Positions 1-64,000 of a stretch of DNA of 64,000 nt are shown piece after piece. The notes under the pieces are model-generated. The model was not told the DNA's origin, searched no databases, and was given only the letters and a program-made list of their open reading frames with translations. Location of the stretch: contig JAFGPC010000122.1 of the NCBI GenBank assembly GCA_016926155.1, forward strand, positions 1-64,000, written 5' to 3'. Numbering within the stretch: the stretch's first letter is position 1; the number at the start of each line of letters is the position of its first letter. Both the position numbers and the translations under genes were made by a program. Source of the DNA: Sedimentisphaerales bacterium. Lineage in GTDB: Bacteria > Planctomycetota > Phycisphaerae > Sedimentisphaerales > Anaerohalosphaeraceae.

Positions 1-90
1 AAGGCACGTAAATCGGGTTTTCGAGCCAAAATGCGGACCAAGGGCGGAAGGAAAGCCCTTTCCAAGCGACGAAAAGGGATGTACGCCTGA
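1..90 (+). CDS. rpmH: 50S ribosomal protein L34, C-terminal part
   Basis: The window opens inside this gene. Frame 1 gives 29 residues and a stop, very rich in Lys and Arg, with the L34 signature RKSGFRAKM...GRKALSKRRK and the ending GMYA. L34 is a short protein of about 45 residues in the large ribosomal subunit, so roughly the last two thirds are present. In many bacteria rpmH is followed by rnpA; here the next gene is rlmN, 50 bases on. The 5' end lies outside the window. Confidence 0.9.
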   Translation, partial: KARKSGFRAKMRTKGGRKALSKRRKGMYA

Positions 91-140
91 TTCCTTCTTC
101 CGACTGCCCCTGACGGTTGATTTGTGATATACTGCCCGGT

Positions 141-1175
141 ATGGAAAAAGACCTGACCGGCATGACGTTTGAACAACTCGAATCGCTTGTCGTCACACTT
201 GGCGGCAAGCGTTATCTGGCCAAATATCTCTTTTCATTTATTCATGGCAAGAACGCCCATATAATCGAAGAGATCACCCCCCTGCCAAAGGCTTTTCGTG
301 AAAAGCTCGTCCAGCAGGGATACAATATCGGTCGCCTTCAGCCCGTTGATCAGCTTATCGATCCGGATGGAACTATCAAATTCGTCTTTGCATTGCACGA
401 TCATCACCATATCGAGGCAGTGCTATTGACCGATGAGAACCGCCGCAAGACGCTGTGCATTTCCTGTCAGGCCGGCTGCCGGATGGGATGTACGTTTTGT
501 GCGACTGGCAAGTTGAAATTCGCCCGGAATCTGACAGCCGGCGAGATTGTCGATCAGGTTAATCAGGCCGTCATAGCATGCGGTAAGGTGAACAATGTCG
601 TTTACATGGGGATGGGCGAGCCGTTTGACAATTACGAGGCCACGATCGATTCGATCCATATTCTGAATCATCCGGATGGATTCAATATCGGGCAGCGGCA
701 TATCACCGTGTCCACCTGCGGAATGCCCGATTCGATTCGCCGCTTTGCCGGAGAAAACCTGCAGGTTCGACTGGCTGTCTCGCTCCACGCTCCCAGTGAT
801 GATTTGCGCAAAACGCTGATGCCTGTAGCAGGAAGAGATTCGATTGATCAGATCCTGACGGTTGTCGAAGAATATCAGGAACAAACCGGACGTCGGATCA
901 CATTCGAATACTGCATGATCAAAGGGTTCAACGATGCCGATCATCACGCCCGCTCCCTGGCCCGAAAGCTCAAAGTCATACATGCTTCCGTCAATCTGAT
1001 CGAATACAATTCCCACTCAGGCTGCCATTATCAATCGAGCTCACGCAACCGGATTCACCGATTTCTGGATGTGCTGCAAGAAGCGGGGATCGAAACGATG
1101 ATCCGCTATAAACGCGGGGCAGGTATTAAGGCAGCCTGCGGCCAATTGGGAGCAACGCAACTCGAAAAGCATTAA
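141..1175 (+). CDS. rlmN: 23S rRNA (adenine-C2)-methyltransferase RlmN, radical SAM
   Basis: RlmN methylates C2 of A2503 in 23S rRNA and of A37 in some tRNAs, using S-adenosylmethionine both as radical source and methyl donor. The protein (344 residues from the ATG) has the N-terminal helical domain (RYLAKYLFSFIHGKN), the radical SAM cysteines in CQAGCRMGCTFCATG, the glycine-rich MGMGEP strand, and the C-terminal RGAGIKAACGQL with the conserved catalytic Cys that forms the methyl-protein intermediate, so it looks functional. The ATG at 141 starts the usual MEKDLTGMTFEQLE; an in-frame TTG at 117 is less likely. No strong ribosome binding site is visible. It follows rpmH by 50 bases. Confidence 0.93.
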   Translation: MEKDLTGMTFEQLESLVVTLGGKRYLAKYLFSFIHGKNAHIIEEITPLPKAFREKLVQQGYNIGRLQPVDQLIDPDGTIKFVFALHDHHHIEAVLLTDENRRKTLCISCQAGCRMGCTFCATGKLKFARNLTAGEIVDQVNQAVIACGKVNNVVYMGMGEPFDNYEATIDSIHILNHPDGFNIGQRHITVSTCGMPDSIRRFAGENLQVRLAVSLHAPSDDLRKTLMPVAGRDSIDQILTVVEEYQEQTGRRITFEYCMIKGFNDADHHARSLARKLKVIHASVNLIEYNSHSGCHYQSSSRNRIHRFLDVLQEAGIETMIRYKRGAGIKAACGQLGATQLEKH

Positions 1176-1207
1176 ACCAAAAAATCACAGTTAATAATCT
1201 GGATAAC

Positions 1208-2071
1208 TTACTTGTCTTCGATCGTGGCTTTTTCCTTTTCGGCGTCGACAAATTTTTCCAGGGCCTTTTGCTGAGCCTGTTCCGTCAGGTCTTTTACGAT
1301 CACTTCCCGAACCTCTTCGAGCGGACAGGGGATGGCCGGCTTCTTTTCCTTGACCGAGGCGATGTGATAGCCGAATTCCGTCTGAAAGACTTCGCTGATA
1401 TCACCAGGCTCCAAGGTAAAAACCACATCATCGAAGGCCTGGACCATCTGGCCACGGGCAAAAAAGCCCAGATCACCGCTGTTGTCGGGACAATCCGAAT
1501 GCTGGGCAGCCATCTCGGAAAAATCGGCCCCAGCCCGAAGTTCCACCAAAACCTGACGCATTTCGGATTTTACTGCTTCCGGATCAGTTGCGGGAGTGGG
1601 ATGGCGGACAATATGAGAGGCTCGGATCATTTCGGGAATCGTAAATCGATCGACATTTTTCTCGTAATATTTCTTGATCTCTTTTTCGGTGGGCTGAGAC
1701 ACCTGTGAGGTAATCTGAGCGATCTGGCGTTCCATCCTGAGCCGCTGGGAGAGATCGGCCTTGATCTGTTCTTCCTGATCGGTACTGAGGCCGGTATTTT
1801 CGAAAAACTGTTCTTTCCCCCCTGCCTCGCGGATCAGGTTCTCATAGGCATGTTCGATTATCTCGGCAGGTGGTTCGGGAATATCTCGCAGGGCCGCCTG
1901 ACGCATCAGGACTGCCTCGATAACATTTTCACGCGACCAGTCCATAAGCTGCGTTTCCCTGTCCTCAGCGGGCATCTCAGAAAAGACCTGCTCATAACGC
2001 GGACGAAGCTTCTCGGCCTCGGCTTGAATCTCTTTATCGTCGATCTTTTCCCCGTTGACATATAGTGCCAT
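1208..2071 (-). CDS. PpiC/parvulin-type peptidylprolyl isomerase
   Basis: This 287-residue protein has an N-terminal SurA/PrsA-like helical part (about 1-135) and one parvulin rotamase domain (about 145-240) with the typical ASHIVRH, SGDLGFFARGQMV, AFDDVVFTLEPGDIS and FGYHIASV elements. Parvulins catalyse cis-trans isomerisation of prolyl bonds and act as folding helpers. Unlike SurA and PrsA it has no signal peptide: it begins MALYVNGEKID. It may therefore be cytoplasmic, as NifM-like parvulins are. A GGGAG ribosome binding site precedes the ATG. It converges on rlmN, leaving 32 bases between the two stops. The substrate cannot be read from the sequence. Confidence 0.88.
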   Translation of the reverse strand: MALYVNGEKIDDKEIQAEAEKLRPRYEQVFSEMPAEDRETQLMDWSRENVIEAVLMRQAALRDIPEPPAEIIEHAYENLIREAGGKEQFFENTGLSTDQEEQIKADLSQRLRMERQIAQITSQVSQPTEKEIKKYYEKNVDRFTIPEMIRASHIVRHPTPATDPEAVKSEMRQVLVELRAGADFSEMAAQHSDCPDNSGDLGFFARGQMVQAFDDVVFTLEPGDISEVFQTEFGYHIASVKEKKPAIPCPLEEVREVIVKDLTEQAQQKALEKFVDAEKEKATIEDK

Positions 2072-2651
2072 ATACTATCTCCCAGTACAAAGTTTCCGAA
2101 AATGTTTACCATACCATATCAAGGCCGGATTTCCAACCGTCAACCTTACCATTTTAAAGCTTCGACGGGGGGATATTGAGGCTTACTATTTTCATGTCTG
2201 TTAGAAAAATCACGTTTGAAGTGATTCGAACCATTAATTATTGGTTCCGTAGACCGAATAACCTGATTTGTAAACCACTATTATTTAAGAGATTTACAGA
2301 GGCTCTTCCGGAAAAAGGGAACAAACTGAGGCATTTGTTAAAATACAGCCGTCCGACCTCGTACCGATCGCCCCAATTGGACCTGATTTACAGAAATATA
2401 TCCGGTCAACCATCCGGATACTTTCCGGAATCATGGAACCCCAAAATAATGGGCAATATTGCAATTGTTACTCGGGCTATGAGATCCACATTTTGCATTT
2501 TTCTCATCTATTCAGTATACTGATTCTCACCTGCTGGTAAAATTTATTAAAATGCAGTACATTACCCCAGCCATTAGAGTATTGATGAATCTGTTAAGAT
2601 GTTCGGAAGGGTGAGTTATAAGGAAAATCTAGAACAAGGGAGGCCATGAAC
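2072..2651. other. Intergenic region with no supported gene
   Basis: An AT-rich gap of about 580 bases between the divergent PpiC gene and the DUF6807 gene. An open frame of 115 codons on the plus strand (2176-2523) lacks a ribosome binding site and has unstructured, low-information composition. I take it as chance. A GGGAGG at 2638-2643 serves the downstream gene. No convincing promoter hexamer pair, repeat or RNA was recognised. Confidence 0.5.
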
Positions 2652-3647
2652 ATGAAGTCCAGATATGCCTTGGCGACATTGACACTTATCTGTACACTGC
2701 TAGGTGGAACAGGACGTGCTGCTTCCAAAGTGGAATTCAAACCGGAAAAAAACAAAATTGATGTCTTCATAGGAGGTAAATTATTTACCAGCTATCTTTA
2801 TGCTGAAGATCCCTCTCAGCCAATGGTCCGTAAGGACTGCGTTCTGGCAAAGCCTGTTTTATTTCCCGTTCATACTCCATCGGGAGAAATGATATGCCGA
2901 GGCTATCCTTTTATTTCGATTGAAGGGGAAAATCAGGATCATCCGCATCACATGGGGATTTATTTCACGATTGATATAAACAAACATCATTTCTGGGGAA
3001 ACAGCACCCAACCGCTACCGAAAATCCGGCATTTAAGAGTATTCCAGATGAAGGGGGATGCAGGCCAAGGAACTCTTACTACCGAATCGCACTGGCTCGG
3101 CAATGACGGCAATCCCATGCTCCTTGAGCAACGGGAAATGATCTTCCGATCCTATGAAAGCAAAGATCAATATGCCATTGATTTTAATATCACCTTAAAA
3201 GCACTCCATCAAGACGTGGTATTCAGTGACACAAAAGAAGGCATGATGGCTATCCGGGTGGCTCCCTGGCTCAAAGAAACAGGTGGTACCGGAAAATACC
3301 TGAGTTCCGAGGGAAAGGAAACGGAAAAGAACGTTTGGGGCAGACGGGCACAATGGATGCGATTAGAGGGGAAGAAAGATAACAAAATCTACGGTGTCGC
3401 GATATTGAATCATCCGGACAGTGTCAATTATCCCACGTTCTGGCATGCACGGGGCTATGGATGTTTTACCGCCAATCCTTTGGGACAGGGAGCATTTGAG
3501 AAAGCGCATAAGGTACCCAATGCGAAAGACCTGAATTTCACTCTTCGACCCGGCCAAGGTGCAATCTTCAAACATCGCATGCTTATCTACGAAGGCCTAC
3601 GTTCCAAAGAACAATTAGAAAAAGAATTTCAGGAATATACGAAATAA
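2652..3647 (+). CDS. Secreted DUF6807 (PmoA-like) family protein
   Basis: A 331-residue exported protein with a Sec signal peptide (residues 1 to about 24, ending GTGRAAS). The mature part matches the DUF6807/PF14100 family, often misnamed PmoA: the HPHHMGIYF segment, the HHFWG tract, the central NITLKAL strands, and NHPDSVNYPTFWHARGYG near the C-terminus. Members are common in planctomycetes and Bacteroidetes, usually beside sugar oxidoreductases and glycosidases. Their biochemical role is not settled, although the conserved histidines suggest metal or ligand binding. It is not a subunit of methane monooxygenase. I prefer the ATG at 2652, which sits 8 bases after GGGAGG; the ATG at 2646 is too close to it. 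Confidence 0.82.
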   Translation: MKSRYALATLTLICTLLGGTGRAASKVEFKPEKNKIDVFIGGKLFTSYLYAEDPSQPMVRKDCVLAKPVLFPVHTPSGEMICRGYPFISIEGENQDHPHHMGIYFTIDINKHHFWGNSTQPLPKIRHLRVFQMKGDAGQGTLTTESHWLGNDGNPMLLEQREMIFRSYESKDQYAIDFNITLKALHQDVVFSDTKEGMMAIRVAPWLKETGGTGKYLSSEGKETEKNVWGRRAQWMRLEGKKDNKIYGVAILNHPDSVNYPTFWHARGYGCFTANPLGQGAFEKAHKVPNAKDLNFTLRPGQGAIFKHRMLIYEGLRSKEQLEKEFQEYTK

Positions 3648-3687
3648 TCCTTATGTAGGAATAATTTTCTCAGATCATGGTGAAAGA

Positions 3688-4659
3688 ATGTCGGCCGAAT
3701 TGACTATCCTCGTATATGGTGCAGGAGCCGTTGGATTGGGTTTGGCCAGTTGTCTGCTTCGGGCAGGCATGAGCGTTGACCTAATTACCAGAGAAACAAC
3801 TGTTCAGGCTCTCCAACAGAAGGGACTGGATCGAACGGGAATATTCGGAGATTTCCATGCTGACAGCACTCAATTCGGCAGCTATGCCTGCCTGGATGAA
3901 TTGCCCTCTCGAAAATACGACTATATCCTGGTTTGTGTCAAATCATTCGCATCCAGTAACGCCGCAAAAGACCTTGCAAAACAAGAATACATACTTTTGG
4001 GAAAACCTATAATTGTACTTTGTCAGAACGGGTGGGGTAATGCAGAGGCTTTTGCAAAACAGTTTGCCGAGCTTCGAATTTACAATGCCCGTATTATTAC
4101 GGGTTTTGAGAGGCCTACGCCACACTCCGTTGTCATTACAGTTCATGCTGATGCCATCCATATCGGAAGCCTATATAGTACGAACCCGTCCCAGGTAGAA
4201 GCCCTTTCCAAGGCTATTGACACTGGTGGAATACCATGCCAGACCACGAATGAAATCGGAAAAGACCTCTGGACCAAGATGCTTTATAACTGTGCCCTCA
4301 ATCCGCTGGGGGCTATTCTGGATTGTCCGTATGGTGTATTGGCGGATAACAAATCGACCAGATTCCTGATGGATTGTATCGTGCATGAAATTTTTGCAGT
4401 GATGGGGGCATCTGGTTATCAGACATTCTTCCAGAAACCTCACACTTTTCTGGACACGTTCTATGGTAAGCTGGTCCCTGCTACCGCAGAGCATCGTTCA
4501 TCCACTCTTCAGGACATCAAGGCCGGTCGGCGTACCGAGATTGACGCCTTGAACGGGGCCGTTATTACCCTAGGGCAGAAGCATAGGATAGATGTTCCCT
4601 ATAACCAGAGTGTCTATCGGATTGTGAAGTTTCTCGAAACAGGAGCAGGATGTGATTGA
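3688..4659 (+). CDS. panE: 2-dehydropantoate 2-reductase (ApbA/PanE) family
   Basis: Ketopantoate reductase makes pantoate for coenzyme A with NADPH. The 323-residue protein shows the N-terminal Rossmann motif GAGAVGLGLA, the VCVKSF segment after strand 4, the catalytic-lysine region DLWTKMLYNCALNPLGAI and the C-terminal SSTLQDIKAGRRTEIDALNG, which binds substrate and is conserved in the family. The length is typical. It lies 40 bases after the DUF6807 gene in the same direction. Paralogues acting on other 2-oxoacids exist, and no other pan gene is nearby, so the exact substrate is inferred from the family. Confidence 0.83.
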   Translation: MSAELTILVYGAGAVGLGLASCLLRAGMSVDLITRETTVQALQQKGLDRTGIFGDFHADSTQFGSYACLDELPSRKYDYILVCVKSFASSNAAKDLAKQEYILLGKPIIVLCQNGWGNAEAFAKQFAELRIYNARIITGFERPTPHSVVITVHADAIHIGSLYSTNPSQVEALSKAIDTGGIPCQTTNEIGKDLWTKMLYNCALNPLGAILDCPYGVLADNKSTRFLMDCIVHEIFAVMGASGYQTFFQKPHTFLDTFYGKLVPATAEHRSSTLQDIKAGRRTEIDALNGAVITLGQKHRIDVPYNQSVYRIVKFLETGAGCD

Positions 4660-4694
4660 AAGAAAACTCACTTTATTATTCCGACTTTAATCCC

Positions 4695-4824
4695 ACTAAG
4701 CGGGTTCAGATAAGTCTTTATATGTTTTCACTCTACAGCGAATGCCACCGAAAGGGCTATTTGGGCCCGATACAAGCCCTTCCGAAGCGTAGACGCTCAA
4801 GGAACTTATGTAAAACCGCTTAGT
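4695..4824. other. Nested inverted-repeat element (possible structured RNA or small repeat)
   Basis: In the 454-base gap between panE and the glycosyltransferase gene, outer arms ACTAAGCGG (4695-4703) and CCGCTTAGT (4816-4824) are perfect complements. They enclose a second hairpin, CGAAAGGGCT (4749-4758) with AGCCCTTCCG (4775-4784; one mismatch), and a small palindrome AGCGT-AG-ACGCT (4786-4797). No open frame with coding character runs through it. It could be a folded RNA, a MITE-like relic or chance. Confidence 0.35.
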
Positions 4825-5113
4825 AAGACTGGCGAATGAAAGTAACCGACAAAGCCAGGCAGGCAATGCCCCAGTTTTAACTGATGGTTGTTTCCTTTTA
4901 TGTTACTTCTGCTGACAGGAAACAACGGTCAATTCATCATCAACATCAATCCACAGTTCGAGACAACTGTATTGACTTTTTGTGAGGATGTACATATATA
5001 GAAACCTTAATTTGTTTTGCATGGATTGAATCGGGCCTTTTTTGTTTCTCCATAACAGCTTGACCATAGCAGCATGACATTCTATACTTCGTCCGGTTTT
5101 ACGGGAGAAATAC

Positions 5114-6172
5114 ATGGCCAGAATTGTGTACGGTGTTGCCGGTGAAGGATTCGGACACAGCAGCCGGTCGCACCTGATTGGGCAACATTTGATCGAGCAG
5201 GGTCATGATCTGCTCTTTGTCGCATCCGGCAAGGCATTGTCCTATCTGGCCAATCACTTTAAGGATCGAGTACGCCCGATTGCGGGATTGTCATTCGCCT
5301 ACGACAAAGGTCGGGTTCGTTGTCTGCGCACAATCCTGAAAAACATGGTCCACTATCCCCGAGCATGGAAAAGCAATACCGATCTGTATGAAAATCACAT
5401 CGAACCGTTTAAACCGGACTTGGTGGTCTCGGACTTTGAGCCTTTCAGTGCCTGGTGGGCATGGCGAAATGATGTACCGTACCTCAGCGTGGACCATGAA
5501 CATCTGCTAACCCATTGCGTGCTGGAACACCGTCCCAGCGATTGGTTTGCCCGAACCGCAGCCTATGTGGTTACCCGTTCGTATTATTTCCGCGCCCGCA
5601 AATATATGGTCCTGAACTTTTTCGATGCGCCGGTTCGCAGCCCTAAAACGATTGTGACACCTCCTGTAATTCGTCCTGTTGTCGCTATGTTTCAATCCGA
5701 GCATAAGGAACATATTCTGGTCTATTCAACGGATTCCACCAACCGAGAAAGTCTGCTTCATACCCTTGCACACTTTAAAAATGATCGATTCTATGTCTAT
5801 GGCTTCAACGAAGACAAGGAAACAGAAAACTGCCGTCTTAAAACGACTTCCACTGAATCTTTTCTTGCCGATCTTTCCACATGTCGTGGTGTTGTCGCGA
5901 CAGCAGGATTTTCTCTGATCAGTGAATGCCTGTATTTTCGCAAGAAAATGCTCTTGGTGCCGGTACAAGGACAATACGAACAAATCATCAATGCACAATA
6001 TGTAGATCGCCTGGGGCTGGGAATGACTTCTGAAAGTCTGGATGAACCAGCAATACAACGTTTTCTGGAAATCGTAGATCCTCCGATCCCGGAGAATCCA
6101 CGGATTCTCTGGCCGGACAATGGGCAATTCCTGGACTGTTTTGACCGAATACTTGCCGAAGTAAATCACTGA
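5114..6172 (+). CDS. GT28-like glycosyltransferase family protein (MJ1255-type)
   Basis: A 352-residue GT-B-fold protein. The N-terminus MARIVYGVAGEGFGHSSRS carries the glycine-rich acceptor loop with GHSSR typical of MurG-related, MJ1255-type enzymes. The middle has DLVVSDFEPFSAWWAW. The C-terminal half has the donor-side motif ATAGFSLISECLYFRKKMLLVPVQGQYEQ, which is the nucleotide-sugar-binding stretch of this group. Members transfer sugars to lipids or surface glycans. There is no signal peptide or transmembrane helix, so it likely acts at the cytoplasmic face of the membrane. Its 3' end overlaps the convergent SGNH hydrolase gene by 7 bases. Donor and acceptor are unknown. Confidence 0.8.
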   Translation: MARIVYGVAGEGFGHSSRSHLIGQHLIEQGHDLLFVASGKALSYLANHFKDRVRPIAGLSFAYDKGRVRCLRTILKNMVHYPRAWKSNTDLYENHIEPFKPDLVVSDFEPFSAWWAWRNDVPYLSVDHEHLLTHCVLEHRPSDWFARTAAYVVTRSYYFRARKYMVLNFFDAPVRSPKTIVTPPVIRPVVAMFQSEHKEHILVYSTDSTNRESLLHTLAHFKNDRFYVYGFNEDKETENCRLKTTSTESFLADLSTCRGVVATAGFSLISECLYFRKKMLLVPVQGQYEQIINAQYVDRLGLGMTSESLDEPAIQRFLEIVDPPIPENPRILWPDNGQFLDCFDRILAEVNH

Positions 6173-7698
6173 TCTCCTTCAAGAGGATCGAATGAACCGG
6201 GTAAATCTTCCGACGGTTTGATAGCATGTCCGCGACTCCAGCGACGCAGTCGTTCCAAACGCATGGTTCCGTGCATAAAATAGGCTTCATTGAGAGAGGA
6301 TAAATGTATTTGCCATAGATCGTCCCTTTGCTTTTGCCAGCCCTGGACAGGAATGATCAAATGTATTTTTTCCATCGCCTGCAATAGAGTATCCGCCAGA
6401 AGTTGATGACCTTCAATATTGGGATGCACGTGATCCAGCAGCCACTCATCACCACAGATCCCATCATCGGTGTTCTGCTCAAATAACGCTTGTGCATCCA
6501 CCATGGGAAGCTCGAAACGTATAGCCAGTTTATTTATCGAATCACGCATCGGCTCCACAATCCTCAAAGGACAGATATCTTGTTCTTTCGCCCGTATAAA
6601 CCAGGTTTTAGCCTCTTCGAAACGTCCCATCCTGTGGTAACATCTTCCGATCCTATACAGTAATCCTGCATGTTGATCGTCGATCCGGGCCGCTTCGAGT
6701 AATAGTTTGAGTTTTTGCTGTACTTCGGACCAGGGAAGTTGACTTGCGTGTCGCCATCGTTCCAGGATTTTCTTCTGATCGGTAGAAGATATACCATTAC
6801 GGAACTGTGACTTGAAGGGTGGGCAATCCTTGAGATTGAATGCCGGATTGACAAGAATTACGGGAATATGGGCCTGGCGGGACTGTTGAAGCATGATTTC
6901 AAGGTTACAATAGAAGTGTTCTATGATACCCTGCCGCCAGACCTCATCTCGATGATAGGATTCCAGCCCTTCTTCCATGTCAAGCTTTGTCCGCACTTCT
7001 ATGGGCAAAAACGTATGAGACAACTTTTCTTGCCCGCTTTGTATGGATACAATCCATTCGTTGGCCAGGGCAAAACTTCGAAGACCAAGCAGGACTCGAT
7101 GAAGTCGAAGGAGAAAACGCGGTGTTTTCTTGAGTATGGTATACGCCCGGTCTTCTAGAAATTCATTATGACCAGTATAAATAAGGAATAAATCGGGTTC
7201 ATATTGTAACAACTCACTAAAGATCGGCCTCAGGCGATAACTGGCATAAGAAATACCGCCGCAATTGATGACCTCCCATGTGATATCAGGTTGTGCTGCC
7301 TGCAGATTCATCTTTAACCAGGTCGGAAAGGCCGTTTCAACTGAGTAGGGACGGCCCTGCACTGTTGATCCACCCAGACAAAAGATGCGGAACGTTGTCG
7401 GTTCCTTAACAGCGCTAAAAGACTGAGGACGAAAATAAGTCAGCCGCTCTTCGGGAATATGGCAGCGAGTTCCCGCATCATCTAAAACAAACAAGGGACG
7501 AATCCCGGCAAAGGAGACGAAAGGATCGTCAAGTAAAACCGAAGGAGCGGAAATAAATATCCGTAATACGATCTCCAAAGCAATTAACGGAAACAATCCC
7601 AGCAGGAATGCCAACGTACGAAACAGAAAACCCCGAATGAATCGGTTTCGGAAAAGTTTATAATGATACGAACAGCTTGGATCGGCTACCTGTGTCAT
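6166..7698 (-). CDS. Membrane-anchored SGNH/GDSL hydrolase with TPR-like insert
   Basis: This 510-residue protein has one hydrophobic segment (about residues 25-50), so the rest is probably extracytoplasmic. SGNH blocks are visible: the serine in CLGGSTVQG (block I), Gly in NCGGISYAS (block II), YTGHNEF (block III, Asn) and the catalytic pair in DHVHPNIEGH near residue 430 (block V, Asp and His). Between blocks III and V lies a helical TPR-like insert (RIGRCYHRMGRFEEAKTWF). SGNH enzymes are esterases or acyl hydrolases and often remove acetyl groups from glycans. Related proteins are frequent next to exopolysaccharide or sulfotransferase genes in planctomycetes. The neighbouring glycosyltransferase supports a glycan role, but the substrate is unknown. 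Confidence 0.8.
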   Translation of the reverse strand: MTQVADPSCSYHYKLFRNRFIRGFLFRTLAFLLGLFPLIALEIVLRIFISAPSVLLDDPFVSFAGIRPLFVLDDAGTRCHIPEERLTYFRPQSFSAVKEPTTFRIFCLGGSTVQGRPYSVETAFPTWLKMNLQAAQPDITWEVINCGGISYASYRLRPIFSELLQYEPDLFLIYTGHNEFLEDRAYTILKKTPRFLLRLHRVLLGLRSFALANEWIVSIQSGQEKLSHTFLPIEVRTKLDMEEGLESYHRDEVWRQGIIEHFYCNLEIMLQQSRQAHIPVILVNPAFNLKDCPPFKSQFRNGISSTDQKKILERWRHASQLPWSEVQQKLKLLLEAARIDDQHAGLLYRIGRCYHRMGRFEEAKTWFIRAKEQDICPLRIVEPMRDSINKLAIRFELPMVDAQALFEQNTDDGICGDEWLLDHVHPNIEGHQLLADTLLQAMEKIHLIIPVQGWQKQRDDLWQIHLSSLNEAYFMHGTMRLERLRRWSRGHAIKPSEDLPGSFDPLEGDQ

Positions 7699-7891
7699 CA
7701 GGATTTAGTCACTATAACCACAGAGAGTAGTATGGATAAATATTAAATAGAAATTTCCTCTCTGACTTGAAGGTTTCGGTCAAGTCTTTTCACAATCCCA
7801 GACCGGATAAATAGAACCTTCCGGACGATTGGGAAATCATTTATGATTACATTCGATGAAGAATAAAGCCTTTTCCCAAATAAAACCGGGA

Positions 7892-7972
7892 TTATTTCGC
7901 CTTCTTCATCACCAATGCAGCCCCAAGGGCCAATACCGACACAACAACCAACACAATGATCACCATCTTCAT
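7892..7972 (-). CDS. Candidate 26-residue single-pass membrane peptide
   Basis: Reading the minus strand from 7972 gives ATG, 25 further codons and TAA at 7892. The peptide starts MKMVIIVLVVVSVL, has about 18 uninterrupted hydrophobic residues and ends in a lysine-rich tail (VMKKAK), which fits a one-helix membrane protein with its C-terminus in the cytoplasm. A purine-rich GGAAAGGG lies about 7 bases upstream. It sits alone in the otherwise empty 950-base gap before rex. Such small proteins are often real and unannotated, but a chance hydrophobic frame cannot be excluded from one sequence. Confidence 0.42.
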   Translation of the reverse strand: MKMVIIVLVVVSVLALGAALVMKKAK

Positions 7973-8498
7973 GCGAACACCCTTTCCAAAACTCGCCAGT
8001 CCCGGACAATGCGTTCTCAATGGGTTTTCCGGCCCATTGTATCCCTTGTCGGTTAACCAATGGAGAGGGCGAAATTTATTATGCCCTCTTTCTGTAAGAT
8101 TCTACAAGAACAGTGCTGATGATGCAATTCATCTAAAGTCAAGAATTTGATTTCTATCGTTGGCCTACTTTTCATACACGGTTTCTTGCTGTAATGGACA
8201 GTATTTAATGGCATTTTGAGGATAGCAAACAATATATCTTATTGTAGTCGTAAGCCACTGTCGTGTTTCAGGTCTTAGTACATTTTCTATGCCCGGATTT
8301 CCTGCAGTGTGAGCCTAGGATAGAAAGAATTCAATGTATACATGGGTGTTTCTTCCATGCATATCGAGTTTTCTGAAAGCATGAACTCCAACTACTTAAA
8401 CTTTGACCAAAAATGTGAAAGTTTACTGGAAGAAGAACGAAAAATATAAATTTTATTAAATCTATTCATCCACTTTAATTCATTTATAAGTCTTGATA

Positions 8499-8504
8499 TA
8501 TAAT
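8499..8504 (+). promoter_or_regulatory. Possible -10 element upstream of rex
   Basis: A perfect TATAAT lies in a very AT-rich stretch about 140 bases before the rex ATG, with no good -35 partner 16-18 bases upstream. A TTGACA at 8570-8575 also lies in the leader but has no well-spaced -10. Either could serve the hydrogenase operon. The call rests on hexamer similarity only. Confidence 0.25.
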
Positions 8505-8610
8505 ATAGATAGGAGACGACTTCCATCTTTCGTAAATGAAAATACATTTGATATTTCTCTTTTTTCGATTTGACAATGGGCGATCCTGGGTCACAGTTTA
8601 ATTAGTCCGT

Positions 8611-8628
8611 TTGTGAATGAGAACTCAA
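8611..8628 (+). promoter_or_regulatory. Candidate Rex operator in front of rex
   Basis: The 18-base site TTGTGAATGAGAACTCAA matches the Rex consensus TTGTGAA-N4-TTCACAA at 11 of 14 defined positions, with a perfect left half-site. It lies 17 bases before the ATG that I choose for rex. If the site is used, Rex would repress its own operon, including the hydrogenase, and be released when NADH rises relative to NAD+. The right half-site is degenerate, so this is a suggestion. Confidence 0.35.
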
Positions 8629-8645
8629 GCACTAATAGGCGTAAG

Positions 8646-9287
8646 ATGAAGTTCCACCGGATTCCAGACGAGACTGTTCGGCGTCTACCGATTTATCTTC
8701 GAGGATTGCTTCTGCTCGCAGAACAGGGAAGAGAACATGTCAGCAGTCATGAGTTGGCGGATATACTTCACATCAAAGGCCCCCAAATCCGTAAAGACCT
8801 GTCTTATTTCGGCGAATTCGGCACTCCCGGCGTAGGATATGGCACAAAGGAATTGAGTGACTGTTTACGAGACATCCTGAACCTGAACTGTCCGCATAAA
8901 GTGGCTCTTGTTGGCTATGGCAATCTTGGGGCTGCTATTCTACGTTATTCAGGTTTTCGATCATATGGCCTGAAAATTACGGCTATCTTTGAAAACAATC
9001 CACGTAAGATTGGTCGTATCGTACAGAATATTCGGATTCAAGATGTGAAAGAAATCTCCTCCCTGAAGCGTAAAAAAATTGAACTGGCCATTTTGGCAAT
9101 TCCCGCTGAAAGTGCTCGAGAGGTAACGGAACGACTGGAACAAGCAGGAATTTTGGGGATATTAAACTTTGCGCCATCCTACTGTATCGATGCGCGAAGC
9201 AAGGTTAAAATTATTACGATTGATATCGGTATGGATCTGGCCAGACTACCTTATTATTTGCCGATAAAAGCTGAAATTGCAGGATAA
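8646..9287 (+). CDS. rex: Redox-sensing transcriptional repressor Rex
   Basis: Rex binds DNA through an N-terminal winged helix and senses NADH/NAD+ through a C-terminal Rossmann domain, controlling fermentative and hydrogen metabolism. The 213-residue form from the ATG at 8646 starts MKFHRIPDETVRRLPIYLRGL, the usual Rex N-terminus. The recognition helix region is HIKGPQIRKDLSYFGEFGTPGVGY, and the nucleotide-binding motif is VALVGYGNLGAAI. A GTG at 8613 would add 11 residues, but it has no ribosome binding site and overlaps the candidate operator. The stop is 18 bases before the first hydrogenase-operon gene, so rex is probably the first cistron of that operon and regulates it. Confidence 0.93.
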   Translation: MKFHRIPDETVRRLPIYLRGLLLLAEQGREHVSSHELADILHIKGPQIRKDLSYFGEFGTPGVGYGTKELSDCLRDILNLNCPHKVALVGYGNLGAAILRYSGFRSYGLKITAIFENNPRKIGRIVQNIRIQDVKEISSLKRKKIELAILAIPAESAREVTERLEQAGILGILNFAPSYCIDARSKVKIITIDIGMDLARLPYYLPIKAEIAG

Positions 9288-9305
9288 ACCAAATAAGGAG
9301 TGATT

Positions 9306-10346
9306 GTGGAAACGGTCTTCATTAGCCAATTGAAGGCCTTGCTGGATGCGGTAGCACAGCAAATGGTTGTATTTACACCAACCGAAGTAGGCGACTCTTT
9401 TACTTATGCACGGTACACTCACGATGGCGAAGTGAAGGCTGTCTTGAATCCGGTACGTACCTGCTCTCCGGCCAAAGAGTTTCTGTTTCCCATGCGTGAA
9501 ATCGCCGCCGTTTTTCCCGAGGCAATATCACCAGAGGAAGTCCAGCCCTTTGCAGTATTTGGATTGAAAGACTGCGATTTAAAATCTATCCAAATCCTGG
9601 ATCGTGTGTTTTACGAAGAAGAATTTCACGATCCATTCTACATTTCACGTCGTGAAAAAATGTTTCTGATATCCTCTGATTGTTATGATCCTAAAGATAC
9701 TTGTTGTTGTACTTTATTCGAAGGGCGCGTCTTTCCTTTGAAAGGTTTTGACTTAAATGTCTCCAAGATCAAGGATGGCTATCTTGTCGAAGCCGGCTCG
9801 ACAGAAGGCAAGATGTTTCTCCATCGGAATGAGCGTCTTTTTGCCGATGCCCCTTCTGCAGCACGCGCTGAACGGGATCGAAACCGACAACAGGCGCAAC
9901 AACAACTAGAGCAAATCAACGCTCGATACAAACTGGACAGAAAGGTCGAGGAAATTGTCCTGGAATCACAGGATTCTCCGGTTTTTGATCAGGTAGCAAC
10001 CGGTTGTGTGGAATGCCAGAGCTGTACACGGATCTGTCCAACTTGCCATTGCTTTTATCTGTTTGACACGCAGCGTGAAAATGCCTTTGGGAAAATGAAA
10101 GTCTGGGACAGTTGCGTTCGGCAGGATTTTGCCCGTGTGGCCGGCGGTGAAAATCCCCGGAAAATCCTGGGAGATCGTACGAAGCATCGTCTGATGCATA
10201 AGTTCGTCTATTTTCTGGAGCGTTACGGAATTCACATGTGTGTCGGATGCGGCCGATGTGTGGATTCCTGTGCGGGCGAGATGGATTTTCGCGATGTCCT
10301 GGTACGGCTGAATCGGGAATTAGTAAACATTAAAGGGCGATCATGA
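9306..10346 (+). CDS. Sulfhydrogenase beta-subunit-like 4Fe-4S protein (HydB/AsrA type)
   Basis: This 346-residue protein resembles the beta subunit of archaeal soluble sulfhydrogenase and subunit A of anaerobic sulfite reductase. The C-terminal half carries two ferredoxin-type Cys groups: CVECQSCTRICPTCHC (about residue 238) and CVGCGRCVDSC (about residue 311). The central region has GLKDCDLKS and a Cys-rich CYDPKDTCCC. In those enzymes this subunit passes electrons between a flavin subunit and the catalytic core, and the flavin subunit is the next gene. A GTG at 9306 follows AAGGAG (9295-9300) at ideal spacing; the GTG at 9300 overlaps that site. A Rex-linked position in front of a group 4 hydrogenase is unusual for this module. 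Confidence 0.83.
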   Translation: METVFISQLKALLDAVAQQMVVFTPTEVGDSFTYARYTHDGEVKAVLNPVRTCSPAKEFLFPMREIAAVFPEAISPEEVQPFAVFGLKDCDLKSIQILDRVFYEEEFHDPFYISRREKMFLISSDCYDPKDTCCCTLFEGRVFPLKGFDLNVSKIKDGYLVEAGSTEGKMFLHRNERLFADAPSAARAERDRNRQQAQQQLEQINARYKLDRKVEEIVLESQDSPVFDQVATGCVECQSCTRICPTCHCFYLFDTQRENAFGKMKVWDSCVRQDFARVAGGENPRKILGDRTKHRLMHKFVYFLERYGIHMCVGCGRCVDSCAGEMDFRDVLVRLNRELVNIKGRS

Positions 10347-11164
10347 TAGCCAATCCGTACCAACCTTTAACTGCTACAATCACGGAGATCATTGATGAAT
10401 CACCAACGATTAAAAGTTTTGTAGTCGTCCCCCGGCAGCCGTTTAAGTTTGCCACAGGACAATTTATCGAATTAACCCTTCCTGGACAGGGGGAAGCCCC
10501 GTTTACCCCCTCTTCGTCACCGTCTGTTACCGAGAAAATGGAAGTCACAATCATGAAGGCCGGCCGTGTAACGGGATTGCTTCATGAATGTCAGACAGGT
10601 CAGCCCGTGGGGATCCGCGGCCCCATGGGCAAAGGGTATCCGGTGGACGATTTTGCAGGTAAGCAGGTCTATATTGTGGGAGGAGGCGTCGGTTTGGCGC
10701 CGATTCGTTCGCTGTTACTTACTTTGATTGATCGAATCGGTGATTTTGAGAGGGTGGTCTGTCGATTCGGTGCCAGAAGTCCAGAGGATTTCATTTACAA
10801 GCCTGCTCTCTTCGGATCATGGAAACAGATCCAAGGCCTGGATATAACACTGACGGTAGACAAAGCCAACGGCAACTGGTCCGGGAATGTCGGTGTTGTT
10901 ACTACGATCCTTAAACGAGACGATGTAGATATCAGTAATGCAGTAGCTGTCGTTTGCGGTCCCCCGATCATGATGAAATTTGCCACCTTGAAACTGTTGG
11001 ATCACGGTTTCGCCCCCAATCGCATTTACCTTTCCATGGAAAAGAATATGAGTTGCGGAATAGGAAAATGCGGGCATTGCATGATTGGAAAATATTATGC
11101 CTGTAAAGATGGACCTGTGTTTACGTTCGAGCAAATTCAAAACTATCCGAATATTTGGGAATAG
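10343..11164 (+). CDS. Sulfhydrogenase gamma-subunit-like FAD/NAD(P)H oxidoreductase with 2Fe-2S site (HydG/AsrB type)
   Basis: The 273-residue protein has the ferredoxin-NADP reductase fold: a flavin-binding barrel with PFTPSSSPS in the place of the RxYS loop, the pyrophosphate-binding GGGVGLAPIRSL (about residue 113), the nicotinamide-side CGPPIMM (about residue 211), and a C-terminal 2Fe-2S binding set in CGIGKCGHCMIGKYYACKDG. This is the architecture of sulfhydrogenase gamma and sulfite reductase AsrB, the point where NAD(P)H exchanges electrons. It overlaps the preceding gene by 4 bases (ATGA), implying coupled translation. Whether NADH or NADPH is used cannot be read from the sequence. 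Confidence 0.87.
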   Translation: MIANPYQPLTATITEIIDESPTIKSFVVVPRQPFKFATGQFIELTLPGQGEAPFTPSSSPSVTEKMEVTIMKAGRVTGLLHECQTGQPVGIRGPMGKGYPVDDFAGKQVYIVGGGVGLAPIRSLLLTLIDRIGDFERVVCRFGARSPEDFIYKPALFGSWKQIQGLDITLTVDKANGNWSGNVGVVTTILKRDDVDISNAVAVVCGPPIMMKFATLKLLDHGFAPNRIYLSMEKNMSCGIGKCGHCMIGKYYACKDGPVFTFEQIQNYPNIWE

Positions 11165-11172
11165 GTAAAGAC

Positions 11173-11697
11173 ATGGCAGGAAAGCTAATTATTGATCTGC
11201 CGAAATGCAAAAAACAGGATATGCGGTCTATCCAATGTTCGTACAAACATCACCCCGATAATAATGGCCTGATTGTATTGCTGGAGCGTATTCAGTTCGC
11301 TTTAATTTGCCGTAAATGTCATTCAGCACCTTGCGTGACCGCGTGTCCCATGCAAGCCTTGGAAAAGATTCCGGTAAGCCCAGATGAAAGTCTGCTCCAT
11401 CGCGCTACAATGAAATGTACAGGCTGCAATACTTGTGCCATCGCTTGTCCTTTTGGCACTATTTATACAGACCTAGTCCCATATGTGAACGACATTTGCG
11501 ACGTTTGTCGAGGACGGCTTGATGACTCGGAAAAGCCGCTTTGCGTCCGTACATGCGAGGATGGAGCCATTGATTATTGTTCGGATGTCACAGTAGAAAA
11601 TAGCATGGTGGAGATATTTGAAGATATCATTGTTCAGGTTCCACAAGGCAATCGATGGGAACCTTTTCTGAGACAGCCGGAGAGTGCACATAAATGA
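11173..11697 (+). CDS. HycB/CooF-like polyferredoxin of the hydrogenase complex
   Basis: A 174-residue electron carrier. Three Cys groups follow the HycB/CooF pattern: CRKCHSAPCVTACP, CTGCNTCAIACPFG and a long-spaced CDVC...LCVRTC. The N-terminal group, normally four cysteines, is reduced to CKKQDMRSIQC, so one 4Fe-4S site is probably lost. Such subunits wire a dehydrogenase (formate or CO dehydrogenase in known systems) to the hydrogenase; here the partner would be the upstream diaphorase pair. The ATG at 11173 has AGGTAAAG before it. The gene overlaps the next by 4 bases. Confidence 0.82.
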   Translation: MAGKLIIDLPKCKKQDMRSIQCSYKHHPDNNGLIVLLERIQFALICRKCHSAPCVTACPMQALEKIPVSPDESLLHRATMKCTGCNTCAIACPFGTIYTDLVPYVNDICDVCRGRLDDSEKPLCVRTCEDGAIDYCSDVTVENSMVEIFEDIIVQVPQGNRWEPFLRQPESAHK

Positions 11698-12662
11698 ATG
11701 ATCTGTTGAATAATCTATTTTGGATTCTAATCTTTCCGGGATTCGTGTTCACTGTAACCTGCGGCCTTCTGGCCGGATGGGTGGTTCGTAAGGTAACGGC
11801 CCTTGTTCACCATCGGATTGGCCCCCCTCTCCTGCAGCAGGGATACGATGTAATGAAATTACTAGGAAAAGAAACGTTGATTCCCGAAGCGGCACAAAAA
11901 GTTGTGTTTATTGCCGCCCCTCTGGCTGGTATGTCGGGAGCACTTGTATTGGCAACACTTCTCTGGAGAAATAACTTCGCAACAAATATTCCCTATCTCG
12001 GAGATGTCATTGTAGCTCTCTATCTTATGGCGATTCCTTCTCTGGCACTGATTCTGGGCAGCAGTGCCAGTGCCAGCCCCCACGCAGCGATCGGCGCCAG
12101 TCGCGAAATTAAACTGGTGATCTCCTATGAGTTGGCTTTGGTTCTGGCCTTAATTATAGTCATCATCAAGGCTGTTGGTAATTCAAAAGTGACAGGTTCT
12201 CCTCTGTATCTATCCTCTCTGGCGGCAGTGACGCCGGTATTCAGTATTTCGGGGATGTTGGCTTTTCTAGTGGCAATCCTATGCGTTCAGGCCAAGCTCG
12301 GATATGTGCCTTTCGATGCGGCAGAGGCAGAAACAGAAATCGCTGGAGGAATTCTGATCGAGTATTCCGGAGCACTGTTGGCCATCTGGCAATTGATGCA
12401 GACCATCCTCCTGATCGCCTTTCCGTTATTTCTTGTAACCGTATTTATGGGCGGATTCGATGCGGGTACAGTATCCGCCCTTTTATTGAGTATCGGCAAG
12501 TATGTTCTCGTTCTTGTGCTCCTGATTCTTATTAAAAACACCAATCCCCGGATGCGGATTGACCAGGTGATGAAATTCTTCTGGTATTATTGCGGTCCTG
12601 TGCTGGGATTTGCAATTGTACTTGCCATGCTGGGCAATGCATATGGTCTAGGGTGGTTGTAA
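11694..12662 (+). CDS. NuoH-like membrane subunit of group 4 hydrogenase (HycD/EchB type)
   Basis: This 322-residue, very hydrophobic protein has about eight helices and matches the NuoH/HycD/EchB/MbhM family, which docks the hydrogenase core on the membrane and links redox chemistry to ion movement. Family marks include the conserved polar turn in the first third (VTALVHHRIGPPLLQQGYD), the SASPHAAIGASREIKLVISYELAL loop, the carboxylate-rich VPFDAAEAETEIAGG stretch and the terminal NTNPRMRIDQ. The start overlaps the previous stop (ATGA). It is followed 9 bases later by the small-subunit gene, as in hyc and ech operons. Confidence 0.92.
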   Translation: MNDLLNNLFWILIFPGFVFTVTCGLLAGWVVRKVTALVHHRIGPPLLQQGYDVMKLLGKETLIPEAAQKVVFIAAPLAGMSGALVLATLLWRNNFATNIPYLGDVIVALYLMAIPSLALILGSSASASPHAAIGASREIKLVISYELALVLALIIVIIKAVGNSKVTGSPLYLSSLAAVTPVFSISGMLAFLVAILCVQAKLGYVPFDAAEAETEIAGGILIEYSGALLAIWQLMQTILLIAFPLFLVTVFMGGFDAGTVSALLLSIGKYVLVLVLLILIKNTNPRMRIDQVMKFFWYYCGPVLGFAIVLAMLGNAYGLGWL

Positions 12663-12671
12663 GGTGAAACC

Positions 12672-13103
12672 ATGAGTTGGAAACTGTGGTCATTAAAGAA
12701 GTCTCCATGGGTGTTTCACGTGAACACCGGCGCATGTAACAACTGTGATATTGAGGTTGTCAACTGCCTGACGCCAAAGTTTGATGTGGAACGATTCGGG
12801 ATCAAACTGGTCGGCACACCACGCCATGCCGATGCTCTTTTGGTAACAGGAGTGGTAACTCGTCAGGCAGCGCCGCGTTTGATCCGGGCCTATCAGCAGA
12901 CTCCCAAACCTTGTGTGGTGTTTGCTATTGGGGCCTGTGCATGCAATTTGGGTATCTTTCGCAAGGGGTATCACGTCGTTGGCCCTGTGGACAAGATCCT
13001 GCGGGAAGTGGATCCCAATGCCATCATAGCGTATGTACCGGGGTGCCCCCCCAAACCGGAAGCAATGATATCCGGTGTCATTAAGGCCCTGGGGGCTATT
13101 TAG
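12672..13103 (+). CDS. [NiFe] hydrogenase small subunit, group 4 (NuoB/HycG type)
   Basis: The 143-residue protein carries the proximal 4Fe-4S cluster next to the NiFe site. Ligands are seen in GACNNCDIE (residue about 21), GACACN (about 97) and the hallmark VPGCPPKPEA (about 121), the arrangement shared by complex I NuoB and group 4 hydrogenases. It lacks the extra C-terminal clusters of uptake-type small subunits, as expected for this group. It sits between the NuoH-like and NuoC-like genes. Confidence 0.93.
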   Translation: MSWKLWSLKKSPWVFHVNTGACNNCDIEVVNCLTPKFDVERFGIKLVGTPRHADALLVTGVVTRQAAPRLIRAYQQTPKPCVVFAIGACACNLGIFRKGYHVVGPVDKILREVDPNAIIAYVPGCPPKPEAMISGVIKALGAI

Positions 13104-13114
13104 GAACGTATATC

Positions 13115-13555
13115 ATGAATGACCAGGAACTGAGAGATGAAATTGAGAAAATGAGCAACAAGCTGATTGCCATTGAGCAACCTTTGAGGAATCGTTATTT
13201 CCTGTCATGTGAATCACAAAATGCTCATGATGTGTGTCGGTTTTTATTTGAAGATGTTCGGGCACGGTTTGTTATCGCTACGGCAATCGATAGTGATGAT
13301 TGTTATGAAATTCTATATCATTTTGCATACGATGAATTGGGTACAATAATTCATATTAAAGCACATATCCGAGATCGAGAAAATCCAAGCATAGAATCGA
13401 TCGCTCCCTTCCTGCCCGGCGCTGAGTGGATCGAACGAGAAATCCACGATGTTATGGGAATCGTCTTTGTTAATCATCCTCGATTGGAACGCCTCATTCT
13501 GGCCGACGATTGGCCCGACGGCGTATATCCGTTACGAAAAGAGGCTAAAAGATGA
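13115..13555 (+). CDS. NuoC-like hydrogenase subunit
   Basis: A 146-residue homologue of NuoC (30 kDa complex I subunit), corresponding to the N-terminal part of HycE and to EchD/MbhK. The C-terminal signature AEWIEREIHDVMGIVFVNHPRLERLIL followed by DDWPDGVYPLRK matches the family's E-R-E-x-x-D-M-G...D-D-W-P pattern. It is a structural subunit bridging the large subunit and the membrane arm. It overlaps the large-subunit gene by 4 bases. Confidence 0.9.
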   Translation: MNDQELRDEIEKMSNKLIAIEQPLRNRYFLSCESQNAHDVCRFLFEDVRARFVIATAIDSDDCYEILYHFAYDELGTIIHIKAHIRDRENPSIESIAPFLPGAEWIEREIHDVMGIVFVNHPRLERLILADDWPDGVYPLRKEAKR

Positions 13556-14742
13556 AAATATCCATGCGCAAACCCGTGATTCCCGTCGGACCGGTTCATC
13601 CGTTGCAAGAAGAGATGGAGTATTTTCAACTCACTATCGACGGGGAGATCGTGACAGATATTGATGTAAATATCGCCTATAACCATAGAGGAATTGAAGA
13701 GATCAGTGAGACACTTCAGTTCGATCAGGTACCGTTTCTTGTTTCCCGTATCTGCGGTATCTGTTCAGCTTCTCATCCCCTGGCCTATGTACAGGCTGTT
13801 GAGGAAATCGCGAATATCACCCCGCCGGAACGGGCCTTATATGTTCGCACGATTATCAACGAATTGGAAAGAATTCACAGCCATATCCTTTGGGCAGGAC
13901 TTGCAGGACATTTCATTGGATACGAAACGGTCTTTATGTGGGCTTGGAAATATCGCGAACCTGTCCTGGATCTCTTGGAAGAAATAACAGGAAATCGTAA
14001 TAACTATGGGAACGTAAAAATCGGCGGATGCCGTGAGGATATCAAGCCGGACATCATTCCAAAGCTCCTCAAAGAACTGGACTTGCTTGAAAAAAAGATG
14101 GACATGTTGACCAAAGCCGTTCTGGATGATCCCATCCTCCATGCCCGACTCAAGGGTGTTGGTATCTTGACAAAAGAGGATGCGATTAAATATGCCGTTG
14201 CCGGACCGACGGCTCGAGCCAGCGGAGTTCCTATCGATGTTCGGAGAGACGATCCGTATGCCATGTACGGAGCACTGGACTGGAATGTCATTACACAGGA
14301 AGAAGGGGATGTGTTTGCCAAGACGGTTGTGCGTCTACTGGAAACACTCGAAGCCATCAAGATTATTCGGCAGGCCTTAAAAAAAATGCCCGATGGCCCC
14401 GTCATGACCGAAGTGAAAGATATTCCCCCTGGAGAAGGCTGTGGGCATGTGGAAGCACCCCGCGGAGAGACCTTCCATTATGTGCGAAGTGACGGGGGTA
14501 ACCGCCCTGTTCGACACAAAGCAAGGGCACCCAGTTATGTAAATGTGCCTTCGTTCAAAGCTTCCTGTATTGGCGAAGAAGTGTCCGATGCTATGATTAC
14601 ACTGGCTGCCGTTGATCCCTGTTATAGCTGTACGGAACGGATGGCTGTTTTAGACAGTCAGACGAATGCATTAATATGCGGTTTTGAAGAACTCTTGCGT
14701 TTGAGCCGAGAAAAGACCGAACGGATACGAAAAGGAATATGA
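13552..14742 (+). CDS. [NiFe] hydrogenase large subunit, group 4 (NuoD/HycE type)
   Basis: The 396-residue catalytic subunit keeps both NiFe-binding pairs: RICGICSASH (Cys68, Cys71) and DPCYSCTER (Cys357, Cys360). It is therefore a hydrogenase and not complex I, whose NuoD lacks these cysteines. The 33 residues after Arg363 form a C-terminal extension like that of HycE, which a HycI-type protease cuts after the Arg once nickel is inserted; a HycI-like gene ends this operon. It reduces protons to H2 or oxidises H2. Subgroup (4b, 4d or other) cannot be fixed without a tree, but association with Mrp genes argues for the Mrp-linked subgroups. Confidence 0.95.
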   Translation: MKISMRKPVIPVGPVHPLQEEMEYFQLTIDGEIVTDIDVNIAYNHRGIEEISETLQFDQVPFLVSRICGICSASHPLAYVQAVEEIANITPPERALYVRTIINELERIHSHILWAGLAGHFIGYETVFMWAWKYREPVLDLLEEITGNRNNYGNVKIGGCREDIKPDIIPKLLKELDLLEKKMDMLTKAVLDDPILHARLKGVGILTKEDAIKYAVAGPTARASGVPIDVRRDDPYAMYGALDWNVITQEEGDVFAKTVVRLLETLEAIKIIRQALKKMPDGPVMTEVKDIPPGEGCGHVEAPRGETFHYVRSDGGNRPVRHKARAPSYVNVPSFKASCIGEEVSDAMITLAAVDPCYSCTERMAVLDSQTNALICGFEELLRLSREKTERIRKGI

Positions 14743-14752
14743 GGTAGGCGAC

Positions 14753-16630
14753 GTGGATCGAATTCTGGCAATTCTGGTTTTTGTCCCCTTGGCAGCCGGT
14801 TTTTGTATGCTGTTTGCACCCCGTTCAATTCGAACATTACTGAAATGGTTTGCTTTGCTAGTTTCTATCGCGGCTTTTATTTCGGCGATTCGCATATTCG
14901 CCGGGCAGGCAGATACATTTACATTGGTTTTGCCCTTGCAGGAATTTCAACTGGATCTTTTGCTGGCAGTGACGGATCTAAACAAATTTATTCTCTTGTT
15001 CGCCACAGGATTTGGACTGCTAATAGTGCTCTACTCTCTTAAAATCAACCCCGATATGAAGCATCAGAATGCCTATTATGGTTCGATTCTCATGGCCATT
15101 GGCGGCTCGGCCGGTATTCTCCTGACCAATCACCTTTTATGGCTGCTAATTTTCTGGGAGATTGTCACGGCATCCCTGTACCTACTCATTTCGACCGGAG
15201 GAGAGAAATGTAAATTTGCCGCCACAAAGAGTTTCGCCATGATCGGCGCTTCGGATGGGGCGTTTCTTCTGGGACTGGCGATGGTGTGGACACTTTCAGG
15301 CGATGTCAACGGTTCGGGTACATTTATCATTTCTGAGTTAAATATTGGTACCACTTCCGGAACTGGGATCGTGGCGTTCCTTTTACTGATGACGGCCGCT
15401 GTAACAAAAGCCGGCGCGATGCCCTTACATACGTGGTTGCCGACCAGCGGACAAGACAGTCATGCTTCGGTGATGGCAATTCTTCCTGCCGCCCTGGATA
15501 AACTGCTAGGGATTTATCTTCTCGTCCTGCTGGTCAAAGACATTTTTGTATTGCAAGCAGGAGCACTGACTCTAGTGTTGTCTGTGATTGGCTCGGCTAC
15601 GATTCTGGTAGCTGTCATGATCGCCATGGTGCAGCACAATGTGAAAAAACTGCTCAGTTATCACGCCATCAGCCAGGTTGGTTATATGGTGCTCGGGATT
15701 GCAACACTGACTCCTGTTGGAATTGCCGGCGGTGTCTTTCATATGCTGAACCATACGATTTACAAGTGCTGCCTGTTCTTATGCGGAGGCGCTGTGGAAA
15801 AGGCTGCCGGAACAGCCGAACTGGAAGAGATGGGAGGCCTGGGCAACAAGATGCCGTGGACATTTGTCGCCTGTCTGATTGGGGCATTAAGTATTTCCGG
15901 GATTCCTCCCTTCAACGGTTTTGTTTCGAAATGGATGGTCTATCAGGGGGTTATCGAGATGGGCTCCGAACAGCTTGGAGGCTCTTCCCTGTGGCCCCTT
16001 TGGCTTTTCTCGGCAATGTTTGGAAGTGCGTTAACGCTGGCTTCATTCGTCAAGATTTTGCATTCCATCTTCCTGTCACGACGTCCGACCAACATGGAAT
16101 CTGTTCGCGAAGTGCCTGTTACGATGATCGTTCCAATGATTGTGCTGGCCTTTCTCTGTGTTCTTTTTGGCGTGGCCTATTTCATTCCCCTGGACTATTT
16201 CATCTATCCTGCTTTGCAGATGACCCGATCGGGTGGAGAAATGCTGGGTATCTGGGATTCTGCAACCGCGACAATTCTTTTGATCATTGGAACCGTTCTG
16301 GGGGGATTTATACTGTTGCTCTCTATGCGAACCAAAACCGTCCGATCGGTTCCTACCTGGAGCTGTGGTGAGATTCAGCCAAACGACCAGATGATCATAC
16401 CCGGCACGCATTTCTATAAGACCATTTCATCCCTTCCCTATCTGCGCCGGTTGTATCACATCCAGGAAAAAGGTTGGTTTGATCCGTACGATCATGGAGG
16501 TCGGATAGGTCTTGGCGTATCCGGATTTCTAAAATGGCTGCATTCCGGTCTTCTGTCAACCTATCTGACATGGGTAGCGGTCGGATTACTGCTGACCCTG
16601 GGTATATTATGCCAAATATGGAAGGGGTAG
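14753..16630 (+). CDS. NuoL/MrpA-N-like ion-translocating antiporter subunit
   Basis: A 625-residue polytopic protein of the proton-translocating antiporter family. Key residues are present: the helix-5 glutamate in LIFWEIVTASLYLL, the helix-7 lysine in TAAVTKAGAMPLHTWLP, the helix-8 region QHNVKKLLSYHAISQVGYM and a further helix with the GIPPFNGFVSKW turn. The last part (about 510-625) is a hydrophilic-plus-helix extension. It starts at GTG 14753 after GAGGTAG. With the MrpD protein encoded further down, the complex would have two antiporter-type channels, whereas Pyrococcus furiosus Mbh has one. Confidence 0.88.
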   Translation: MDRILAILVFVPLAAGFCMLFAPRSIRTLLKWFALLVSIAAFISAIRIFAGQADTFTLVLPLQEFQLDLLLAVTDLNKFILLFATGFGLLIVLYSLKINPDMKHQNAYYGSILMAIGGSAGILLTNHLLWLLIFWEIVTASLYLLISTGGEKCKFAATKSFAMIGASDGAFLLGLAMVWTLSGDVNGSGTFIISELNIGTTSGTGIVAFLLLMTAAVTKAGAMPLHTWLPTSGQDSHASVMAILPAALDKLLGIYLLVLLVKDIFVLQAGALTLVLSVIGSATILVAVMIAMVQHNVKKLLSYHAISQVGYMVLGIATLTPVGIAGGVFHMLNHTIYKCCLFLCGGAVEKAAGTAELEEMGGLGNKMPWTFVACLIGALSISGIPPFNGFVSKWMVYQGVIEMGSEQLGGSSLWPLWLFSAMFGSALTLASFVKILHSIFLSRRPTNMESVREVPVTMIVPMIVLAFLCVLFGVAYFIPLDYFIYPALQMTRSGGEMLGIWDSATATILLIIGTVLGGFILLLSMRTKTVRSVPTWSCGEIQPNDQMIIPGTHFYKTISSLPYLRRLYHIQEKGWFDPYDHGGRIGLGVSGFLKWLHSGLLSTYLTWVAVGLLLTLGILCQIWKG

Positions 16631-16632
16631 CC

Positions 16633-17187
16633 ATGCCAATTCTATTTTACGTATTATTATTGTTTATCATCATCGCTGCCTTGATTGCTGTGGAAACACA
16701 GAATCTGCTCAGTTCGGTCATCTGTATCGGGGCCGCAGGGTTCGGTGGATCACTGATATTTCTCTTTCTCAAGGCCCCGGATATCGCCATCACGCAGATA
16801 ACGGTAGAGGTTTTAGCACTGATTATTCTGATTCGAGCTACTATTTCACGGGATAAAACTTTCATCTCCGGAGATCGAGAATTCTTCAGTGTTATTGTGT
16901 CTGTTGTTGTTGTACTGGTTCTTTTTCTGATAGGCACTCGTGTTTTCGATACATTTCCGAAATTCGGAGAGCCGGCATTTGCAGTAGAAACAAAAACAGA
17001 GCAAACCGCTTCAAAGCATTATCTGACGAATGGTTTGAAAGAAACCGGCGCTGCCAATATTGTGGCTTCCGTGATTTTAGACTATCGGGCTTATGACACA
17101 CTAGGAGAAGCTACCGTATTATTTACTTCGATCCTGGGGGCTACCGTTTTGTTGCGTAAACAGGCTAAAATCAAGGTGCAAACATGA
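16633..17187 (+). CDS. MrpA C-terminal-domain-like subunit (DUF4040/MbhD-E type)
   Basis: The 184-residue membrane protein corresponds to the split C-terminal part of MrpA. The first half has helices with FLKAPDIAITQITVEVLALIILIRAT, the DUF4040 signature. The second half, after an extracellular loop, ends in ILDYRAYDTLGEATVLFTSILGATVLL, the MbhE/MrpB-N-like signature. In Mrp-linked hydrogenases these pieces join the antiporter module to the hydrogenase arm. The ATG at 16633 follows GGAAGGGG and lies just after the previous stop. Confidence 0.87.
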   Translation: MPILFYVLLLFIIIAALIAVETQNLLSSVICIGAAGFGGSLIFLFLKAPDIAITQITVEVLALIILIRATISRDKTFISGDREFFSVIVSVVVVLVLFLIGTRVFDTFPKFGEPAFAVETKTEQTASKHYLTNGLKETGAANIVASVILDYRAYDTLGEATVLFTSILGATVLLRKQAKIKVQT

Positions 17188-17648
17188 ATGGTATGACAAT
17201 CATAGTAAAAAATATCAGCAGTTGGATTAAAATCCTTATCTTCCTGTTTGGTATATATATTACCCTCTTCGGCCATCTCACGCCAGGAGGCGGCTTTGCC
17301 GGGGGCGTAATCCTGGCTAGTTCTTATATCCTTCTGACTCTGGCGTTCGGAAAAAGAGTCACTGATGAGAATCTGCCACTTTGGCTGGCTTCTCGTTTGG
17401 ATTGTATTGGAGCACTGCTATTTCTGGCTATCTCTCTTGTCGGTTTTCTCTTCGGAGCATCCTTCTTTTTTTACAATTTTATACAACAAAAGTATCTGGC
17501 GCAACATGCTTCCGATTTCCATCTGGTCAGCGCCGGTACGATTCCTCTCTCAAATTTTGCCATCGCTCTTAAGGTAGGTGCTTCGCTGTTTATGGTTTTT
17601 CTGGTCTTGTCTACATTTCGCCCGGGCGAACCGGCACAACAGGAGTAG
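17184..17648 (+). CDS. mrpB: Mrp antiporter subunit B
   Basis: A 154-residue MnhB/MrpB protein: helix 1 (IKILIFLFGIYITLFGHLTPGGGFAGG) contains the conserved HLTPGGGFAGG motif, followed by three more helices. MrpB is needed for assembly and ion transport in the Mrp Na+/H+ antiporter. The start overlaps the preceding gene by 4 bases. Confidence 0.92.
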   Translation: MNGMTIIVKNISSWIKILIFLFGIYITLFGHLTPGGGFAGGVILASSYILLTLAFGKRVTDENLPLWLASRLDCIGALLFLAISLVGFLFGASFFFYNFIQQKYLAQHASDFHLVSAGTIPLSNFAIALKVGASLFMVFLVLSTFRPGEPAQQE

Positions 17649-17653
17649 ACACT

Positions 17654-18004
17654 ATGTTATATGCCTTATGTTTTTTGTTGTTCATGATCGGACTGTACTG
17701 TGCTCTGGTTAAAAAGAACATGGTCAGGATCGTACTGGGAATCGTAATCATGGAGTATGCAGTCAATATCCTTCTGATCATGATTGGCTTTCGCATCGGT
17801 GGAGAGGCCCCTATTCTGTCCCCTCCGCAGGGACTTCCATTGAAAACGTCACTCCAGAGTGTGGATCCTCTCCCGCAGGCATTGGTGCTTACCGCGATCG
17901 TCATCAGCCTGGGTTCCCTGGCATTAATGGTTTCGATATGTATCCGTACGTATCAGCGATACGGCACTTTCGACATCACACAGATACGGAGGTTACGAGG
18001 ATGA
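17654..18004 (+). CDS. mrpC: Mrp antiporter subunit C (NuoK-like)
   Basis: The 116-residue, three-helix protein is related to NuoK. Helix 2 carries the conserved glutamate in IVIMEYAVNILLIMIGF, and PLPQALVLTAIVISLG is the family's closing signature. It stacks between the B-type and D-type subunits of Mrp complexes. Its stop overlaps the mrpD start (ATGA). Confidence 0.93.
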   Translation: MLYALCFLLFMIGLYCALVKKNMVRIVLGIVIMEYAVNILLIMIGFRIGGEAPILSPPQGLPLKTSLQSVDPLPQALVLTAIVISLGSLALMVSICIRTYQRYGTFDITQIRRLRG

Positions 18005-19539
18005 AAATCCCTTTGCCCTGGTTTGTGGCGATTCCGCTGGCGGCGGCATTTGTATTGCCGATGTTTGGAGAGAAAGTTCGGAAAACCTCGTTGGCAATCG
18101 CCAACGGCACAATGGCCCTTCTGTTTCTCTTTTCGATCTTTTCCCTTGGGCGACAGGATGTCTATCTGGTGGGACGATGGACAATCCCTTTCGGAATCAA
18201 TCTAGTATTGGACGGCCTGAGTGAACTGTTGCTTTTGACGGTATCAGTCGTGAGTTTTGCATCCATGGTGTTCAGCATTCGCTATATGCAACGATATACC
18301 GGTCTTTCGAAGTATCTGAGTCTTTTCCTTTTGATGGTAACGGGAATGAACGGCGTTGTACTTTCCGGAGACTTGTTCAATCTATTTGTATTTTTGGAAA
18401 TCGCTTCTATTGCTTCCTACGCATTAGTCGGATTCGGTTGTGAGCATGAAGAGTTGGAAGCCTCCTTCAAGTATATGGTGCTGGGAAGTGTTGCCTCCAT
18501 GTTCATTCTATTCGGAGTAGCGATGTTGTACGGAATGACAGGGCACTTGAACATGGCATATGTATCCCAAGCATTACAAGGTGCTTCGTTACGTCTTCCT
18601 GTTGTTTTTGCACTGGCCATGTTTCTCGCAGGTTTCAGCCTCAAGGCGGCCCTGGTGCCTTTCCATGCATGGCTGCCCGATGCGCATCCGGCGGCGCCGG
18701 CGCCGATTTCAGCCATGCTGTCAGGTGTCCTGATTAAAACGTTAGGCATCTATGCCCTGGTCCGGGTCGTGTTTAATGTCTTTGGCGTGAGCCCTGAACA
18801 GGATTGGTCAATCCATCTATCATGGTTGCTGATCACACTGGGTGTGCTGAGTATGGTTATCGGTGTGTTTCTGGCTGTGGGGCAATGGGATTTTAAAAGG
18901 CTGCTGGCCTATCACAGCATTTCCCAAATGGGATATGTCGTACTCGGTATCGGCATCGGTGCACTTGTTATAGCACAGGGAGGATCGCACACATGGGCAG
19001 CTCTGGCTATCCTTGGCGGCTTGTTCCATTTAATCAATCATGCAGTGTTCAAATCGCTATTATTCCTGACCAGTGGCTCGATTGAAACCGCAACCGGTTC
19101 ACGACTGCTCAAAGATCTGGGCGGTCTGGCAGAGAAATTGCCACTTACTCGAACTACATGTACGATCGCCTCTGCGGCCATTGCGGGAATTCCACCGTTT
19201 AACGGTTTTTGGAGCAAGCTGCTCATTGTGCTTGCGGCTGTATGGGCCGGACATGTCTGGCTGGCAGCGGTGACAGTTCTGGTAAGTCTGGTAACATTGA
19301 TCTCTTTTCTGAAAGTGCAAAGATATGCATTTCTTGGAAATACGCCCGCTCATCTGGATTCGGTAAAGGAAAATGGCGGATCTATGAGTTGGGCGATGGG
19401 TTTCCTGGCCTGTTTATGTGTACTTATGGGATTGCTGCTTTTAATCCCGGATTTGAAAACAACCATCCTGGATCCGGCGGTAAACACAGTACTAAACGGC
19501 ATCCAGTATGCCGGAGACACAATAGCAAATAGCAGGTGA
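18001..19539 (+). CDS. mrpD: Mrp antiporter subunit D
   Basis: A 512-residue antiporter of the NuoN/MrpD family. The helix-5 glutamate is in LFNLFVFLEIASIASYALVGFG, the helix-7 lysine in GFSLKAALVPFHAWLPDAHPAAPAPISAMLSG, the helix-8 segment in DFKRLLAYHSISQMGYV, and a later helix holds GIPPFNGFWSKL. In the P. furiosus Mbh structure the homologous MbhH carries the proton path. The ATG at 18001, overlapping the mrpC stop, is chosen over an upstream in-frame ATG inside mrpC. Confidence 0.94.
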   Translation: MKIPLPWFVAIPLAAAFVLPMFGEKVRKTSLAIANGTMALLFLFSIFSLGRQDVYLVGRWTIPFGINLVLDGLSELLLLTVSVVSFASMVFSIRYMQRYTGLSKYLSLFLLMVTGMNGVVLSGDLFNLFVFLEIASIASYALVGFGCEHEELEASFKYMVLGSVASMFILFGVAMLYGMTGHLNMAYVSQALQGASLRLPVVFALAMFLAGFSLKAALVPFHAWLPDAHPAAPAPISAMLSGVLIKTLGIYALVRVVFNVFGVSPEQDWSIHLSWLLITLGVLSMVIGVFLAVGQWDFKRLLAYHSISQMGYVVLGIGIGALVIAQGGSHTWAALAILGGLFHLINHAVFKSLLFLTSGSIETATGSRLLKDLGGLAEKLPLTRTTCTIASAAIAGIPPFNGFWSKLLIVLAAVWAGHVWLAAVTVLVSLVTLISFLKVQRYAFLGNTPAHLDSVKENGGSMSWAMGFLACLCVLMGLLLLIPDLKTTILDPAVNTVLNGIQYAGDTIANSR

Positions 19540-19543
19540 TCGA

Positions 19544-20056
19544 ATGAGACGACTAATATATTTTCTTCTGGCGTTCGTAATCTGGATCTTCTTGACCTGG
19601 CCGTTTACTAATGACCGGATAAACAATATACAGATCGTTGTCGCGGGTTTGATCGCATCGATTATTGTGGCCGTATTGTTCCAAGAGGTGTTACCTCCCG
19701 AGCATCATATATTTATCTCTCCTAAACGGATTGTATGGTTTCTTTTGTATATTCCGGTCTTTTTTTACTATGTTCTCAAGGCCAATCTGGATGTCGTATA
19801 TCGTGCTCTGCATCCCCAAATGCCGATCAAGCCGGGCATTGTCAAAATCAAGACCTCGTTAAAAAGTGAATCTGCAATTACCGCCTTGGCCAATTCGATC
19901 ACCCTTACACCCGGTACGCTCACTGTAGATCTTACCGACGATGGATATTTATACATTCACTGGATTAACGTACAGTCGGATGACATAGAAAAGGCAACAC
20001 AAATTATTGCGCAAAAATTCGAATATTTTTTAGAACGAATTTTCGAGGAACCCTGA
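19544..20056 (+). CDS. mrpE: Mrp antiporter subunit E
   Basis: The 170-residue MnhE/MrpE protein has two or three N-terminal helices and a cytoplasmic domain containing the family signature LKSESAITALANSITLTPGTLTVDL and the following YLYIHWINV strand. Its exact role is unclear, although Mrp complexes need it for assembly. The stop codon shares its last base with the mrpF start. Confidence 0.93.
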   Translation: MRRLIYFLLAFVIWIFLTWPFTNDRINNIQIVVAGLIASIIVAVLFQEVLPPEHHIFISPKRIVWFLLYIPVFFYYVLKANLDVVYRALHPQMPIKPGIVKIKTSLKSESAITALANSITLTPGTLTVDLTDDGYLYIHWINVQSDDIEKATQIIAQKFEYFLERIFEEP

Positions 20057-20313
20057 TGGTCACTTTGGCTTATATTGGTTTGTCGGCTTGCTGCTTCCTT
20101 TGCCTGTATCGGATCGCCGTAGGACCCAGTGCTCCGGATCGTACCGTTGCTATCGATATTCTGGGGATTGTAGTAGTTGGATTCTGCGGTATTCTGAGCC
20201 TGGTAACAGGAAAGGATTTCTATCTGAACGTGGCTCTTGGGTGGGCTCTGTTGAGTTTTATCGGTACGATCGCCCTAGCCAAATTTTTGGAGGGTCGCAG
20301 TTTCGATGAATGA
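20056..20313 (+). CDS. mrpF: Mrp antiporter subunit F
   Basis: An 85-residue, three-helix MnhF/MrpF protein. The typical Y/F-R-I-x-x-G-P-x-x-x-D-R-x-V-A-x-D pattern is seen in YRIAVGPSAPDRTVAIDILG, and the third helix (VALGWALLSFIGTIALAKFLE) ends as in other members. It overlaps mrpG by 8 bases. Confidence 0.92.
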   Translation: MVTLAYIGLSACCFLCLYRIAVGPSAPDRTVAIDILGIVVVGFCGILSLVTGKDFYLNVALGWALLSFIGTIALAKFLEGRSFDE

Positions 20314-20656
20314 TATTATCGGCTACATCCTGATAACAATAGGTATTTTATTCGATATCTTCGGTTGTATTGGTCTAGTACGGTTTCCCGATGTATATAA
20401 CCGTTTGCAGGCTTCGACCAAGTGTGTAACGCTGGGCACTATATTGCTTTTAATGGGAGTCGCCCTTGCCTCGAATGACGGGGCCACTGCTTCCAAGGCC
20501 CTGGTCTGTGCTGTCTTTATCCTGATTACATCTCCGACTGGTGCTCATGCCATCGCACGTGGCGCTTATGCTTCTGGTGTGCCCCTTTGGGAAAACAGCG
20601 TCGTCGACAAGTACGCTGAAAAAGGCGGACAATCAACGGATCTCACAAGTCAATAA
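20306..20656 (+). CDS. mrpG: Mrp antiporter subunit G
   Basis: A 116-residue MnhG/MrpG protein: helix 1 followed by GCIGLVRFPDVYNRLQASTKCVTLG, the family's diagnostic loop, then two helices and the TSPTGAHAIARGAY signature. It closes the Mrp block. The order B-C-D-E-F-G is the common Mrp order, suggesting that the block was recruited as a unit. Confidence 0.92.
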   Translation: MNDIIGYILITIGILFDIFGCIGLVRFPDVYNRLQASTKCVTLGTILLLMGVALASNDGATASKALVCAVFILITSPTGAHAIARGAYASGVPLWENSVVDKYAEKGGQSTDLTSQ

Positions 20657-20682
20657 ATGAATCGGCGAAAATAAACACTCAT

Positions 20683-21315
20683 ATGAAAGAACAGATAATG
20701 CGCTGGCCGAAATTGAGAGAATTAAAAGAAGCCGTAACCGTAATTTTTTCCCCGCGGTTTACAACGCGATTTCCCGCCGAACCCTGCCAGGTCCCAGAAT
20801 CGTATCGGGGCAAACCGGAATTTCAGACCGAGTACTGTGTTGGCTGCGGCGCTTGTGTAAACGTGTGTCCGACAGAAGCCTTAACCATGGTCGATAATAC
20901 CGACACTGAACCTGCCAAACGAATCATTACAAAGCGATATGATGCCTGCATTTTCTGCGGTAATTGTGAAGATGGCTGTACTACACAAAAAGGAATTAAA
21001 CTGACCGATCAATGGGACCTGGCAACATTGGACCGGGAGGAAACAAAATCGACGTACGAGTTTGAGCTGCAGCGATGTGAAAATTGTAACGCTGTGATTG
21101 GCACAAAAAAGCACATGGTCTGGCTGGCTCGACAATTGGGGCCTTTGGCCTACACCAATCCCTCTCTGCTATTGGCTCGAAATGCAGAGATGTTCAGCCA
21201 TAGTGAGCTGGAGCAGAAATATCTGGCTGAACAGAAAAGCAGGGAACCGCGGGTACGGGATTTTTCCAAAATACTTTGTCCAAAATGTAAGTGCGAACTG
21301 AATCTCCATCTCTAG
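20683..21315 (+). CDS. NuoI-like 2x[4Fe-4S] hydrogenase subunit with extra CxxC pairs
   Basis: A 210-residue protein like HycF/HyfH/MbhN. Two ferredoxin motifs, CVGCGACVNVCPTEAL and CIFCGNCEDGCTTQKG, form the wire between the electron-input module and the small subunit; the fourth cysteine of the second group is followed by TTQ instead of the usual Pro. The C-terminal half adds CENC (about residue 128) and CPKCKC near the end, a zinc-ribbon-like pair that complex I NuoI lacks but some group 4 hydrogenase ferredoxins have. No strong ribosome binding site is visible; an ATG at 20698 is an alternative start. It sits at the end of the operon, before the protease gene. Confidence 0.85.
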   Translation: MKEQIMRWPKLRELKEAVTVIFSPRFTTRFPAEPCQVPESYRGKPEFQTEYCVGCGACVNVCPTEALTMVDNTDTEPAKRIITKRYDACIFCGNCEDGCTTQKGIKLTDQWDLATLDREETKSTYEFELQRCENCNAVIGTKKHMVWLARQLGPLAYTNPSLLLARNAEMFSHSELEQKYLAEQKSREPRVRDFSKILCPKCKCELNLHL

Positions 21316-21791
21316 AAGCTGTCAAACAACAGCTTCGTAATAGATTGTCCAATATCCGTCCCGAACGGATCGTTATTCTCGGTATGGGCCATGAACTTAG
21401 AGGAGATGACGGCGTCGGGCCAATGATCTGCCGCACGCTTAACAAACAAATTCGTACTCATGTTATTGATGTAGGAACGACACCGGAAAATTACATCCAG
21501 AGAATCGTCCGACTTGAACCACAGGTTTTATTAATTATCGATGCAGCCGACAATGATAATCCGCCCGGAACAGCCCAATTATGGAATCCAGATCATCTGG
21601 CCGATATTTCCACCGGCACACATTGTCCGTCTCCGCGGCTTTTCGTGGATCTCATTCGCAGACAAATCTCACTGGATTGCATTTTCTTGACCATTCAACC
21701 TGCCCACATTGAACTCGGCAGTGCCTTGAGCAAATCAGTAAACGTCACGGCCAGAAAACTGATACATTTCTTGAACGTTCTACTTGGATGA
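21291..21791 (+). CDS. Hydrogenase maturation protease (HycI type)
   Basis: A 166-residue endopeptidase of the HyaD/HycI family, which removes the C-terminal extension of the [NiFe] large subunit after metal insertion. GMGHELRGDDGVGP holds the first nickel-sensing acidic residue, and IIDAADNDNPPG the second (Asp). THCPSPRLFVDLI is at the place of the conserved His. It starts with GTG inside the end of the preceding gene (25-base overlap), which argues for co-translation. A matching substrate tail exists on the large subunit in the same operon. No hypABCDEF genes are in the window. Confidence 0.88.
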   Translation: MRTESPSLEAVKQQLRNRLSNIRPERIVILGMGHELRGDDGVGPMICRTLNKQIRTHVIDVGTTPENYIQRIVRLEPQVLLIIDAADNDNPPGTAQLWNPDHLADISTGTHCPSPRLFVDLIRRQISLDCIFLTIQPAHIELGSALSKSVNVTARKLIHFLNVLLG

Positions 21792-22033
21792 AACTGTATG
21801 GATGGTGGATTTCACTCTCAAGAGCAACTGGGTCGAATCCTGTTTTATCATCCAGTTAATTTCTTTTATTTGTAAAATATTTCATAGGGTGTAGGAAAGC
21901 CTAGAAATTCTCGTGGCCAACGAGTCAATCGATCCATAATGTACTGGAAATAATCCTATTAACAGGAATCAAAACTTTTTTTTAATTTTTCTTGTATTTT
22001 TTATAAAAATCCCTTTAAATTTATTAAGAAAGA

Positions 22034-22039
22034 TATAAT
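22034..22039 (+). promoter_or_regulatory. Possible -10 element upstream of the PEP-CTERM gene
   Basis: A perfect TATAAT lies in a long A/T-rich stretch (21970-22040), with no clear -35. It precedes a small Cys-containing frame and the PEP-CTERM gene by about 25 and 140 bases. The A/T-rich stretch may act as an UP-like element. The rest of the 21792-22033 gap holds nothing I recognise. Confidence 0.25.
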
Positions 22040-22059
22040 TTGCCGCTCACGGAGGAGGC

Positions 22060-22149
22060 ATGTCGGAGGATATTGATTCGCAAGAAAGTGATTGTCAGCC
22101 ATTATTATGTATTCCCAAAGCATGTTCGGATGGTCTGACATGCATATGA
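22060..22149 (+). CDS. Candidate 29-residue Cys-rich peptide
   Basis: An ATG preceded by GGAGGAGG opens a 29-codon frame ending in TGA. The product begins MSEDIDSQESD and has four cysteines in its C-terminal 18 residues (CQPLLC...C...C). It lies between a TATAAT and the PEP-CTERM gene. The strong Shine-Dalgarno-like stretch is the main support; spacing is short (4-5 bases). It may be a leader peptide, a small metal-binding or disulfide peptide, or a chance frame. Confidence 0.3.
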   Translation: MSEDIDSQESDCQPLLCIPKACSDGLTCI

Positions 22150-22180
22150 AGAACAATTTCATTTACACAAGGAGAGGATT

Positions 22181-22852
22181 ATGAAAAGAAAATTTCTTAC
22201 CGTAAGTCTTGTTCTGGCATTATCGGCCGGAGCAAGCGCAACCCTTTTGGATTGGGAGGATGAAGTTGCCATCGGTACCCCCGCAGCATATTCGGATACG
22301 AATGTTACACCGGGTGTCTATGACATCGGCGCCATCAGTGGACCGGCCAGCTATGAGTTCATCGTTAACGCCAATCCCGATGAACAGGAAGTAAGTATGG
22401 CTTTGATGGGCGCCAGGTCTTTTGAAGGCGCTGCCCCGTTCGGGCTCAAGTTTGAGCAGTGGAACAATACCATGACGTATGGTGCAACCGCGTTCGGCGT
22501 TGCCGATTATGACTATGGCGTAGCCAACGTTCTTGGTGAGGACGTTCACTTGGCATTCGTGGCAGCAGAGGGCGCGACTGCGTTGTATGTTAACGGGGCA
22601 TGGGCAGGTTCCATCGATGCCGAGATAATACCTTCGGGCATAACGGGAATCGGCCTGGGTATAAGTACTGTTGACGGCAGCGAAACGTTCGATCCTTTTG
22701 ACGGTACGGTCATGGGTGTCGCTGTGTATAACTCTGCACTTTCGGCAGATGAGATTGCGGCACATTCCAATGCGTTCTTCATACCAGAGCCAGCCACTAT
22801 GCTGATGTTGGGTCTTGGCGGATTGGCTTTGATTCGACGTCGCAAAGCTTAA
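22181..22852 (+). CDS. PEP-CTERM sorting-domain protein with LamG-like fold
   Basis: This 223-residue exported protein has a Sec signal peptide (residues 1-20, ending GASAT). The body resembles a concanavalin/LamG domain, seen in ATALYVNGAWAGSI and in the closing GVAVYNSALSADEIAAH, which is shared with LamG proteins of this phylum. It ends with PEPATMLMLGLGGLALIRRRKA, a textbook PEP-CTERM tail: PEP motif, hydrophobic helix and arginines. Such tails are cut by an exosortase and the protein is sent to the surface or exopolysaccharide matrix. An AAGGAG lies in front. It has its own terminator, so it is probably monocistronic. Confidence 0.9.
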   Translation: MKRKFLTVSLVLALSAGASATLLDWEDEVAIGTPAAYSDTNVTPGVYDIGAISGPASYEFIVNANPDEQEVSMALMGARSFEGAAPFGLKFEQWNNTMTYGATAFGVADYDYGVANVLGEDVHLAFVAAEGATALYVNGAWAGSIDAEIIPSGITGIGLGISTVDGSETFDPFDGTVMGVAVYNSALSADEIAAHSNAFFIPEPATMLMLGLGGLALIRRRKA

Positions 22853-22904
22853 TTTCGGCCTATACTTGATATGAGTATAGCCCCGATAAGCGGTTTTTGA
22901 GTGA

Positions 22905-22948
22905 ATCCGGGAGTTCCGGTAATTGTCGGTACTTCCGGATATTTTTTT
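22905..22948 (+). terminator. Rho-independent terminator after the PEP-CTERM gene
   Basis: Arms at 22905-22918 and 22927-22940 pair over 14 positions with two mismatches (ATCCGG...CCG against CGG...CCGGAT), with an 8-base loop followed by a run of seven T. It ends the PEP-CTERM transcript. Confidence 0.75.
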
Positions 22949-23167
22949 AGCTCTTTCGGTTGCCGTGTGTAAATCCACTTTGTTGCAATGAGTCAGATAA
23001 CGTATCACTCCTGTTTCAGTTTCTGAATGACTAGTGATTGAACAGAAATGCAAAGCCGTCACGATCTCCAGCAAGTACATACTTATGGCTTAAGCAAATC
23101 ATATATGCGGTCAGTACCTATCCTTCCAGGCAGGGAGAAATAATGTGTTACTCCGTGCTTTTTTACC

Positions 23168-23238
23168 TTGCCGCCAGGCCTCCGAACGAATACTATAGTC
23201 TGACAGTTGGAGTCGGAGAGATGGGAAGAAGGCGACAA
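23168..23238 (+). ncRNA. Candidate structured leader RNA before the LamG/dockerin gene
   Basis: Two nested stems are visible: TTGCCGCC (23168-23175) with GGCGACAA (23231-23238; one mismatch), and inside it CTCCGA (23180-23185) with TCGGAG (23213-23218). A strong terminator follows 17 bases later and the start codon of the large secreted protein lies 100 bases further on. This layout, a folded domain then a terminator then a gene, is that of a transcription-attenuating leader. It could also be a small RNA. I could not match it to a known riboswitch class. Confidence 0.35.
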
Positions 23239-23254
23239 TGTCGTTTGAGATAGT

Positions 23255-23299
23255 AAAAACCCACTGGTTGCAGGGACACCTGCGGCAGTGGGTTTTTTT
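23255..23299 (+). terminator. Strong Rho-independent terminator (possible attenuator)
   Basis: Outer arms AAAAACCCACT (23255-23265) and AGTGGGTTTTT (23287-23297) pair perfectly. An inner stem GCAGG/CCTGC (23270-23274, 23279-23283) sits within, and a run of seven T (23293-23299) closes it. It lies only 38 bases before the next start codon, in the same direction, so it either ends a small RNA or attenuates the downstream gene. Confidence 0.8.
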
Positions 23300-23337
23300 A
23301 ATTGGAGAAAAAGACAAGTAAGATTTGGAGGTGTAGA

Positions 23338-26268
23338 ATGAAGATAGATATGGCTATAGCAGTGGTTGTGTTGTGCTTGGCGGCAATAGTACAGGCAGAC
23401 TCGATCCCTGTAGTGAATCACACCTTTGCGGAGCCGGGCAACGGTAAGATTAAAGGGTGGGATCAAGCCGACGGCGCTTATTATGTTACGGATGGGAGTG
23501 TCGCTGAGGTTCCCGGGTGGGAAGCGGATGGATTAGTTCAGGATTCGGGCGTCGAGGATCTGGACTGGACCTCTGCAGCCGACGATGAGTGGAGCGGTTT
23601 TCTTATGGGGGTGAACCAGTGGACAACACCTGAGGATCCCCCGGTTTATCAGTTGCTGAACTATACGATTATGGCGGGAGAAACGTATCGGTTGACTGTC
23701 GCGATTTGCAATACAGGCAGTTCAAATGGTGTCACGGCGGAATTCTACTACCTGGCGGATGAAGAGGATCCGACAGCAAGAACTACCATTACGAGTGAAT
23801 TATTTGCGTTTGGGGCGACTACGTGGTCGGATGTTATGTTGACCTTCACGGCAGACGTCGCATCGCCCTATATCGGTAAGAAGCTAGGGATCCAGTTCAG
23901 TACCCCCGAAGGGTGGGCGGGCATCGATAATGTACGGGTTGATGTCGGATTGTCTAAGCCATCCAATCCCGATCCGGCAGACGGCGCCGTCGATGTCCCG
24001 GTGAGCGCCGTTCTGAGTTGGTCGCCCCCTATTGATATGACAATTGCCTCTTTTGATGTCTATGTGGATCCCAATGAACAGTTCCTGACTACTGAGGACG
24101 CTACTTACTATAATCCGGAGCAAACCGATCTGACGTTTGATCCGACACCTGATCTGGCGTATGGCCGGACTTATTATTGGCGAGTCGATGTACGTGAACC
24201 CAATGATGCAGTCCATACCGGCGACATCTGGTCGTTCACTACGCTGTCACCGGATCCGAAGATAAGCGGTCAGCCAACCAGCCAACAGGTCTTTCTCGGC
24301 GAGTCGGTGGTCTTCACGGTTACTGCGGTTAATCCATTCACGTTGGATGATACGGGGATGAGTTATCAATGGTACAAAGTCGGCATGCCGGATACGGAGA
24401 TCGGAACCGATATGCCGACATTAACCATTGAGAATATTACGGCGGACGACGTTGGTGAATACTATTGTGTGGTAACGGTTGTGTCGCCTCCGGCAGGCGT
24501 TACCAGCAATCCGACTCAGAGCAACATCGTCACTTTACTGGTCAAACGTCTCCTGGGTCAGTGGAACTTTGAGGATAATCTCAATGACGCTACCGGAAAC
24601 GGTTACAACGGTACTCCGGTTGGAACGCCCACGTTTACCACATTCCCAGACGACACATCCCATGCAGTCAGCGGCAAGGCTCTTGAATGCATTGTTGGTA
24701 CGGGAAACTATGTCCAGATCCCCGCGGTAGTGTTTGATGACGTGGATACGCAGGTTACCTTCTCCCTGTGGACCTATGGTGTCGACCAGCCCAATGAAGG
24801 AGATGAACATGCATTTCTTGCAACCGATAACAGCGGCGCTGTTTTAGCCAGTATGATGATCCCTCATTCGACAGCCAGAATCTGGACCCGGATCGGCAAT
24901 CCGGTCGATGGGACCGATGGCTGGTACGAAGGGTCCAGTGCCCCGACCGGTTGGTTCAGCGGCCAATGGAATCACTGGGTATTAACCAAGGATTCTGAGG
25001 CCGGCATTCTACGAGTCTATCACAATGGTGAACTATTTCTGGAAAGCACTAGCGCTACTAAGCCGTTCTACGGCGTTACTCAGTTTTACATTGGTGGCGG
25101 TGATGCGGCCGGGGCATTTGGCGGCCTGATCGATGATTTCAGGATTTATAACTATGCTCTGACACCCGACGAGATTGCCTCCATCCATCCTCGACCGATG
25201 TTGCCCGATCCGGCAGATGGGCAGATTAACGTGATGTACAATACCTCATTGAACTGGATGCCGGGCGATGGAACCTCCTCGTTTATTGTTTATTGCAGCG
25301 ATCAGCTCGATTCGGATCCGAATGTCTTGTTGCATGATCCTATCGTGGTTGCCGACCTGACGGAACCAACAGCAATCCTGCCGGTCAACCTGAAGCTGGA
25401 GACAACGTATTATTGGTATGTTGAGGAATACGATGATGCATCTCAATTGGTCTGGACCAGCGACCTCTGGGATTTCACGGTGCGCGAGCTTATGGCTGAT
25501 ATCGACGATAATAGCGTGGTAATGCTCGATGATTTGCTGACAATGGCGGGACGTTGGACAGATGATGTCCGTGGTCTGGAAGACTATATGATCGATTCCT
25601 GCGTGTATGATCCCAATAACATGGATCGTGAAGATCCTGCAAGCTATGCCAATCATTGGGATACCTATTGGACCAACAGTGGCGGTGTTCCCGGCGGAAC
25701 AACCGGCGGTAATAATCTCTACGGGATCGGCTACTGTGAAGCGGTCGATGAGCCCGAAGCGGCGATTGCATGGCACTACGACACACCGTCCAGTTCGGGT
25801 AAAACAGATACCGATTTCATCTATTGGCACAGAGATCGTCCAAGACTAGCCCTGAAAGAGTTTGATGAATTGCGGATGGAAGTCAAAGCCGTACCGGGTT
25901 CGTCCCTCAAAGATCCCTGGTGGGCTGCCATTGACAATGACTATTCCTCAACCGGAGATGCTGTGGAGTATGTGATTCCGGTCAGCGGTCTGGGCGATGG
26001 GCAATGGCACGACCTGGTAATCCCGCTGTCAACTTTGAGCGGCATTGAAGGCATGGACAATATGAGATACATCCACGCCGGTATCTGGGGTTCTAATATC
26101 ACGGGCACTTGGTACATCCGGAACATGCGAGTGATCAACACGGAAGGTTCGGTACGGTGTCTGCCGATGTTTTACATCCCTGAAGACCTAAACTTTGATT
26201 GTTTCGTCAATCTGGAGGATGCAGCGATTATGGCAAGTGAATGGTTGTTGGACGCAAGAAATCCATAA
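23338..26268 (+). CDS. Secreted multidomain Ig/LamG protein with dockerin-like repeats
   Basis: A 976-residue exported protein. In order: signal peptide (1-22); an N-terminal carbohydrate-binding-like jelly roll (about 23-203) of the type seen in Phycisphaerae glycanases; a fibronectin-III-like domain (about 205-305, opening PSNPDPADGAVDVPVSAVLSW); an Ig-like domain (about 310-400, with ENITADDVGEYYCVV); a LamG domain (about 403-620, ending DDFRIYNYALTPDEIASIH); a second FN3-like domain (about 622-718); a first dockerin-like segment (ADIDDNSVVMLDDLLTMAGRW); another jelly-roll region; and a C-terminal EF-hand-like LNFDCFVNLEDAAIMASEWLL. No catalytic domain is recognised, so binding or adhesion is likely. 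The ATG at 23338 follows GGAGGT. It is preceded by a terminator-like leader and followed by its own terminator. Confidence 0.85.
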   Translation: MKIDMAIAVVVLCLAAIVQADSIPVVNHTFAEPGNGKIKGWDQADGAYYVTDGSVAEVPGWEADGLVQDSGVEDLDWTSAADDEWSGFLMGVNQWTTPEDPPVYQLLNYTIMAGETYRLTVAICNTGSSNGVTAEFYYLADEEDPTARTTITSELFAFGATTWSDVMLTFTADVASPYIGKKLGIQFSTPEGWAGIDNVRVDVGLSKPSNPDPADGAVDVPVSAVLSWSPPIDMTIASFDVYVDPNEQFLTTEDATYYNPEQTDLTFDPTPDLAYGRTYYWRVDVREPNDAVHTGDIWSFTTLSPDPKISGQPTSQQVFLGESVVFTVTAVNPFTLDDTGMSYQWYKVGMPDTEIGTDMPTLTIENITADDVGEYYCVVTVVSPPAGVTSNPTQSNIVTLLVKRLLGQWNFEDNLNDATGNGYNGTPVGTPTFTTFPDDTSHAVSGKALECIVGTGNYVQIPAVVFDDVDTQVTFSLWTYGVDQPNEGDEHAFLATDNSGAVLASMMIPHSTARIWTRIGNPVDGTDGWYEGSSAPTGWFSGQWNHWVLTKDSEAGILRVYHNGELFLESTSATKPFYGVTQFYIGGGDAAGAFGGLIDDFRIYNYALTPDEIASIHPRPMLPDPADGQINVMYNTSLNWMPGDGTSSFIVYCSDQLDSDPNVLLHDPIVVADLTEPTAILPVNLKLETTYYWYVEEYDDASQLVWTSDLWDFTVRELMADIDDNSVVMLDDLLTMAGRWTDDVRGLEDYMIDSCVYDPNNMDREDPASYANHWDTYWTNSGGVPGGTTGGNNLYGIGYCEAVDEPEAAIAWHYDTPSSSGKTDTDFIYWHRDRPRLALKEFDELRMEVKAVPGSSLKDPWWAAIDNDYSSTGDAVEYVIPVSGLGDGQWHDLVIPLSTLSGIEGMDNMRYIHAGIWGSNITGTWYIRNMRVINTEGSVRCLPMFYIPEDLNFDCFVNLEDAAIMASEWLLDARNP

Positions 26269-26309
26269 TGACTCTGTTGTTTCGTTGAGGATTAGATAGT
26301 TTGATTCGG

Positions 26310-26340
26310 GGGACGGCTTTTAAGAGCCGTCCCTCTTTTA
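26310..26340 (+). terminator. Rho-independent terminator
   Basis: A perfect 8-base stem GGGACGGC (26310-26317) and GCCGTCCC (26326-26333), with an 8-base loop, followed by a T-rich tail (TCTTTTATA). It ends the LamG/dockerin transcript. Confidence 0.85.
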
Positions 26341-26673
26341 TAATCCCGGAGGTAGATTGATGCCATCAGACACAGTAAGATTTCAGAAAAGATATTCTTT
26401 GCAAAATGATTAGAGGTTGTTCGAGGAGATCGTGTGCTCACAGCCGTTGCAATTGACGATGCTGGCCGTTGTTGGTCGTACTACTTAGCCGGAACTTTAC
26501 TCCTTCCTTACCACCCTGTCGTTTGTATATTTCTCAAATTCCCTCATTTTCATGGACTGTTGAATAGCAGTTCTTTAAAATCCATGCTAACAAAATATCA
26601 CTACAGATCTCGTAACACGTAGATGTTAACGGATTATAAAACTTTAGAACAGAATATCGATGTTATAATCTAC
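26341..26673. other. Intergenic region with no supported gene
   Basis: Space between the plus-strand terminator and the end of the minus-strand glycosidase operon. A 62-codon plus-strand frame at 26434-26622 has no ribosome binding site and no recognisable content. I see no terminator for the minus-strand operon here. Confidence 0.5.
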
Positions 26674-27843
26674 TTATCGTGACAGCAGAAGAATCAAGCT
26701 GTTGGCGACAGATCTTTCTCTCCCATCCGAGGGATGGTTCATGATATGGCCATTGAGCCATAAAGTTGACGATCCCCCTCCATCCATGTTCATCGCATCG
26801 GTACAATCCAACTCCCTCATCAAGGAGGTTAATTCGGGATAATTCATCCCGATAGAAAGACCTTCCTGTCGACCGTCAACAACCACAAAAAAGAAATACT
26901 TGTTATTGTATCCAAGCACTGTACGGGGATGTCGCGGCTGGTTTCCTTCCCATGAGCGAGCTTTTCCATTTTGGATAAGGATGGGACCGCCCCCTATAGC
27001 GGTATTCACTCCCTCCATACTGGGAGAACTTGTGGTTATCACCTGGACGTTTGTGCCAACCGGCAATTCTGTCAAACTGGAATGTAAGGCCGAACCTATT
27101 GACAAGACCATAGTATCGGAATGTATAATGGTATCTCCCTTATAATGGATGGCTTTGATTTGTGCACGGTAACAACAACCCATCTGCAATGGCAGCCATT
27201 GGTCCGCATCCACTGCGGCCAGGACATATTCACAGCAAGCCGATGTTCGAGTGGATGATCCCAATGTGGGGCTATAAAGAACGGCTTCGTTTTCCCCACA
27301 TTGTTCATTGAGACCGACATTTACATCGAAATCACCAGGTCCTGTTATCCGAACTCTGCAATATACTTCTCCAATATGTGGATGTCTGTTCACATCGATC
27401 CAGAAACTCGTACCTTTCGGTATGCTCACTAATTCACCCTCTACAATGTGCAGGCCTGCCGGATCCCCTTGATAGGGTCCCGGGCGGATCACAAAAAAAT
27501 CCCCATTAACCGCCAGTACCGGTTTGCCCCATTCGGCGGGAACAGAATCCACCTGTGTTTGCACGGTTGCCAAACCAACGACCTGATTCTTTGCCAGAGA
27601 CGTTACGAGTCGGAATTCCCTTCGTGATCGATCCACCTTTACGATATGAATTGCCCATGGTTGGTCTCCCATGCGTTTATGGATATATTCTATTCCAGGT
27701 GGAACATACGGCCAGGATGACTTTGATGGTAAATCCGCCCGTATCGAGAATGCGATGAGCAGCAGAAAAAGAACGATTTGAATCTGCAATGCATTTCTAA
27801 AACGCCGTTCTTTTGAGGTACTGCGATTCTCTATATATGTCAT
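26674..27843 (-). CDS. Secreted phosphodiester glycosidase (NAGPA domain) family protein
   Basis: A 389-residue protein with an N-terminal hydrophobic export segment (about residues 17-35). The NAGPA/PF09992 domain is clear: VLAVNGDFF early, AIGGGPILIQNGK in the middle, PRTVLGYNNKYFFFVVVDGRQ, and the signature MNMDGGGSSTLWLNG near the end. The family includes the enzyme that uncovers mannose-6-phosphate and bacterial exopolysaccharide or phosphoglycan hydrolases. The ATG at 27843 has AAGGA before it; an upstream in-frame start at 27930 would add 29 unlikely residues. It is probably the last gene of a minus-strand glycan operon with the next two genes upstream. Confidence 0.85.
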   Translation of the reverse strand: MTYIENRSTSKERRFRNALQIQIVLFLLLIAFSIRADLPSKSSWPYVPPGIEYIHKRMGDQPWAIHIVKVDRSRREFRLVTSLAKNQVVGLATVQTQVDSVPAEWGKPVLAVNGDFFVIRPGPYQGDPAGLHIVEGELVSIPKGTSFWIDVNRHPHIGEVYCRVRITGPGDFDVNVGLNEQCGENEAVLYSPTLGSSTRTSACCEYVLAAVDADQWLPLQMGCCYRAQIKAIHYKGDTIIHSDTMVLSIGSALHSSLTELPVGTNVQVITTSSPSMEGVNTAIGGGPILIQNGKARSWEGNQPRHPRTVLGYNNKYFFFVVVDGRQEGLSIGMNYPELTSLMRELDCTDAMNMDGGGSSTLWLNGHIMNHPSDGRERSVANSLILLLSR

Positions 27844-27963
27844 ATATGTCCTTACGTGATAACTTACACTAAAAAAATTAACCACATAAAGGTCGACGTC
27901 TAATCCGGCTTCTGGATAAGCCGATATCACTTTCCATGTCTGTTAAATCCAATCAGAGAAGGC

Positions 27964-29940
27964 TCATAAGCCAGGCACAATCTCGTAGGTGTCCTTATCA
28001 AGGTCAACCATAACCGTCGTACCGTCGGCGAAGACGGTTTTCTGACGGCGGTATTTGTCATCCAGGAACGTGTGATCTGTCAGTTCCTTCAACGCAAGTC
28101 TCTGATGGAGTTTGCATATCGTACGGACACGTTGCAACTCCTCATTGGATGGTTGAATTGACAGATAAGGTACTCCCGCATTCGCAAGCCCGTGTAAGTA
28201 ACCCATATCCGTTTCCGGGATGCCCCAGGCCCCTTTCCCCAGGGACCAAGGCAGAAAAATCGCATCGTGATAAACAAGATTGAATAGAGGAATGGGTATG
28301 CCCATCGCGGATCCGTGGCCTGGATTGGGATGTAAGGCATAAGGACCGTGATGAACCAGATCCAGGTTAGGGACCGCCCAGTCGGCAGGCTCTTCGGAAC
28401 TAACGACTCCAACTTTCGTTCGTATAAAGTCGAAACACTCCCCTCGATATGCAAGGCATTGCCTGCGAGACACCGGGTGCTCGGGATTGTAGCACTCGTC
28501 CGGCGGAATAACGGCAAAGACATCCAGATAGGCCCCCCGGATTTTGATCCCATGATCGAGGAGACTGGTATAATTCTTTGTAACATGACCAAGTGCCAAA
28601 GAGGGACAAAGAAGCGACTGTTTGCCCCCATACCATGTGCTTCCATAATACCGGTTTCCACTCTCGTCGATGACCGTATGCCGTGGATTATAGGATTTGG
28701 CATCCAGATAATAATCCCGGTACTGATCATGAAGAGCAAACACATAGCCCAAGTTCTCGCAGGTACCTGCGAGAGTGCGTAATCCATCCCATCCGCCGGC
28801 TTCGGGGCACGGTGGGAGGATATCGGGATGCAGGTTGTCATATCCCCGAAATCCCCAGCCATCCAGATGGACATAAGCCCTGGAAAGTCCTTTTTCCGAT
28901 AAGGCGCGCAATTGTTCCGCTCTCTTCTCAAACCGCACGTAATGATGATTCTTGCTCGCATCCTCCTTATTAAAGTAGCTGGACTCCGGTTGAATATGCA
29001 CAAGAATGCTCGTATGAACGACGGGAGAACCGACGAGCTTTTCAACCAAAGGATTTCGAGCGATTTTCTCTTTCAGCGATACAAACTGACCGTGTTCAAT
29101 AACATATTTCCGATATTGTTTAGCCAGAGTCACATAGTTGCCTTGTTGAAAAAAACACAGTCTGGCCCTTCTAGGATAGGACAACTTTCCAAGGGTATGG
29201 ACCCATCGTGGTCCCATTCGGGTCGGGCCACCGGCGGGATGCGAAAAATGACACCCTCCATCGGCGGGCGTCTCCAGGATAAGCATAGCGGCAGAATGAT
29301 CCTGTTGGTAACCCCACCAGGGCATATAAAGGCCCCGGCCATAACTCAAAGTATCGTACAACCAGACGTGCTGAGGCCATTTCGCAGGTAATAGCATCCC
29401 CTGCATAAACGGGACTACGGTATGATCGACACTTTGTGAATCGAACGCTCCGGGCCAACGACATTCCTTGACTTTAATCTGGTTTTCCAATGCCACAAGT
29501 TCGCAGATGAGATCCTCGTCAGGTGCCTGAAGACAGAGGAAAAGCTGTATTTGAAGATCAAGTGGATTGTCGTTATGCCGATAGCCGGCCAACTGAACTT
29601 TCACACCCGACATGAATCCCGTGTCATACGCGGTAATTTCTATTTTCGTGGCATCACTGAGGCACAGAGAAATGTTTTGGCCATTTACCTCTACAAGCAG
29701 ATCTCCTTTTTGCGAGCCTTCCAGACTCCATGTGATCTCCCTATCTTTGATCTGCAAGGCGAGAGTGTTGTTATTCAGAATCACGGTATGCTCTTGCCCG
29801 CGAAGAATCCATTGGTTATCTGTCTGTTTGACTGTTATCTGCGGATTTCCCCAATCAGTTTGGACGGGATTTTCCGCGTAACTCGGATACAAACAAAGGA
29901 TCAGAGTATAAAAACCCAAGATCATGATTTTACGAATCAT
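27964..29940 (-). CDS. Secreted glycoside-hydrolase-like protein (DUF5696/GH101-like)
   Basis: A 658-residue protein with a signal peptide (1-22, ending SYAEN). The N-terminal half is beta-rich. The C-terminal half (about 300-600) reads as a TIM-barrel hydrolase, with acidic residues at strand ends: AYVHLDGWGFRGYDNLHPD, FALHDQYRDYY, RGAYLDVFAVIPPDECY and VVSSEEPADW. This order resembles DUF5696 proteins, which are distant relatives of endo-alpha-N-acetylgalactosaminidases. The assignment to a glycosidase is by pattern only. Its position between an NAGPA-type enzyme and a GH29 fucosidase supports work on a fucosylated extracellular glycan. Confidence 0.65.
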   Translation of the reverse strand: MIRKIMILGFYTLILCLYPSYAENPVQTDWGNPQITVKQTDNQWILRGQEHTVILNNNTLALQIKDREITWSLEGSQKGDLLVEVNGQNISLCLSDATKIEITAYDTGFMSGVKVQLAGYRHNDNPLDLQIQLFLCLQAPDEDLICELVALENQIKVKECRWPGAFDSQSVDHTVVPFMQGMLLPAKWPQHVWLYDTLSYGRGLYMPWWGYQQDHSAAMLILETPADGGCHFSHPAGGPTRMGPRWVHTLGKLSYPRRARLCFFQQGNYVTLAKQYRKYVIEHGQFVSLKEKIARNPLVEKLVGSPVVHTSILVHIQPESSYFNKEDASKNHHYVRFEKRAEQLRALSEKGLSRAYVHLDGWGFRGYDNLHPDILPPCPEAGGWDGLRTLAGTCENLGYVFALHDQYRDYYLDAKSYNPRHTVIDESGNRYYGSTWYGGKQSLLCPSLALGHVTKNYTSLLDHGIKIRGAYLDVFAVIPPDECYNPEHPVSRRQCLAYRGECFDFIRTKVGVVSSEEPADWAVPNLDLVHHGPYALHPNPGHGSAMGIPIPLFNLVYHDAIFLPWSLGKGAWGIPETDMGYLHGLANAGVPYLSIQPSNEELQRVRTICKLHQRLALKELTDHTFLDDKYRRQKTVFADGTTVMVDLDKDTYEIVPGL

Positions 29941-30049
29941 CGGTTACACTCCTCTATTTTCAGGTAAGAAAAGCAGAAACAAGGAGAACAAATGTGTAAT
30001 ACCAATTCACTTCGCATACCCTCTTTTCAGGTTCCGTTCATCCCAGGGA

Positions 30050-31867
30050 TTATTTCTTTGGACGGAGGATCAGTGACCGGATGTTGATTGGATTCCATGC
30101 CTCCGGAACAGGTCGAAATTCGAGGCTCATATTGCCGGGGGAATCTATTGTCAGATTATCCAATTGCACCGTTTTAAATCTATCATATCCTCCGGTGCTT
30201 GAACTGTTGACAGTAAGTATCTTACGGCCTATTTTCAGTTGAAATTTACTGGAATCCTGAGAAGCAATTTCCATAAAAATGTTGAATGTTCCCGGTTTAT
30301 CGATTGCAAATTCCCAAGAGATCCAGTCTCGATTATCAATCCAGAAACCAATGCTGGGTTTACCATACTTGGTTTCGATCTGAGGAGCCTGACCGCCGGG
30401 CATATCATGAATTTCGGCCTGCATGGCAAGGAGAACCAGTGTGCCATCGTTCATTTGACGAATGGGGATTTCTTCTATTTTCAACTCGTCGATGACATCC
30501 AGAACAATAACCGTGGCAACGGAATCAAGGGGTTGTTCAGGTAACTTCAAAAGCAATCCATCATTAACCTTTGATGCATCTATGCTATGATTTCCTGCAA
30601 GGAAGTATGCCTTAGCGACTTGGTTTCGTAAGCCTGGAACGAGGAGTTGGCCGTCGGTTGGCCAATCAAAGACATGGAGATAAAGCGTTGCACCGGAAGA
30701 TCGTATCTTTTTCGTACATCGTCCCCAAGTGAGGCGATCGAATGGATTCGCGGTGGTACCGTATATTGCCTCACAATTCGTATGCATCCACTGACCAATT
30801 TCCTTCAAACGTTGTATCGACTCCTCTGGGAAGGTCCCATCCGCTTTTGGGCCAATGTTGAGCAGGAAGTTCCCTCCTTTGGAGGCTATGTCAATGAGCT
30901 TGCGGATAAGGTCGGGACCTGACTTCCAATTCTTGTCATTCTTATTCCAGCCCCAGTGATTGTTCATGGTCATGCACGATTCCCAGTCGATACCAGGGAG
31001 ACCCTGATGTGGAATTTCCTGTTCGGGTGTGCCAAAATCTCCCCGATAATCCCCTTCTCGGGTGAGGCCCTGCATACCCTGCCGACCTTTGTCAACACGG
31101 TTGTTAATGATAATGTCCTGCTTGAGTTCACGGACATAGTCATAGAGATCATATCCCATTTCATGAGTCCATGTATTCTCCCACTCGCCATCAAACCAGA
31201 GGACGTGAGGATTGTAATTTCCGATCAGTTCTGCAAGCTGGCTTTTCATATAGGAAATGTACCTCGAAAAAACCGCACCTTCGGCCGTACGGCTTTGGGC
31301 TTCCCATGAACGTCGAGGGATATAATCTGGGTGGCGCCAGTCCATGATGGAATGGTAGAAGCACATGCGTATGCCATGAGTATTGCATGCATCTGTGAGC
31401 CTTCTGAGTATATCCTGTCGATATGGAGTGCTCATGACATCGTATTCGGTCTGTTTTGAGTCCCAAAGACAGAAACCATCATGATGTTTAGAGGTGATTA
31501 CAATGTATTTCATTCCAGCATCTTTTGCAAGTCGTACCCATTCATTGGCATCGAATTTAATGGGATCGAATTGCGTAACAAACTTGTCATACACTTGTAC
31601 GGGAATTTGGGCTGTATGACGGATCCATTCGGCGTGATTGGTGTTGCCTTTCCATTCCCCGGCAGGGATGGCATACAGGCCCCAATGAATAAACATTCCA
31701 AAGCGAGCTTCACGCCACCATTTCATACGGGCATCCCGTTGTGCCTTTGTTTCAGTGAGGAAATCACTCTTTTGAAGGGAACGTTCAGCAGCAAGCAAAG
31801 GGAAAACTAACATCAGTATGAAGACCAAAAACAGGTGAGTTGATCGAAACATTGTGTCCTTATTCAT
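30050..31867 (-). CDS. Secreted GH29 alpha-L-fucosidase with C-terminal CBM-like domain
   Basis: A 605-residue enzyme. After a signal peptide (about 1-27, ending LLAAE) comes the GH29 barrel, with WWREARFGMFIHWGLYAIPAGEW, KYIVITSKHHDGFCLWDS, and the nucleophile Asp in HVLWFDGEWE. The second part contains NFLLNIGPKADGTFPEE, also typical of GH29. The last 130 residues (from about 475) form a beta-rich, carbohydrate-binding-like module. It releases alpha-L-fucose from glycans outside the cytoplasm. The ATG at 31867 has an AGGA before it. It is the first gene of the three-gene operon reading to 26674. Confidence 0.92.
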   Translation of the reverse strand: MNKDTMFRSTHLFLVFILMLVFPLLAAERSLQKSDFLTETKAQRDARMKWWREARFGMFIHWGLYAIPAGEWKGNTNHAEWIRHTAQIPVQVYDKFVTQFDPIKFDANEWVRLAKDAGMKYIVITSKHHDGFCLWDSKQTEYDVMSTPYRQDILRRLTDACNTHGIRMCFYHSIMDWRHPDYIPRRSWEAQSRTAEGAVFSRYISYMKSQLAELIGNYNPHVLWFDGEWENTWTHEMGYDLYDYVRELKQDIIINNRVDKGRQGMQGLTREGDYRGDFGTPEQEIPHQGLPGIDWESCMTMNNHWGWNKNDKNWKSGPDLIRKLIDIASKGGNFLLNIGPKADGTFPEESIQRLKEIGQWMHTNCEAIYGTTANPFDRLTWGRCTKKIRSSGATLYLHVFDWPTDGQLLVPGLRNQVAKAYFLAGNHSIDASKVNDGLLLKLPEQPLDSVATVIVLDVIDELKIEEIPIRQMNDGTLVLLAMQAEIHDMPGGQAPQIETKYGKPSIGFWIDNRDWISWEFAIDKPGTFNIFMEIASQDSSKFQLKIGRKILTVNSSSTGGYDRFKTVQLDNLTIDSPGNMSLEFRPVPEAWNPINIRSLILRPKK

Positions 31868-32262
31868 GATCCTGCCCTTTCTAAACCGAATGGAAAAGCT
31901 GGCAACCGTCATTTATATGCGAAAAAAACGGCACTTATCATACTATATTATTACTTCTACATAATTCATCTTGAATAAGCAAGTCTTCTATTTTTGACTC
32001 ATGACACTATGTGCATCAATCCGATGAAAATACATTTTTACAAAAGAAACGAAAATTCTTCATATTGATACAGGAATTAGTACAGCATTCATGCCTGTGT
32101 CTCCTATGGCTTGATTGACATATTTTCTTTTTGCGATTATATTTATTTGGGGTTAACCGGTAGAGATCTGGTGTATGAAAACCTGGGTTTTTTTTGTATA
32201 TTTTCAACACAATATCAAAGAAAAAAACGTTTACATTCTCATTGTAAAAATACGGAACGGGT
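31868..32262. other. Divergent promoter region
   Basis: About 395 AT-rich bases between the fucosidase gene (minus) and the HzsA-like gene (plus). It must hold both promoters. The only structured element I can point to is the inverted repeat at 32230-32248; no clear hexamer pairs stand out. Confidence 0.45.
32230..32248 (+). promoter_or_regulatory. Inverted repeat, possible operator
   Basis: TTTACA (32230-32235) and TGTAAA (32243-32248) are perfect complements around a 7-base centre, 14 bases before the start codon of the HzsA-like gene. Size and symmetry suit a dimeric repressor; overlap with the ribosome-binding region is also possible. Confidence 0.3.
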
Positions 32263-35127
32263 ATGGAAAATCTGGTGTTGATAAAGCGTTTCAGTAGGAT
32301 ATGTGGCCTGAAAAGAATTGAAACTCAAAAACAGCATTATTTACTTCGTATTGTTCCGAGTCTCCTTCTACTCTGCTCTGTTACTTTATCAGCCAGTATT
32401 TCCGTGCAGGACTGTCCCAGGATCGCGTTTGTAAAGCGGCCCCATTTCGACAGACCCTTTGGCATTGGTTCGATTATCAGTTGGGATATATACAAACCCG
32501 GCGGCGGAATCTATATTTACGATCCCGCCACTCCCAAACAGCCACTCTCTGAAATATTCCGTCGTGACGACGGTGTAATATTCGACATGAGCATGTCGTT
32601 CGATGCTAAAAAAATCTTGTTCGCCTGGCGAAAATGCTCTGATAAAACAAAGATCGGACCGCTTACGGTTTCACGGGTTTTTCAGTCAGACACACTGGAA
32701 CATGTAATGAAGATTACCTCCCCAGAAAGCTCCGATCAGAAACCCAACCATTCCTTCTGGGATCGGAAAGGTCAGATGGAATGGGCACGAGTCGATCTGG
32801 GCGAACCACGCGCCATTTCGCAGATTGCTGTTTACTGGTTTGATGATCAGGTGCGCAACGGTGGCTGTAAAGTGCCGAAAACATGGAGGTTGTTGTATAA
32901 ACATGGACAGAATTGGGTCCCGGTGACGTGCGTCAACGAATATGGAACGGAAACAGATTGCTATAACAGATTGCATTTCGATGCGGTTGAAACGGATGCA
33001 CTGAAAATCGAAATTCAATGTTATCCCGATAAAAGTGCAGGCATTCAGCGTCTTCAGATCGGCACGGAAAAACAGCATGCTGACATCCTTGCGACATTCG
33101 AGGAACGGGATCAAAACAACCCTGAAACCGGTGGTTTTCATATCTACGAAATAAACATTGATGGTAGCGGCCTCAAGCAGCTCACATATGAGCCGTATAA
33201 CGACATACATCCTTTTTATTTGCCCAATGGGAAAATTGGGTTTGTCTCCACTCGTGTCAGAGCATATCTCTTATGTCAACCCAGTGCTGCCTGTGCACTG
33301 CACGTAATGGATGCCGACGGTTCGAACATAAAGAGAATTCATTTTGGAACTCTGGCCGACCATTCCCCATATTTATTAGACAATGGTTCAATCCTCTTTA
33401 CACGATGGGAATATCAGGACAAGGATCTAACCTATCTGCAGGGCCTATGGACAATTAATCCGGATGGAACTCGCGTTCAGTTATTTTTCGGCAATACTAT
33501 TTTGGAACCTGCAGTGATATGGCAGGCAAAACCGATTCCCGAAACATCGAAAGTCCTATGCACCCTGGCGCCCCATCACGGTAATCCCGTCGGTGCTATC
33601 GGTATAATCGACCGCAGCAGGGGCCTGGAAAATCCCATGGCGATCACAAACCTGACCCCTGAGATCGATTATAATCCCGCGCGAAACGCACGAGGTCCGG
33701 GTGACAGACAATACCAATGGGCATACCGTGATCCCTGGCCTATCGATGAAAACCTCTTCGCTGTTTCCTACGGAGGAGGCGGAACGAATCGGTATCGCCT
33801 TTTTTTGATGGACGCCAAAGGACAAAAAACACTGCTTTATGAGGATCAGAATATTTCCTGCTTTAATCCCATCCCTCTTCTTGTAAGAAACAAACCTCAT
33901 AACATAAGGCCGATTGATGATTCCTCTGAGAATTTCGGCATGTTTCTTGTTACCGATATCTATCGCGGCATGACCGGGGTAAAGCGGGGTGATGTAAAAG
34001 CGATTCGAATTATGAAGGTTATCCCCAAATCCTGTAATATGCGGGGCAGTCGCGCTTACGATATGGACCCGCTGATGAGCAGGGGAACCTATTATGCCAA
34101 ATATTGCTACGGTACTGTACCGGTCGACGAGAATGGATGTGCCTATTTCAAGGCTCCCGCCGATGTGGAACTGTATTTCCAGGCCATCGACGCCGATGGA
34201 AAGGAATTGTGCCGCATGGGTTCAGTCACACAGATTATGCCCGGAGAAATGCAGTCCTGCATCGGCTGTCACGAATCGCGTTTCACCGCCCCTCCGAATG
34301 CTGCGACTGTCAAGCAAGCACTGAGTAAAGGATGCGTTGATATTACTCCTCCCCAATGGGGTGCAGGTCCAGTAGATTTTGCTACACAGGTCCAGCCGGT
34401 TCTTAACAGGTATTGTGTCAGTTGTCATTCCGGCCCGAATCCCAACGGAGCAATAGATTTATCCGGCGACAAGACACGATTCTTCAATATGGCCTATGAC
34501 ACTCTTACCGAAAAACGTTTCATTCACTATAATTGGCTTTTAAATGATGCTCTTGTACGTGCCTTTTTACCTCTGGAAAGCGGCTCGCGTGTAAGCAGAC
34601 TTACCGAATTGATCGAATCCGGACATGGCAATGTGAATATCGACGACGAGAGTAGGCACCGAATCTACAACTGGATCGACAGCAATGTGCCGTATTACGG
34701 AACTTATGAACACACGCGTCCCGGCTTGCCCGGTTCTCGGGATGCGTGCACCGGTACAGAATGGTTTGCCGCATTTTCTACCCTTTATGACAAGCAATGT
34801 TCTTCCTGTCATGGAACTGATTTTTTTGTCGAAAACTCCGGTGATCATCACACTTGGATCAACCTGACCCATCCACAATGGAGCAGGGTGCTTACTGCGC
34901 CGCTTGTAAAATCCGCCGGGGGCCTGGAACTATGCCGCCTGAAAGATGGAACAAGTCCGAAAGTGTTTCAAAGAAGATCGGATGTTGACTATCTCAAGAT
35001 GCTTGCTGCCATTGAACGGGGTAAAAAACAGTTGTACCAAAAACCTCGCATGGATATGCCCGGGGCGAAACCTCTCCCGTATCCTGAAAATTATGTGGGT
35101 CCCTATAGCAGTTTCGCAGGTCCGTGA
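32263..35127 (+). CDS. HzsA-like triple-haem propeller protein with discoidin-like insert
   Basis: This 954-residue protein has a signal/anchor segment (about 27-45, LLRIVPSLLLLCSVTLSAS) and a TolB/PD40-type propeller (GGFHIYEINIDGSGLKQLTY, VMDADGSNIKRI). A beta domain like F5/8 type C is inserted at about 150-268 (WARVDLGEPRAISQIAVYW). The C-terminal third has three CxxCH haem sites at Cys666, Cys718 and Cys846. This is the layout of planctomycete proteins annotated HzsA-related after the hydrazine synthase alpha subunit. Nothing here suggests anammox, and members are widespread in glycan-degrading planctomycetes, so an electron-transfer or oxidative role on extracellular substrates is a guess. 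The gene is divergent from the GH29 operon. Confidence 0.75.
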   Translation: MENLVLIKRFSRICGLKRIETQKQHYLLRIVPSLLLLCSVTLSASISVQDCPRIAFVKRPHFDRPFGIGSIISWDIYKPGGGIYIYDPATPKQPLSEIFRRDDGVIFDMSMSFDAKKILFAWRKCSDKTKIGPLTVSRVFQSDTLEHVMKITSPESSDQKPNHSFWDRKGQMEWARVDLGEPRAISQIAVYWFDDQVRNGGCKVPKTWRLLYKHGQNWVPVTCVNEYGTETDCYNRLHFDAVETDALKIEIQCYPDKSAGIQRLQIGTEKQHADILATFEERDQNNPETGGFHIYEINIDGSGLKQLTYEPYNDIHPFYLPNGKIGFVSTRVRAYLLCQPSAACALHVMDADGSNIKRIHFGTLADHSPYLLDNGSILFTRWEYQDKDLTYLQGLWTINPDGTRVQLFFGNTILEPAVIWQAKPIPETSKVLCTLAPHHGNPVGAIGIIDRSRGLENPMAITNLTPEIDYNPARNARGPGDRQYQWAYRDPWPIDENLFAVSYGGGGTNRYRLFLMDAKGQKTLLYEDQNISCFNPIPLLVRNKPHNIRPIDDSSENFGMFLVTDIYRGMTGVKRGDVKAIRIMKVIPKSCNMRGSRAYDMDPLMSRGTYYAKYCYGTVPVDENGCAYFKAPADVELYFQAIDADGKELCRMGSVTQIMPGEMQSCIGCHESRFTAPPNAATVKQALSKGCVDITPPQWGAGPVDFATQVQPVLNRYCVSCHSGPNPNGAIDLSGDKTRFFNMAYDTLTEKRFIHYNWLLNDALVRAFLPLESGSRVSRLTELIESGHGNVNIDDESRHRIYNWIDSNVPYYGTYEHTRPGLPGSRDACTGTEWFAAFSTLYDKQCSSCHGTDFFVENSGDHHTWINLTHPQWSRVLTAPLVKSAGGLELCRLKDGTSPKVFQRRSDVDYLKMLAAIERGKKQLYQKPRMDMPGAKPLPYPENYVGPYSSFAGP

Positions 35128-35590
35128 AAAAGGTAAGATCACTCAAGGTACAAAAAAATTTTCCGCTAGTGATCCACCCCGAAAAGCAAAGAAGTGCACA
35201 TTTGTATACAAATCAGTCGATCTTGTCCAAAAATGGATGTAAAGAAATCAAACCTAATTCCTGTCGAAGACAGTTATACCTTCCATCCATTTAGGAGAGT
35301 TTATTTGCCCTGATGAAATATCTTGCTGTTCAGTAACAGGGGCATTATGATCATTCTTGGATGGAGACAAGTGGATCGGTGAATCAACGCCAAAAAGTTG
35401 ATTGATATGGTTTCCAGGATCGGATCGCCACCGAATCTTTCACCCATGATCGATGGTATTCATGAGCTCTTAGCTATGACACAATATATTTGACTCCTAT
35501 TAAAAAGTTTATGTCAATGGAATTAAGATTACACGACAGTATTGGAAGAGTTTAGAGGGATTTTAAAACAACAGTGATCAGGAGAACATT
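35128..35590. other. Intergenic region with a 14-base palindrome
   Basis: A 463-base gap between the HzsA-like gene and the Gfo/Idh gene. No coding frame of note. The perfect palindrome ATTTGTATACAAAT at 35200-35213 is listed separately. The last bases hold CAGGAG in front of the next start codon. Confidence 0.5.
35200..35213 (+). promoter_or_regulatory. Palindrome ATTTGTATACAAAT, possible operator
   Basis: A perfect 14-base palindrome whose core TTGTATACAA looks like operators of some GntR-type repressors. It lies 377 bases upstream of the Gfo/Idh start, far for a simple operator, and no regulator gene is adjacent. Confidence 0.25.
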
Positions 35591-36712
35591 ATGAGTAAGA
35601 AAAGTTTCAATGTAGCCATGATTGGCATGGGATTCGGCAGTGAATTCATTCCTATCTACAACGCACACCCTTTGGCCAATATGTACGCTGCATGTCGCCG
35701 CAATGAGGCAGAACTTCACAAGGCCTGCGATGAATTTGGCATCGAAAAACGCTACACAAAATATGAGGATGTGTTGGCCGATCCCCGGGTGGACTATGTT
35801 CACATCAACACACCCATCGAAGACCATGCATGGATGTCCATTGAGGCCCTGAAGGCCGGAAAGCATGTGATGTCAACTGTTCCCATGGCCAGAAGTATTA
35901 AGGAGTGTGAGCAAATCTGCCAACTCGTTGACGAGACCGGTTTGAAGTATATGATGGCTGAAACCGTGGTGTACAGCCGTGAATTCCTCTTCGTTAAAGA
36001 ACTGTACGATAAAGGCGAACTGGGGAAGATTCAGTACCTCGCAGCCTCTCATCCCCAGGACATGGATGGATGGCCTGAGTACTGGCAGCGTATGGTACCC
36101 ATGCACTATGCCACACATGTTGTTTCTCCCTGCCTGGGCCTCGTAAACCGCTATGCGGAATACGTCTCCTGTTTTGGATCGGGAACCGTACGGGACGATA
36201 TTTGTAAGAAAACAGGATACGGATCCTCCATTCAAACCTGCCATATCAAGCTGCAGGATTCGGATCTGACCGCTCACATCTGGCGTTTTCTCTTCGATAC
36301 AGCGCGCCAGTACCGGGAAAGCATCGATGTTTATGGTTCCAAGAAATCCTTCGAGTGGTCCCTTGTGGAAGGGGAATCTCATATCCTGCATACAGCTAAA
36401 AAGCCCGAGAAGGAAATTGCCGAAAAGGTGGAGGTACCGGATTATGCCCACCTTTTGCCCGAACCGATTCGTAAATTCACTCTCCCTAGCGAGATCCATG
36501 ACGAACATCACCTTTCCTTCATTCAGGGCGGGGGGCATGGTGGTTCCCATCCCCATCTTGTCAACGAATTTCTAAACGCCCTGAATGAAGACCGTGATCC
36601 CTGGCCCAATGCTGTGCAGTCGGCCAACTGGACCTGCGTGGGGATTTGCGCCCATGAATCTGCCCAAAAAGGTGGCCAGATCATACATTTGCCCAAGTTC
36701 ACCCGTAAATAG
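35591..36712 (+). CDS. Gfo/Idh/MocA-family oxidoreductase (cytoplasmic)
   Basis: A 373-residue NAD(P)-dependent sugar or polyol oxidoreductase with the Rossmann start FNVAMIGMGFGSEFIPIY. The dinucleotide domain is followed by the alpha/beta C-terminal domain. The usual EKP catalytic-lysine motif is replaced by STVPMARS, so either the enzyme uses another lysine or its chemistry differs. There is no Tat or Sec signal. CAGGAG in front of the ATG supports the start. It stands alone between the HzsA-like gene and a convergent prepilin-like gene. Confidence 0.85.
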   Translation: MSKKSFNVAMIGMGFGSEFIPIYNAHPLANMYAACRRNEAELHKACDEFGIEKRYTKYEDVLADPRVDYVHINTPIEDHAWMSIEALKAGKHVMSTVPMARSIKECEQICQLVDETGLKYMMAETVVYSREFLFVKELYDKGELGKIQYLAASHPQDMDGWPEYWQRMVPMHYATHVVSPCLGLVNRYAEYVSCFGSGTVRDDICKKTGYGSSIQTCHIKLQDSDLTAHIWRFLFDTARQYRESIDVYGSKKSFEWSLVEGESHILHTAKKPEKEIAEKVEVPDYAHLLPEPIRKFTLPSEIHDEHHLSFIQGGGHGGSHPHLVNEFLNALNEDRDPWPNAVQSANWTCVGICAHESAQKGGQIIHLPKFTRK

Positions 36713-37027
36713 AAGATCGAAAGGTAAAATTGAATTCTTGGCAGAAGAAGATCCTGGTTCGTCTTTCAGGCATGGGATGATATTTGTAGCCCTTGAAAGA
36801 AATTACGAAAAAAGCTTTTTTCAGATACCCTTAATTATTGAAATGGAAGCCAACATTACGCTATATATGAGAGAGATCGCGTTCAAAAACATTGTATCTT
36901 CCTGTCAAAAGTCCACAAGACAGTTAAGCATCGATAGACAAGATGGATTTATGATGACATGGTTTTGGATTCTCAGGAACGAAGTAGCCTGAGGAGTTAT
37001 TAAGCCCCTCTTCTTTCCTAGTACAAG
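36713..37027. other. Intergenic region with no supported gene
   Basis: A 315-base gap between convergent genes. A plus-strand frame running from inside the Gfo/Idh gene to 36992 has no recognisable content. No stem with a T run was found. Confidence 0.5.
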
Positions 37028-37813
37028 TCAAGGCGTAACGGAATAGCCCAACTTCCCCCAGACGGCGGTTTGAATTCTTTCCAGATCGGGGTTGTCGGGC
37101 TGGATCGATTCAGGGTAACTGTAAGCCTCGGGAGTGCTGTCTTCATAGCATTTTTCAGCCAGATCAATCGTTCGCTGATCGGACCACGACCAGAACTCGG
37201 AATGTGTATCGGCAAAAGAAAAGACATTGCCTCCGGATCCGTGACGTATGGGGGTGGTATTCCACCACTGGGGACGATCATTATAGACCATCCAACAGGC
37301 ATCCCAGTCACGAATAAAATCATCCAGGAAGACAATTCGGTTTCCAGTGTTTTTAATTTCATGCATGCTGGAGAGAATTGTTCCGCCATAGGCCTCGGTC
37401 GCCGGCACACCGCTTAGAGCATGGGTCATGCTGTAGGTACGAAGCTCATCTTTTTTTGCAACGGGACAACGGAAAATTGCAGTCGTCTCCAAATATGGAA
37501 ATAAAAGACCTTCTTCCAGAGCCTCTATCTGCAAGGCAACGGGTGCCTGCTCTGGATTAGTTGGATAGCCGGTTACAACACGGATCCATCCGTCATCCGC
37601 TGTAAAGGCCTTGGGAAATCGGCCGTCGTTTTCCTGAACGTAAAGCGTCCATGCGGTCGCTAAACTTTTTGTGTTATAAAGACACAGGGAACGTTTTCCG
37701 GCCTCTTTGGCGCGTTTGAGGGCGGGAATAAGCACGCTTAATAACAATGCGATCACCGCAATCACTACCAGCAATTCAATTAACGTAAAACCCGCTTTGT
37801 TTTTTTTCCACAT
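37028..37813 (-). CDS. Prepilin-like secreted protein with N-terminal methylation motif
   Basis: A 261-residue type IV pilin-like protein: a short basic leader (MWKKNKAG), then the prepilin peptidase site and helix in FTLIELLVVIAVIALLLSVL, cut between Gly8 and Phe9. The globular part has KRAKEAGKRSLCLYNTKSLATAW and, near the end, RHGSGGNVFSFADTHSEFW, a variant of the H-x(9)-DG signature common in the many such proteins of planctomycetes. These are pseudopilins whose function is generally unknown. It lies 82 bases downstream of a dockerin remnant on the same strand. Confidence 0.88.
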   Translation of the reverse strand: MWKKNKAGFTLIELLVVIAVIALLLSVLIPALKRAKEAGKRSLCLYNTKSLATAWTLYVQENDGRFPKAFTADDGWIRVVTGYPTNPEQAPVALQIEALEEGLLFPYLETTAIFRCPVAKKDELRTYSMTHALSGVPATEAYGGTILSSMHEIKNTGNRIVFLDDFIRDWDACWMVYNDRPQWWNTTPIRHGSGGNVFSFADTHSEFWSWSDQRTIDLAEKCYEDSTPEAYSYPESIQPDNPDLERIQTAVWGKLGYSVTP

Positions 37814-37894
37814 CCCTACGTCATCCGTTTCTTAGGAATATGCCAGGGGATAGGCTTTTGGACGGCCCATCCCCTGCTTAAATTATAACAGGAT

Positions 37895-38002
37895 TTACAT
37901 CCCCATGAGCCAGTTTTCAGCCATTAACGCAAAATCTTCAAGATTTACGATGGTCTGCCCCTTTTTGTGCACCAATTGGCTATGGAGTAATATGTATTCG
38001 GA
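37895..38002 (-). pseudogene. Dockerin-like C-terminal remnant
   Basis: On the minus strand 35 codons end in TAA at 37895 and contain IVNLEDFALMAENWL, the same EF-hand-like pattern as the C-terminus of the large LamG protein in this window (VNLEDAAIMASEWLL). The frame is closed upstream by TAG at 38003 and has no start codon, so only the last dockerin repeat of a lost secreted protein survives. In a neighbouring frame, further codons run from about 38240 down to the TAG at 38003 (ending IQRIQHWN), and may be part of the same decayed gene. Confidence 0.6.
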
Positions 38003-38368
38003 CTAGTTCCAGTGCTGAATCCGTTGGATCTGGCAGATGGAACGGAAGCATTCTGGATTGATATAGTTCCAGGGTAGTGTATCGACCTCGAGCAGGTCTT
38101 CATAATCAGTTAAAACATAATTCCTCAAAAGATCCTTTGGAATTTCAACATAGAGATGTATTGAGAATATTAGATATGGAACAGTCTGTTTTGTAGGCTT
38201 CGCTCTGACTGGAGGGAGGGGCGATGGGTTGGTTTATCGGGTATGACCGGGGACGTATCTAAGATTGAACTGGTTACATACGAGGTTTATAGATGCCCAA
38301 GGTTAAAAACGACAGATTCCTATAAGAATGAAGAGATGACTCATGGTATGATTTCCTTAGGTTTTAAA
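38003..38368. other. Intergenic region, possibly decayed coding DNA
   Basis: It lies between the dockerin remnant and the end of the Tat-exported oxidoreductase gene. Apart from an open but startless minus-strand frame at 38003 to about 38240, I see no feature. Confidence 0.4.
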
Positions 38369-39697
38369 TTAAATCATATAGGGGGGACGCATCGCACGGG
38401 ACCGCATCCGGTTGGCTTCGGGATCACTGACAAACTCAGCCTTGTGGAGATCGAACTTCAGGTTCCGCTTCAATTGCTCGCAAATATCCGCGGCCAGACA
38501 GATGTTCATGGATCGAACCATGACGTCAGGATTGGCTACCGTTGATCGGCGCGATCGGATACAGTCGAAGAAATCCCGTACATGGTTCAACGACCGTCCT
38601 GTCCGTCCTACATAATCCGCCAGTATTTTTTTGAATTCCCGTAACAGTAATGGGGATGAGACATCGGGCCCTGCATATCCATCGGCGGCGGCGGCCCATC
38701 CTTCGGGACCATCAAACCGCTCCCCACAAGCGCCATGCCAATACTCACATGGGTCCCATACCGAGCCGCTGACACGGAACAGAACCAACTTCACGCCGTT
38801 GGATAAGTGTGTCACCATTGTCTTTTCCGGACCTGCATATTCGAACTCGATGACGGACACGTTCGTCATATCGAGTCCGGCCAGGCTCTGGGCAACTGTG
38901 TGTGCGCCCCACATGGCGACATTGGTGGCAAAATCATAAAAGTGATACCAGCCTCCTCCGTTCACATAACCGCTGTTGTAGGGGCGCCGGGGAGATGGAC
39001 CGAGCCATATATCCCAGTCCAATTCATCCTTGGGAGGTTCGGGTTCGGCCGGTAGCCAGTCATGTCGAAAGCCATCCCGCCACCGAATGTCGGCGTATAC
39101 GGTATGAATCGGGCCCAATCGGCCGGATCGAGCCATTTCTATGGCAAACACATGATTCGGCTCGCTAAGCCGCTGGGCACCGGTTTGATAGATTCGGCCA
39201 TACTGACGGGCGGTCTCCATGACTGCCTGCCCCTGTGCCATTGTAAGGCAGGCGGGCTTTTCGCAATAGACATCCTTGCCGGCCCGCATAGCCAGGATCG
39301 AAGCCAGTGCGTGCCAGCGATCGCCGGTGGCAATCAACACGGCATCCACATCCGAGCGATCGGAGAGCAACTGTCGCATATCGCTATATTCGGCACAATC
39401 TTTATTGCCGTATTTGCCGTCGACCGTACTCTTGGCCGCCAGACGCCGGCTTTTCAGGACATCGCAGACGGCGACCCACTGCACATCCGGCTCGTTCAAC
39501 ATCCAAACCAAATCTCCGGAACCGCGGCCGCCCATTCCAATTCCGCCCATCACAATACGTTCACTGGGAGCAACCCTTCCGCCGCGCCCCAGAGTTGAGA
39601 CTGGAATATAATAGGGTAGCGTCGCCGCACCTGCCGCCATCATCCCACGTGTTAGAAACTGACGCCGTGTGAGTGTCATACAATTATCAATTCGCAT
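38369..39697 (-). CDS. Tat-exported Gfo/Idh/MocA-family oxidoreductase
   Basis: A 442-residue protein opening with a twin-arginine signal (MTLTRRQFLTRGMMAAGAATLP, residues about 7-28). The Rossmann fold follows (ERIVMGGIGMGGRGSGDLVWML), with DAVLIATGDRWHALASILAMRAGKDVYCEKP, where the EKP motif is intact, unlike the cytoplasmic relative at 35591. Planctomycetes carry many such exported enzymes, thought to bring their bound cofactor through the Tat system and act on sugars in the periplasm. The C-terminus has LNHVRDFFDCIRSRRSTVANPDVMVRS, typical of the group. The substrate is unknown. Confidence 0.9.
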   Translation of the reverse strand: MRIDNCMTLTRRQFLTRGMMAAGAATLPYYIPVSTLGRGGRVAPSERIVMGGIGMGGRGSGDLVWMLNEPDVQWVAVCDVLKSRRLAAKSTVDGKYGNKDCAEYSDMRQLLSDRSDVDAVLIATGDRWHALASILAMRAGKDVYCEKPACLTMAQGQAVMETARQYGRIYQTGAQRLSEPNHVFAIEMARSGRLGPIHTVYADIRWRDGFRHDWLPAEPEPPKDELDWDIWLGPSPRRPYNSGYVNGGGWYHFYDFATNVAMWGAHTVAQSLAGLDMTNVSVIEFEYAGPEKTMVTHLSNGVKLVLFRVSGSVWDPCEYWHGACGERFDGPEGWAAAADGYAGPDVSSPLLLREFKKILADYVGRTGRSLNHVRDFFDCIRSRRSTVANPDVMVRSMNICLAADICEQLKRNLKFDLHKAEFVSDPEANRMRSRAMRPPYMI

Positions 39698-40120
39698 AGG
39701 ATTTTCGCTTTCTATTATTTATCTTGGATTTCAGGGTTTTCAGCCTTTAGGTATTCATTTTGAAAGATTAGTTTCCGATGATACAATAACCGAATGATCG
39801 TTGCGATAATGGGTATCTTTAGCCACCTGTTCCTGACTTTTTCTTTCACCACATTTTCCATGCAAGAAGTTTATCATAAATCATTGCAATATCAACTTTT
39901 AAATGATATCACATGAGTACAATTCAGGTTTGTTATGTATTTCAGTACTGCACGGTCTGTTTTTTTAAGATTTTTTGGAAATGAATAAATTGGGTAAGAA
40001 TTTCCTATTATACTTATTCACTTTGAACCTCTGTAATTTACTTCTTTTTTTACTACTGATTTCCTATACTTGTATATCTTTTATTTTTATGTCTGAAAAT
40101 TATTGCCTTGTTATGTGCTT
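39698..40120. other. AT-rich promoter region between divergent genes
   Basis: About 420 bases, strongly A/T-rich from 39890 onward, upstream of iorA. Several -10-like hexamers occur (for example TATACT near 40011) without a convincing -35. No coding frame or repeat was recognised. Confidence 0.45.
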
Positions 40121-41899
40121 ATGAAAGAAGGAAAACAACGATTGAGACAATTACTCAGCGGTAATGAAGCTATCGCACGCGGAGCATATGAAGCAGGGAT
40201 CACTGTCGCGGCCGGCTATCCGGGTACCCCTTCGACGGAAATCCTTGAAAATGCCGTCCTGTATCGGGATGCCATATATTGTGAATGGTCCCCCAATGAA
40301 AAAGTGGCCTTCGAAATGGCGGCCGCAGCGTCCTGTGCCGGGGCTCGATCCATCGTGACGATGAAGCATGTCGGATTGAACGTCGCAGCCGATCCGCTGA
40401 TGACACTCAGCTATATCGGTGTAGAAGGCGGAATGGTCATCTGCGTAGCGGATGATCCGGGAATGCATTCTTCCCAAAACGAACAGGATACACGCCAGTA
40501 TGCCCGATTTGCCAAAATTCCTATCTTCGAACCCTCTGATAGTCAGGAAGCCAAAGACTTCGTTAAAATCGGCATCACGGTTTCAGAAACCTACAAAACA
40601 CCGGTAATTCTTCGTAGCACAACCCGTATCAGTCACTCTCGCAGCATTGTGGAGTTTGAGGGTCGACAAGAAAATCCCAAGCCCATCGGACTGGAAAAAA
40701 ATCCGCCCCGTTTTGTTCCCATTCCCATTTGGGGGCGGAAGATGCGGAAAAAAGTTGAGGAACGTCTGCAACAGCTCAGCCAGGCCGCTGCCCAATCCCC
40801 CGCTAACCGTATCGAGTGGCGGGATCGCCAACTGAGAATTGTGACCAGCGGCATTGCCTACCAATACGCCCGCGAAGTATGGCCTGATGCTTCGATTTTA
40901 AAGCTTGGCTTTTCGTATCCCTATCCGAACCGCTTAATCCGCGAATTTGCCGACGGGGCAAACTCCCTGCTTGTCATCGAAGAACTGGATGACATTCTGG
41001 AACAGCACATTAAGGCCTTAGGGATTGCTTGCATAGGCCGAGACTATTTCCCGGGGATCGGAGAGCTTTCCGTGACTGTACTTCAGGAAAGCAGAGCTCG
41101 ACTGGAAGGAAAAGAATTCTGCGGTATGTCTTCTCCGAAATATATCGACTGTCTCCCAGCCCGCCCCCCGGTTTTGTGTCCGGGTTGTCCGCACCGTGGA
41201 ATTTTCTCGGCGCTTGGAAAGCACGATGTTGTCGTCACTGGTGATATCGGTTGCTACAGTCTCGGAACCTTCAAGCCCCTCAATCGAATGGACATTATCC
41301 TTTGCATGGGCGGCGGCATTTCGATGGCCCATGGACTGGATAAGGCCGGTGAGAAAAAAAAGATCGTCGGTATTGTAGGGGATTCGACGTTTTTCCACTC
41401 CGGAATCACCGGCTTGCTGAATATTGTTTACAACAAAGGCTGTTCCACAATCATTGTCGTGGATAATCGAAGCACCGCCATGACAGGACATCAGGAGCAT
41501 CCCGGCACGGGTCTGACTCTGATGGGAGAAAAAACCACAGCTGTTTCCATCGAACAGATCGGAAAGGCCTGTGGGATTGAACGGGTACACACCATCGATC
41601 CATACAATGTTAAAGAAACGCAGCGAATCATCAAGCAGGAATTGGAGTCGGAAAAACCGTCTCTGATCGTTTCACGGGCTGTCTGCCCACTTCGAGCACG
41701 ACGGAAAGTCGGCGCTATTCGTCGAATTGAAAACGAAAAATGCAGGGCTTGCGGAGCCTGCCTGAAACTGGGTTGTCCGGCCATTGACGGAAGTAAGGAA
41801 AAACCGGAAATTAACGAATACCTTTGTTACGGCTGTGGTCTGTGTGAACAGATGTGTCCATTCAAAGCAATTACCGATACTGAGGAAACAACGTCATGA
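40121..41899 (+). CDS. iorA: Indolepyruvate ferredoxin oxidoreductase, alpha subunit
   Basis: IorA with IorB converts aryl-2-oxoacids (indolepyruvate, phenylpyruvate) plus CoA to aryl-acetyl-CoA, CO2 and reduced ferredoxin, or runs in reverse. The 592-residue protein has the pyruvate-oxidoreductase-like N-terminal domain (GNEAIARGAYEAGITVAAGYPGTPSTE), a thiamine-diphosphate-binding C-terminal domain (CPGCPHRGIFSAL, TGDIGCYSLG, GDSTFFHSG) and a C-terminal 2x[4Fe-4S] ferredoxin part (CRACGACLKLGCP, CYGCGLCEQMCPF). The ATG at 40121 lacks a ribosome binding site; a TTG at 40142, just before LLSGNEAIARG and after AAGAAGGA, is a serious alternative. It overlaps iorB by 4 bases. Confidence 0.94.
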   Translation: MKEGKQRLRQLLSGNEAIARGAYEAGITVAAGYPGTPSTEILENAVLYRDAIYCEWSPNEKVAFEMAAAASCAGARSIVTMKHVGLNVAADPLMTLSYIGVEGGMVICVADDPGMHSSQNEQDTRQYARFAKIPIFEPSDSQEAKDFVKIGITVSETYKTPVILRSTTRISHSRSIVEFEGRQENPKPIGLEKNPPRFVPIPIWGRKMRKKVEERLQQLSQAAAQSPANRIEWRDRQLRIVTSGIAYQYAREVWPDASILKLGFSYPYPNRLIREFADGANSLLVIEELDDILEQHIKALGIACIGRDYFPGIGELSVTVLQESRARLEGKEFCGMSSPKYIDCLPARPPVLCPGCPHRGIFSALGKHDVVVTGDIGCYSLGTFKPLNRMDIILCMGGGISMAHGLDKAGEKKKIVGIVGDSTFFHSGITGLLNIVYNKGCSTIIVVDNRSTAMTGHQEHPGTGLTLMGEKTTAVSIEQIGKACGIERVHTIDPYNVKETQRIIKQELESEKPSLIVSRAVCPLRARRKVGAIRRIENEKCRACGACLKLGCPAIDGSKEKPEINEYLCYGCGLCEQMCPFKAITDTEETTS

Positions 41900-42483
41900 A
41901 CAGGCAGGATACCCAAAGTGTGGTTCTTGTGGGAGTAGGCGGGCAGGGAATTTTGCTGGCAAGCGAAATCGTCGCCCAGACCGCAATGAAGGCTGGGTAT
42001 GATGTGAAAACCAATGAAGTGCACGGCATGGCCCAGAGAGGCGGTTCCGTGATTGCCCAGATTCGATACGGCAGTCAGGTCAACAGCCCTCTGGTAGCCA
42101 AAGGGACCGCGCGGGTACTGGGGGCCCTAGAGCGGATTGAAGCCTTGCGGTATGCCGATTATCTGACACCGGGAGGACTGGTTGTGGTCAATTCTCAGGC
42201 CATCACCCCCGTCACGGTATCAATGGGAGCCGCCACATACCCGGATAACGCCGAAGACATGCTACAGGACCAGTTTGAAAACCTGATTTATTTTGACGCA
42301 GCCCAAAAGGCTATTGAACTAGGCAATATCCGAGTTGCAAATGTGGTCCTATTAGGGGTACTCTCCACAGGACTGGATCTTCCGGCGGAAACTTGGCGGA
42401 AATCGATTGCCACCTGCGTGAAATCAACCTATCAGGAATTAAATCTGAAGGCGTTTGAAGAAGGGAGGAATATGGCGGCATGA
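41896..42483 (+). CDS. iorB: Indolepyruvate ferredoxin oxidoreductase, beta subunit
   Basis: A 195-residue gamma-type domain subunit of the 2-oxoacid oxidoreductase family. VVLVGVGGQGILLASEIVAQTAMKAG at the N-terminus binds CoA or supports the subunit interface, and NEVHGMAQRGGSVIAQIRYG is the family signature. It forms the enzyme with IorA. Its start and stop both overlap neighbouring genes (ATGA junctions), so iorA, iorB and paaK are coupled in translation. Confidence 0.94.
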   Translation: MNRQDTQSVVLVGVGGQGILLASEIVAQTAMKAGYDVKTNEVHGMAQRGGSVIAQIRYGSQVNSPLVAKGTARVLGALERIEALRYADYLTPGGLVVVNSQAITPVTVSMGAATYPDNAEDMLQDQFENLIYFDAAQKAIELGNIRVANVVLLGVLSTGLDLPAETWRKSIATCVKSTYQELNLKAFEEGRNMAA

Positions 42484-43772
42484 ATACAGGTGAATACTTC
42501 CAGGAATCTTTGGAAACAATCTCTCCCAATGCCCTTCAGGCGATGCAGTCCGAACGTTTGCGAAACATTGTGAGGCATGTGTATGAACAAAATGAAGTCA
42601 TGCGAAACCAGATACAGCAGCGAGGAATCGATCCTGAAAATATTCAGTCTGTTGAAGACATTTCCGCCCTTCCCCTGATGAACAAAGACCTGTTTCGTCA
42701 GTGCTATCCACTGGGTTTATGTTGTACTGCACCAAGCCAATTGGTGGAGATGCATATGTCCAGCGGATCTACAGGCACACCGGTTGTCATGCCCTATACA
42801 ACAGCCGACTTGGAACAATGGGCTGAATGTATGGCCCGCTGTTATCGAATGGCCGGAGCACGGCCGGGCGACCCTATACAGATCACCCCTTCTTTCGGAT
42901 TGTTTAACGGCGGATTTGGAATGTATCACGGGGCGCGTGCTGCCGGATTATTCATTATTCCCACTGGAGCGGGAAATACGCCACGACAGATCAAATTGGC
43001 AAAAGATTTCGGTACCCGGATTTTAACCGGCGTCGTCAGTTATGGAATCCGGGTGATGGAGGTAATGCAGGAAATGCACGAACAATTACCCTCCCTGAAG
43101 ATCGGAATCTTCGGGGCCGAGGTCTTTTCCGACTCCATGAAAAAGAAAATCACGAACGGTCTGTGCGTAGAGGTTTTTGATATTTACGGCATGACGGAAA
43201 CCGGCGGTGTCGGGACTCTCGGGATGGACTGCAAGGCCCATAATGGGATCCATATCTGGGAAGATCACTATTTCGTAGAAATCCTGAAACCCGGCAGTGA
43301 AGAGCCCATACCAGACGGTCAACAGGGGGAATTAGTGGTCACCTCTTTGACTCGCCAGGCACTTCCTGTCATCCGCTTTCGTACGGGAGATCTGACCTGT
43401 ATTCTCAGCCGAAAAACCTGTGATTGTGGCCGGACACATGTACGCGTGGCTCCCATTACCGGCCGCGTAGACGATATGCTGATTGTAAAGGGTGTGAACT
43501 TCTTCCCCAAACAGATCGAACAGGCTTTGATGCAGATTCCCGGAATCGGGACCAATTACCAGATTATTATCGAGGAGATCGAAGGGATTCAGGAGGTAAC
43601 CGTCAACGTGGAAGCCGAGTCCTCTGTGACAGGATTTATGGTCGAAAAGGTTCTTAAAGAAGCCCTTGGATTCAGCCCCAAAGGTGATGTTTACCCCATT
43701 GGAAAGCTACCGAGGCAACCAGGCAAAGCCCAGCGGGTTTTCTACAGGGCCAAGGATGGTACGCTTCGGTAA
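42480..43772 (+). CDS. paaK: Phenylacetate-CoA ligase family protein
   Basis: A 430-residue adenylate-forming ligase that activates phenylacetate or related arylacetates to the CoA thioester with ATP. The P-loop-like MHMSSGSTGTPVVMPYT, the DIYGMTETGG core and the C-terminal RTHVRVAPITGRVDDMLIVKGVNFFPKQIE with KLPRQPGKAQRVF are characteristic. Paired with IorAB it can feed arylacetyl-CoA into the reverse reaction, giving aryl-2-oxoacids for aromatic amino acid synthesis, or can recover the acid made by the forward route. It overlaps iorB by 4 bases. Confidence 0.9.
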   Translation: MNTGEYFQESLETISPNALQAMQSERLRNIVRHVYEQNEVMRNQIQQRGIDPENIQSVEDISALPLMNKDLFRQCYPLGLCCTAPSQLVEMHMSSGSTGTPVVMPYTTADLEQWAECMARCYRMAGARPGDPIQITPSFGLFNGGFGMYHGARAAGLFIIPTGAGNTPRQIKLAKDFGTRILTGVVSYGIRVMEVMQEMHEQLPSLKIGIFGAEVFSDSMKKKITNGLCVEVFDIYGMTETGGVGTLGMDCKAHNGIHIWEDHYFVEILKPGSEEPIPDGQQGELVVTSLTRQALPVIRFRTGDLTCILSRKTCDCGRTHVRVAPITGRVDDMLIVKGVNFFPKQIEQALMQIPGIGTNYQIIIEEIEGIQEVTVNVEAESSVTGFMVEKVLKEALGFSPKGDVYPIGKLPRQPGKAQRVFYRAKDGTLR

Positions 43773-43851
43773 AACACTAACAATTGAATAAAAATAAACC
43801 AAAAAGTTGTATTTATTCATGAATCCTTTATAATTGATATTTCTATATACA

Positions 43852-43879
43852 GAAACGTTTCCGCATGTATCTTTATAAT
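43852..43879 (+). promoter_or_regulatory. Candidate promoter with LacI-type palindrome upstream of dctP
   Basis: A perfect palindrome GAAACGTTTC (43852-43861) lies 12 bases upstream of a TATAAT (43874-43879), 30 bases before the dctP ATG. The palindrome resembles LacI-family operators and would cover the -35 region, which itself is weak. It suggests that the transporter genes can be controlled apart from iorAB-paaK. Confidence 0.35.
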
Positions 43880-43908
43880 GCACAGGCCTTTTTTGAAAGG
43901 ATGAACAA

Positions 43909-44940
43909 ATGAAAAACGCCATTCCATTGTTTTTGTCGGCCCTTTTCATTGCTTTTCTGCCGGCATGCAAAAAATCACAACCGACAGGCCAGCAACCCCA
44001 AACGGAAGTTATCAAGCTAACCTATGCCAACTTCCCTCCTGCTTCCACCTTCCCCTGTGTGCAGATGGAACGCTGGAAGGAAGAGGTGGAAAAACGCACC
44101 AAGGGACAAGTAGAAATCCAGACTTTTCCCGGAGGAACACTGCTGGAAGCCAAAGACATGATGGACGGGATCATCAATAATCAGGCGGACATTGGCTGTC
44201 TGTGTATGGCTTATCAACCGGGACGTTTTCTTCTTACCAACGCCACATCCTTGCCGCTGAAAATTCCCAATTCCAAAGTTGGAAGCCGGGTCTTGTGGGA
44301 ACTCTATAATAACTACAAACCCGAATCGTTCTCTCAGGTGAAAGTGCTGACCATGTTTACAACCGCCCCCTCCAACATCATGTCGAAAAAAGCAATTCGC
44401 ACTCTGAAGGACATCCAGGGATTGGACCTTCGCGCTTCGGGCGGAGCGGCCCAAATCCTGAAGGCCTGGGGAGCAAATCAAGTGGGTATGCCAATGTCTG
44501 CGACACCCGAAGCACTACAAAAAGGAGTGGTCCAGGGATTATTTTCCTCCGTCGAAGTCATGAAAGATTTTAACTATGCGGAAATGTGTAAATACGTTAC
44601 GATGACTGATACTGTAATCTATCCATTTGCGGTCGTTATGAATCAGAAGAAATGGGATGCCTTGCCGGATTCCGTAAAGCAGGTAATGGATGAATTGGCA
44701 CTGGAGCAGGCAGTATGGACCGGGGAATACATGGACCAGCACGCCCGGGATGCGCTCGAATGGTCAAAGAAAACGTATCAAGTGGAAGTCATTGAATTAA
44801 CCCCTCAGCAAAAAGAAGAATGGAATAAACTCTTGGCGCCGATCATGAATGAGTGGATCGCACAAGCAGAAGAAAAAGCATTACCCGCAAAAGAAATTGT
44901 GCAGAACCTGCAAACTCTGATTCAAAACCATTCTCAATAA
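43909..44940 (+). CDS. dctP: TRAP transporter substrate-binding lipoprotein (DctP)
   Basis: A 343-residue extracytoplasmic solute-binding protein with a lipoprotein signal (FLPAC, Cys21). The mature part has the DctP pattern: WKEEVEKRTKGQVEIQTFPGG, ADIGCLCMAYQPGRF and, centrally, LDLRASGGAAQILKAWGANQVGMPMSATPEALQKGVVQG, with the conserved Arg that salt-bridges the carboxylate of the ligand. TRAP systems take up organic acids using Na+ or H+ gradients. Placement directly after iorAB-paaK suggests arylacetate or aryl-oxoacid ligands, but that is context only. The dctQ gene follows by 11 bases. Confidence 0.92.
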   Translation: MKNAIPLFLSALFIAFLPACKKSQPTGQQPQTEVIKLTYANFPPASTFPCVQMERWKEEVEKRTKGQVEIQTFPGGTLLEAKDMMDGIINNQADIGCLCMAYQPGRFLLTNATSLPLKIPNSKVGSRVLWELYNNYKPESFSQVKVLTMFTTAPSNIMSKKAIRTLKDIQGLDLRASGGAAQILKAWGANQVGMPMSATPEALQKGVVQGLFSSVEVMKDFNYAEMCKYVTMTDTVIYPFAVVMNQKKWDALPDSVKQVMDELALEQAVWTGEYMDQHARDALEWSKKTYQVEVIELTPQQKEEWNKLLAPIMNEWIAQAEEKALPAKEIVQNLQTLIQNHSQ

Positions 44941-44951
44941 GATCATAAACC

Positions 44952-45449
44952 ATGCGAATTGAGTCGTTATCCAGAATTGAGCTTTTTTTGCAGAAAGCCC
45001 TGATGGCCGTGTCGGCCTTCTTCCTGCTGGCCATGGTCGGAATTACCTGTGCGGATATCCTGCTTCGACTGTTTTACCAACCGCTTCCCGGTGTGTTTGA
45101 ACTGATGGGACTGTCCGGCGCACTGGTAGCGGCTTGTGCGCTGGGATACACCCAGCGAAAAAAAGACCATCTAGCCGTGGATATTCTGACTAATATGTTT
45201 CCCATGCCGATTCAAAAAGGTCTGGATATTTTCAACCGAGCTATTTGTATGCTGTTCTGCGCCGCCGCTGCCTGGCAAATCGCCAAACTGGCCACGACCC
45301 TGATGAAAATGGGAGAATTGACTGAAACACTGCGAATTATCTATTACCCTTTTACATATGGGGTGGCGGCCGGTTTCGGATTGCTTACTTTTGTGTTCTT
45401 TATTGAACTGCTGAAAACCCTATCCGGCTACCCAGAGGAATCCCCATGA
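44952..45449 (+). CDS. dctQ: TRAP transporter small permease (DctQ)
   Basis: A 165-residue, four-helix membrane protein of the DctQ family. After the first helix come DILLRLFYQPLPGVFELMGLSGALVAACALGYTQRKKDHLAVDIL, the usual signature with the charged turn, and two further helices. It pairs with DctM. The stop overlaps the dctM start (ATGA). Confidence 0.92.
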   Translation: MRIESLSRIELFLQKALMAVSAFFLLAMVGITCADILLRLFYQPLPGVFELMGLSGALVAACALGYTQRKKDHLAVDILTNMFPMPIQKGLDIFNRAICMLFCAAAAWQIAKLATTLMKMGELTETLRIIYYPFTYGVAAGFGLLTFVFFIELLKTLSGYPEESP

Positions 45450-46753
45450 GTATAACCGCCGTAGGTATTCTTGGAATTATAGTCTTGATACTGGTGCTGT
45501 TTCTTCTCGGTACGCCGGTAGGATTTGCGATGGCAATTGTCGGTTTTGTGGGATTTGCGTATGTCGTTTCCCCAGAAGCCGCCCTGAGCATGATTGGAAC
45601 GGCTTTATGGACCACCTTTTCCAAATATGGGCTAACGGTTATCCCTTTGTTTATCTTCATGGGACAAATTGCCTTTCATTCCGGCATCAATAAAAATCTG
45701 TATCGGGCGGCATATAGCTGGATCGGTCATATCCGAGGAGGTATCGCGATCGCGACTGTGATGGCCTGCTCAGCATTCGCAGCGATCTGCGGCTCCAACA
45801 CCGCTACTGCTGCCACGATGGCTACTGTGGCTTTACCGGAGATGAAAAAATACAATTACCATCCGCGACTGAGCATCGGAGCAATCGCTACCGGCTCTAC
45901 TCTAGGTGTGGTGATTCCTCCCAGTGTCGTACTTATCATTATTGGTTTATCGACTGAGCAATCCATCGCCAAGCTATTTTACGGCGGAATTGGTGCAGGT
46001 GTTGTTCTGACACTGCTGCTGATGTTAACCGTCTATATTCTGTGCCGGATCTTTCCTCAATGGGGCCCCTTAGGTTCCAGGGTTTGTTTGCGAGAGAAAT
46101 TCCTGTCGCTGAAAGGCGCATTTGAGATGGTGCTACTGTTTCTTCTGGTTATCTTAGGATTGTATTTCGGAATCTTTACACCAACCGAGGCAGGGGCGGC
46201 TGGGGCCTTTCTGGCTATTGTCATCGGATTGCTGCAGAAAAAACTGTCCTGGAAGGGATTTCTCGACTCTATTAAAGATACCCTGAAAGCTTCCTGTATG
46301 GTCATTACCATTGTGGCTGGGGCCATCATTTTTGGTAAATTTCTGGCCGTTACCCGCATTCCCTATGAAATCGCTGACACAGTGGCCTCTTTGCCGGTTC
46401 CGAAAACCATGATTCTACTAATGATATTTATGTTTTTCATCATTGGCGGAGCTGTGATGGATGCCCTGGCACTGTTGATGATCAGCATTCCCATTTTCTT
46501 TCCGGTCGCGACCAGTCTGGGATACGATCCTTTATGGTTTTCCGTTACAATTACTGTCATCACCACGCTGGGAGCCATCACCCCCCCTGTGGGTGCTACG
46601 ACTTATGTAGTAGGAGCTATGGCAAAAGATGTTCCTTTAAAAGAAGTTTTTAAAGGAGTTATGTACTTCATTCCGGCCTACTTCCTGTGCATCTTTCTGC
46701 TAATGCTCTTCCCGCAGATTATTACCTTTTTACCGGCTCTTTTGAGGCATTAA
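45446..46753 (+). CDS. dctM: TRAP transporter large permease (DctM)
   Basis: A 435-residue polytopic protein of the DctM family. It has typical scoop-like repeats: FLLGTPVGFAMAIVGFVGF, FMGQIAFHSGI, CSAFAAICGSNTATAATMATVALPEMKKYNYHPRLS, GTLGVVIPPSVVLI-like STLGVVIPPSVVLIIIG, and GAITPPVGATTYVVGAMAKDVPLKEVFKG near the end. It is the ion-coupled translocation subunit and the last gene of the ior-paaK-dct unit. No clear terminator stem follows. Confidence 0.94.
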   Translation: MSITAVGILGIIVLILVLFLLGTPVGFAMAIVGFVGFAYVVSPEAALSMIGTALWTTFSKYGLTVIPLFIFMGQIAFHSGINKNLYRAAYSWIGHIRGGIAIATVMACSAFAAICGSNTATAATMATVALPEMKKYNYHPRLSIGAIATGSTLGVVIPPSVVLIIIGLSTEQSIAKLFYGGIGAGVVLTLLLMLTVYILCRIFPQWGPLGSRVCLREKFLSLKGAFEMVLLFLLVILGLYFGIFTPTEAGAAGAFLAIVIGLLQKKLSWKGFLDSIKDTLKASCMVITIVAGAIIFGKFLAVTRIPYEIADTVASLPVPKTMILLMIFMFFIIGGAVMDALALLMISIPIFFPVATSLGYDPLWFSVTITVITTLGAITPPVGATTYVVGAMAKDVPLKEVFKGVMYFIPAYFLCIFLLMLFPQIITFLPALLRH

Positions 46754-47314
46754 TCTTTCCCTCTCTTACAAATAAGTTCTCCGGGAGCTATTTGATCATA
46801 TCCTTAGAGTTGCAAGCTGAGGAGAACAAATGCGAGCCGTAAAGTACAATAATTTATAGCACCGGCTATTCAAACGCGTAGAGTACATACATTTTTTTTT
46901 TACCGTAAGCTCTTTTATAGCACAGGATTATAAAAGCAACCGGACGAATGGCATTGTCGAATTTTTACTGATTTGTTATTATCCTCCAACTATGAATAAG
47001 AAATTATATCTCACATGGGTAAGTTGTATAGCCTACAGCCAGTCACGAACCTGTATTTTCTCCACAGCATGGCGCAGCATGGGATCGACTTTCGTAAGCA
47101 CCTTGCTGGTCAAAGCCGGGAATGAATGCTCTCATACCAATATCTCCGACAAAATCCATAGAATACGCCAAATCTTTACGCAAATGCAACAAGTCCCCAA
47201 GGTGGCTCGATCAATATTTATAGTTGCACGAATTCCACTAAGCGGGTATTGTGAAGGCTCACAAGGTGAAGGGATGAGCGAATGGGCATGTCGTAAACAG
47301 ACAAGGAGAATTCT
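46754..47314. other. Intergenic region, possibly with decayed coding DNA
   Basis: A 561-base gap. On the minus strand between about 47215 and 47030, two frames each carry protein-like stretches, one with LRKDLAYSMDFVGDIGMRAF and another ending VDPMLRHAVEKIQVRDWL then a stop. This looks like a gene fragment broken by a frameshift, but I cannot name the family. A plus-strand frame over the same bases (46992-47318) looks non-coding. An A/T stretch near 46890 precedes it. Confidence 0.35.
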
Positions 47315-48763
47315 ATGAGTACGGATATGTCGCGGAGGACGTTTTTACAGGCAACGGGGACAGGATGTGCGTTATGTATGAGTGGACTACAATCTTTGCC
47401 GTGTCTTGCGGCGACAGGCAACCCCCTTATCAGTCCCGGCTGCCGCAGATCGAAAGTCAAGGTAGCACGAGTGTATATGGGAGTGCCACAGGGCTGGGCA
47501 TGGCCGCGGCCTGACTTGGATGCTGCGAAGGAAATCAGATTTTACAATGGTAAATTCGCCGAGATGAAATCAGACTTCGTTGACGTGGACTTCGTAATCA
47601 ACGAACTGGTTTCAACAGCGGACCATGCGGCGTCGCTGGCAACGAAGGCGACGGATGTTGATGGAGTGCTGGTAATACACTTATCGATGGGCGCTGAACA
47701 GGTCCTGCCGGCCATACTAGGATGGGGTAAGCCTACGGTTGTTTTCGCCGTGCCGTACTCGGGGCATCAGTGGTCGGGCTTTGGTGCGTTGCAGAACCAG
47801 CCGCTGGGGGCCAAGTTTGAAGCGTTGTTGACCAGCGACTATAGGCAGCTTGCTTTGGCAATTCGGCCATTTCGCGCTATTCACCACCTCCGCGAGGCAA
47901 AGATTCTCAATATTACCACCCGGCCGATCGGCAAGTACGGGGAGGACGTCAAGGCCAAGTTCGGTACGGAAATCAAGGCGATCGACCTGAAGCAGACGAT
48001 GGACGCGGTCAATGCTATCTCTCAGGCTGAGGCACAGGCTGAGGCTAACCGCTGGATCGCCGGTGCCGAGAAGGTGGTCGAACCGAGCAAGGATGAGATA
48101 TTCAAGTCATGCCGCCTGGCACTGGCATTCGAGCGGCTGCTGGCGGAGGAGGATGCGACAGTACTGACGGCCGACTGCTATGGGACAATGTATAAATCGT
48201 TATGTCTGGCGTACGCATTTCCGTGTATCGGCTTCACGCGGCTGAACGACCTGGGATTTGGCGGTATCTGTGAATCAGACCTTTCTTGTGCAATGACGCA
48301 TATAATCTTCCAGGGTCTGTCGGGCCGGCCTGGTTTCATCAGTGATCCAACCGTGGATGAGTCCGGTAACAGCATCATTCTCGCCCACTGCCTTGGAACG
48401 CGGAAGATGGATGGACCGGATGGTGAGACAGCCCCGTATAAGTTGCGGAGCGTGATGGAGCGACAGGCCGGGGCCGTCCCCCAAGTCCAAATGCGAAAAG
48501 GACAGAAAGTCACACAGGGAATTCTCGTGGGCCTGGATCAGATGCCCTACTTTACGGGCGAGATTGTCGACGCACCAGTGGGGCTTGAGGTCGACCGCGG
48601 TTGCCGTACCAAGATTCGCGTCCGTGTAGACGGCAATGTAACCCGGCTATGGAAGAACTGGTCGGCAGGTCTGCATCGCCAAACGGTTTATGGCGACATC
48701 ACCAAGGAATTAGGCTTCTTCGCACGCTTCACAGGAATCAAGCTGACCAATGAGGCGACATAG
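47315..48763 (+). CDS. Tat-exported sugar-isomerase-fold protein (L-fucose/L-arabinose isomerase-like)
   Basis: A 482-residue protein with a twin-arginine signal (MSRRTFLQATGTGCALCMSG). The remainder resembles the L-fucose/L-arabinose isomerase fold: an N-terminal Rossmann-like part (KVKVARVYMGVPQGWAWP...VDGVLVIHLSMGAEQVLP), a middle part with ADCYGTMYKSLCLAYAFPCIGFTRLNDLGFGGICESDLSCAMT, the region that holds the metal-binding Glu and Asp in the isomerases, and a beta-rich C-terminal domain. Export through Tat argues against a simple cytosolic isomerase. Similar Tat-tagged relatives are common in planctomycetes with unknown substrate. AAGGAG precedes the ATG. It is isolated among decayed genes. 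Confidence 0.75.
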   Translation: MSTDMSRRTFLQATGTGCALCMSGLQSLPCLAATGNPLISPGCRRSKVKVARVYMGVPQGWAWPRPDLDAAKEIRFYNGKFAEMKSDFVDVDFVINELVSTADHAASLATKATDVDGVLVIHLSMGAEQVLPAILGWGKPTVVFAVPYSGHQWSGFGALQNQPLGAKFEALLTSDYRQLALAIRPFRAIHHLREAKILNITTRPIGKYGEDVKAKFGTEIKAIDLKQTMDAVNAISQAEAQAEANRWIAGAEKVVEPSKDEIFKSCRLALAFERLLAEEDATVLTADCYGTMYKSLCLAYAFPCIGFTRLNDLGFGGICESDLSCAMTHIIFQGLSGRPGFISDPTVDESGNSIILAHCLGTRKMDGPDGETAPYKLRSVMERQAGAVPQVQMRKGQKVTQGILVGLDQMPYFTGEIVDAPVGLEVDRGCRTKIRVRVDGNVTRLWKNWSAGLHRQTVYGDITKELGFFARFTGIKLTNEAT

Positions 48764-48875
48764 AGCGACAGTGTAGAGGTTGGAATCATCCCAACCACAT
48801 TATAAACCAAAAAGATGTCTGGCTCTTTATATGTCCATTGAATACTCTATGAAGTCAGACCTGTTAAATCAAAAT

Positions 48876-49268
48876 TTAACTTGATCGGTTCGTTCCTTTA
48901 TTTGGGTTTTCGCAGTTGATTCTATTCGTCTTATACCTGCATCCCATCAAACTGTGTAACGAGATATCCATCTTGACTTTGCTGCCCAGTTGGAACTTAC
49001 AACCCTGGCTTCTAACCGATTCCGTGGACATATTAGATCCATCCCATGATTCGTGCGAATTGGCGCGAACAGGTCTTCGCATCCTGATTAGATCGGTTTG
49101 TTCTTCGGCCAGATCGATCAGCGGTTTCCACGACAGATCATTGTAAATGTTAAATGGGTCGTTGTCCGAAGGATCCATCCTGAATTCACCGATTTCGTAA
49201 AAATTCACCGCGGGGCGGTCCGCAGGCTTGCCATCCAAGAAGGCCAGAAGCCGCTGGTATCGGTTCAT
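48876..49268 (-). pseudogene. Truncated uroporphyrinogen-decarboxylase-like gene (5' fragment)
   Basis: The start is intact: the ATG at 49268 overlaps the stop of the AGE-epimerase gene (ATGA). The first 70 or so residues (MNRYQRLLAFLDGKPADRPAVNF then EIGEFRMDPSD and WKPLIDLAEEQTDLIRMRRPV) match the N-terminus of the URO-D/MtaA-like family. Members of about 350 residues are usual; here similarity fades by about residue 90 and the frame ends at 130. The missing part includes most of the barrel, so it cannot be active. In this family non-haem members often act as corrinoid or demethylation enzymes. Confidence 0.7.
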
Positions 49269-50473
49269 AAATGTTTCGCCTTTGTAACTTCTTCCAGGAG
49301 TTTCCAGCAGTACAACTGCATTCTGGGCAGGTGGAAGGGACCTTTCCATTGATTGCCTTTCAAACGGCTGGAAACACTTCCATCACGATGGAGATAACCG
49401 TACCACTCGCCGTATTCCGGATCAGGGAAATAGGCGTACACCCAGTCGTGCACCTGTTTGAACATGGCCAGATATTTATCATCCCCGGTCAGGAAATGAG
49501 CTAAAAGCGAGGCGATCATCGTTTCGTTGTGGGGCCACCAGAACTTCATGTCATGCCAGTACTCACTGCAAGAAAGCCCTTTGACATCCGTATAGTAAAG
49601 GATACCGCCGTACTTTTTGTCCCATCCGCGTTCCCACATCCAGTCCAGAATAGTCAGGCCCATCCGACGGAGGTGGTCGTCATTACCGCGAATCACCGCT
49701 TCGTGAAGAATAAACCACGCCACTTCGATGGCATGGCCGGGAGTGAGCGTTCTTCCTTCCATGGTGTCGATCAGTATGCCGTTAGGACCTACCGTTTCCA
49801 AGACAGCTTCATACTGGTGGTTCATAAAATCCGCCTCAATTTCGGCGATACTGTAATCGATCCATTTCTGACAGAGGGAACTGTCCACCGCTTCCCGGAG
49901 CACCTGCGTAGTGGATATGACTATCATGGGCATGGACAGTCCTTTCATGGGACGGGTCGTGCTGTCAAATTTCGGCTCGATCATTCCGGGTATCGTATAA
50001 TAATCCATCATCCGACGAAAGAGAGCCATTGCCCGGTCGGCCAGGGTAGAATCGTTCTTCACGCGCGACAGCGAAGCCATAGCCATCACAGCGAATGCCT
50101 CGGAGAATACATACCTTCTCATCCTCAGGGGGCGACCCTTGCGATCGACGGAAAAGTACATCTTGCCGTTCTCCGCAAAGCCATGCTCGAGAATAAACTT
50201 CATGCCATGCTCGGCCAATTCGAGCCATTCTTGTTTCGCTTCAACGCGTAGACACAACTCGGACAACAGCCATACGAATCTACCGTGAAGCCAGAGATAC
50301 TTGTCGGTGCTCAACAAGGTTCCGTCCCTGTCCAAGGCAAATGTGAATCCGCCGCATTCACGGTCGACACAGTGGTCGATCCAGAACGGCAGGGTGTCTG
50401 TTAGTAAACCATCGCGGAAAACAGCGATAAAGTGGTCTGTTTGGGTCTGATCGAGTTTCGAAGTCAGTTTCAT
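49265..50473 (-). CDS. AGE-family epimerase/isomerase
   Basis: A 402-residue (alpha/alpha)6-barrel protein of the N-acylglucosamine 2-epimerase superfamily. Landmarks are GGFTFALDRDGTLLSTDKYLWLHGRFVWLLSEL, RRYVFSEAFAVMAMASLSRV, EGRTLTPGHAIEVAWFILHEA with the catalytic His region, and YWHDMKFWWPHNETMIASLLAH, followed by the second catalytic His region around GPFHLPRMQL. Substrates include N-acetylmannosamine, mannose and cellobiose; here it is unknown. The ATG at 50473 has GGAG 8 bases upstream; codons further upstream belong to inserted fragments. It sits between two truncated URO-D-like genes. Confidence 0.88.
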   Translation of the reverse strand: MKLTSKLDQTQTDHFIAVFRDGLLTDTLPFWIDHCVDRECGGFTFALDRDGTLLSTDKYLWLHGRFVWLLSELCLRVEAKQEWLELAEHGMKFILEHGFAENGKMYFSVDRKGRPLRMRRYVFSEAFAVMAMASLSRVKNDSTLADRAMALFRRMMDYYTIPGMIEPKFDSTTRPMKGLSMPMIVISTTQVLREAVDSSLCQKWIDYSIAEIEADFMNHQYEAVLETVGPNGILIDTMEGRTLTPGHAIEVAWFILHEAVIRGNDDHLRRMGLTILDWMWERGWDKKYGGILYYTDVKGLSCSEYWHDMKFWWPHNETMIASLLAHFLTGDDKYLAMFKQVHDWVYAYFPDPEYGEWYGYLHRDGSVSSRLKGNQWKGPFHLPRMQLYCWKLLEEVTKAKHL

Positions 50474-50562
50474 TCGGTTTCTCCGTATAAATTGTTCTTC
50501 CCCTTCTAGGAAGTCTTCTGTGGGCAGCATAGTCGTCTGAGAAAGCAATGTTAAGTTTTTCT

Positions 50563-50754
50563 TTACAATTCTTTTATAGGAGTCCTCATCTCGGATCGTC
50601 TCGTTGTTTCGATAAGTACCTGAATATTCTCGGCGGGTGTCTCCGGCGCGAGTCTGCATCCTGAACTGGGCACAAATCTGGTTTTGCCATACTCTTTGAC
50701 CTTATTGAGGATCCTCAGGGCCTCGCGTTCGACATCCTGCGGCGTTCCCCCTTT
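50563..50754 (-). pseudogene. Uroporphyrinogen-decarboxylase-like gene, 3' fragment
   Basis: The last 63 codons before a stop at 50563 read GGTPQDVEREALRILNKVKEY, SSGCRLAPETPAENIQVLIE and TTRR. This is the C-terminal pattern of URO-D-like proteins (GTP-x-x-V-E...GCR-x-x-P-x-TP-x-EN-x-x-x-x-I). In the same frame the upstream codons switch abruptly to an IS21 transposase fragment, so the 5' part was lost. It lies 90 bases before the AGE gene on the same strand. Before decay, the unit was probably URO-D-like, AGE, URO-D-like. Confidence 0.65.
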
Positions 50755-51095
50755 GTCGATGAGTAAAGTCCGGGGGACCCCGCCGAAGTGCCAGAAGGCA
50801 TTCTCTAAACAACGAATGAAAGTGTCGGTGTTTTGGTGATACACCGCTTCACTATACCCCTTCCGGGAGAAACTCAGAACCATCCGAAATACGTGAGGAC
50901 GCTTTCGTTTCCCATCGGACCTGACCACGGGGGCACCGGCGCCGAAATCGATCTGCGCCTCCTGGCCGGGCCTACATTCCATCCGGCGAAATGGGATTGG
51001 CCGATCCTCTCCCAAGCGTTTGACAAAGCGACGGTTGGATTGGATCTTGTGGAATGCTCTTAGTTTGTGATTTCCCAGCCCCGCTTGTAGGAGGA
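50755..51095 (-). mobile_element. IS21-family transposase (IstA) internal fragment
   Basis: About 110 codons match the start of the IstA integrase core: SNRRFVKRLGEDRPIPFRRM, PGQEAQIDFGAGAPV, the KRKRPHVFRMVLSFSRKGYSEAV strand and ENAFWHFGGVPRTLLID, the second catalytic Asp region. The N-terminal helix-turn-helix, the rest of the core and istB are missing. The left end joins a URO-D fragment and the right end joins a lipoprotein gene. No inverted ends or target duplication were seen. It is inert. Confidence 0.75.
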
Positions 51096-52129
51096 TCAAG
51101 GGATATTATTTCAAGCAATAGTTCTTTTGTTGTTTGGGTTATATCTTTATTTGATATACTGTATTCCCCTTTTATGTTTACATCATATTTCAATGTTAAA
51201 TCATAAAATAGCTCATAAGCCGCCGCTTCAGCTAGTCTTTTAGAAGAAATCTCAAATATGGTATCCATTATTTTAGCAAACGTATCATTATCACCGAATG
51301 AGAAATGGCCTCCAATCACAAAACCCAATTCAAGGTCGCCGAATAATCTTACAGCCGCACCTGATAATATTTTCGACTGATCTGCAGCCAAACCGGATAG
51401 GTATCTTATGGCTTTAAGTTCATACTTATCAATCCCTTCTTTGCCGATCTCTACTATTTTGCCTTTTGCTTCAAGTTCTTTGTCGTCTTTTATAAACCTA
51501 TATGCAGTAGACGTTATCTCTTTGGGATTCGTGTAAAACACAGGCACTTTCAAGGTGCCATCAAAAAGAGCTTCAAGAAATATTGCAACTACGGTAGTAA
51601 TAACATCATTTCCAATTTTATTTTTTATTTCAGGACGTTTGTATACAGCACCTTCTCGGTCTATAAAACCTTTGTCGTCAGAATAATAAGCTAATAAATA
51701 ATATTTAATTATTTCCTGCACATCAGAATCTTCCGCATCCTTGGTGAGGCCTGCTCCATAGTGACTTCTTAATAATGTCGTAAATTCTTCGATGTTTTTC
51801 GTTGATATATCTCTAGGCTTTATTTTAGATGAAACTCTTGGAACTGAGAATTCATATGCAGCCGTAATCATTTTAACAATTAGAGGATTCTTAGCCATAG
51901 AAGGAGAAAGTATTTCATTGCCTCCCTTCCCTTTATTACCAATCTCTTCATATGCAATAAGAAGGTTTTTGTATATATTATTATGTTCTGCTCCTGTTTT
52001 TGCTAAAGGTCCATTGAAGTAGGCATTACGATTTAATGTTACAAGGTTATCATTTACTTTTACTGATGATGAACACCCTGTAAGCATAGCAGAAACAATA
52101 AGTATATATGTATATTTGTAAAGTCTCAT
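50972..52129 (-). CDS. AT-rich lipoprotein of unknown function, C-terminus altered by IS fragment
   Basis: A 385-residue protein with a lipoprotein signal (AMLTGCSSS, Cys19), mostly helical and rich in Lys, Ile and Glu. I do not recognise the family. The gene is clearly more A/T-rich than its surroundings, which suggests transfer. The last 40 or so residues (from about SLDPPTSGAGKS) read through the IS21 istA fragment in another frame, so the native C-terminus has been replaced. It stands alone; the integrase pseudogene lies 233 bases upstream. Whether it is still functional is unknown. Confidence 0.6.
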   Translation of the reverse strand: MRLYKYTYILIVSAMLTGCSSSVKVNDNLVTLNRNAYFNGPLAKTGAEHNNIYKNLLIAYEEIGNKGKGGNEILSPSMAKNPLIVKMITAAYEFSVPRVSSKIKPRDISTKNIEEFTTLLRSHYGAGLTKDAEDSDVQEIIKYYLLAYYSDDKGFIDREGAVYKRPEIKNKIGNDVITTVVAIFLEALFDGTLKVPVFYTNPKEITSTAYRFIKDDKELEAKGKIVEIGKEGIDKYELKAIRYLSGLAADQSKILSGAAVRLFGDLELGFVIGGHFSFGDNDTFAKIMDTIFEISSKRLAEAAAYELFYDLTLKYDVNIKGEYSISNKDITQTTKELLLEIISLDPPTSGAGKSQTKSIPQDPIQPSLCQTLGRGSANPISPDGM

Positions 52130-52362
52130 GACACAACTCCTTTTCCAAATCGATCCCTGTTTTATGGAATGGTTAGTTACTTGAGGAAAGAAGCAATTTA
52201 ATAAGTGTCATGGAAACGAAGAAGAATACTTGTAGGTATTCATTGCGCCCATTTAAACCTCAATGACCCCTTGTTATGAGTTAATGAGTATTCTTCGATT
52301 GTTAATATGTCAATAGGTTTTCTTACTTTTTTCTATATAACATATAGGGTTTTCAGTGGATT

Positions 52363-53537
52363 TTATCCCCTCTTTCTTGCCACTTCTACCGCCCTGCTGA
52401 GGTCCTGCTCGGCGTAGATCTCCGTGGTCTGGATGCGCTTCTGGCCCAGGACGGCCTTTGCGGTTTCAAGATCATACTCCTTGCGTATCCGCGTGGCGGC
52501 GGCATGACGTAACTGGTGGGGTGTCCAGTGAGGGACAAGGACGGGCTTCTCAACTCCTTGCTCTTTGGCCTTCTTGCGGATGTCCCGGTTGGCGGCGTTG
52601 ACGGCGTACTGAATAGCCCGGCGGTAACTGTCCTTATTGAAGTGCGGTTCGTGCCGTTTGTGGAAGTTATGACCTCGCTGCCCTTGAGATTCTTCCGGCT
52701 TAAAACAATACTCCTTTGCCGGCCGCAGGAGAAACGGCCTGAGTACTTCCTGAGCCTGAGGACCGAGAGGAACAACACGCTCGTAATCTTCCAAGTGACG
52801 GCCTTTGTGTTCAGAAGGCCGGTAGATCCAGATGGAATCGGAACGATCAATATCACAGGGACGCATAATGCATACCTCGGTACTCCGCATACCGGTGAGC
52901 CAGTGGATACGTACCATGGCTCGCAGAGTATCGCTCAGATACGGCAGGACAGCCTCTACCGTCTCCTCTGAGACCGGAGTCACCTTACGGGACTCTTGGC
53001 CTGGGACCGCCCTCTTTTCAAGCCCTCGAGCGTGGAGAGACGCTGGAAGACGTGAGACGGTACGATCTCCTTGGATACACCCCATTTGAACATACGCTTG
53101 ATCATGCCTACCCTCTGATTGATTGTGGTCCGGCAAAGACCTTTGTCAATCATCCCGGACCGAAGTTGGTCCAGTAATACCGGCCCAAAGTCTTCGATAG
53201 GCATATCTCCATGCTCTTCCGTTAAAAAGTCCAGGGCGTACTTGATATTGAACGATTCGTTTGTATGGGAGTAGTAGTCCCTTGCAAAGGAAAGGTACAT
53301 GTCGCATAGTTCCGCAATCGAACCGGGAATATAGACTGCCCTGCTTTTGTTCAGGTGCTGCAGTAAGATCTCCTTGGCCACCTCAACGGCAACGTGATAA
53401 TCCTTTGTGGCGTATTTAGCGCCTGCTGGTTTGAGAGGAATGGATTTCCTTTTTGTCTCCCCCGGTAAGGTGACATTCCACCAGTAACGATCCCGGTTTA
53501 AGTAGATGCTTCCCGATACAGAATTTTTTCCTGACAT
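52363..53537 (-). pseudogene. Tyrosine recombinase (integrase), frameshifted
   Basis: Two frames together make one integrase of about 390 residues. The first (53537 to 52980) has the N-terminal beta region and the SAM-like core-binding domain (FNIKYALDFLTEEHGDMPIEDF, TTINQRVGMIKRMFKWGVSKEIVP). The second, readable from about 53000 to 52363, has the catalytic domain: Arg in LTGMRSTEVC, Lys in EHKGRHLE, HQLRHAAATRI and Tyr in TTEIYAEQ. The frames meet near 52990, where GCCAAGAGTCCC lacks one base, probably a G. The ribosome binding site GGAGGG is intact. It lies next to a tRNA-Pro fragment, the probable attachment site. The element it moved is presumably stuck. Confidence 0.85.
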
Positions 53538-53553
53538 AATCGGCCCTCCAAAA

Positions 53554-53591
53554 AAAATACTACACTAAAACGGCATAAAGTGTAGTATTTT
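53554..53591 (-). promoter_or_regulatory. 13-base perfect inverted repeat upstream of the integrase
   Basis: AAAATACTACACT (53554-53566) and AGTGTAGTATTTT (53579-53591) are perfect complements around a 12-base loop, followed on the minus strand by a run of eight T and then the integrase ribosome binding site. It could be an operator, an arm-type recombinase site or an attenuator. Confidence 0.45.
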
Positions 53592-53620
53592 CAATTCCGG
53601 ATGTCAAGGGTACAATAAAA

Positions 53621-53652
53621 AAGGCTCGTAAGTCTTTATTCTTACGAGCCTT
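53621..53652 (-). terminator. Rho-independent terminator behind the tRNA-Pro fragment
   Basis: A perfect 12-base stem, AAGGCTCGTAAG (53621-53632) with CTTACGAGCCTT (53641-53652), has an 8-base loop and, on the minus strand, a T tail running into TTTTTTATTG. It lies 6 bases after the tRNA 3' end and looks like the tRNA gene's own terminator. Confidence 0.85.
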
Positions 53653-53658
53653 ATGAAT

Positions 53659-53700
53659 TCGGGGCGACAGGACTTGAACCTGCGACCTCTTGACCCCCAG
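53659..53700 (-). repeat. 3' half of tRNA-Pro(GGG): probable integration (att) site
   Basis: Read on the minus strand the 42 bases give anticodon loop CTGGGGG (anticodon GGG), the 3' anticodon strand TCAAG, variable AGGTC, T arm GCAGG-TTCAAGT-CCTGT, acceptor strand CGCCCCG and discriminator A. CCA is not encoded. The 5' half is absent: where CTTGA and the D arm should be, the sequence is unrelated. Tyrosine recombinases commonly cross over between the anticodon loop and the 3' end of a tRNA gene, so this is a displaced or broken attachment site. The matching partner is not in the window. Confidence 0.75.
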
Positions 53701-53846
53701 TTATTTTCCTGCATTTTGTAAGTACTTGCAGATTAACACGTTACATTATAAGTCTAATTCAGGCAAAGAGTTACAAATCCAACCAAATCCAGCGTTTTCC
53801 ACCCCTGTTCAGATTTGAGACCGCGTTGTTACACGCCGCGCTACAT

Positions 53847-53957
53847 TCACTGACTCCCTGATATGTGTTTGGCCACCCAGAAACGGTCGGCAAATTCAAG
53901 CAGTCCCTAACAGGCGAAGAACTGGCCGGGATTGGCCACGTCCACCAGCACACTATC
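53847..53957 (-). pseudogene. Short remnant resembling a CRISPR type I-G Csb3-like protein N-terminus
   Basis: Directly after the stop of the neighbouring lipoprotein gene, the minus-strand frame reads VLVDVANPGQFFAC, a TAG stop at 53907, then GLLEFADRFWVAKHI and a second stop. Ignoring the stop, this resembles a NPGQFFACCGLLELADRLW-type stretch that I associate with Csb3-type proteins of type I-U/I-G CRISPR systems. No other cas gene or repeat array is in the window. The match rests on memory of the motif and needs a search; the fragment is too short to be sure. Confidence 0.4.
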
Positions 53958-54929
53958 CTATTGCTCCTTGGCTTCGATTATCAGCTTTTCCCAGATCTCG
54001 ATGTCTGCTTGTTGAGGGGGGCGGGAGAGCGTGTAGTAAGCGGTTGCATTCATGACACCTTCGCGGCTGATCCGCGACGGCAAACCGGCACTCTCGCCTG
54101 TCTCCACCGTAATATGCCCTTTGACTGAATCATAGGTGCAGTTACGGAGATAGCCCAGAAGTCCTTTGGGCTTGACATGCGGATGATGCAAGACGGGCAG
54201 GGAGTTTTTAGCAGGACCTTGGTTCAATGTCTCATGACCTGTCACAGCCAACATTCCCTCGCCATTAGTTTCGCCTAGCCATTCCGTATTCACAGATGGC
54301 GCTTCACCATGCAGTACCGACGGAAGTTGACGTTCACAATTCCACGCTTCCTGGTTTGCCAGTTTCTGCAAGGCGGCATTCGCTCTAAAGAGCAACTCTT
54401 GGATCGACCATAGATCGAGAAGGAAATTGTGCTCCTTGATTTTTAGCTGTCCACAGTCATTGCCCTGGGGGCATGATTCACACCCACGGGCAAGAGCACT
54501 GATCAACTTCAGCAATTCATTGGCTTCTAAGATTCGTCCTGCACTGTCCACAAGTACTTCAAAGGATTTACCCGATAGTTCTATAGCAGCATCAGTCAAG
54601 GATAACTCATGTAGGAAATCCGTTCGCTTTACCGCCACATCCTCAAATGAGAGACGATAACAGAGAGAAGAATCAGAATGTTTTGAACCTATGGGCTGGA
54701 TGAGATAAACAAGAGTGAGATTTTCCATAAGTTTCTGCCCGCCCGAATCTGAACTTGGGTTATCAAACGCAACGCTTACCTCACGCTCCAACGTAGCCTG
54801 CCACCTCACGTACTTCAGTTCCTGCATGTCACCGGACATACTTCTAGACTTCGAGGAACCGCAGCCAGCGAGAATACATCCCGCCACGACAGTGAGGATG
54901 GTGGGCACTAAGGTCTGCGAGCTTCGCAC
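53958..54929 (-). CDS. Lipoprotein of unknown function, RHS/exosortase operon
   Basis: A 323-residue protein with a lipobox (CILAGCGSS, Cys23). The mature domain is mixed alpha/beta. It contains a four-cysteine cluster (CESCPQGNDC) near residue 155 and a repeated theme of short strands. I do not recognise the family. It is the last gene of the minus-strand RHS/exosortase operon, and its start lies 22 bases inside the SDR gene. A structural or accessory role at the outer surface is plausible from the lipid anchor and the neighbours only. Confidence 0.75.
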   Translation of the reverse strand: MRSSQTLVPTILTVVAGCILAGCGSSKSRSMSGDMQELKYVRWQATLEREVSVAFDNPSSDSGGQKLMENLTLVYLIQPIGSKHSDSSLCYRLSFEDVAVKRTDFLHELSLTDAAIELSGKSFEVLVDSAGRILEANELLKLISALARGCESCPQGNDCGQLKIKEHNFLLDLWSIQELLFRANAALQKLANQEAWNCERQLPSVLHGEAPSVNTEWLGETNGEGMLAVTGHETLNQGPAKNSLPVLHHPHVKPKGLLGYLRNCTYDSVKGHITVETGESAGLPSRISREGVMNATAYYTLSRPPQQADIEIWEKLIIEAKEQ

Positions 54930-55963
54930 ATTGCCTCCTCTCTGGAAATTAAAGATAGATTGTCACACAAGAATTCGGTTAGCTTCGCACAGATAGGCAT
55001 TGCCTCGCCGAGTTCCTTCGAAATCCTTTCGTTTGAGTACACGTTGCCTGCGTTGACAAAAGGCAGATACACGTCCAGTAACTTCATAAATTCGCTCTTT
55101 TCACCTGCATTCCTGCGCTTTTGCCACTCTTCACCTGCTATGCACGTAACGGACTTACCATAGAATTGTGCCGCAACATCAATGCATTCTCCACACGTAA
55201 CAGAGGCACCGAGACCTGCGGAAATGTGATAGCAATTATGTTCCTTGTGATGCTTTCTAACCAGTTCAATTATAGCTCTGACTACATAATCAACCGGGAC
55301 TATATCCACCCATGTATCTTCCCGGATTGGCAACACACCAAGTTTAGACGCGACAGGAAAGAACCAAAGTATTTCTCTGGCAAATCGTCTAAGTGGAAGG
55401 TTACGGGAGACAACGATACTGGGGCGTACACATATGACGTCCAGGTTATAAGACCGAATAAGCTGTTCCGTGTTTCGCTTCGAGAGCACGTAACTATTTG
55501 CATAGCCCTGGAGAGCATTGTTTTCAAGCAAGACGGTGTTGCACGGATGAGTGCATACCGAGGCCGTACTCATGTGGAGTATTTCAGGTTTAGACGGCCA
55601 AGTAGACACTTCCTCAAGCAGATTGGTCACACCAACTGGATTAACGTCATATTCTGAGTCTGACTTGTTGAATCTTGTCTCGCCGGCGGTGTGTATTACA
55701 TGATCACATCGGTCAATCAATTGATAGCGAACACGTTTGTCAATGCCTAAGGCTGGTTTCCGGATGTCGCCGCAAACCGCGTGCAGATTTGCACACAATC
55801 TTCTGTCGACATTTTTAATGCGAGATAGAAGGCGTCTCATAGCCATGTGTTGATCGGCTGCGCGAACCAATGCCCACACTACGTATCCGTCCCTCAGTAG
55901 TTCTGCGCATAATTCTCCACCGATGAAGCCGGTTCCGCCTGTCAAAAATACTATGTTGCCCAT
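54908..55963 (-). CDS. Thioester-reductase-like extended SDR (NAD-dependent epimerase/dehydratase family)
   Basis: A 351-residue NAD(P)-binding protein with the extended SDR motif FLTGGTGFIGGELCAELL, DHVIHTAGETRF after strand 4, catalytic Ser and Tyr-Lys in LHMSTASVCTH and YANSYVLSKRNTEQLI, and the downstream VRPSIVVSR. The pattern is closest to the NAD_binding_4 group (acyl-CoA and thioester reductases), although some nucleotide-sugar enzymes look similar. No acyl carrier or adenylation domain is attached. It sits between the exosortase-like gene and a lipoprotein gene, so it may make or modify the molecule to which the sorted protein is attached; this is inference. Confidence 0.75.
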   Translation of the reverse strand: MGNIVFLTGGTGFIGGELCAELLRDGYVVWALVRAADQHMAMRRLLSRIKNVDRRLCANLHAVCGDIRKPALGIDKRVRYQLIDRCDHVIHTAGETRFNKSDSEYDVNPVGVTNLLEEVSTWPSKPEILHMSTASVCTHPCNTVLLENNALQGYANSYVLSKRNTEQLIRSYNLDVICVRPSIVVSRNLPLRRFAREILWFFPVASKLGVLPIREDTWVDIVPVDYVVRAIIELVRKHHKEHNCYHISAGLGASVTCGECIDVAAQFYGKSVTCIAGEEWQKRRNAGEKSEFMKLLDVYLPFVNAGNVYSNERISKELGEAMPICAKLTEFLCDNLSLISREEAMCEARRP

Positions 55964-56013
55964 AAGGTCCTGAAATAGCGGTAATCTTAGCCGATTTGTT
56001 GTCTCGATTGGTC

Positions 56014-56670
56014 CTAATACCGCGGTGTCAGATTTCCTTTATCCACTGTCACTCTCACATTCATCCCGGCCCAGATTATAACTAGCAGCGCCAACGTTAA
56101 GTACCACAGTACATAGTCCGGCAGGTCATGACTAACCCACCGATTGTAGCCCCTATTTGTAAGGTTAATACCTACCCATATCCTCGCTATATTCAAGGGA
56201 AACCATACTAGTATAACGAGAATACCTATGACGCAACTTCTCCAGAACCGGCGTGAACAGCTTAGTGCGAAAGGCATAGCGATAAGCAACCAATCCACAT
56301 AAGTGCATTCATCGTTAATAGGGACGACTATATTGTTAGCTAAAATGCGATTCCCCGATACTTCCACCTCGTATCCATTCTCTTGCAGGACAAACATCTC
56401 TGCCCGCATAACCCATTGTATCAAGAAACTCCAGTTACAAGTATAGAATAGTACTGCCCCAAGAAAGACCGCGATAAGAATCAGGTGAGTATTCCGTGGA
56501 AGAATTATTCTGTATGGTCCGATTTTGTAGACACATGAAGTCATGGGCTGAGTTGGTGGCTGAGGTGCAAGGACCGTATTATGATCACATCGAAAGAACA
56601 AGAGCAAATTGTGATAAAGATAAAACATTGCAAAACAAAGGCCTTTTAGATGGCGATCCTTATCTCTCAT
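56014..56670 (-). CDS. Divergent exosortase/archaeosortase-family protein
   Basis: A 218-residue membrane protein with about five hydrophobic segments. It has the three catalytic residues of exosortases and archaeosortases in the right order and spacing: Cys122 in INDECTYVDWLL, Arg163 in FPLNIARIWVG and His181 in WVSHDLPDY. These transpeptidase-like enzymes cut C-terminal sorting tails. It is shorter than PEP-CTERM exosortases of the XrtA type. Its ATG overlaps the stop of the upstream lipoprotein gene (ATGA). The RHS protein two genes upstream ends in a tail of the kind such enzymes process, making it the likely target. Confidence 0.78.
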   Translation of the reverse strand: MRDKDRHLKGLCFAMFYLYHNLLLFFRCDHNTVLAPQPPTQPMTSCVYKIGPYRIILPRNTHLILIAVFLGAVLFYTCNWSFLIQWVMRAEMFVLQENGYEVEVSGNRILANNIVVPINDECTYVDWLLIAMPFALSCSRRFWRSCVIGILVILVWFPLNIARIWVGINLTNRGYNRWVSHDLPDYVLWYLTLALLVIIWAGMNVRVTVDKGNLTPRY

Positions 56671-57785
56671 CTAACAGGTTCAGTAAGCATGTCAACTGCA
56701 AATAAAATATCTGGTCGCTCATCCCTCGTATAATCATAACACAAAATAGTCTTCCAGTCCTCGATCAGGAAGAACGAGTTCGTGTCAGGAAAAAAATTCA
56801 ATAGGTGTGTCTTCGAGCCCAAGTATTTTTCATGCTGGAGAGAAAAATTTTCATCCAAAAGCATTATTTTCTTATCCGATTCAATGGCTATCCAGTCTGT
56901 CAATACAAGAACATTCAAATATGGATCTTTCGTTTCGTAAAGCAAATGATCACCGATAAAGAGACTTGTTCTGTCCTGCACTTTTTCTTGCGCATCTTTG
57001 CGATGCGACGTACTGTAAACGGGTTTCCCGCGAAAACTCCCTTTTAGCCCAATATCAAAGTCTTTCTTTAGGCTGTCGACGATTTTGAACCTTTGGCCAT
57101 CCCATGATACTTTCGCAATTGTATTCTGGCCGATGGTTACGTATAATTCATTATTACTTGACCACATAGGAAAGCCAGACATCTCGATGCCCGTCCCCTC
57201 ACAAGTCTTTCCCCCATCGAACGAAACCGCAAGTACGCCACTATTTAGCAATTGATTTGTTGGCATGATTGCTAAGCCGGCTAAGATTGTTCCATCCGGA
57301 CTCCACCTAAAGCATGATAAAATGTTTGGGTAGCCGTCTTTACTGATTACGGTCGAAACGTTGTCATTTGAAGTGGCATTGAACATGACCAGCCTACCTT
57401 CATCCCGCCTAAACCATCTCCTAGTGCTTCGTTCATAGTAACCACCGCTGTCATCATAGATCTTGGTGAAAGCTGCATAATATAACTGGTTGCCGTGAGC
57501 AGGCCTCCACGCCATATCTCTAATTACCCACTCTTCCAGTTGCTGACAGCTTTTGCGCGAAGAGTCATCACCCAAGAATAGCAAGACGGGTTTCGTTTCT
57601 GAAACGGCAGGCCGATCCCATCCTTTGACTTTTGAACCAACCAGTATGGCCAATATATCACCGTCGGGATTCAAATACGAAAAAGCAGATATACCTGTTT
57701 CAGTATCTGCTTCGTCGTTGCACCCGCTTAGCAATAACAGAACTAACACCAACATCAAATATGTAATGTTGCGTTCAAGTCTCAT
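56667..57785 (-). CDS. Propeller-type lipoprotein, RHS/exosortase operon
   Basis: A 372-residue lipoprotein (LLLLSGCNDE, Cys about 20). The mature part has repeats of a TolB/WD-like propeller: LSCFRWSPDGTILAGLAI, GIEMSGFPMWSSNNELYVTIG, and others with W-S-P-D-G-like turns. I do not know a specific function; propellers of this kind usually hold protein partners. The ATG at 57785 lies 11 bases inside the end of the RHS gene, and its stop overlaps the exosortase-like gene, so all three are translationally linked. A start at 57839 would add 18 residues with no signal character. Confidence 0.72.
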   Translation of the reverse strand: MRLERNITYLMLVLVLLLLSGCNDEADTETGISAFSYLNPDGDILAILVGSKVKGWDRPAVSETKPVLLFLGDDSSRKSCQQLEEWVIRDMAWRPAHGNQLYYAAFTKIYDDSGGYYERSTRRWFRRDEGRLVMFNATSNDNVSTVISKDGYPNILSCFRWSPDGTILAGLAIMPTNQLLNSGVLAVSFDGGKTCEGTGIEMSGFPMWSSNNELYVTIGQNTIAKVSWDGQRFKIVDSLKKDFDIGLKGSFRGKPVYSTSHRKDAQEKVQDRTSLFIGDHLLYETKDPYLNVLVLTDWIAIESDKKIMLLDENFSLQHEKYLGSKTHLLNFFPDTNSFFLIEDWKTILCYDYTRDERPDILFAVDMLTEPVR

Positions 57786-60700
57786 ACGGCAGCCTCCAGT
57801 ATCTGAATAATCCCACCAATAACAAGCATAACACAGCAATAACTAAGATTCCATGTGCCGATCCCCATGGATCTTCGAACGGCTGTCCGGTTTCCGCAAA
57901 AGCGACACAGACTTCATTGCATGAACCGAGTTCTGCTGCGTTCGCAGCAGCTTCGCACAAAGTCAGCGGACCCTTCAGGGCATTGTCCATTATTTCTTCG
58001 ATTAGCTTTTTCACAGCCTCTTTAGTCATTGTGTCCAGCTTGTCTTGTGACAATCCAATGGCCTGACAATAACAATATGCAAAACATTCGTCTTCTGAGT
58101 AGGTATGGTCGGGGTCCCATTCCAACAGAATGTCAATGGTTTCCTGTATAGGATTAGCATCCAAGCCGTAAGGATCTGTGTAGATTAGCGGTTGCGACAT
58201 CGTCAGCTGATATAGTGACATTCCATTGGCATATTGTGGGTACTCGAAATACGATCCTTTCTTAAGATCCGATACCCCATTCAAGAAGAACTCCAGATTC
58301 TTTGAGCGTGCAATTGCCAAGTATGTTCTTGTAAATGTGCTATGTTTAAGAGGGCGAGCCGTTGGTCCTGTCTTTCCAATGAACCGGGGATACTTACGAA
58401 ACAGTAATCTGATACTAATGCCCAGAGGATCATGGGTTAGAAACCTTCCAAGTTCCGGGCTGTAATCACGATGGCGATAATACATGCGACAAAGATTGGA
58501 ACCGTCAAGGCTGTCCAATCTACGCCCGGTGAAGGTGTAGGGATTCGCGTAGGCGCTTACGGTTCGGGGGGTGTATGAGGCATCGGTCACATGAACCTTG
58601 CCATAAGCGTCATACTCGTAGCGTTCGACAACCGTCCAGGCCTCATCGATCCAGCCGATCAGGGCGGCCGTAGAGTACAGGTGATCGTGGGCGTAGTAGT
58701 AGTCGTTTGTGCCGTCATTCATGACGAGGGGCTCGTCGATGTAGTTACCGTAGACGAAGTAGCGTTGCTGATTACCCGCGCCATCGTGCTCGGCTAATAC
58801 CTGCCACTCGGGGCTGTTGTAATAAACTGTTGTTGTCGAAGCAACCGCATCGACCATACATATCCGCCGGCCCAGCGCATCATACGCATACTCGGCCACG
58901 TCGTTACTCGATGAATCCTCAATCTTCACCACGCGATTCTCATAGTCATATGTGTACTGGTAACCATCTTTGTCTACGGACAAATTGCCCGCGTCATCGT
59001 GCGACATGGAACTACCACCTATGGTCGTATACCGGTTCGTTGATGAATCTACTGTGAAGTTGATAGTTCCGTCCTCCCGTAAGGTCTGATTACCGGCCCT
59101 GTTACCAAGGTCATCCATCACGAAGGCCTCGGTATCGCTGTCATGATATGTCACATCTGTCAAACGTTCCAGATCATCGTAAGTGTATTCATTGTACGGA
59201 TCGCCTGCGCGGTGGTCAAACGTTTTCCGATAGATATTATTCTCATCAGCCACATACGAATACCCAAACTTGACCATAGACTCCCCATAATCGATATCCG
59301 TAACCCGGCCGATATTGTCGTAGGCAAAGTCGGCCGTAACATTCGGTACGTTATACAACCGTCGCGCAACCCGCGGGCCGACATACTGGTACTCGAACAG
59401 CGTCGTTGCATTCCGCGAAAGGGTGTCAATCCGGCCATCCCACGTATTCGTGCGATCAATTGTGGAACCGTCTGGATAGACGGTCTGCGTGCGGTTGCCG
59501 GCATTGTCATAAGCATACTCGATATGCTTTGCCGCCAGGCCGCCGATTGTCTCCCACGCGTCGGACATCCGCCCGATGTCGTTATACTCAAAAACCGATT
59601 GGCTGATGGTGGACTGGCCTTCCTGCTTTTGAGCAGTGAGTATCCGTCGCAGGCCGTCGTAGGTGAAGGTCTCGATTGTGGTCACCGAATTCACAATTAC
59701 CTGCTTCTGCGTCATATTGTAGACGTCGTCGTAGGTATAGTAAGTCTCCCAGCCCCGCTGATCGGTACGTTTGGAGACCTTGCCTGCAGGGGTGTAGGTA
59801 TACTCAATCGTCGCGGCGTCGGGGTAGGTAATCTTCGTTACTCGGCCGAGGCCATCGTATTCATATTCAGTCAACTGCCGAGTGTTCGGATTGGCACTGT
59901 CAGCATACCCGGCGATCCATTGCCGGCGTCCCAAAGCATCGTAGCCGTACTCCGTAATCTGATTAATGCCATCAGGGTTGCTTTGAGCATCGTACGGATC
60001 CAAAACCATCAGCGTCCTTCTGCCCAGAAGATCGTATTCATAGGCCACGATCACCCCATTGGGGCGGATTTCCTGGATCCGGTAACCAAGCGCATCATAG
60101 ACGTATTCGGTCGTCTGCCAGCTTGCATCAGACTGAACATCCGGGTTCTGCGGTTTTTCAATGCGGTATGCCAATCGTCCCTGCAGATCATAAAAGAAGT
60201 CAGTTGTTTGCAGGATGTCATCGCCGATCGGATTAAGGTCCTGTTTCTGAATACGTGCAACGCGGCCTGCCTCATCATAAGCATAAATGGTGACATTGCC
60301 ATCCGGGTCTTCGGTCCAAGCCTTGCGGTCGAGAACATCGTATTCATGAGTGGTGGTAGCCGCAGTCGCATCGTTCATGCCGTAGCCGCCATAGTAGATG
60401 GTCTCTTCAAGCATTGGACCGTTAGCCCATGCATACGCGTACCGGGTAACCTTGTCTGTATTCGGATCTGAAGGCGTTAATTCGCCCGTAGTGGCATCGG
60501 CCATCACCGTATATTCAACAAGGTCACCGGCCTCATTGTAAGCAAACCGCGTCTGCTTCAGGGCAATGTCATCTTCTAAGTTCTCCGGTGTGTCGTTGCA
60601 ATCATAAGCAATTTCTCTGATCACATGTCCCAGTTTATCCAGTGTCCGAACACGATAATGTCCCTCTGCGTCGGTTGTCTTGATTAATCTGTTCAGGCCG

Positions 60701-62913
60701 TCGTACTCATATCTGGTTGTGTTGCCGCACGTATCGGTCATACTGATGCGGTTGCCATTCAGGTCGTAGGCTAACAATATATCCTTGTCATTGGGATCGG
60801 TCACCTTGACCGGTAGTCCTCGCTCGTCATAAAAGAACTGCGTTTGCTGTTCCAGGGCATTTGTGACAATTTTTAGCCGTTCGTTCTTGTCGTACTCATA
60901 TGACGTTTCATTACCCAGTGTATCAGTCTTCCTCGTAAGATTGCCCCACGGATCGTACGTGAATTCAGTGATTTGCCAGGGATTCAACGGATCTGAGGTT
61001 TCCCGCTTGACTTGTTTGCGATAGCCATTTTGGTCATAAGAACAAAGAGTCTCATACCCCTCGGGCGAGATTACCTTGGTGATCTGATCGTGGGTATTGC
61101 AGAAAACCTGCACTATGCCACCGTCGGGCTTGGTCACGGTTTCTATCCGGCCCAAGTCGTCATAGGTGTAAGAGGTTGTCAAGTTGAGATGTTCGGGTTC
61201 TCCTCCGAAATCTTCGACAACCTCCTGCAAGAAGCCTGTCGTTTCGGAATAGACATATTTCCTCACAGCTCCCGCGGGATTAGTGTATGTCTCGATCTTG
61301 CCAGCGGTAGTATAGGTTAATTCCTCGACAGCGGCTATTAGACCGTTTGGAGTCTGGATTTCGGGATGGGTGATCTTTATGACACGTCCAACTACATTGT
61401 ATTCGTACTTTGTCTCGTTACCCATTGCATCAGTTATTGTATTGGGTTCGGTGTAATAAATAGGATCATATTCATACAAGATGGCGATGACATTAAGGTT
61501 GTTTGGATCGTTGGGATCGCCGGGTGACGTCTTGTGGTAGATGCCGGTCCGCATATGGTCAGCATTATACGTGTAGGCAGTGCAGTTGCCCGCCGGATAG
61601 ATGACCAGCGTATTCCGCATCAAGTCATCATAAAAATATTCAGTGACATACTGGTTTGGATCGGAGCTCGGATCAGTCATGAAGACAATCTGCTTTGTTC
61701 TTAAACCTGCGTCATTATAGTAAACCTCTTTTCTATTTCCTTCGGGGTCGATAATTGTGGACACTTTGTTCACAGCGTCATATGTAATGTCGTGACTTCC
61801 TCCGGCTCTTTCCTGTTTATACACCCTGTAGACTTGGCGACCGCTGTCATAACTATAATAATTCCGCACCAACATTTGACTTTGAGGATCAAATGCTGCT
61901 ATCATGTTATGGTTGCTATACATATACGTGAACTTTATTCGATTTTGCCCCGCGTATTCATCTGTGTCAGGGTACGCTACTTGGCTCAGATCATAAGCTG
62001 CTGAGTAATAGTAATACCATCTGCGATCACCGGTCATGTCATAGATTTGCGACAGCCGATGGCTACTGTTGTAATACAGTCGTATGTCGCGTCCCAGCGT
62101 ATCTGTGATGCGTGTGATAAAGCCTGTGATTGAATTATGTTCAAACGACACCTGGTTACCGTAGTCGTCCCGAATGTGCTTAAGCCGTCCATAGTCATTT
62201 CCCTCTTCGGTGGTGAAGTGATACGTCAGATTCTCATTCAACACTACCAGATCGAAGCCTGCAGGATCAATTGTCTGGACAAAATAATGGGATGAATTGC
62301 CAGCCAGTGCATAGACATCCGGATTTGTAGATACTTTGGAATACTCTTTTGTGCCCGCTTCATGTGTAACATATGTCAAGCTCGTACTATCGACAGTGAT
62401 AATCCGGGCATCATAGTTGATTGTCCAATTGTAGCCATATGGAGATTCATATTTCCTCTGATTGCCGTAACTGCGGGTAATGATAATGGGAATGGGACCG
62501 TTAATACGAAGATCCGTTACTGAAAAATGAAACTCCCCCGTGCTTGAGGTCACGGGATCGGCAACATTAGTGCTATAACATGGCGAGGTGTCATCGTCGC
62601 AGTCGCTACCACCTCCGCTGCCGCCCATCCCAGGGCCGGGAAATGGGCCTGAAAGGAATTCAGAGTCGATGGATCTGTTCCCACTACTGCCACCGCCACT
62701 GCCTCCACTTGGACCGCCGCTGTCAGAACAAGGATTTGGGCCGGGACCGCCGTCCGGGGGATTAGTCGGAGGTGTGGGCGGGGGGACACAGCCCAATGCA
62801 CTTGTACCCAAATTATATGAATCAAAGGGAGACTGTGCTACATCTACAAATGGTATGAGAACAACTACAGCTATTCCAATGGTCATGCACATCAATAGGA
62901 TTCTTCCGTTCAT
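57775..62913 (-). CDS. Large RHS-repeat protein with C-terminal hydrophobic sorting-like tail
   Basis: A 1712-residue exported protein. Order: signal peptide (1 to about 26); a Pro/Gly-rich linker (about 40-110); a DUF6531-like opening (DPVTSSTGEFHFSVTDL, ITRSYGNQRKYESPYGYNW); some 40 RHS/YD repeats (YDxxGR) to about residue 1490; and a core closing in YYRHRDYSPELGRFLTHDPLGI. A further YQLTMSQPLIYTDPYGLD, the usual last piece of the core, lies about 65 residues later, so the core is split by an insert. There is no recognisable toxin. The last 125 residues are Cys-rich and end GILVIAVLCLLLVGLF then RYWRLPYET: helix plus basic tail. The ATG at 62913 has AAGGAG 8 bases upstream. Confidence 0.9.
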   Translation of the reverse strand: MNGRILLMCMTIGIAVVVLIPFVDVAQSPFDSYNLGTSALGCVPPPTPPTNPPDGGPGPNPCSDSGGPSGGSGGGSSGNRSIDSEFLSGPFPGPGMGGSGGGSDCDDDTSPCYSTNVADPVTSSTGEFHFSVTDLRINGPIPIIITRSYGNQRKYESPYGYNWTINYDARIITVDSTSLTYVTHEAGTKEYSKVSTNPDVYALAGNSSHYFVQTIDPAGFDLVVLNENLTYHFTTEEGNDYGRLKHIRDDYGNQVSFEHNSITGFITRITDTLGRDIRLYYNSSHRLSQIYDMTGDRRWYYYYSAAYDLSQVAYPDTDEYAGQNRIKFTYMYSNHNMIAAFDPQSQMLVRNYYSYDSGRQVYRVYKQERAGGSHDITYDAVNKVSTIIDPEGNRKEVYYNDAGLRTKQIVFMTDPSSDPNQYVTEYFYDDLMRNTLVIYPAGNCTAYTYNADHMRTGIYHKTSPGDPNDPNNLNVIAILYEYDPIYYTEPNTITDAMGNETKYEYNVVGRVIKITHPEIQTPNGLIAAVEELTYTTAGKIETYTNPAGAVRKYVYSETTGFLQEVVEDFGGEPEHLNLTTSYTYDDLGRIETVTKPDGGIVQVFCNTHDQITKVISPEGYETLCSYDQNGYRKQVKRETSDPLNPWQITEFTYDPWGNLTRKTDTLGNETSYEYDKNERLKIVTNALEQQTQFFYDERGLPVKVTDPNDKDILLAYDLNGNRISMTDTCGNTTRYEYDGLNRLIKTTDAEGHYRVRTLDKLGHVIREIAYDCNDTPENLEDDIALKQTRFAYNEAGDLVEYTVMADATTGELTPSDPNTDKVTRYAYAWANGPMLEETIYYGGYGMNDATAATTTHEYDVLDRKAWTEDPDGNVTIYAYDEAGRVARIQKQDLNPIGDDILQTTDFFYDLQGRLAYRIEKPQNPDVQSDASWQTTEYVYDALGYRIQEIRPNGVIVAYEYDLLGRRTLMVLDPYDAQSNPDGINQITEYGYDALGRRQWIAGYADSANPNTRQLTEYEYDGLGRVTKITYPDAATIEYTYTPAGKVSKRTDQRGWETYYTYDDVYNMTQKQVIVNSVTTIETFTYDGLRRILTAQKQEGQSTISQSVFEYNDIGRMSDAWETIGGLAAKHIEYAYDNAGNRTQTVYPDGSTIDRTNTWDGRIDTLSRNATTLFEYQYVGPRVARRLYNVPNVTADFAYDNIGRVTDIDYGESMVKFGYSYVADENNIYRKTFDHRAGDPYNEYTYDDLERLTDVTYHDSDTEAFVMDDLGNRAGNQTLREDGTINFTVDSSTNRYTTIGGSSMSHDDAGNLSVDKDGYQYTYDYENRVVKIEDSSSNDVAEYAYDALGRRICMVDAVASTTTVYYNSPEWQVLAEHDGAGNQQRYFVYGNYIDEPLVMNDGTNDYYYAHDHLYSTAALIGWIDEAWTVVERYEYDAYGKVHVTDASYTPRTVSAYANPYTFTGRRLDSLDGSNLCRMYYRHRDYSPELGRFLTHDPLGISIRLLFRKYPRFIGKTGPTARPLKHSTFTRTYLAIARSKNLEFFLNGVSDLKKGSYFEYPQYANGMSLYQLTMSQPLIYTDPYGLDANPIQETIDILLEWDPDHTYSEDECFAYCYCQAIGLSQDKLDTMTKEAVKKLIEEIMDNALKGPLTLCEAAANAAELGSCNEVCVAFAETGQPFEDPWGSAHGILVIAVLCLLLVGLFRYWRLPYET

Positions 62914-62957
62914 CGCTTTGACTCCTTTTCGTGAGTAGTGCAAACCTGCTTCTTATT

Positions 62958-64000
62958 CTAATCACGGTTCAGGTACGTTGTGGCTAGCGGAGCATACTTG
63001 CTGTTTGGAAACTGCTCCAATAGTTGAGTGAATTGGCTGCGGATCATTGAATCCGCCTCAGCTTGTGAAATCACTCCATCTTCTGCGAGCCTCTCGTAAC
63101 AGTCAGCAATCGCGAAACAGCAATAGTCAGCATGTTCGAATCGAGCATTCGCCTGGTAGGCGCTTTTGAACGCTTCTGTCGCCTTACCATACTGCTCCAG
63201 AGCACGCAAAGACAACCCCTTTGCGTAAAGGAAGTTGGCTGCAGCGGGATTGCCGGCATCCAATAGCGTGAGTGCTTTCTCAATCACCTTGACTGCGTTT
63301 TCGTAACTCTCTGTGATGCCAGAATCGTTGCCCGCAAAATAGTACTCTTCCCCAATCAAAAGGACAGCCTCAGCTACAAAGCGACTATCGCGATACTCGG
63401 TCATCAGCGTATCGACATTTGTCTGAGCGACGGCGTCCTGCCCCTTACGAACGGCAATTTGGCCAAGGTTCTTGATAGCCCATAGGGCTTCGGTTGTTCC
63501 AGGATAGGTGCTTACGATGTCGCCATACATATCCACTGCTTCGTCATATGCTTCAGCGTCTTTCCATAAGTTGGCTATTTGTAAGGACGCCTGTCGGAAT
63601 TTGGAGTGATTGCCAAAAGTGCCTCGCAATTGCGCCCAAACGGTTCTGGCTGCTTCGAAATCTCGATTCTCAATTCGCAGTGCAATAATATTCTTTTGAG
63701 ACCACAGAGCATAGTCGCTGTCAGGGTAATGCTCCGCAACATACTTGAAAATATCCGCCGCCTTGACGGAGAATCCTGCTTTTTGCCACTCATTGCCGGT
63801 TTCACAAAGTGCCTGAGCAACATTGGGATGGTTCTTGAATACGGTCTTTAAAAAAGTCAATGCGGCTTCTCCGGCGTCCACATCCACTTCGCGGGCGTAA
63901 ATTGTACATAGATTCTTCTGCGACCAGATGGAATGATTGGCCCCAGGATAGTTGACGACCGCGTATTCATAAAGCCGGATTGCTCTCGCGGTGTCGCCAT
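62958..64000 (-). CDS. TPR-repeat protein, 5' end outside the window
   Basis: The frame is open from the stop at 62958 to the window edge, giving at least 347 residues. It consists of TPR-like helical pairs, for example RAIRLYEYAVVNYPGANHSIWSQKNL at the edge, DEAVDMYGDIVSTYPGTTEALWAIKNL, and GKATEAFKSAYQANARFEHADYC, closing FPNSKYAPLATTYLNRD. No start or signal can be judged. It lies 44 bases upstream of the RHS start on the same strand, so it is probably part of the same operon, perhaps as an assembly or outer-membrane partner (YbgF/BamD-like repeats). Confidence 0.85.
   Translation of the reverse strand, partial: GDTARAIRLYEYAVVNYPGANHSIWSQKNLCTIYAREVDVDAGEAALTFLKTVFKNHPNVAQALCETGNEWQKAGFSVKAADIFKYVAEHYPDSDYALWSQKNIIALRIENRDFEAARTVWAQLRGTFGNHSKFRQASLQIANLWKDAEAYDEAVDMYGDIVSTYPGTTEALWAIKNLGQIAVRKGQDAVAQTNVDTLMTEYRDSRFVAEAVLLIGEEYYFAGNDSGITESYENAVKVIEKALTLLDAGNPAAANFLYAKGLSLRALEQYGKATEAFKSAYQANARFEHADYCCFAIADCYERLAEDGVISQAEADSMIRSQFTQLLEQFPNSKYAPLATTYLNRD

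Follow-up and report, generated by a model that had tools for sequence, protein, structure and literature searches.

We found that a six-gene operon of a planctomycete, Sedimentisphaerales bacterium, places the gene for a small exosortase close to that for an RHS shell protein, and that this pairing recurs in unrelated planctomycetes of several families. The operon probably represents a dedicated exosortase system in which the RHS shell is both paired with the enzyme and processed by it, with cleavage being the presumed form of processing. The gene cluster is rare, and its recurrence suggests a means, not described before, by which RHS proteins could be attached to the cell surface. We refer to the analysed stretch of 64,000 nucleotides as the window.

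The operon and its RHS protein

As the original prediction held, the operon consists of six minus-strand genes that overlap or nearly touch (Table 1). All of the open reading frames were found, with overlaps of 4-22 nt and gaps of 14-50 nt. The TPR gene continues beyond the window edge to a start at about 64850, and the whole protein has 630 aa and a signal peptide. Its stop lies 14 nt from the RHS reading frame and 44 nt from the likely RHS start, an ATG at 62913. The N-terminal signal sequence of the RHS protein is MNGRILLMCMTIGIAVVVLIPFVDVAQS. The RHS gene overlaps the following lipoprotein gene (ATG at 57785) by 11 nt, and the latter overlaps the exosortase gene by 4 nt (ATGA). A 50-nt gap separates the exosortase gene from the SDR gene, which in turn shares 22 nt with the final lipoprotein gene.

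Table 1. Features of the RHS-exosortase operon in the window
Feature	Position	Strand	Details
TPR-repeat protein, C-terminal part	62958..64000	-	operon gene 1
RHS shell protein	57775..62943	-	1722 aa by TTG start; PF05593, DUF6531, RHS core
RHS C-terminal tip after DPYGL, proposed sorting signal	57775..58161	-	Cys-rich region, FEDPWG, hydrophobic helix of 15-16 residues, tail RYWRLPYET
Lipoprotein, reported as 390 aa	56667..57785	-	lipobox LSGC; all-beta by weak prediction
Small divergent exosortase/archaeosortase	56014..56670	-	C122/R163/H181; motifs ECTYVD, NIARIW, HDLPDYVLW
Extended SDR, NAD_binding_4 (fatty-acyl/thioester reductase-like) type	54908..55963	-	GGTGFIGGE and YVLSK motifs
Lipoprotein without known family, final gene of the operon	53958..54929	-	lipobox LAGC
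Intrinsic terminator-like hairpin closing the operon	53621..53652	-	12 bp stem and T-run

The 390-aa protein had been described as a propeller lipoprotein. Its lipobox (LSGC) agrees with the lipoprotein part of this description, but the propeller could not be confirmed: no family matched, and the single-sequence AlphaFold model, which is all-beta, is unreliable (pLDDT 38.5). Directly 3′ of the cassette lie an IS21-type fragment and split tyrosine recombinase ORFs (window 50563-53537, minus strand), and these remains may be the reason for the patchy spread of the cassette.

The RHS protein contains DUF6531, RHS_repeat and Rhs_assc_core domains, and so has both the shell and the core domain. The tip after DPYGL is 128 aa long and includes 7 Cys; its helix, ILVIAVLCLLLVGLF, has a mean hydropathy of 3.4 and is followed by the tail RYWRLPYET. 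The original prediction was right in describing this end as a Cys-rich region, a helix and an Arg-containing tail with no toxin, in that the tip matches no known toxin family. PADLOC also returned no match for the five operon proteins scanned (all but the exosortase). The end had further been likened to the tripartite plan of exosortase substrates. The helix and basic tail bear out this likeness, but the tail has no PEP, VPEID-type or IPTLxxWG motif and matches no CTERM model. The tail sequence occurs once in the genome, and a tail this short is hard to search exhaustively. As a query over 397 genomes it gave chance-level matches only, and therefore the tail is not traceable by sequence alone.

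The same genome carries a second RHS gene on another contig, C105 (locus L035, 8042-10162, plus strand), with a small lipoprotein gene following it. The encoded protein is 65% identical to the window RHS protein over residues 1190-1507 and then has a different tip, which by this alignment is a natural tip exchange. The C105 protein lacks a terminal helix, and there is no exosortase gene on its contig. Relative to this paralogue, the window RHS core is longer by about 50-60 residues, which are inserted after GRFLTHDP and before NxYxY/DPYGL (window 58140-58500, minus strand).

RHS cores are known to self-cleave at core Asp sites. It is conceivable, but rather unlikely, that the core cuts itself at DPYGL, and that the exosortase acts only on the freed 128-aa Cys-rich tip, anchoring or releasing it as a small domain for surface display or signalling, with the shell taking a separate path. 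This is a variant of the dedicated system proposed above, and the probabilities of the two overlap. Both core Asp positions are present (GRFLTHDP, YTDPYGL), although the long insertion between them may disturb cleavage.

A small exosortase and its relatives

The exosortase-like protein has 218 aa, matches long exosortases over their C-terminal half and, judged by its family matches and alignment, is a true, short exosortase/archaeosortase relative. It narrowly passes the cut-off of the Pfam family PF09721 (26.6 vs 25.7 bits) and falls narrowly below that of TIGR04178 (22.6 vs 23), which its relative G705a passes at 23.9. The best model among the named subfamilies is ArtE (E=1.7e-9), with 37.9 bits against a subfamily cut-off of 95. 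Neither the window protein nor its relatives score above the cut-off of any named subfamily (XrtA-XrtY, ArtA-ArtF), and the XrtH model does not match the window protein. The proposed residues Cys122, Arg163 and His181 align with the triad of canonical exosortases from the same genome, in agreement with the original assignment, and the triad is kept in all 7 intact subfamily members, although these are mostly just 18-38% identical to the reference row. An AlphaFold model made from three sequences is too weak for judging the proximity of the triad residues (pLDDT 52.6, pTM 0.34), and a PDB search returned no relative of the exosortase. The genome encodes four other exosortases, on contigs C212, C71, C21 and C118, with no RHS gene within the fetched flanks.

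Relatives were sought by profile with their neighbours ignored, and none was picked for its gene context. A search of the class with the single exosortase sequence gave mostly weak matches in which other exosortases were dominant, and a three-row profile over the phylum was needed. The ArtE model was unspecific over the class, matching most exosortases, and led to the XrtH loci among the controls described below. Among 397 genomes of the class there was one clear relative, in genome G115, which has the motifs ECTYxD, NxxRxW and HDLPDYxxW in common with the window protein. Scanning 84,980 genomes with the window and G115 proteins yielded the G115 record and Phycisphaerales bin11 (CP070827; here G406). 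The three-row profile then gave genomes G705 (two loci), G669 and G567. G400 contains a remnant. A further match to this profile, in G412, was an XrtH-type protein on inspection and was left out of the count. No additional strong members turned up when the classes to which G705 and G669 belong were searched with profiles, and searches of viral contigs and plasmids gave no relatives.

Outside the window, the subfamily thus comprises six intact relatives and one remnant, all from Planctomycetota. The seven intact members, the window protein included, form a single clade (support 96/93) beside the XrtH group and apart from both XrtH and other exosortases; in view of the long branches, this tree is moderate evidence for a separate clade. 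That only seven intact members are known, and that G400 has only a remnant, we count against a dedicated RHS system.

Association of the exosortase with RHS genes and tails

The proposed co-occurrence of the two genes in planctomycetes was recovered. An RHS gene lies beside the subfamily exosortase in 5 of 8 loci, counting the window and the G400 remnant, and in none of 39 control loci. The controls were other exosortase loci, covering 497 kb, with the G400 locus moved to the subfamily side. The association has a Fisher p=4e-5, or 2e-4 without the window; these p-values are a rough guide only, because the controls share ancestry, and the loci are few, with several fragmentary or at contig ends.

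The arrangements vary. On contig C253 of G705, RHS, exosortase and SDR genes are consecutive with 4-nt overlaps, in the same order as the window trio, and the SDR matches that of the window over its full length (360 aa, 32% identity, E=8e-54). On contig C478 of the same genome, a 2520-aa RHS gene is convergent with the exosortase gene, which is followed by an SDR remnant. In G669 the RHS gene is about 100 nt upstream of the exosortase gene. In G406 the RHS C-terminal ORF, a piece of 200 aa only, shares the strand of the exosortase gene and is 1 kb upstream of it. No RHS gene is near the intact exosortase genes of G115 and G567, and adjacency is therefore not universal. The original idea of an exosortase dedicated to an RHS protein thus stands as regards co-occurrence and the link between tails and enzyme, but not as regards adjacency in these two genomes. 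The arrangement of a dedicated sorting system, in which an enzyme lies beside a presumed single target, was nonetheless found repeatedly across genomes.

We also surveyed 25 distinct RHS C termini. A terminal helix with a basic tail occurs in 5 of the 6 RHS proteins linked to the exosortase or to a degenerate relative of it, whereas the 19 others, among them the C105 paralogue, all lack it (p=1e-4, or 5e-4 if the window is left out; to be read with the same caution as above). A terminal helix with a net-positive tail is present in the window RHS protein, in those from the two G705 loci, and in those of G406a and G406b, the last of which has the degenerate relative as its neighbour. The G669 protein has a helix and RR, after which the frame continues into a lipoprotein-like domain. 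This RHS protein (locus L182, 9687-12794, minus strand) also has a PA14 domain, and its in-frame fusion gives the impression of a merger between an RHS gene and the lipoprotein gene that follows it in the window. Together with the C105 paralogue, which serves as a control, the survey indicates that the helix acts as a suffix tied to the enzyme. Across the loci, no strict motif precedes the helix; F-x-DPW is common to the window and G406a only. This lack of a shared motif weighs against a dedicated system, as do the convergent genes of G705 C478, the fusion in G669, the short G406 piece, the Arg lost from the exosortase-like protein of G406b and the missing RHS neighbours in G115 and G567.

In many of the control loci, an XrtH-like gene adjoins one for a protein that ends in an IPTxSEWG-type tail, so that in this class a gene next to that of a small exosortase often encodes the enzyme's target. 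These XrtH-like exosortases (L107, L110, L113, L127, L130, L131 and others) also adjoin a second membrane protein of about 200 aa with the pattern PWPG...FRRxD; family f19 has several such loci per genome.

These data bear on the idea that the RHS helix is a plain membrane anchor and that the exosortase serves other PEP-CTERM-like proteins, with the genes being neighbours through, e.g., shared mobility or regulation. The tails lack a conserved recognition motif, the genome has four other exosortases, and two intact subfamily members have no RHS neighbour, all of which would fit. However, RHS and exosortase genes are paired in several families, the tail goes with the enzyme, and the XrtH loci show that an exosortase's neighbour is often its target. 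We therefore consider a plain anchor improbable.

We give similarly little credence to a polymorphic, membrane-active toxin (for pore formation or membrane targeting) in the RHS tip with a downstream, perhaps non-catalytic, exosortase-derived immunity protein: a variable tip with an immunity gene after it is typical of RHS proteins, the exosortase gene is directly or nearly downstream of the RHS gene, the C105 paralogue has a different tip and the G406b version lacks its Arg, but the triad is kept in seven intact members at mostly 18-38% identity, unlike in fast-evolving immunity proteins, a homologous SDR accompanies the RHS-exosortase pair, a basic tail follows the helix every time, and the tip contains no known toxin family.

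Partner genes, a possible lipid acceptor and known systems

Returning to the dedicated exosortase system, we propose that the N-terminal signal sequence directs the RHS protein into Sec export. The C-terminal helix would then stop the Cys-rich tip in the inner membrane and leave the Arg tail on the inner side. Using its Cys-Arg-His site (C122), the small exosortase would cut just ahead of this helix and, in analogy to archaeosortase A, transfer the new C terminus to a membrane acceptor, an amino-lipid or the like. The lipid-type enzyme encoded next to it, in the window the acyl-reductase-like SDR, may help to make this acceptor, and the two lipoproteins and the TPR protein may help in folding, transport or display. 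The outcome would be a lipid-tethered shell. We regard this order of steps as the most economical one.

We know of no established acceptor for bacterial exosortases. The genes that accompany the subfamily are of lipid type in several loci. The window SDR is of the NAD_binding_4 type, which is related to thioester and fatty-acyl reductases. In G406b, a tight run consists of RHS, lipoprotein, exosortase relative and serine palmitoyltransferase-like genes. The exosortase relative in this run has detectable homology (E=3e-7, vs 0.84 for a control membrane protein) and keeps the Cys and His, but has lost the Arg of NxxR. At locus L173 (G406:C1:1000000-1016000; operon at 4910-8751, minus strand), the RHS tail has a helix and RRR, and genes for a PlsC-like acyltransferase and a sulfotransferase are near. 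The G406b/L173 operon is perhaps a sphingolipid-linked variant. In G406a and G115, a relative of Pyr4-type terpene cyclases follows the exosortase. The order exosortase, Pyr4-type transmembrane terpene cyclase relative and 259-aa membrane protein (L137, 10565-12001, plus strand; L138, 7616-9091, plus strand) is conserved between two genomes from the same genus.

The targets of archaeosortase A in Haloferax are C-terminally lipid-anchored with the aid of phosphatidylserine synthase and decarboxylase homologues; the position of artA beside pssA in methanogens was the first hint of this lipid link, and both genes are needed for the C-terminal lipid anchoring (PMC7157517). Because of this precedent and the lipid-type partner genes, we favour a lipid over a glycan as the putative acceptor. 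Attachment of a lipid to the RHS C terminus is a serious possibility that we would put a little below even. A broader proposal, in which an RHS-specialised exosortase subfamily couples tails to a special lipid from its partner enzyme (SDR, serine palmitoyltransferase or terpene cyclase) and so makes a lipid-tethered RHS surface capsule, is offered more tentatively.

VPEID-CTERM/XrtE is an example of a dedicated exosortase system. As in systems of this type, the gene for the exosortase studied here adjoins that for its presumed only target, which has a helix and a basic tail at the C terminus. By contrast, the target is an RHS shell, the enzyme belongs to a separate short subfamily and there is no PEP/VPEID-type motif. 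The XrtH/IPTLxxWG-CTERM systems that are common in the class likewise pair a small exosortase with a neighbour that ends in a helix and a basic tail, but the window enzyme is in a different clade, and the target and motif differ. More generally, dedicated sorting pairs are an established and defined category, and single-target sorting enzymes tend to adjoin their target (PMC3237569). Archaeosortase A (PGF-CTERM, Haloferax) is of the same superfamily, with an active-site Cys and, in several archaea, a neighbouring lipid-synthesis gene (PMC7157517), whereas it has many PGF-motif targets and phosphatidylserine-type enzymes in place of an RHS target and an acyl-reductase-like SDR.

In the set of papers that we searched, there was no published exosortase-RHS link of this kind. 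The nearest published idea is the SrtB-SecF-like-WapA system of Streptococcus suis, in which an RHS/WapA protein has its own cognate Cys transpeptidase next door (PMC12704120). However, SrtB is an unrelated Gram-positive sortase and its WapA carries a toxin, while the planctomycete enzyme is an intramembrane exosortase and no toxin was found. The exosortase belongs to a known enzyme class, for which RHS proteins would be a new class of target.

For RHS shells that no type VI needle carries, the route to the surface of diderm bacteria and the means of remaining there are largely an open question. A one-enzyme, one-target operon with a lipid-type gene makes both RHS surface retention and the exosortase acceptor testable. 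It also brings RHS biology and sorting enzymes together in a Gram-negative context, in parallel to SrtB-WapA of Streptococcus suis. If the lipid-tethered RHS capsule is true, it would be a new route of RHS display or delivery for diderm bacteria.
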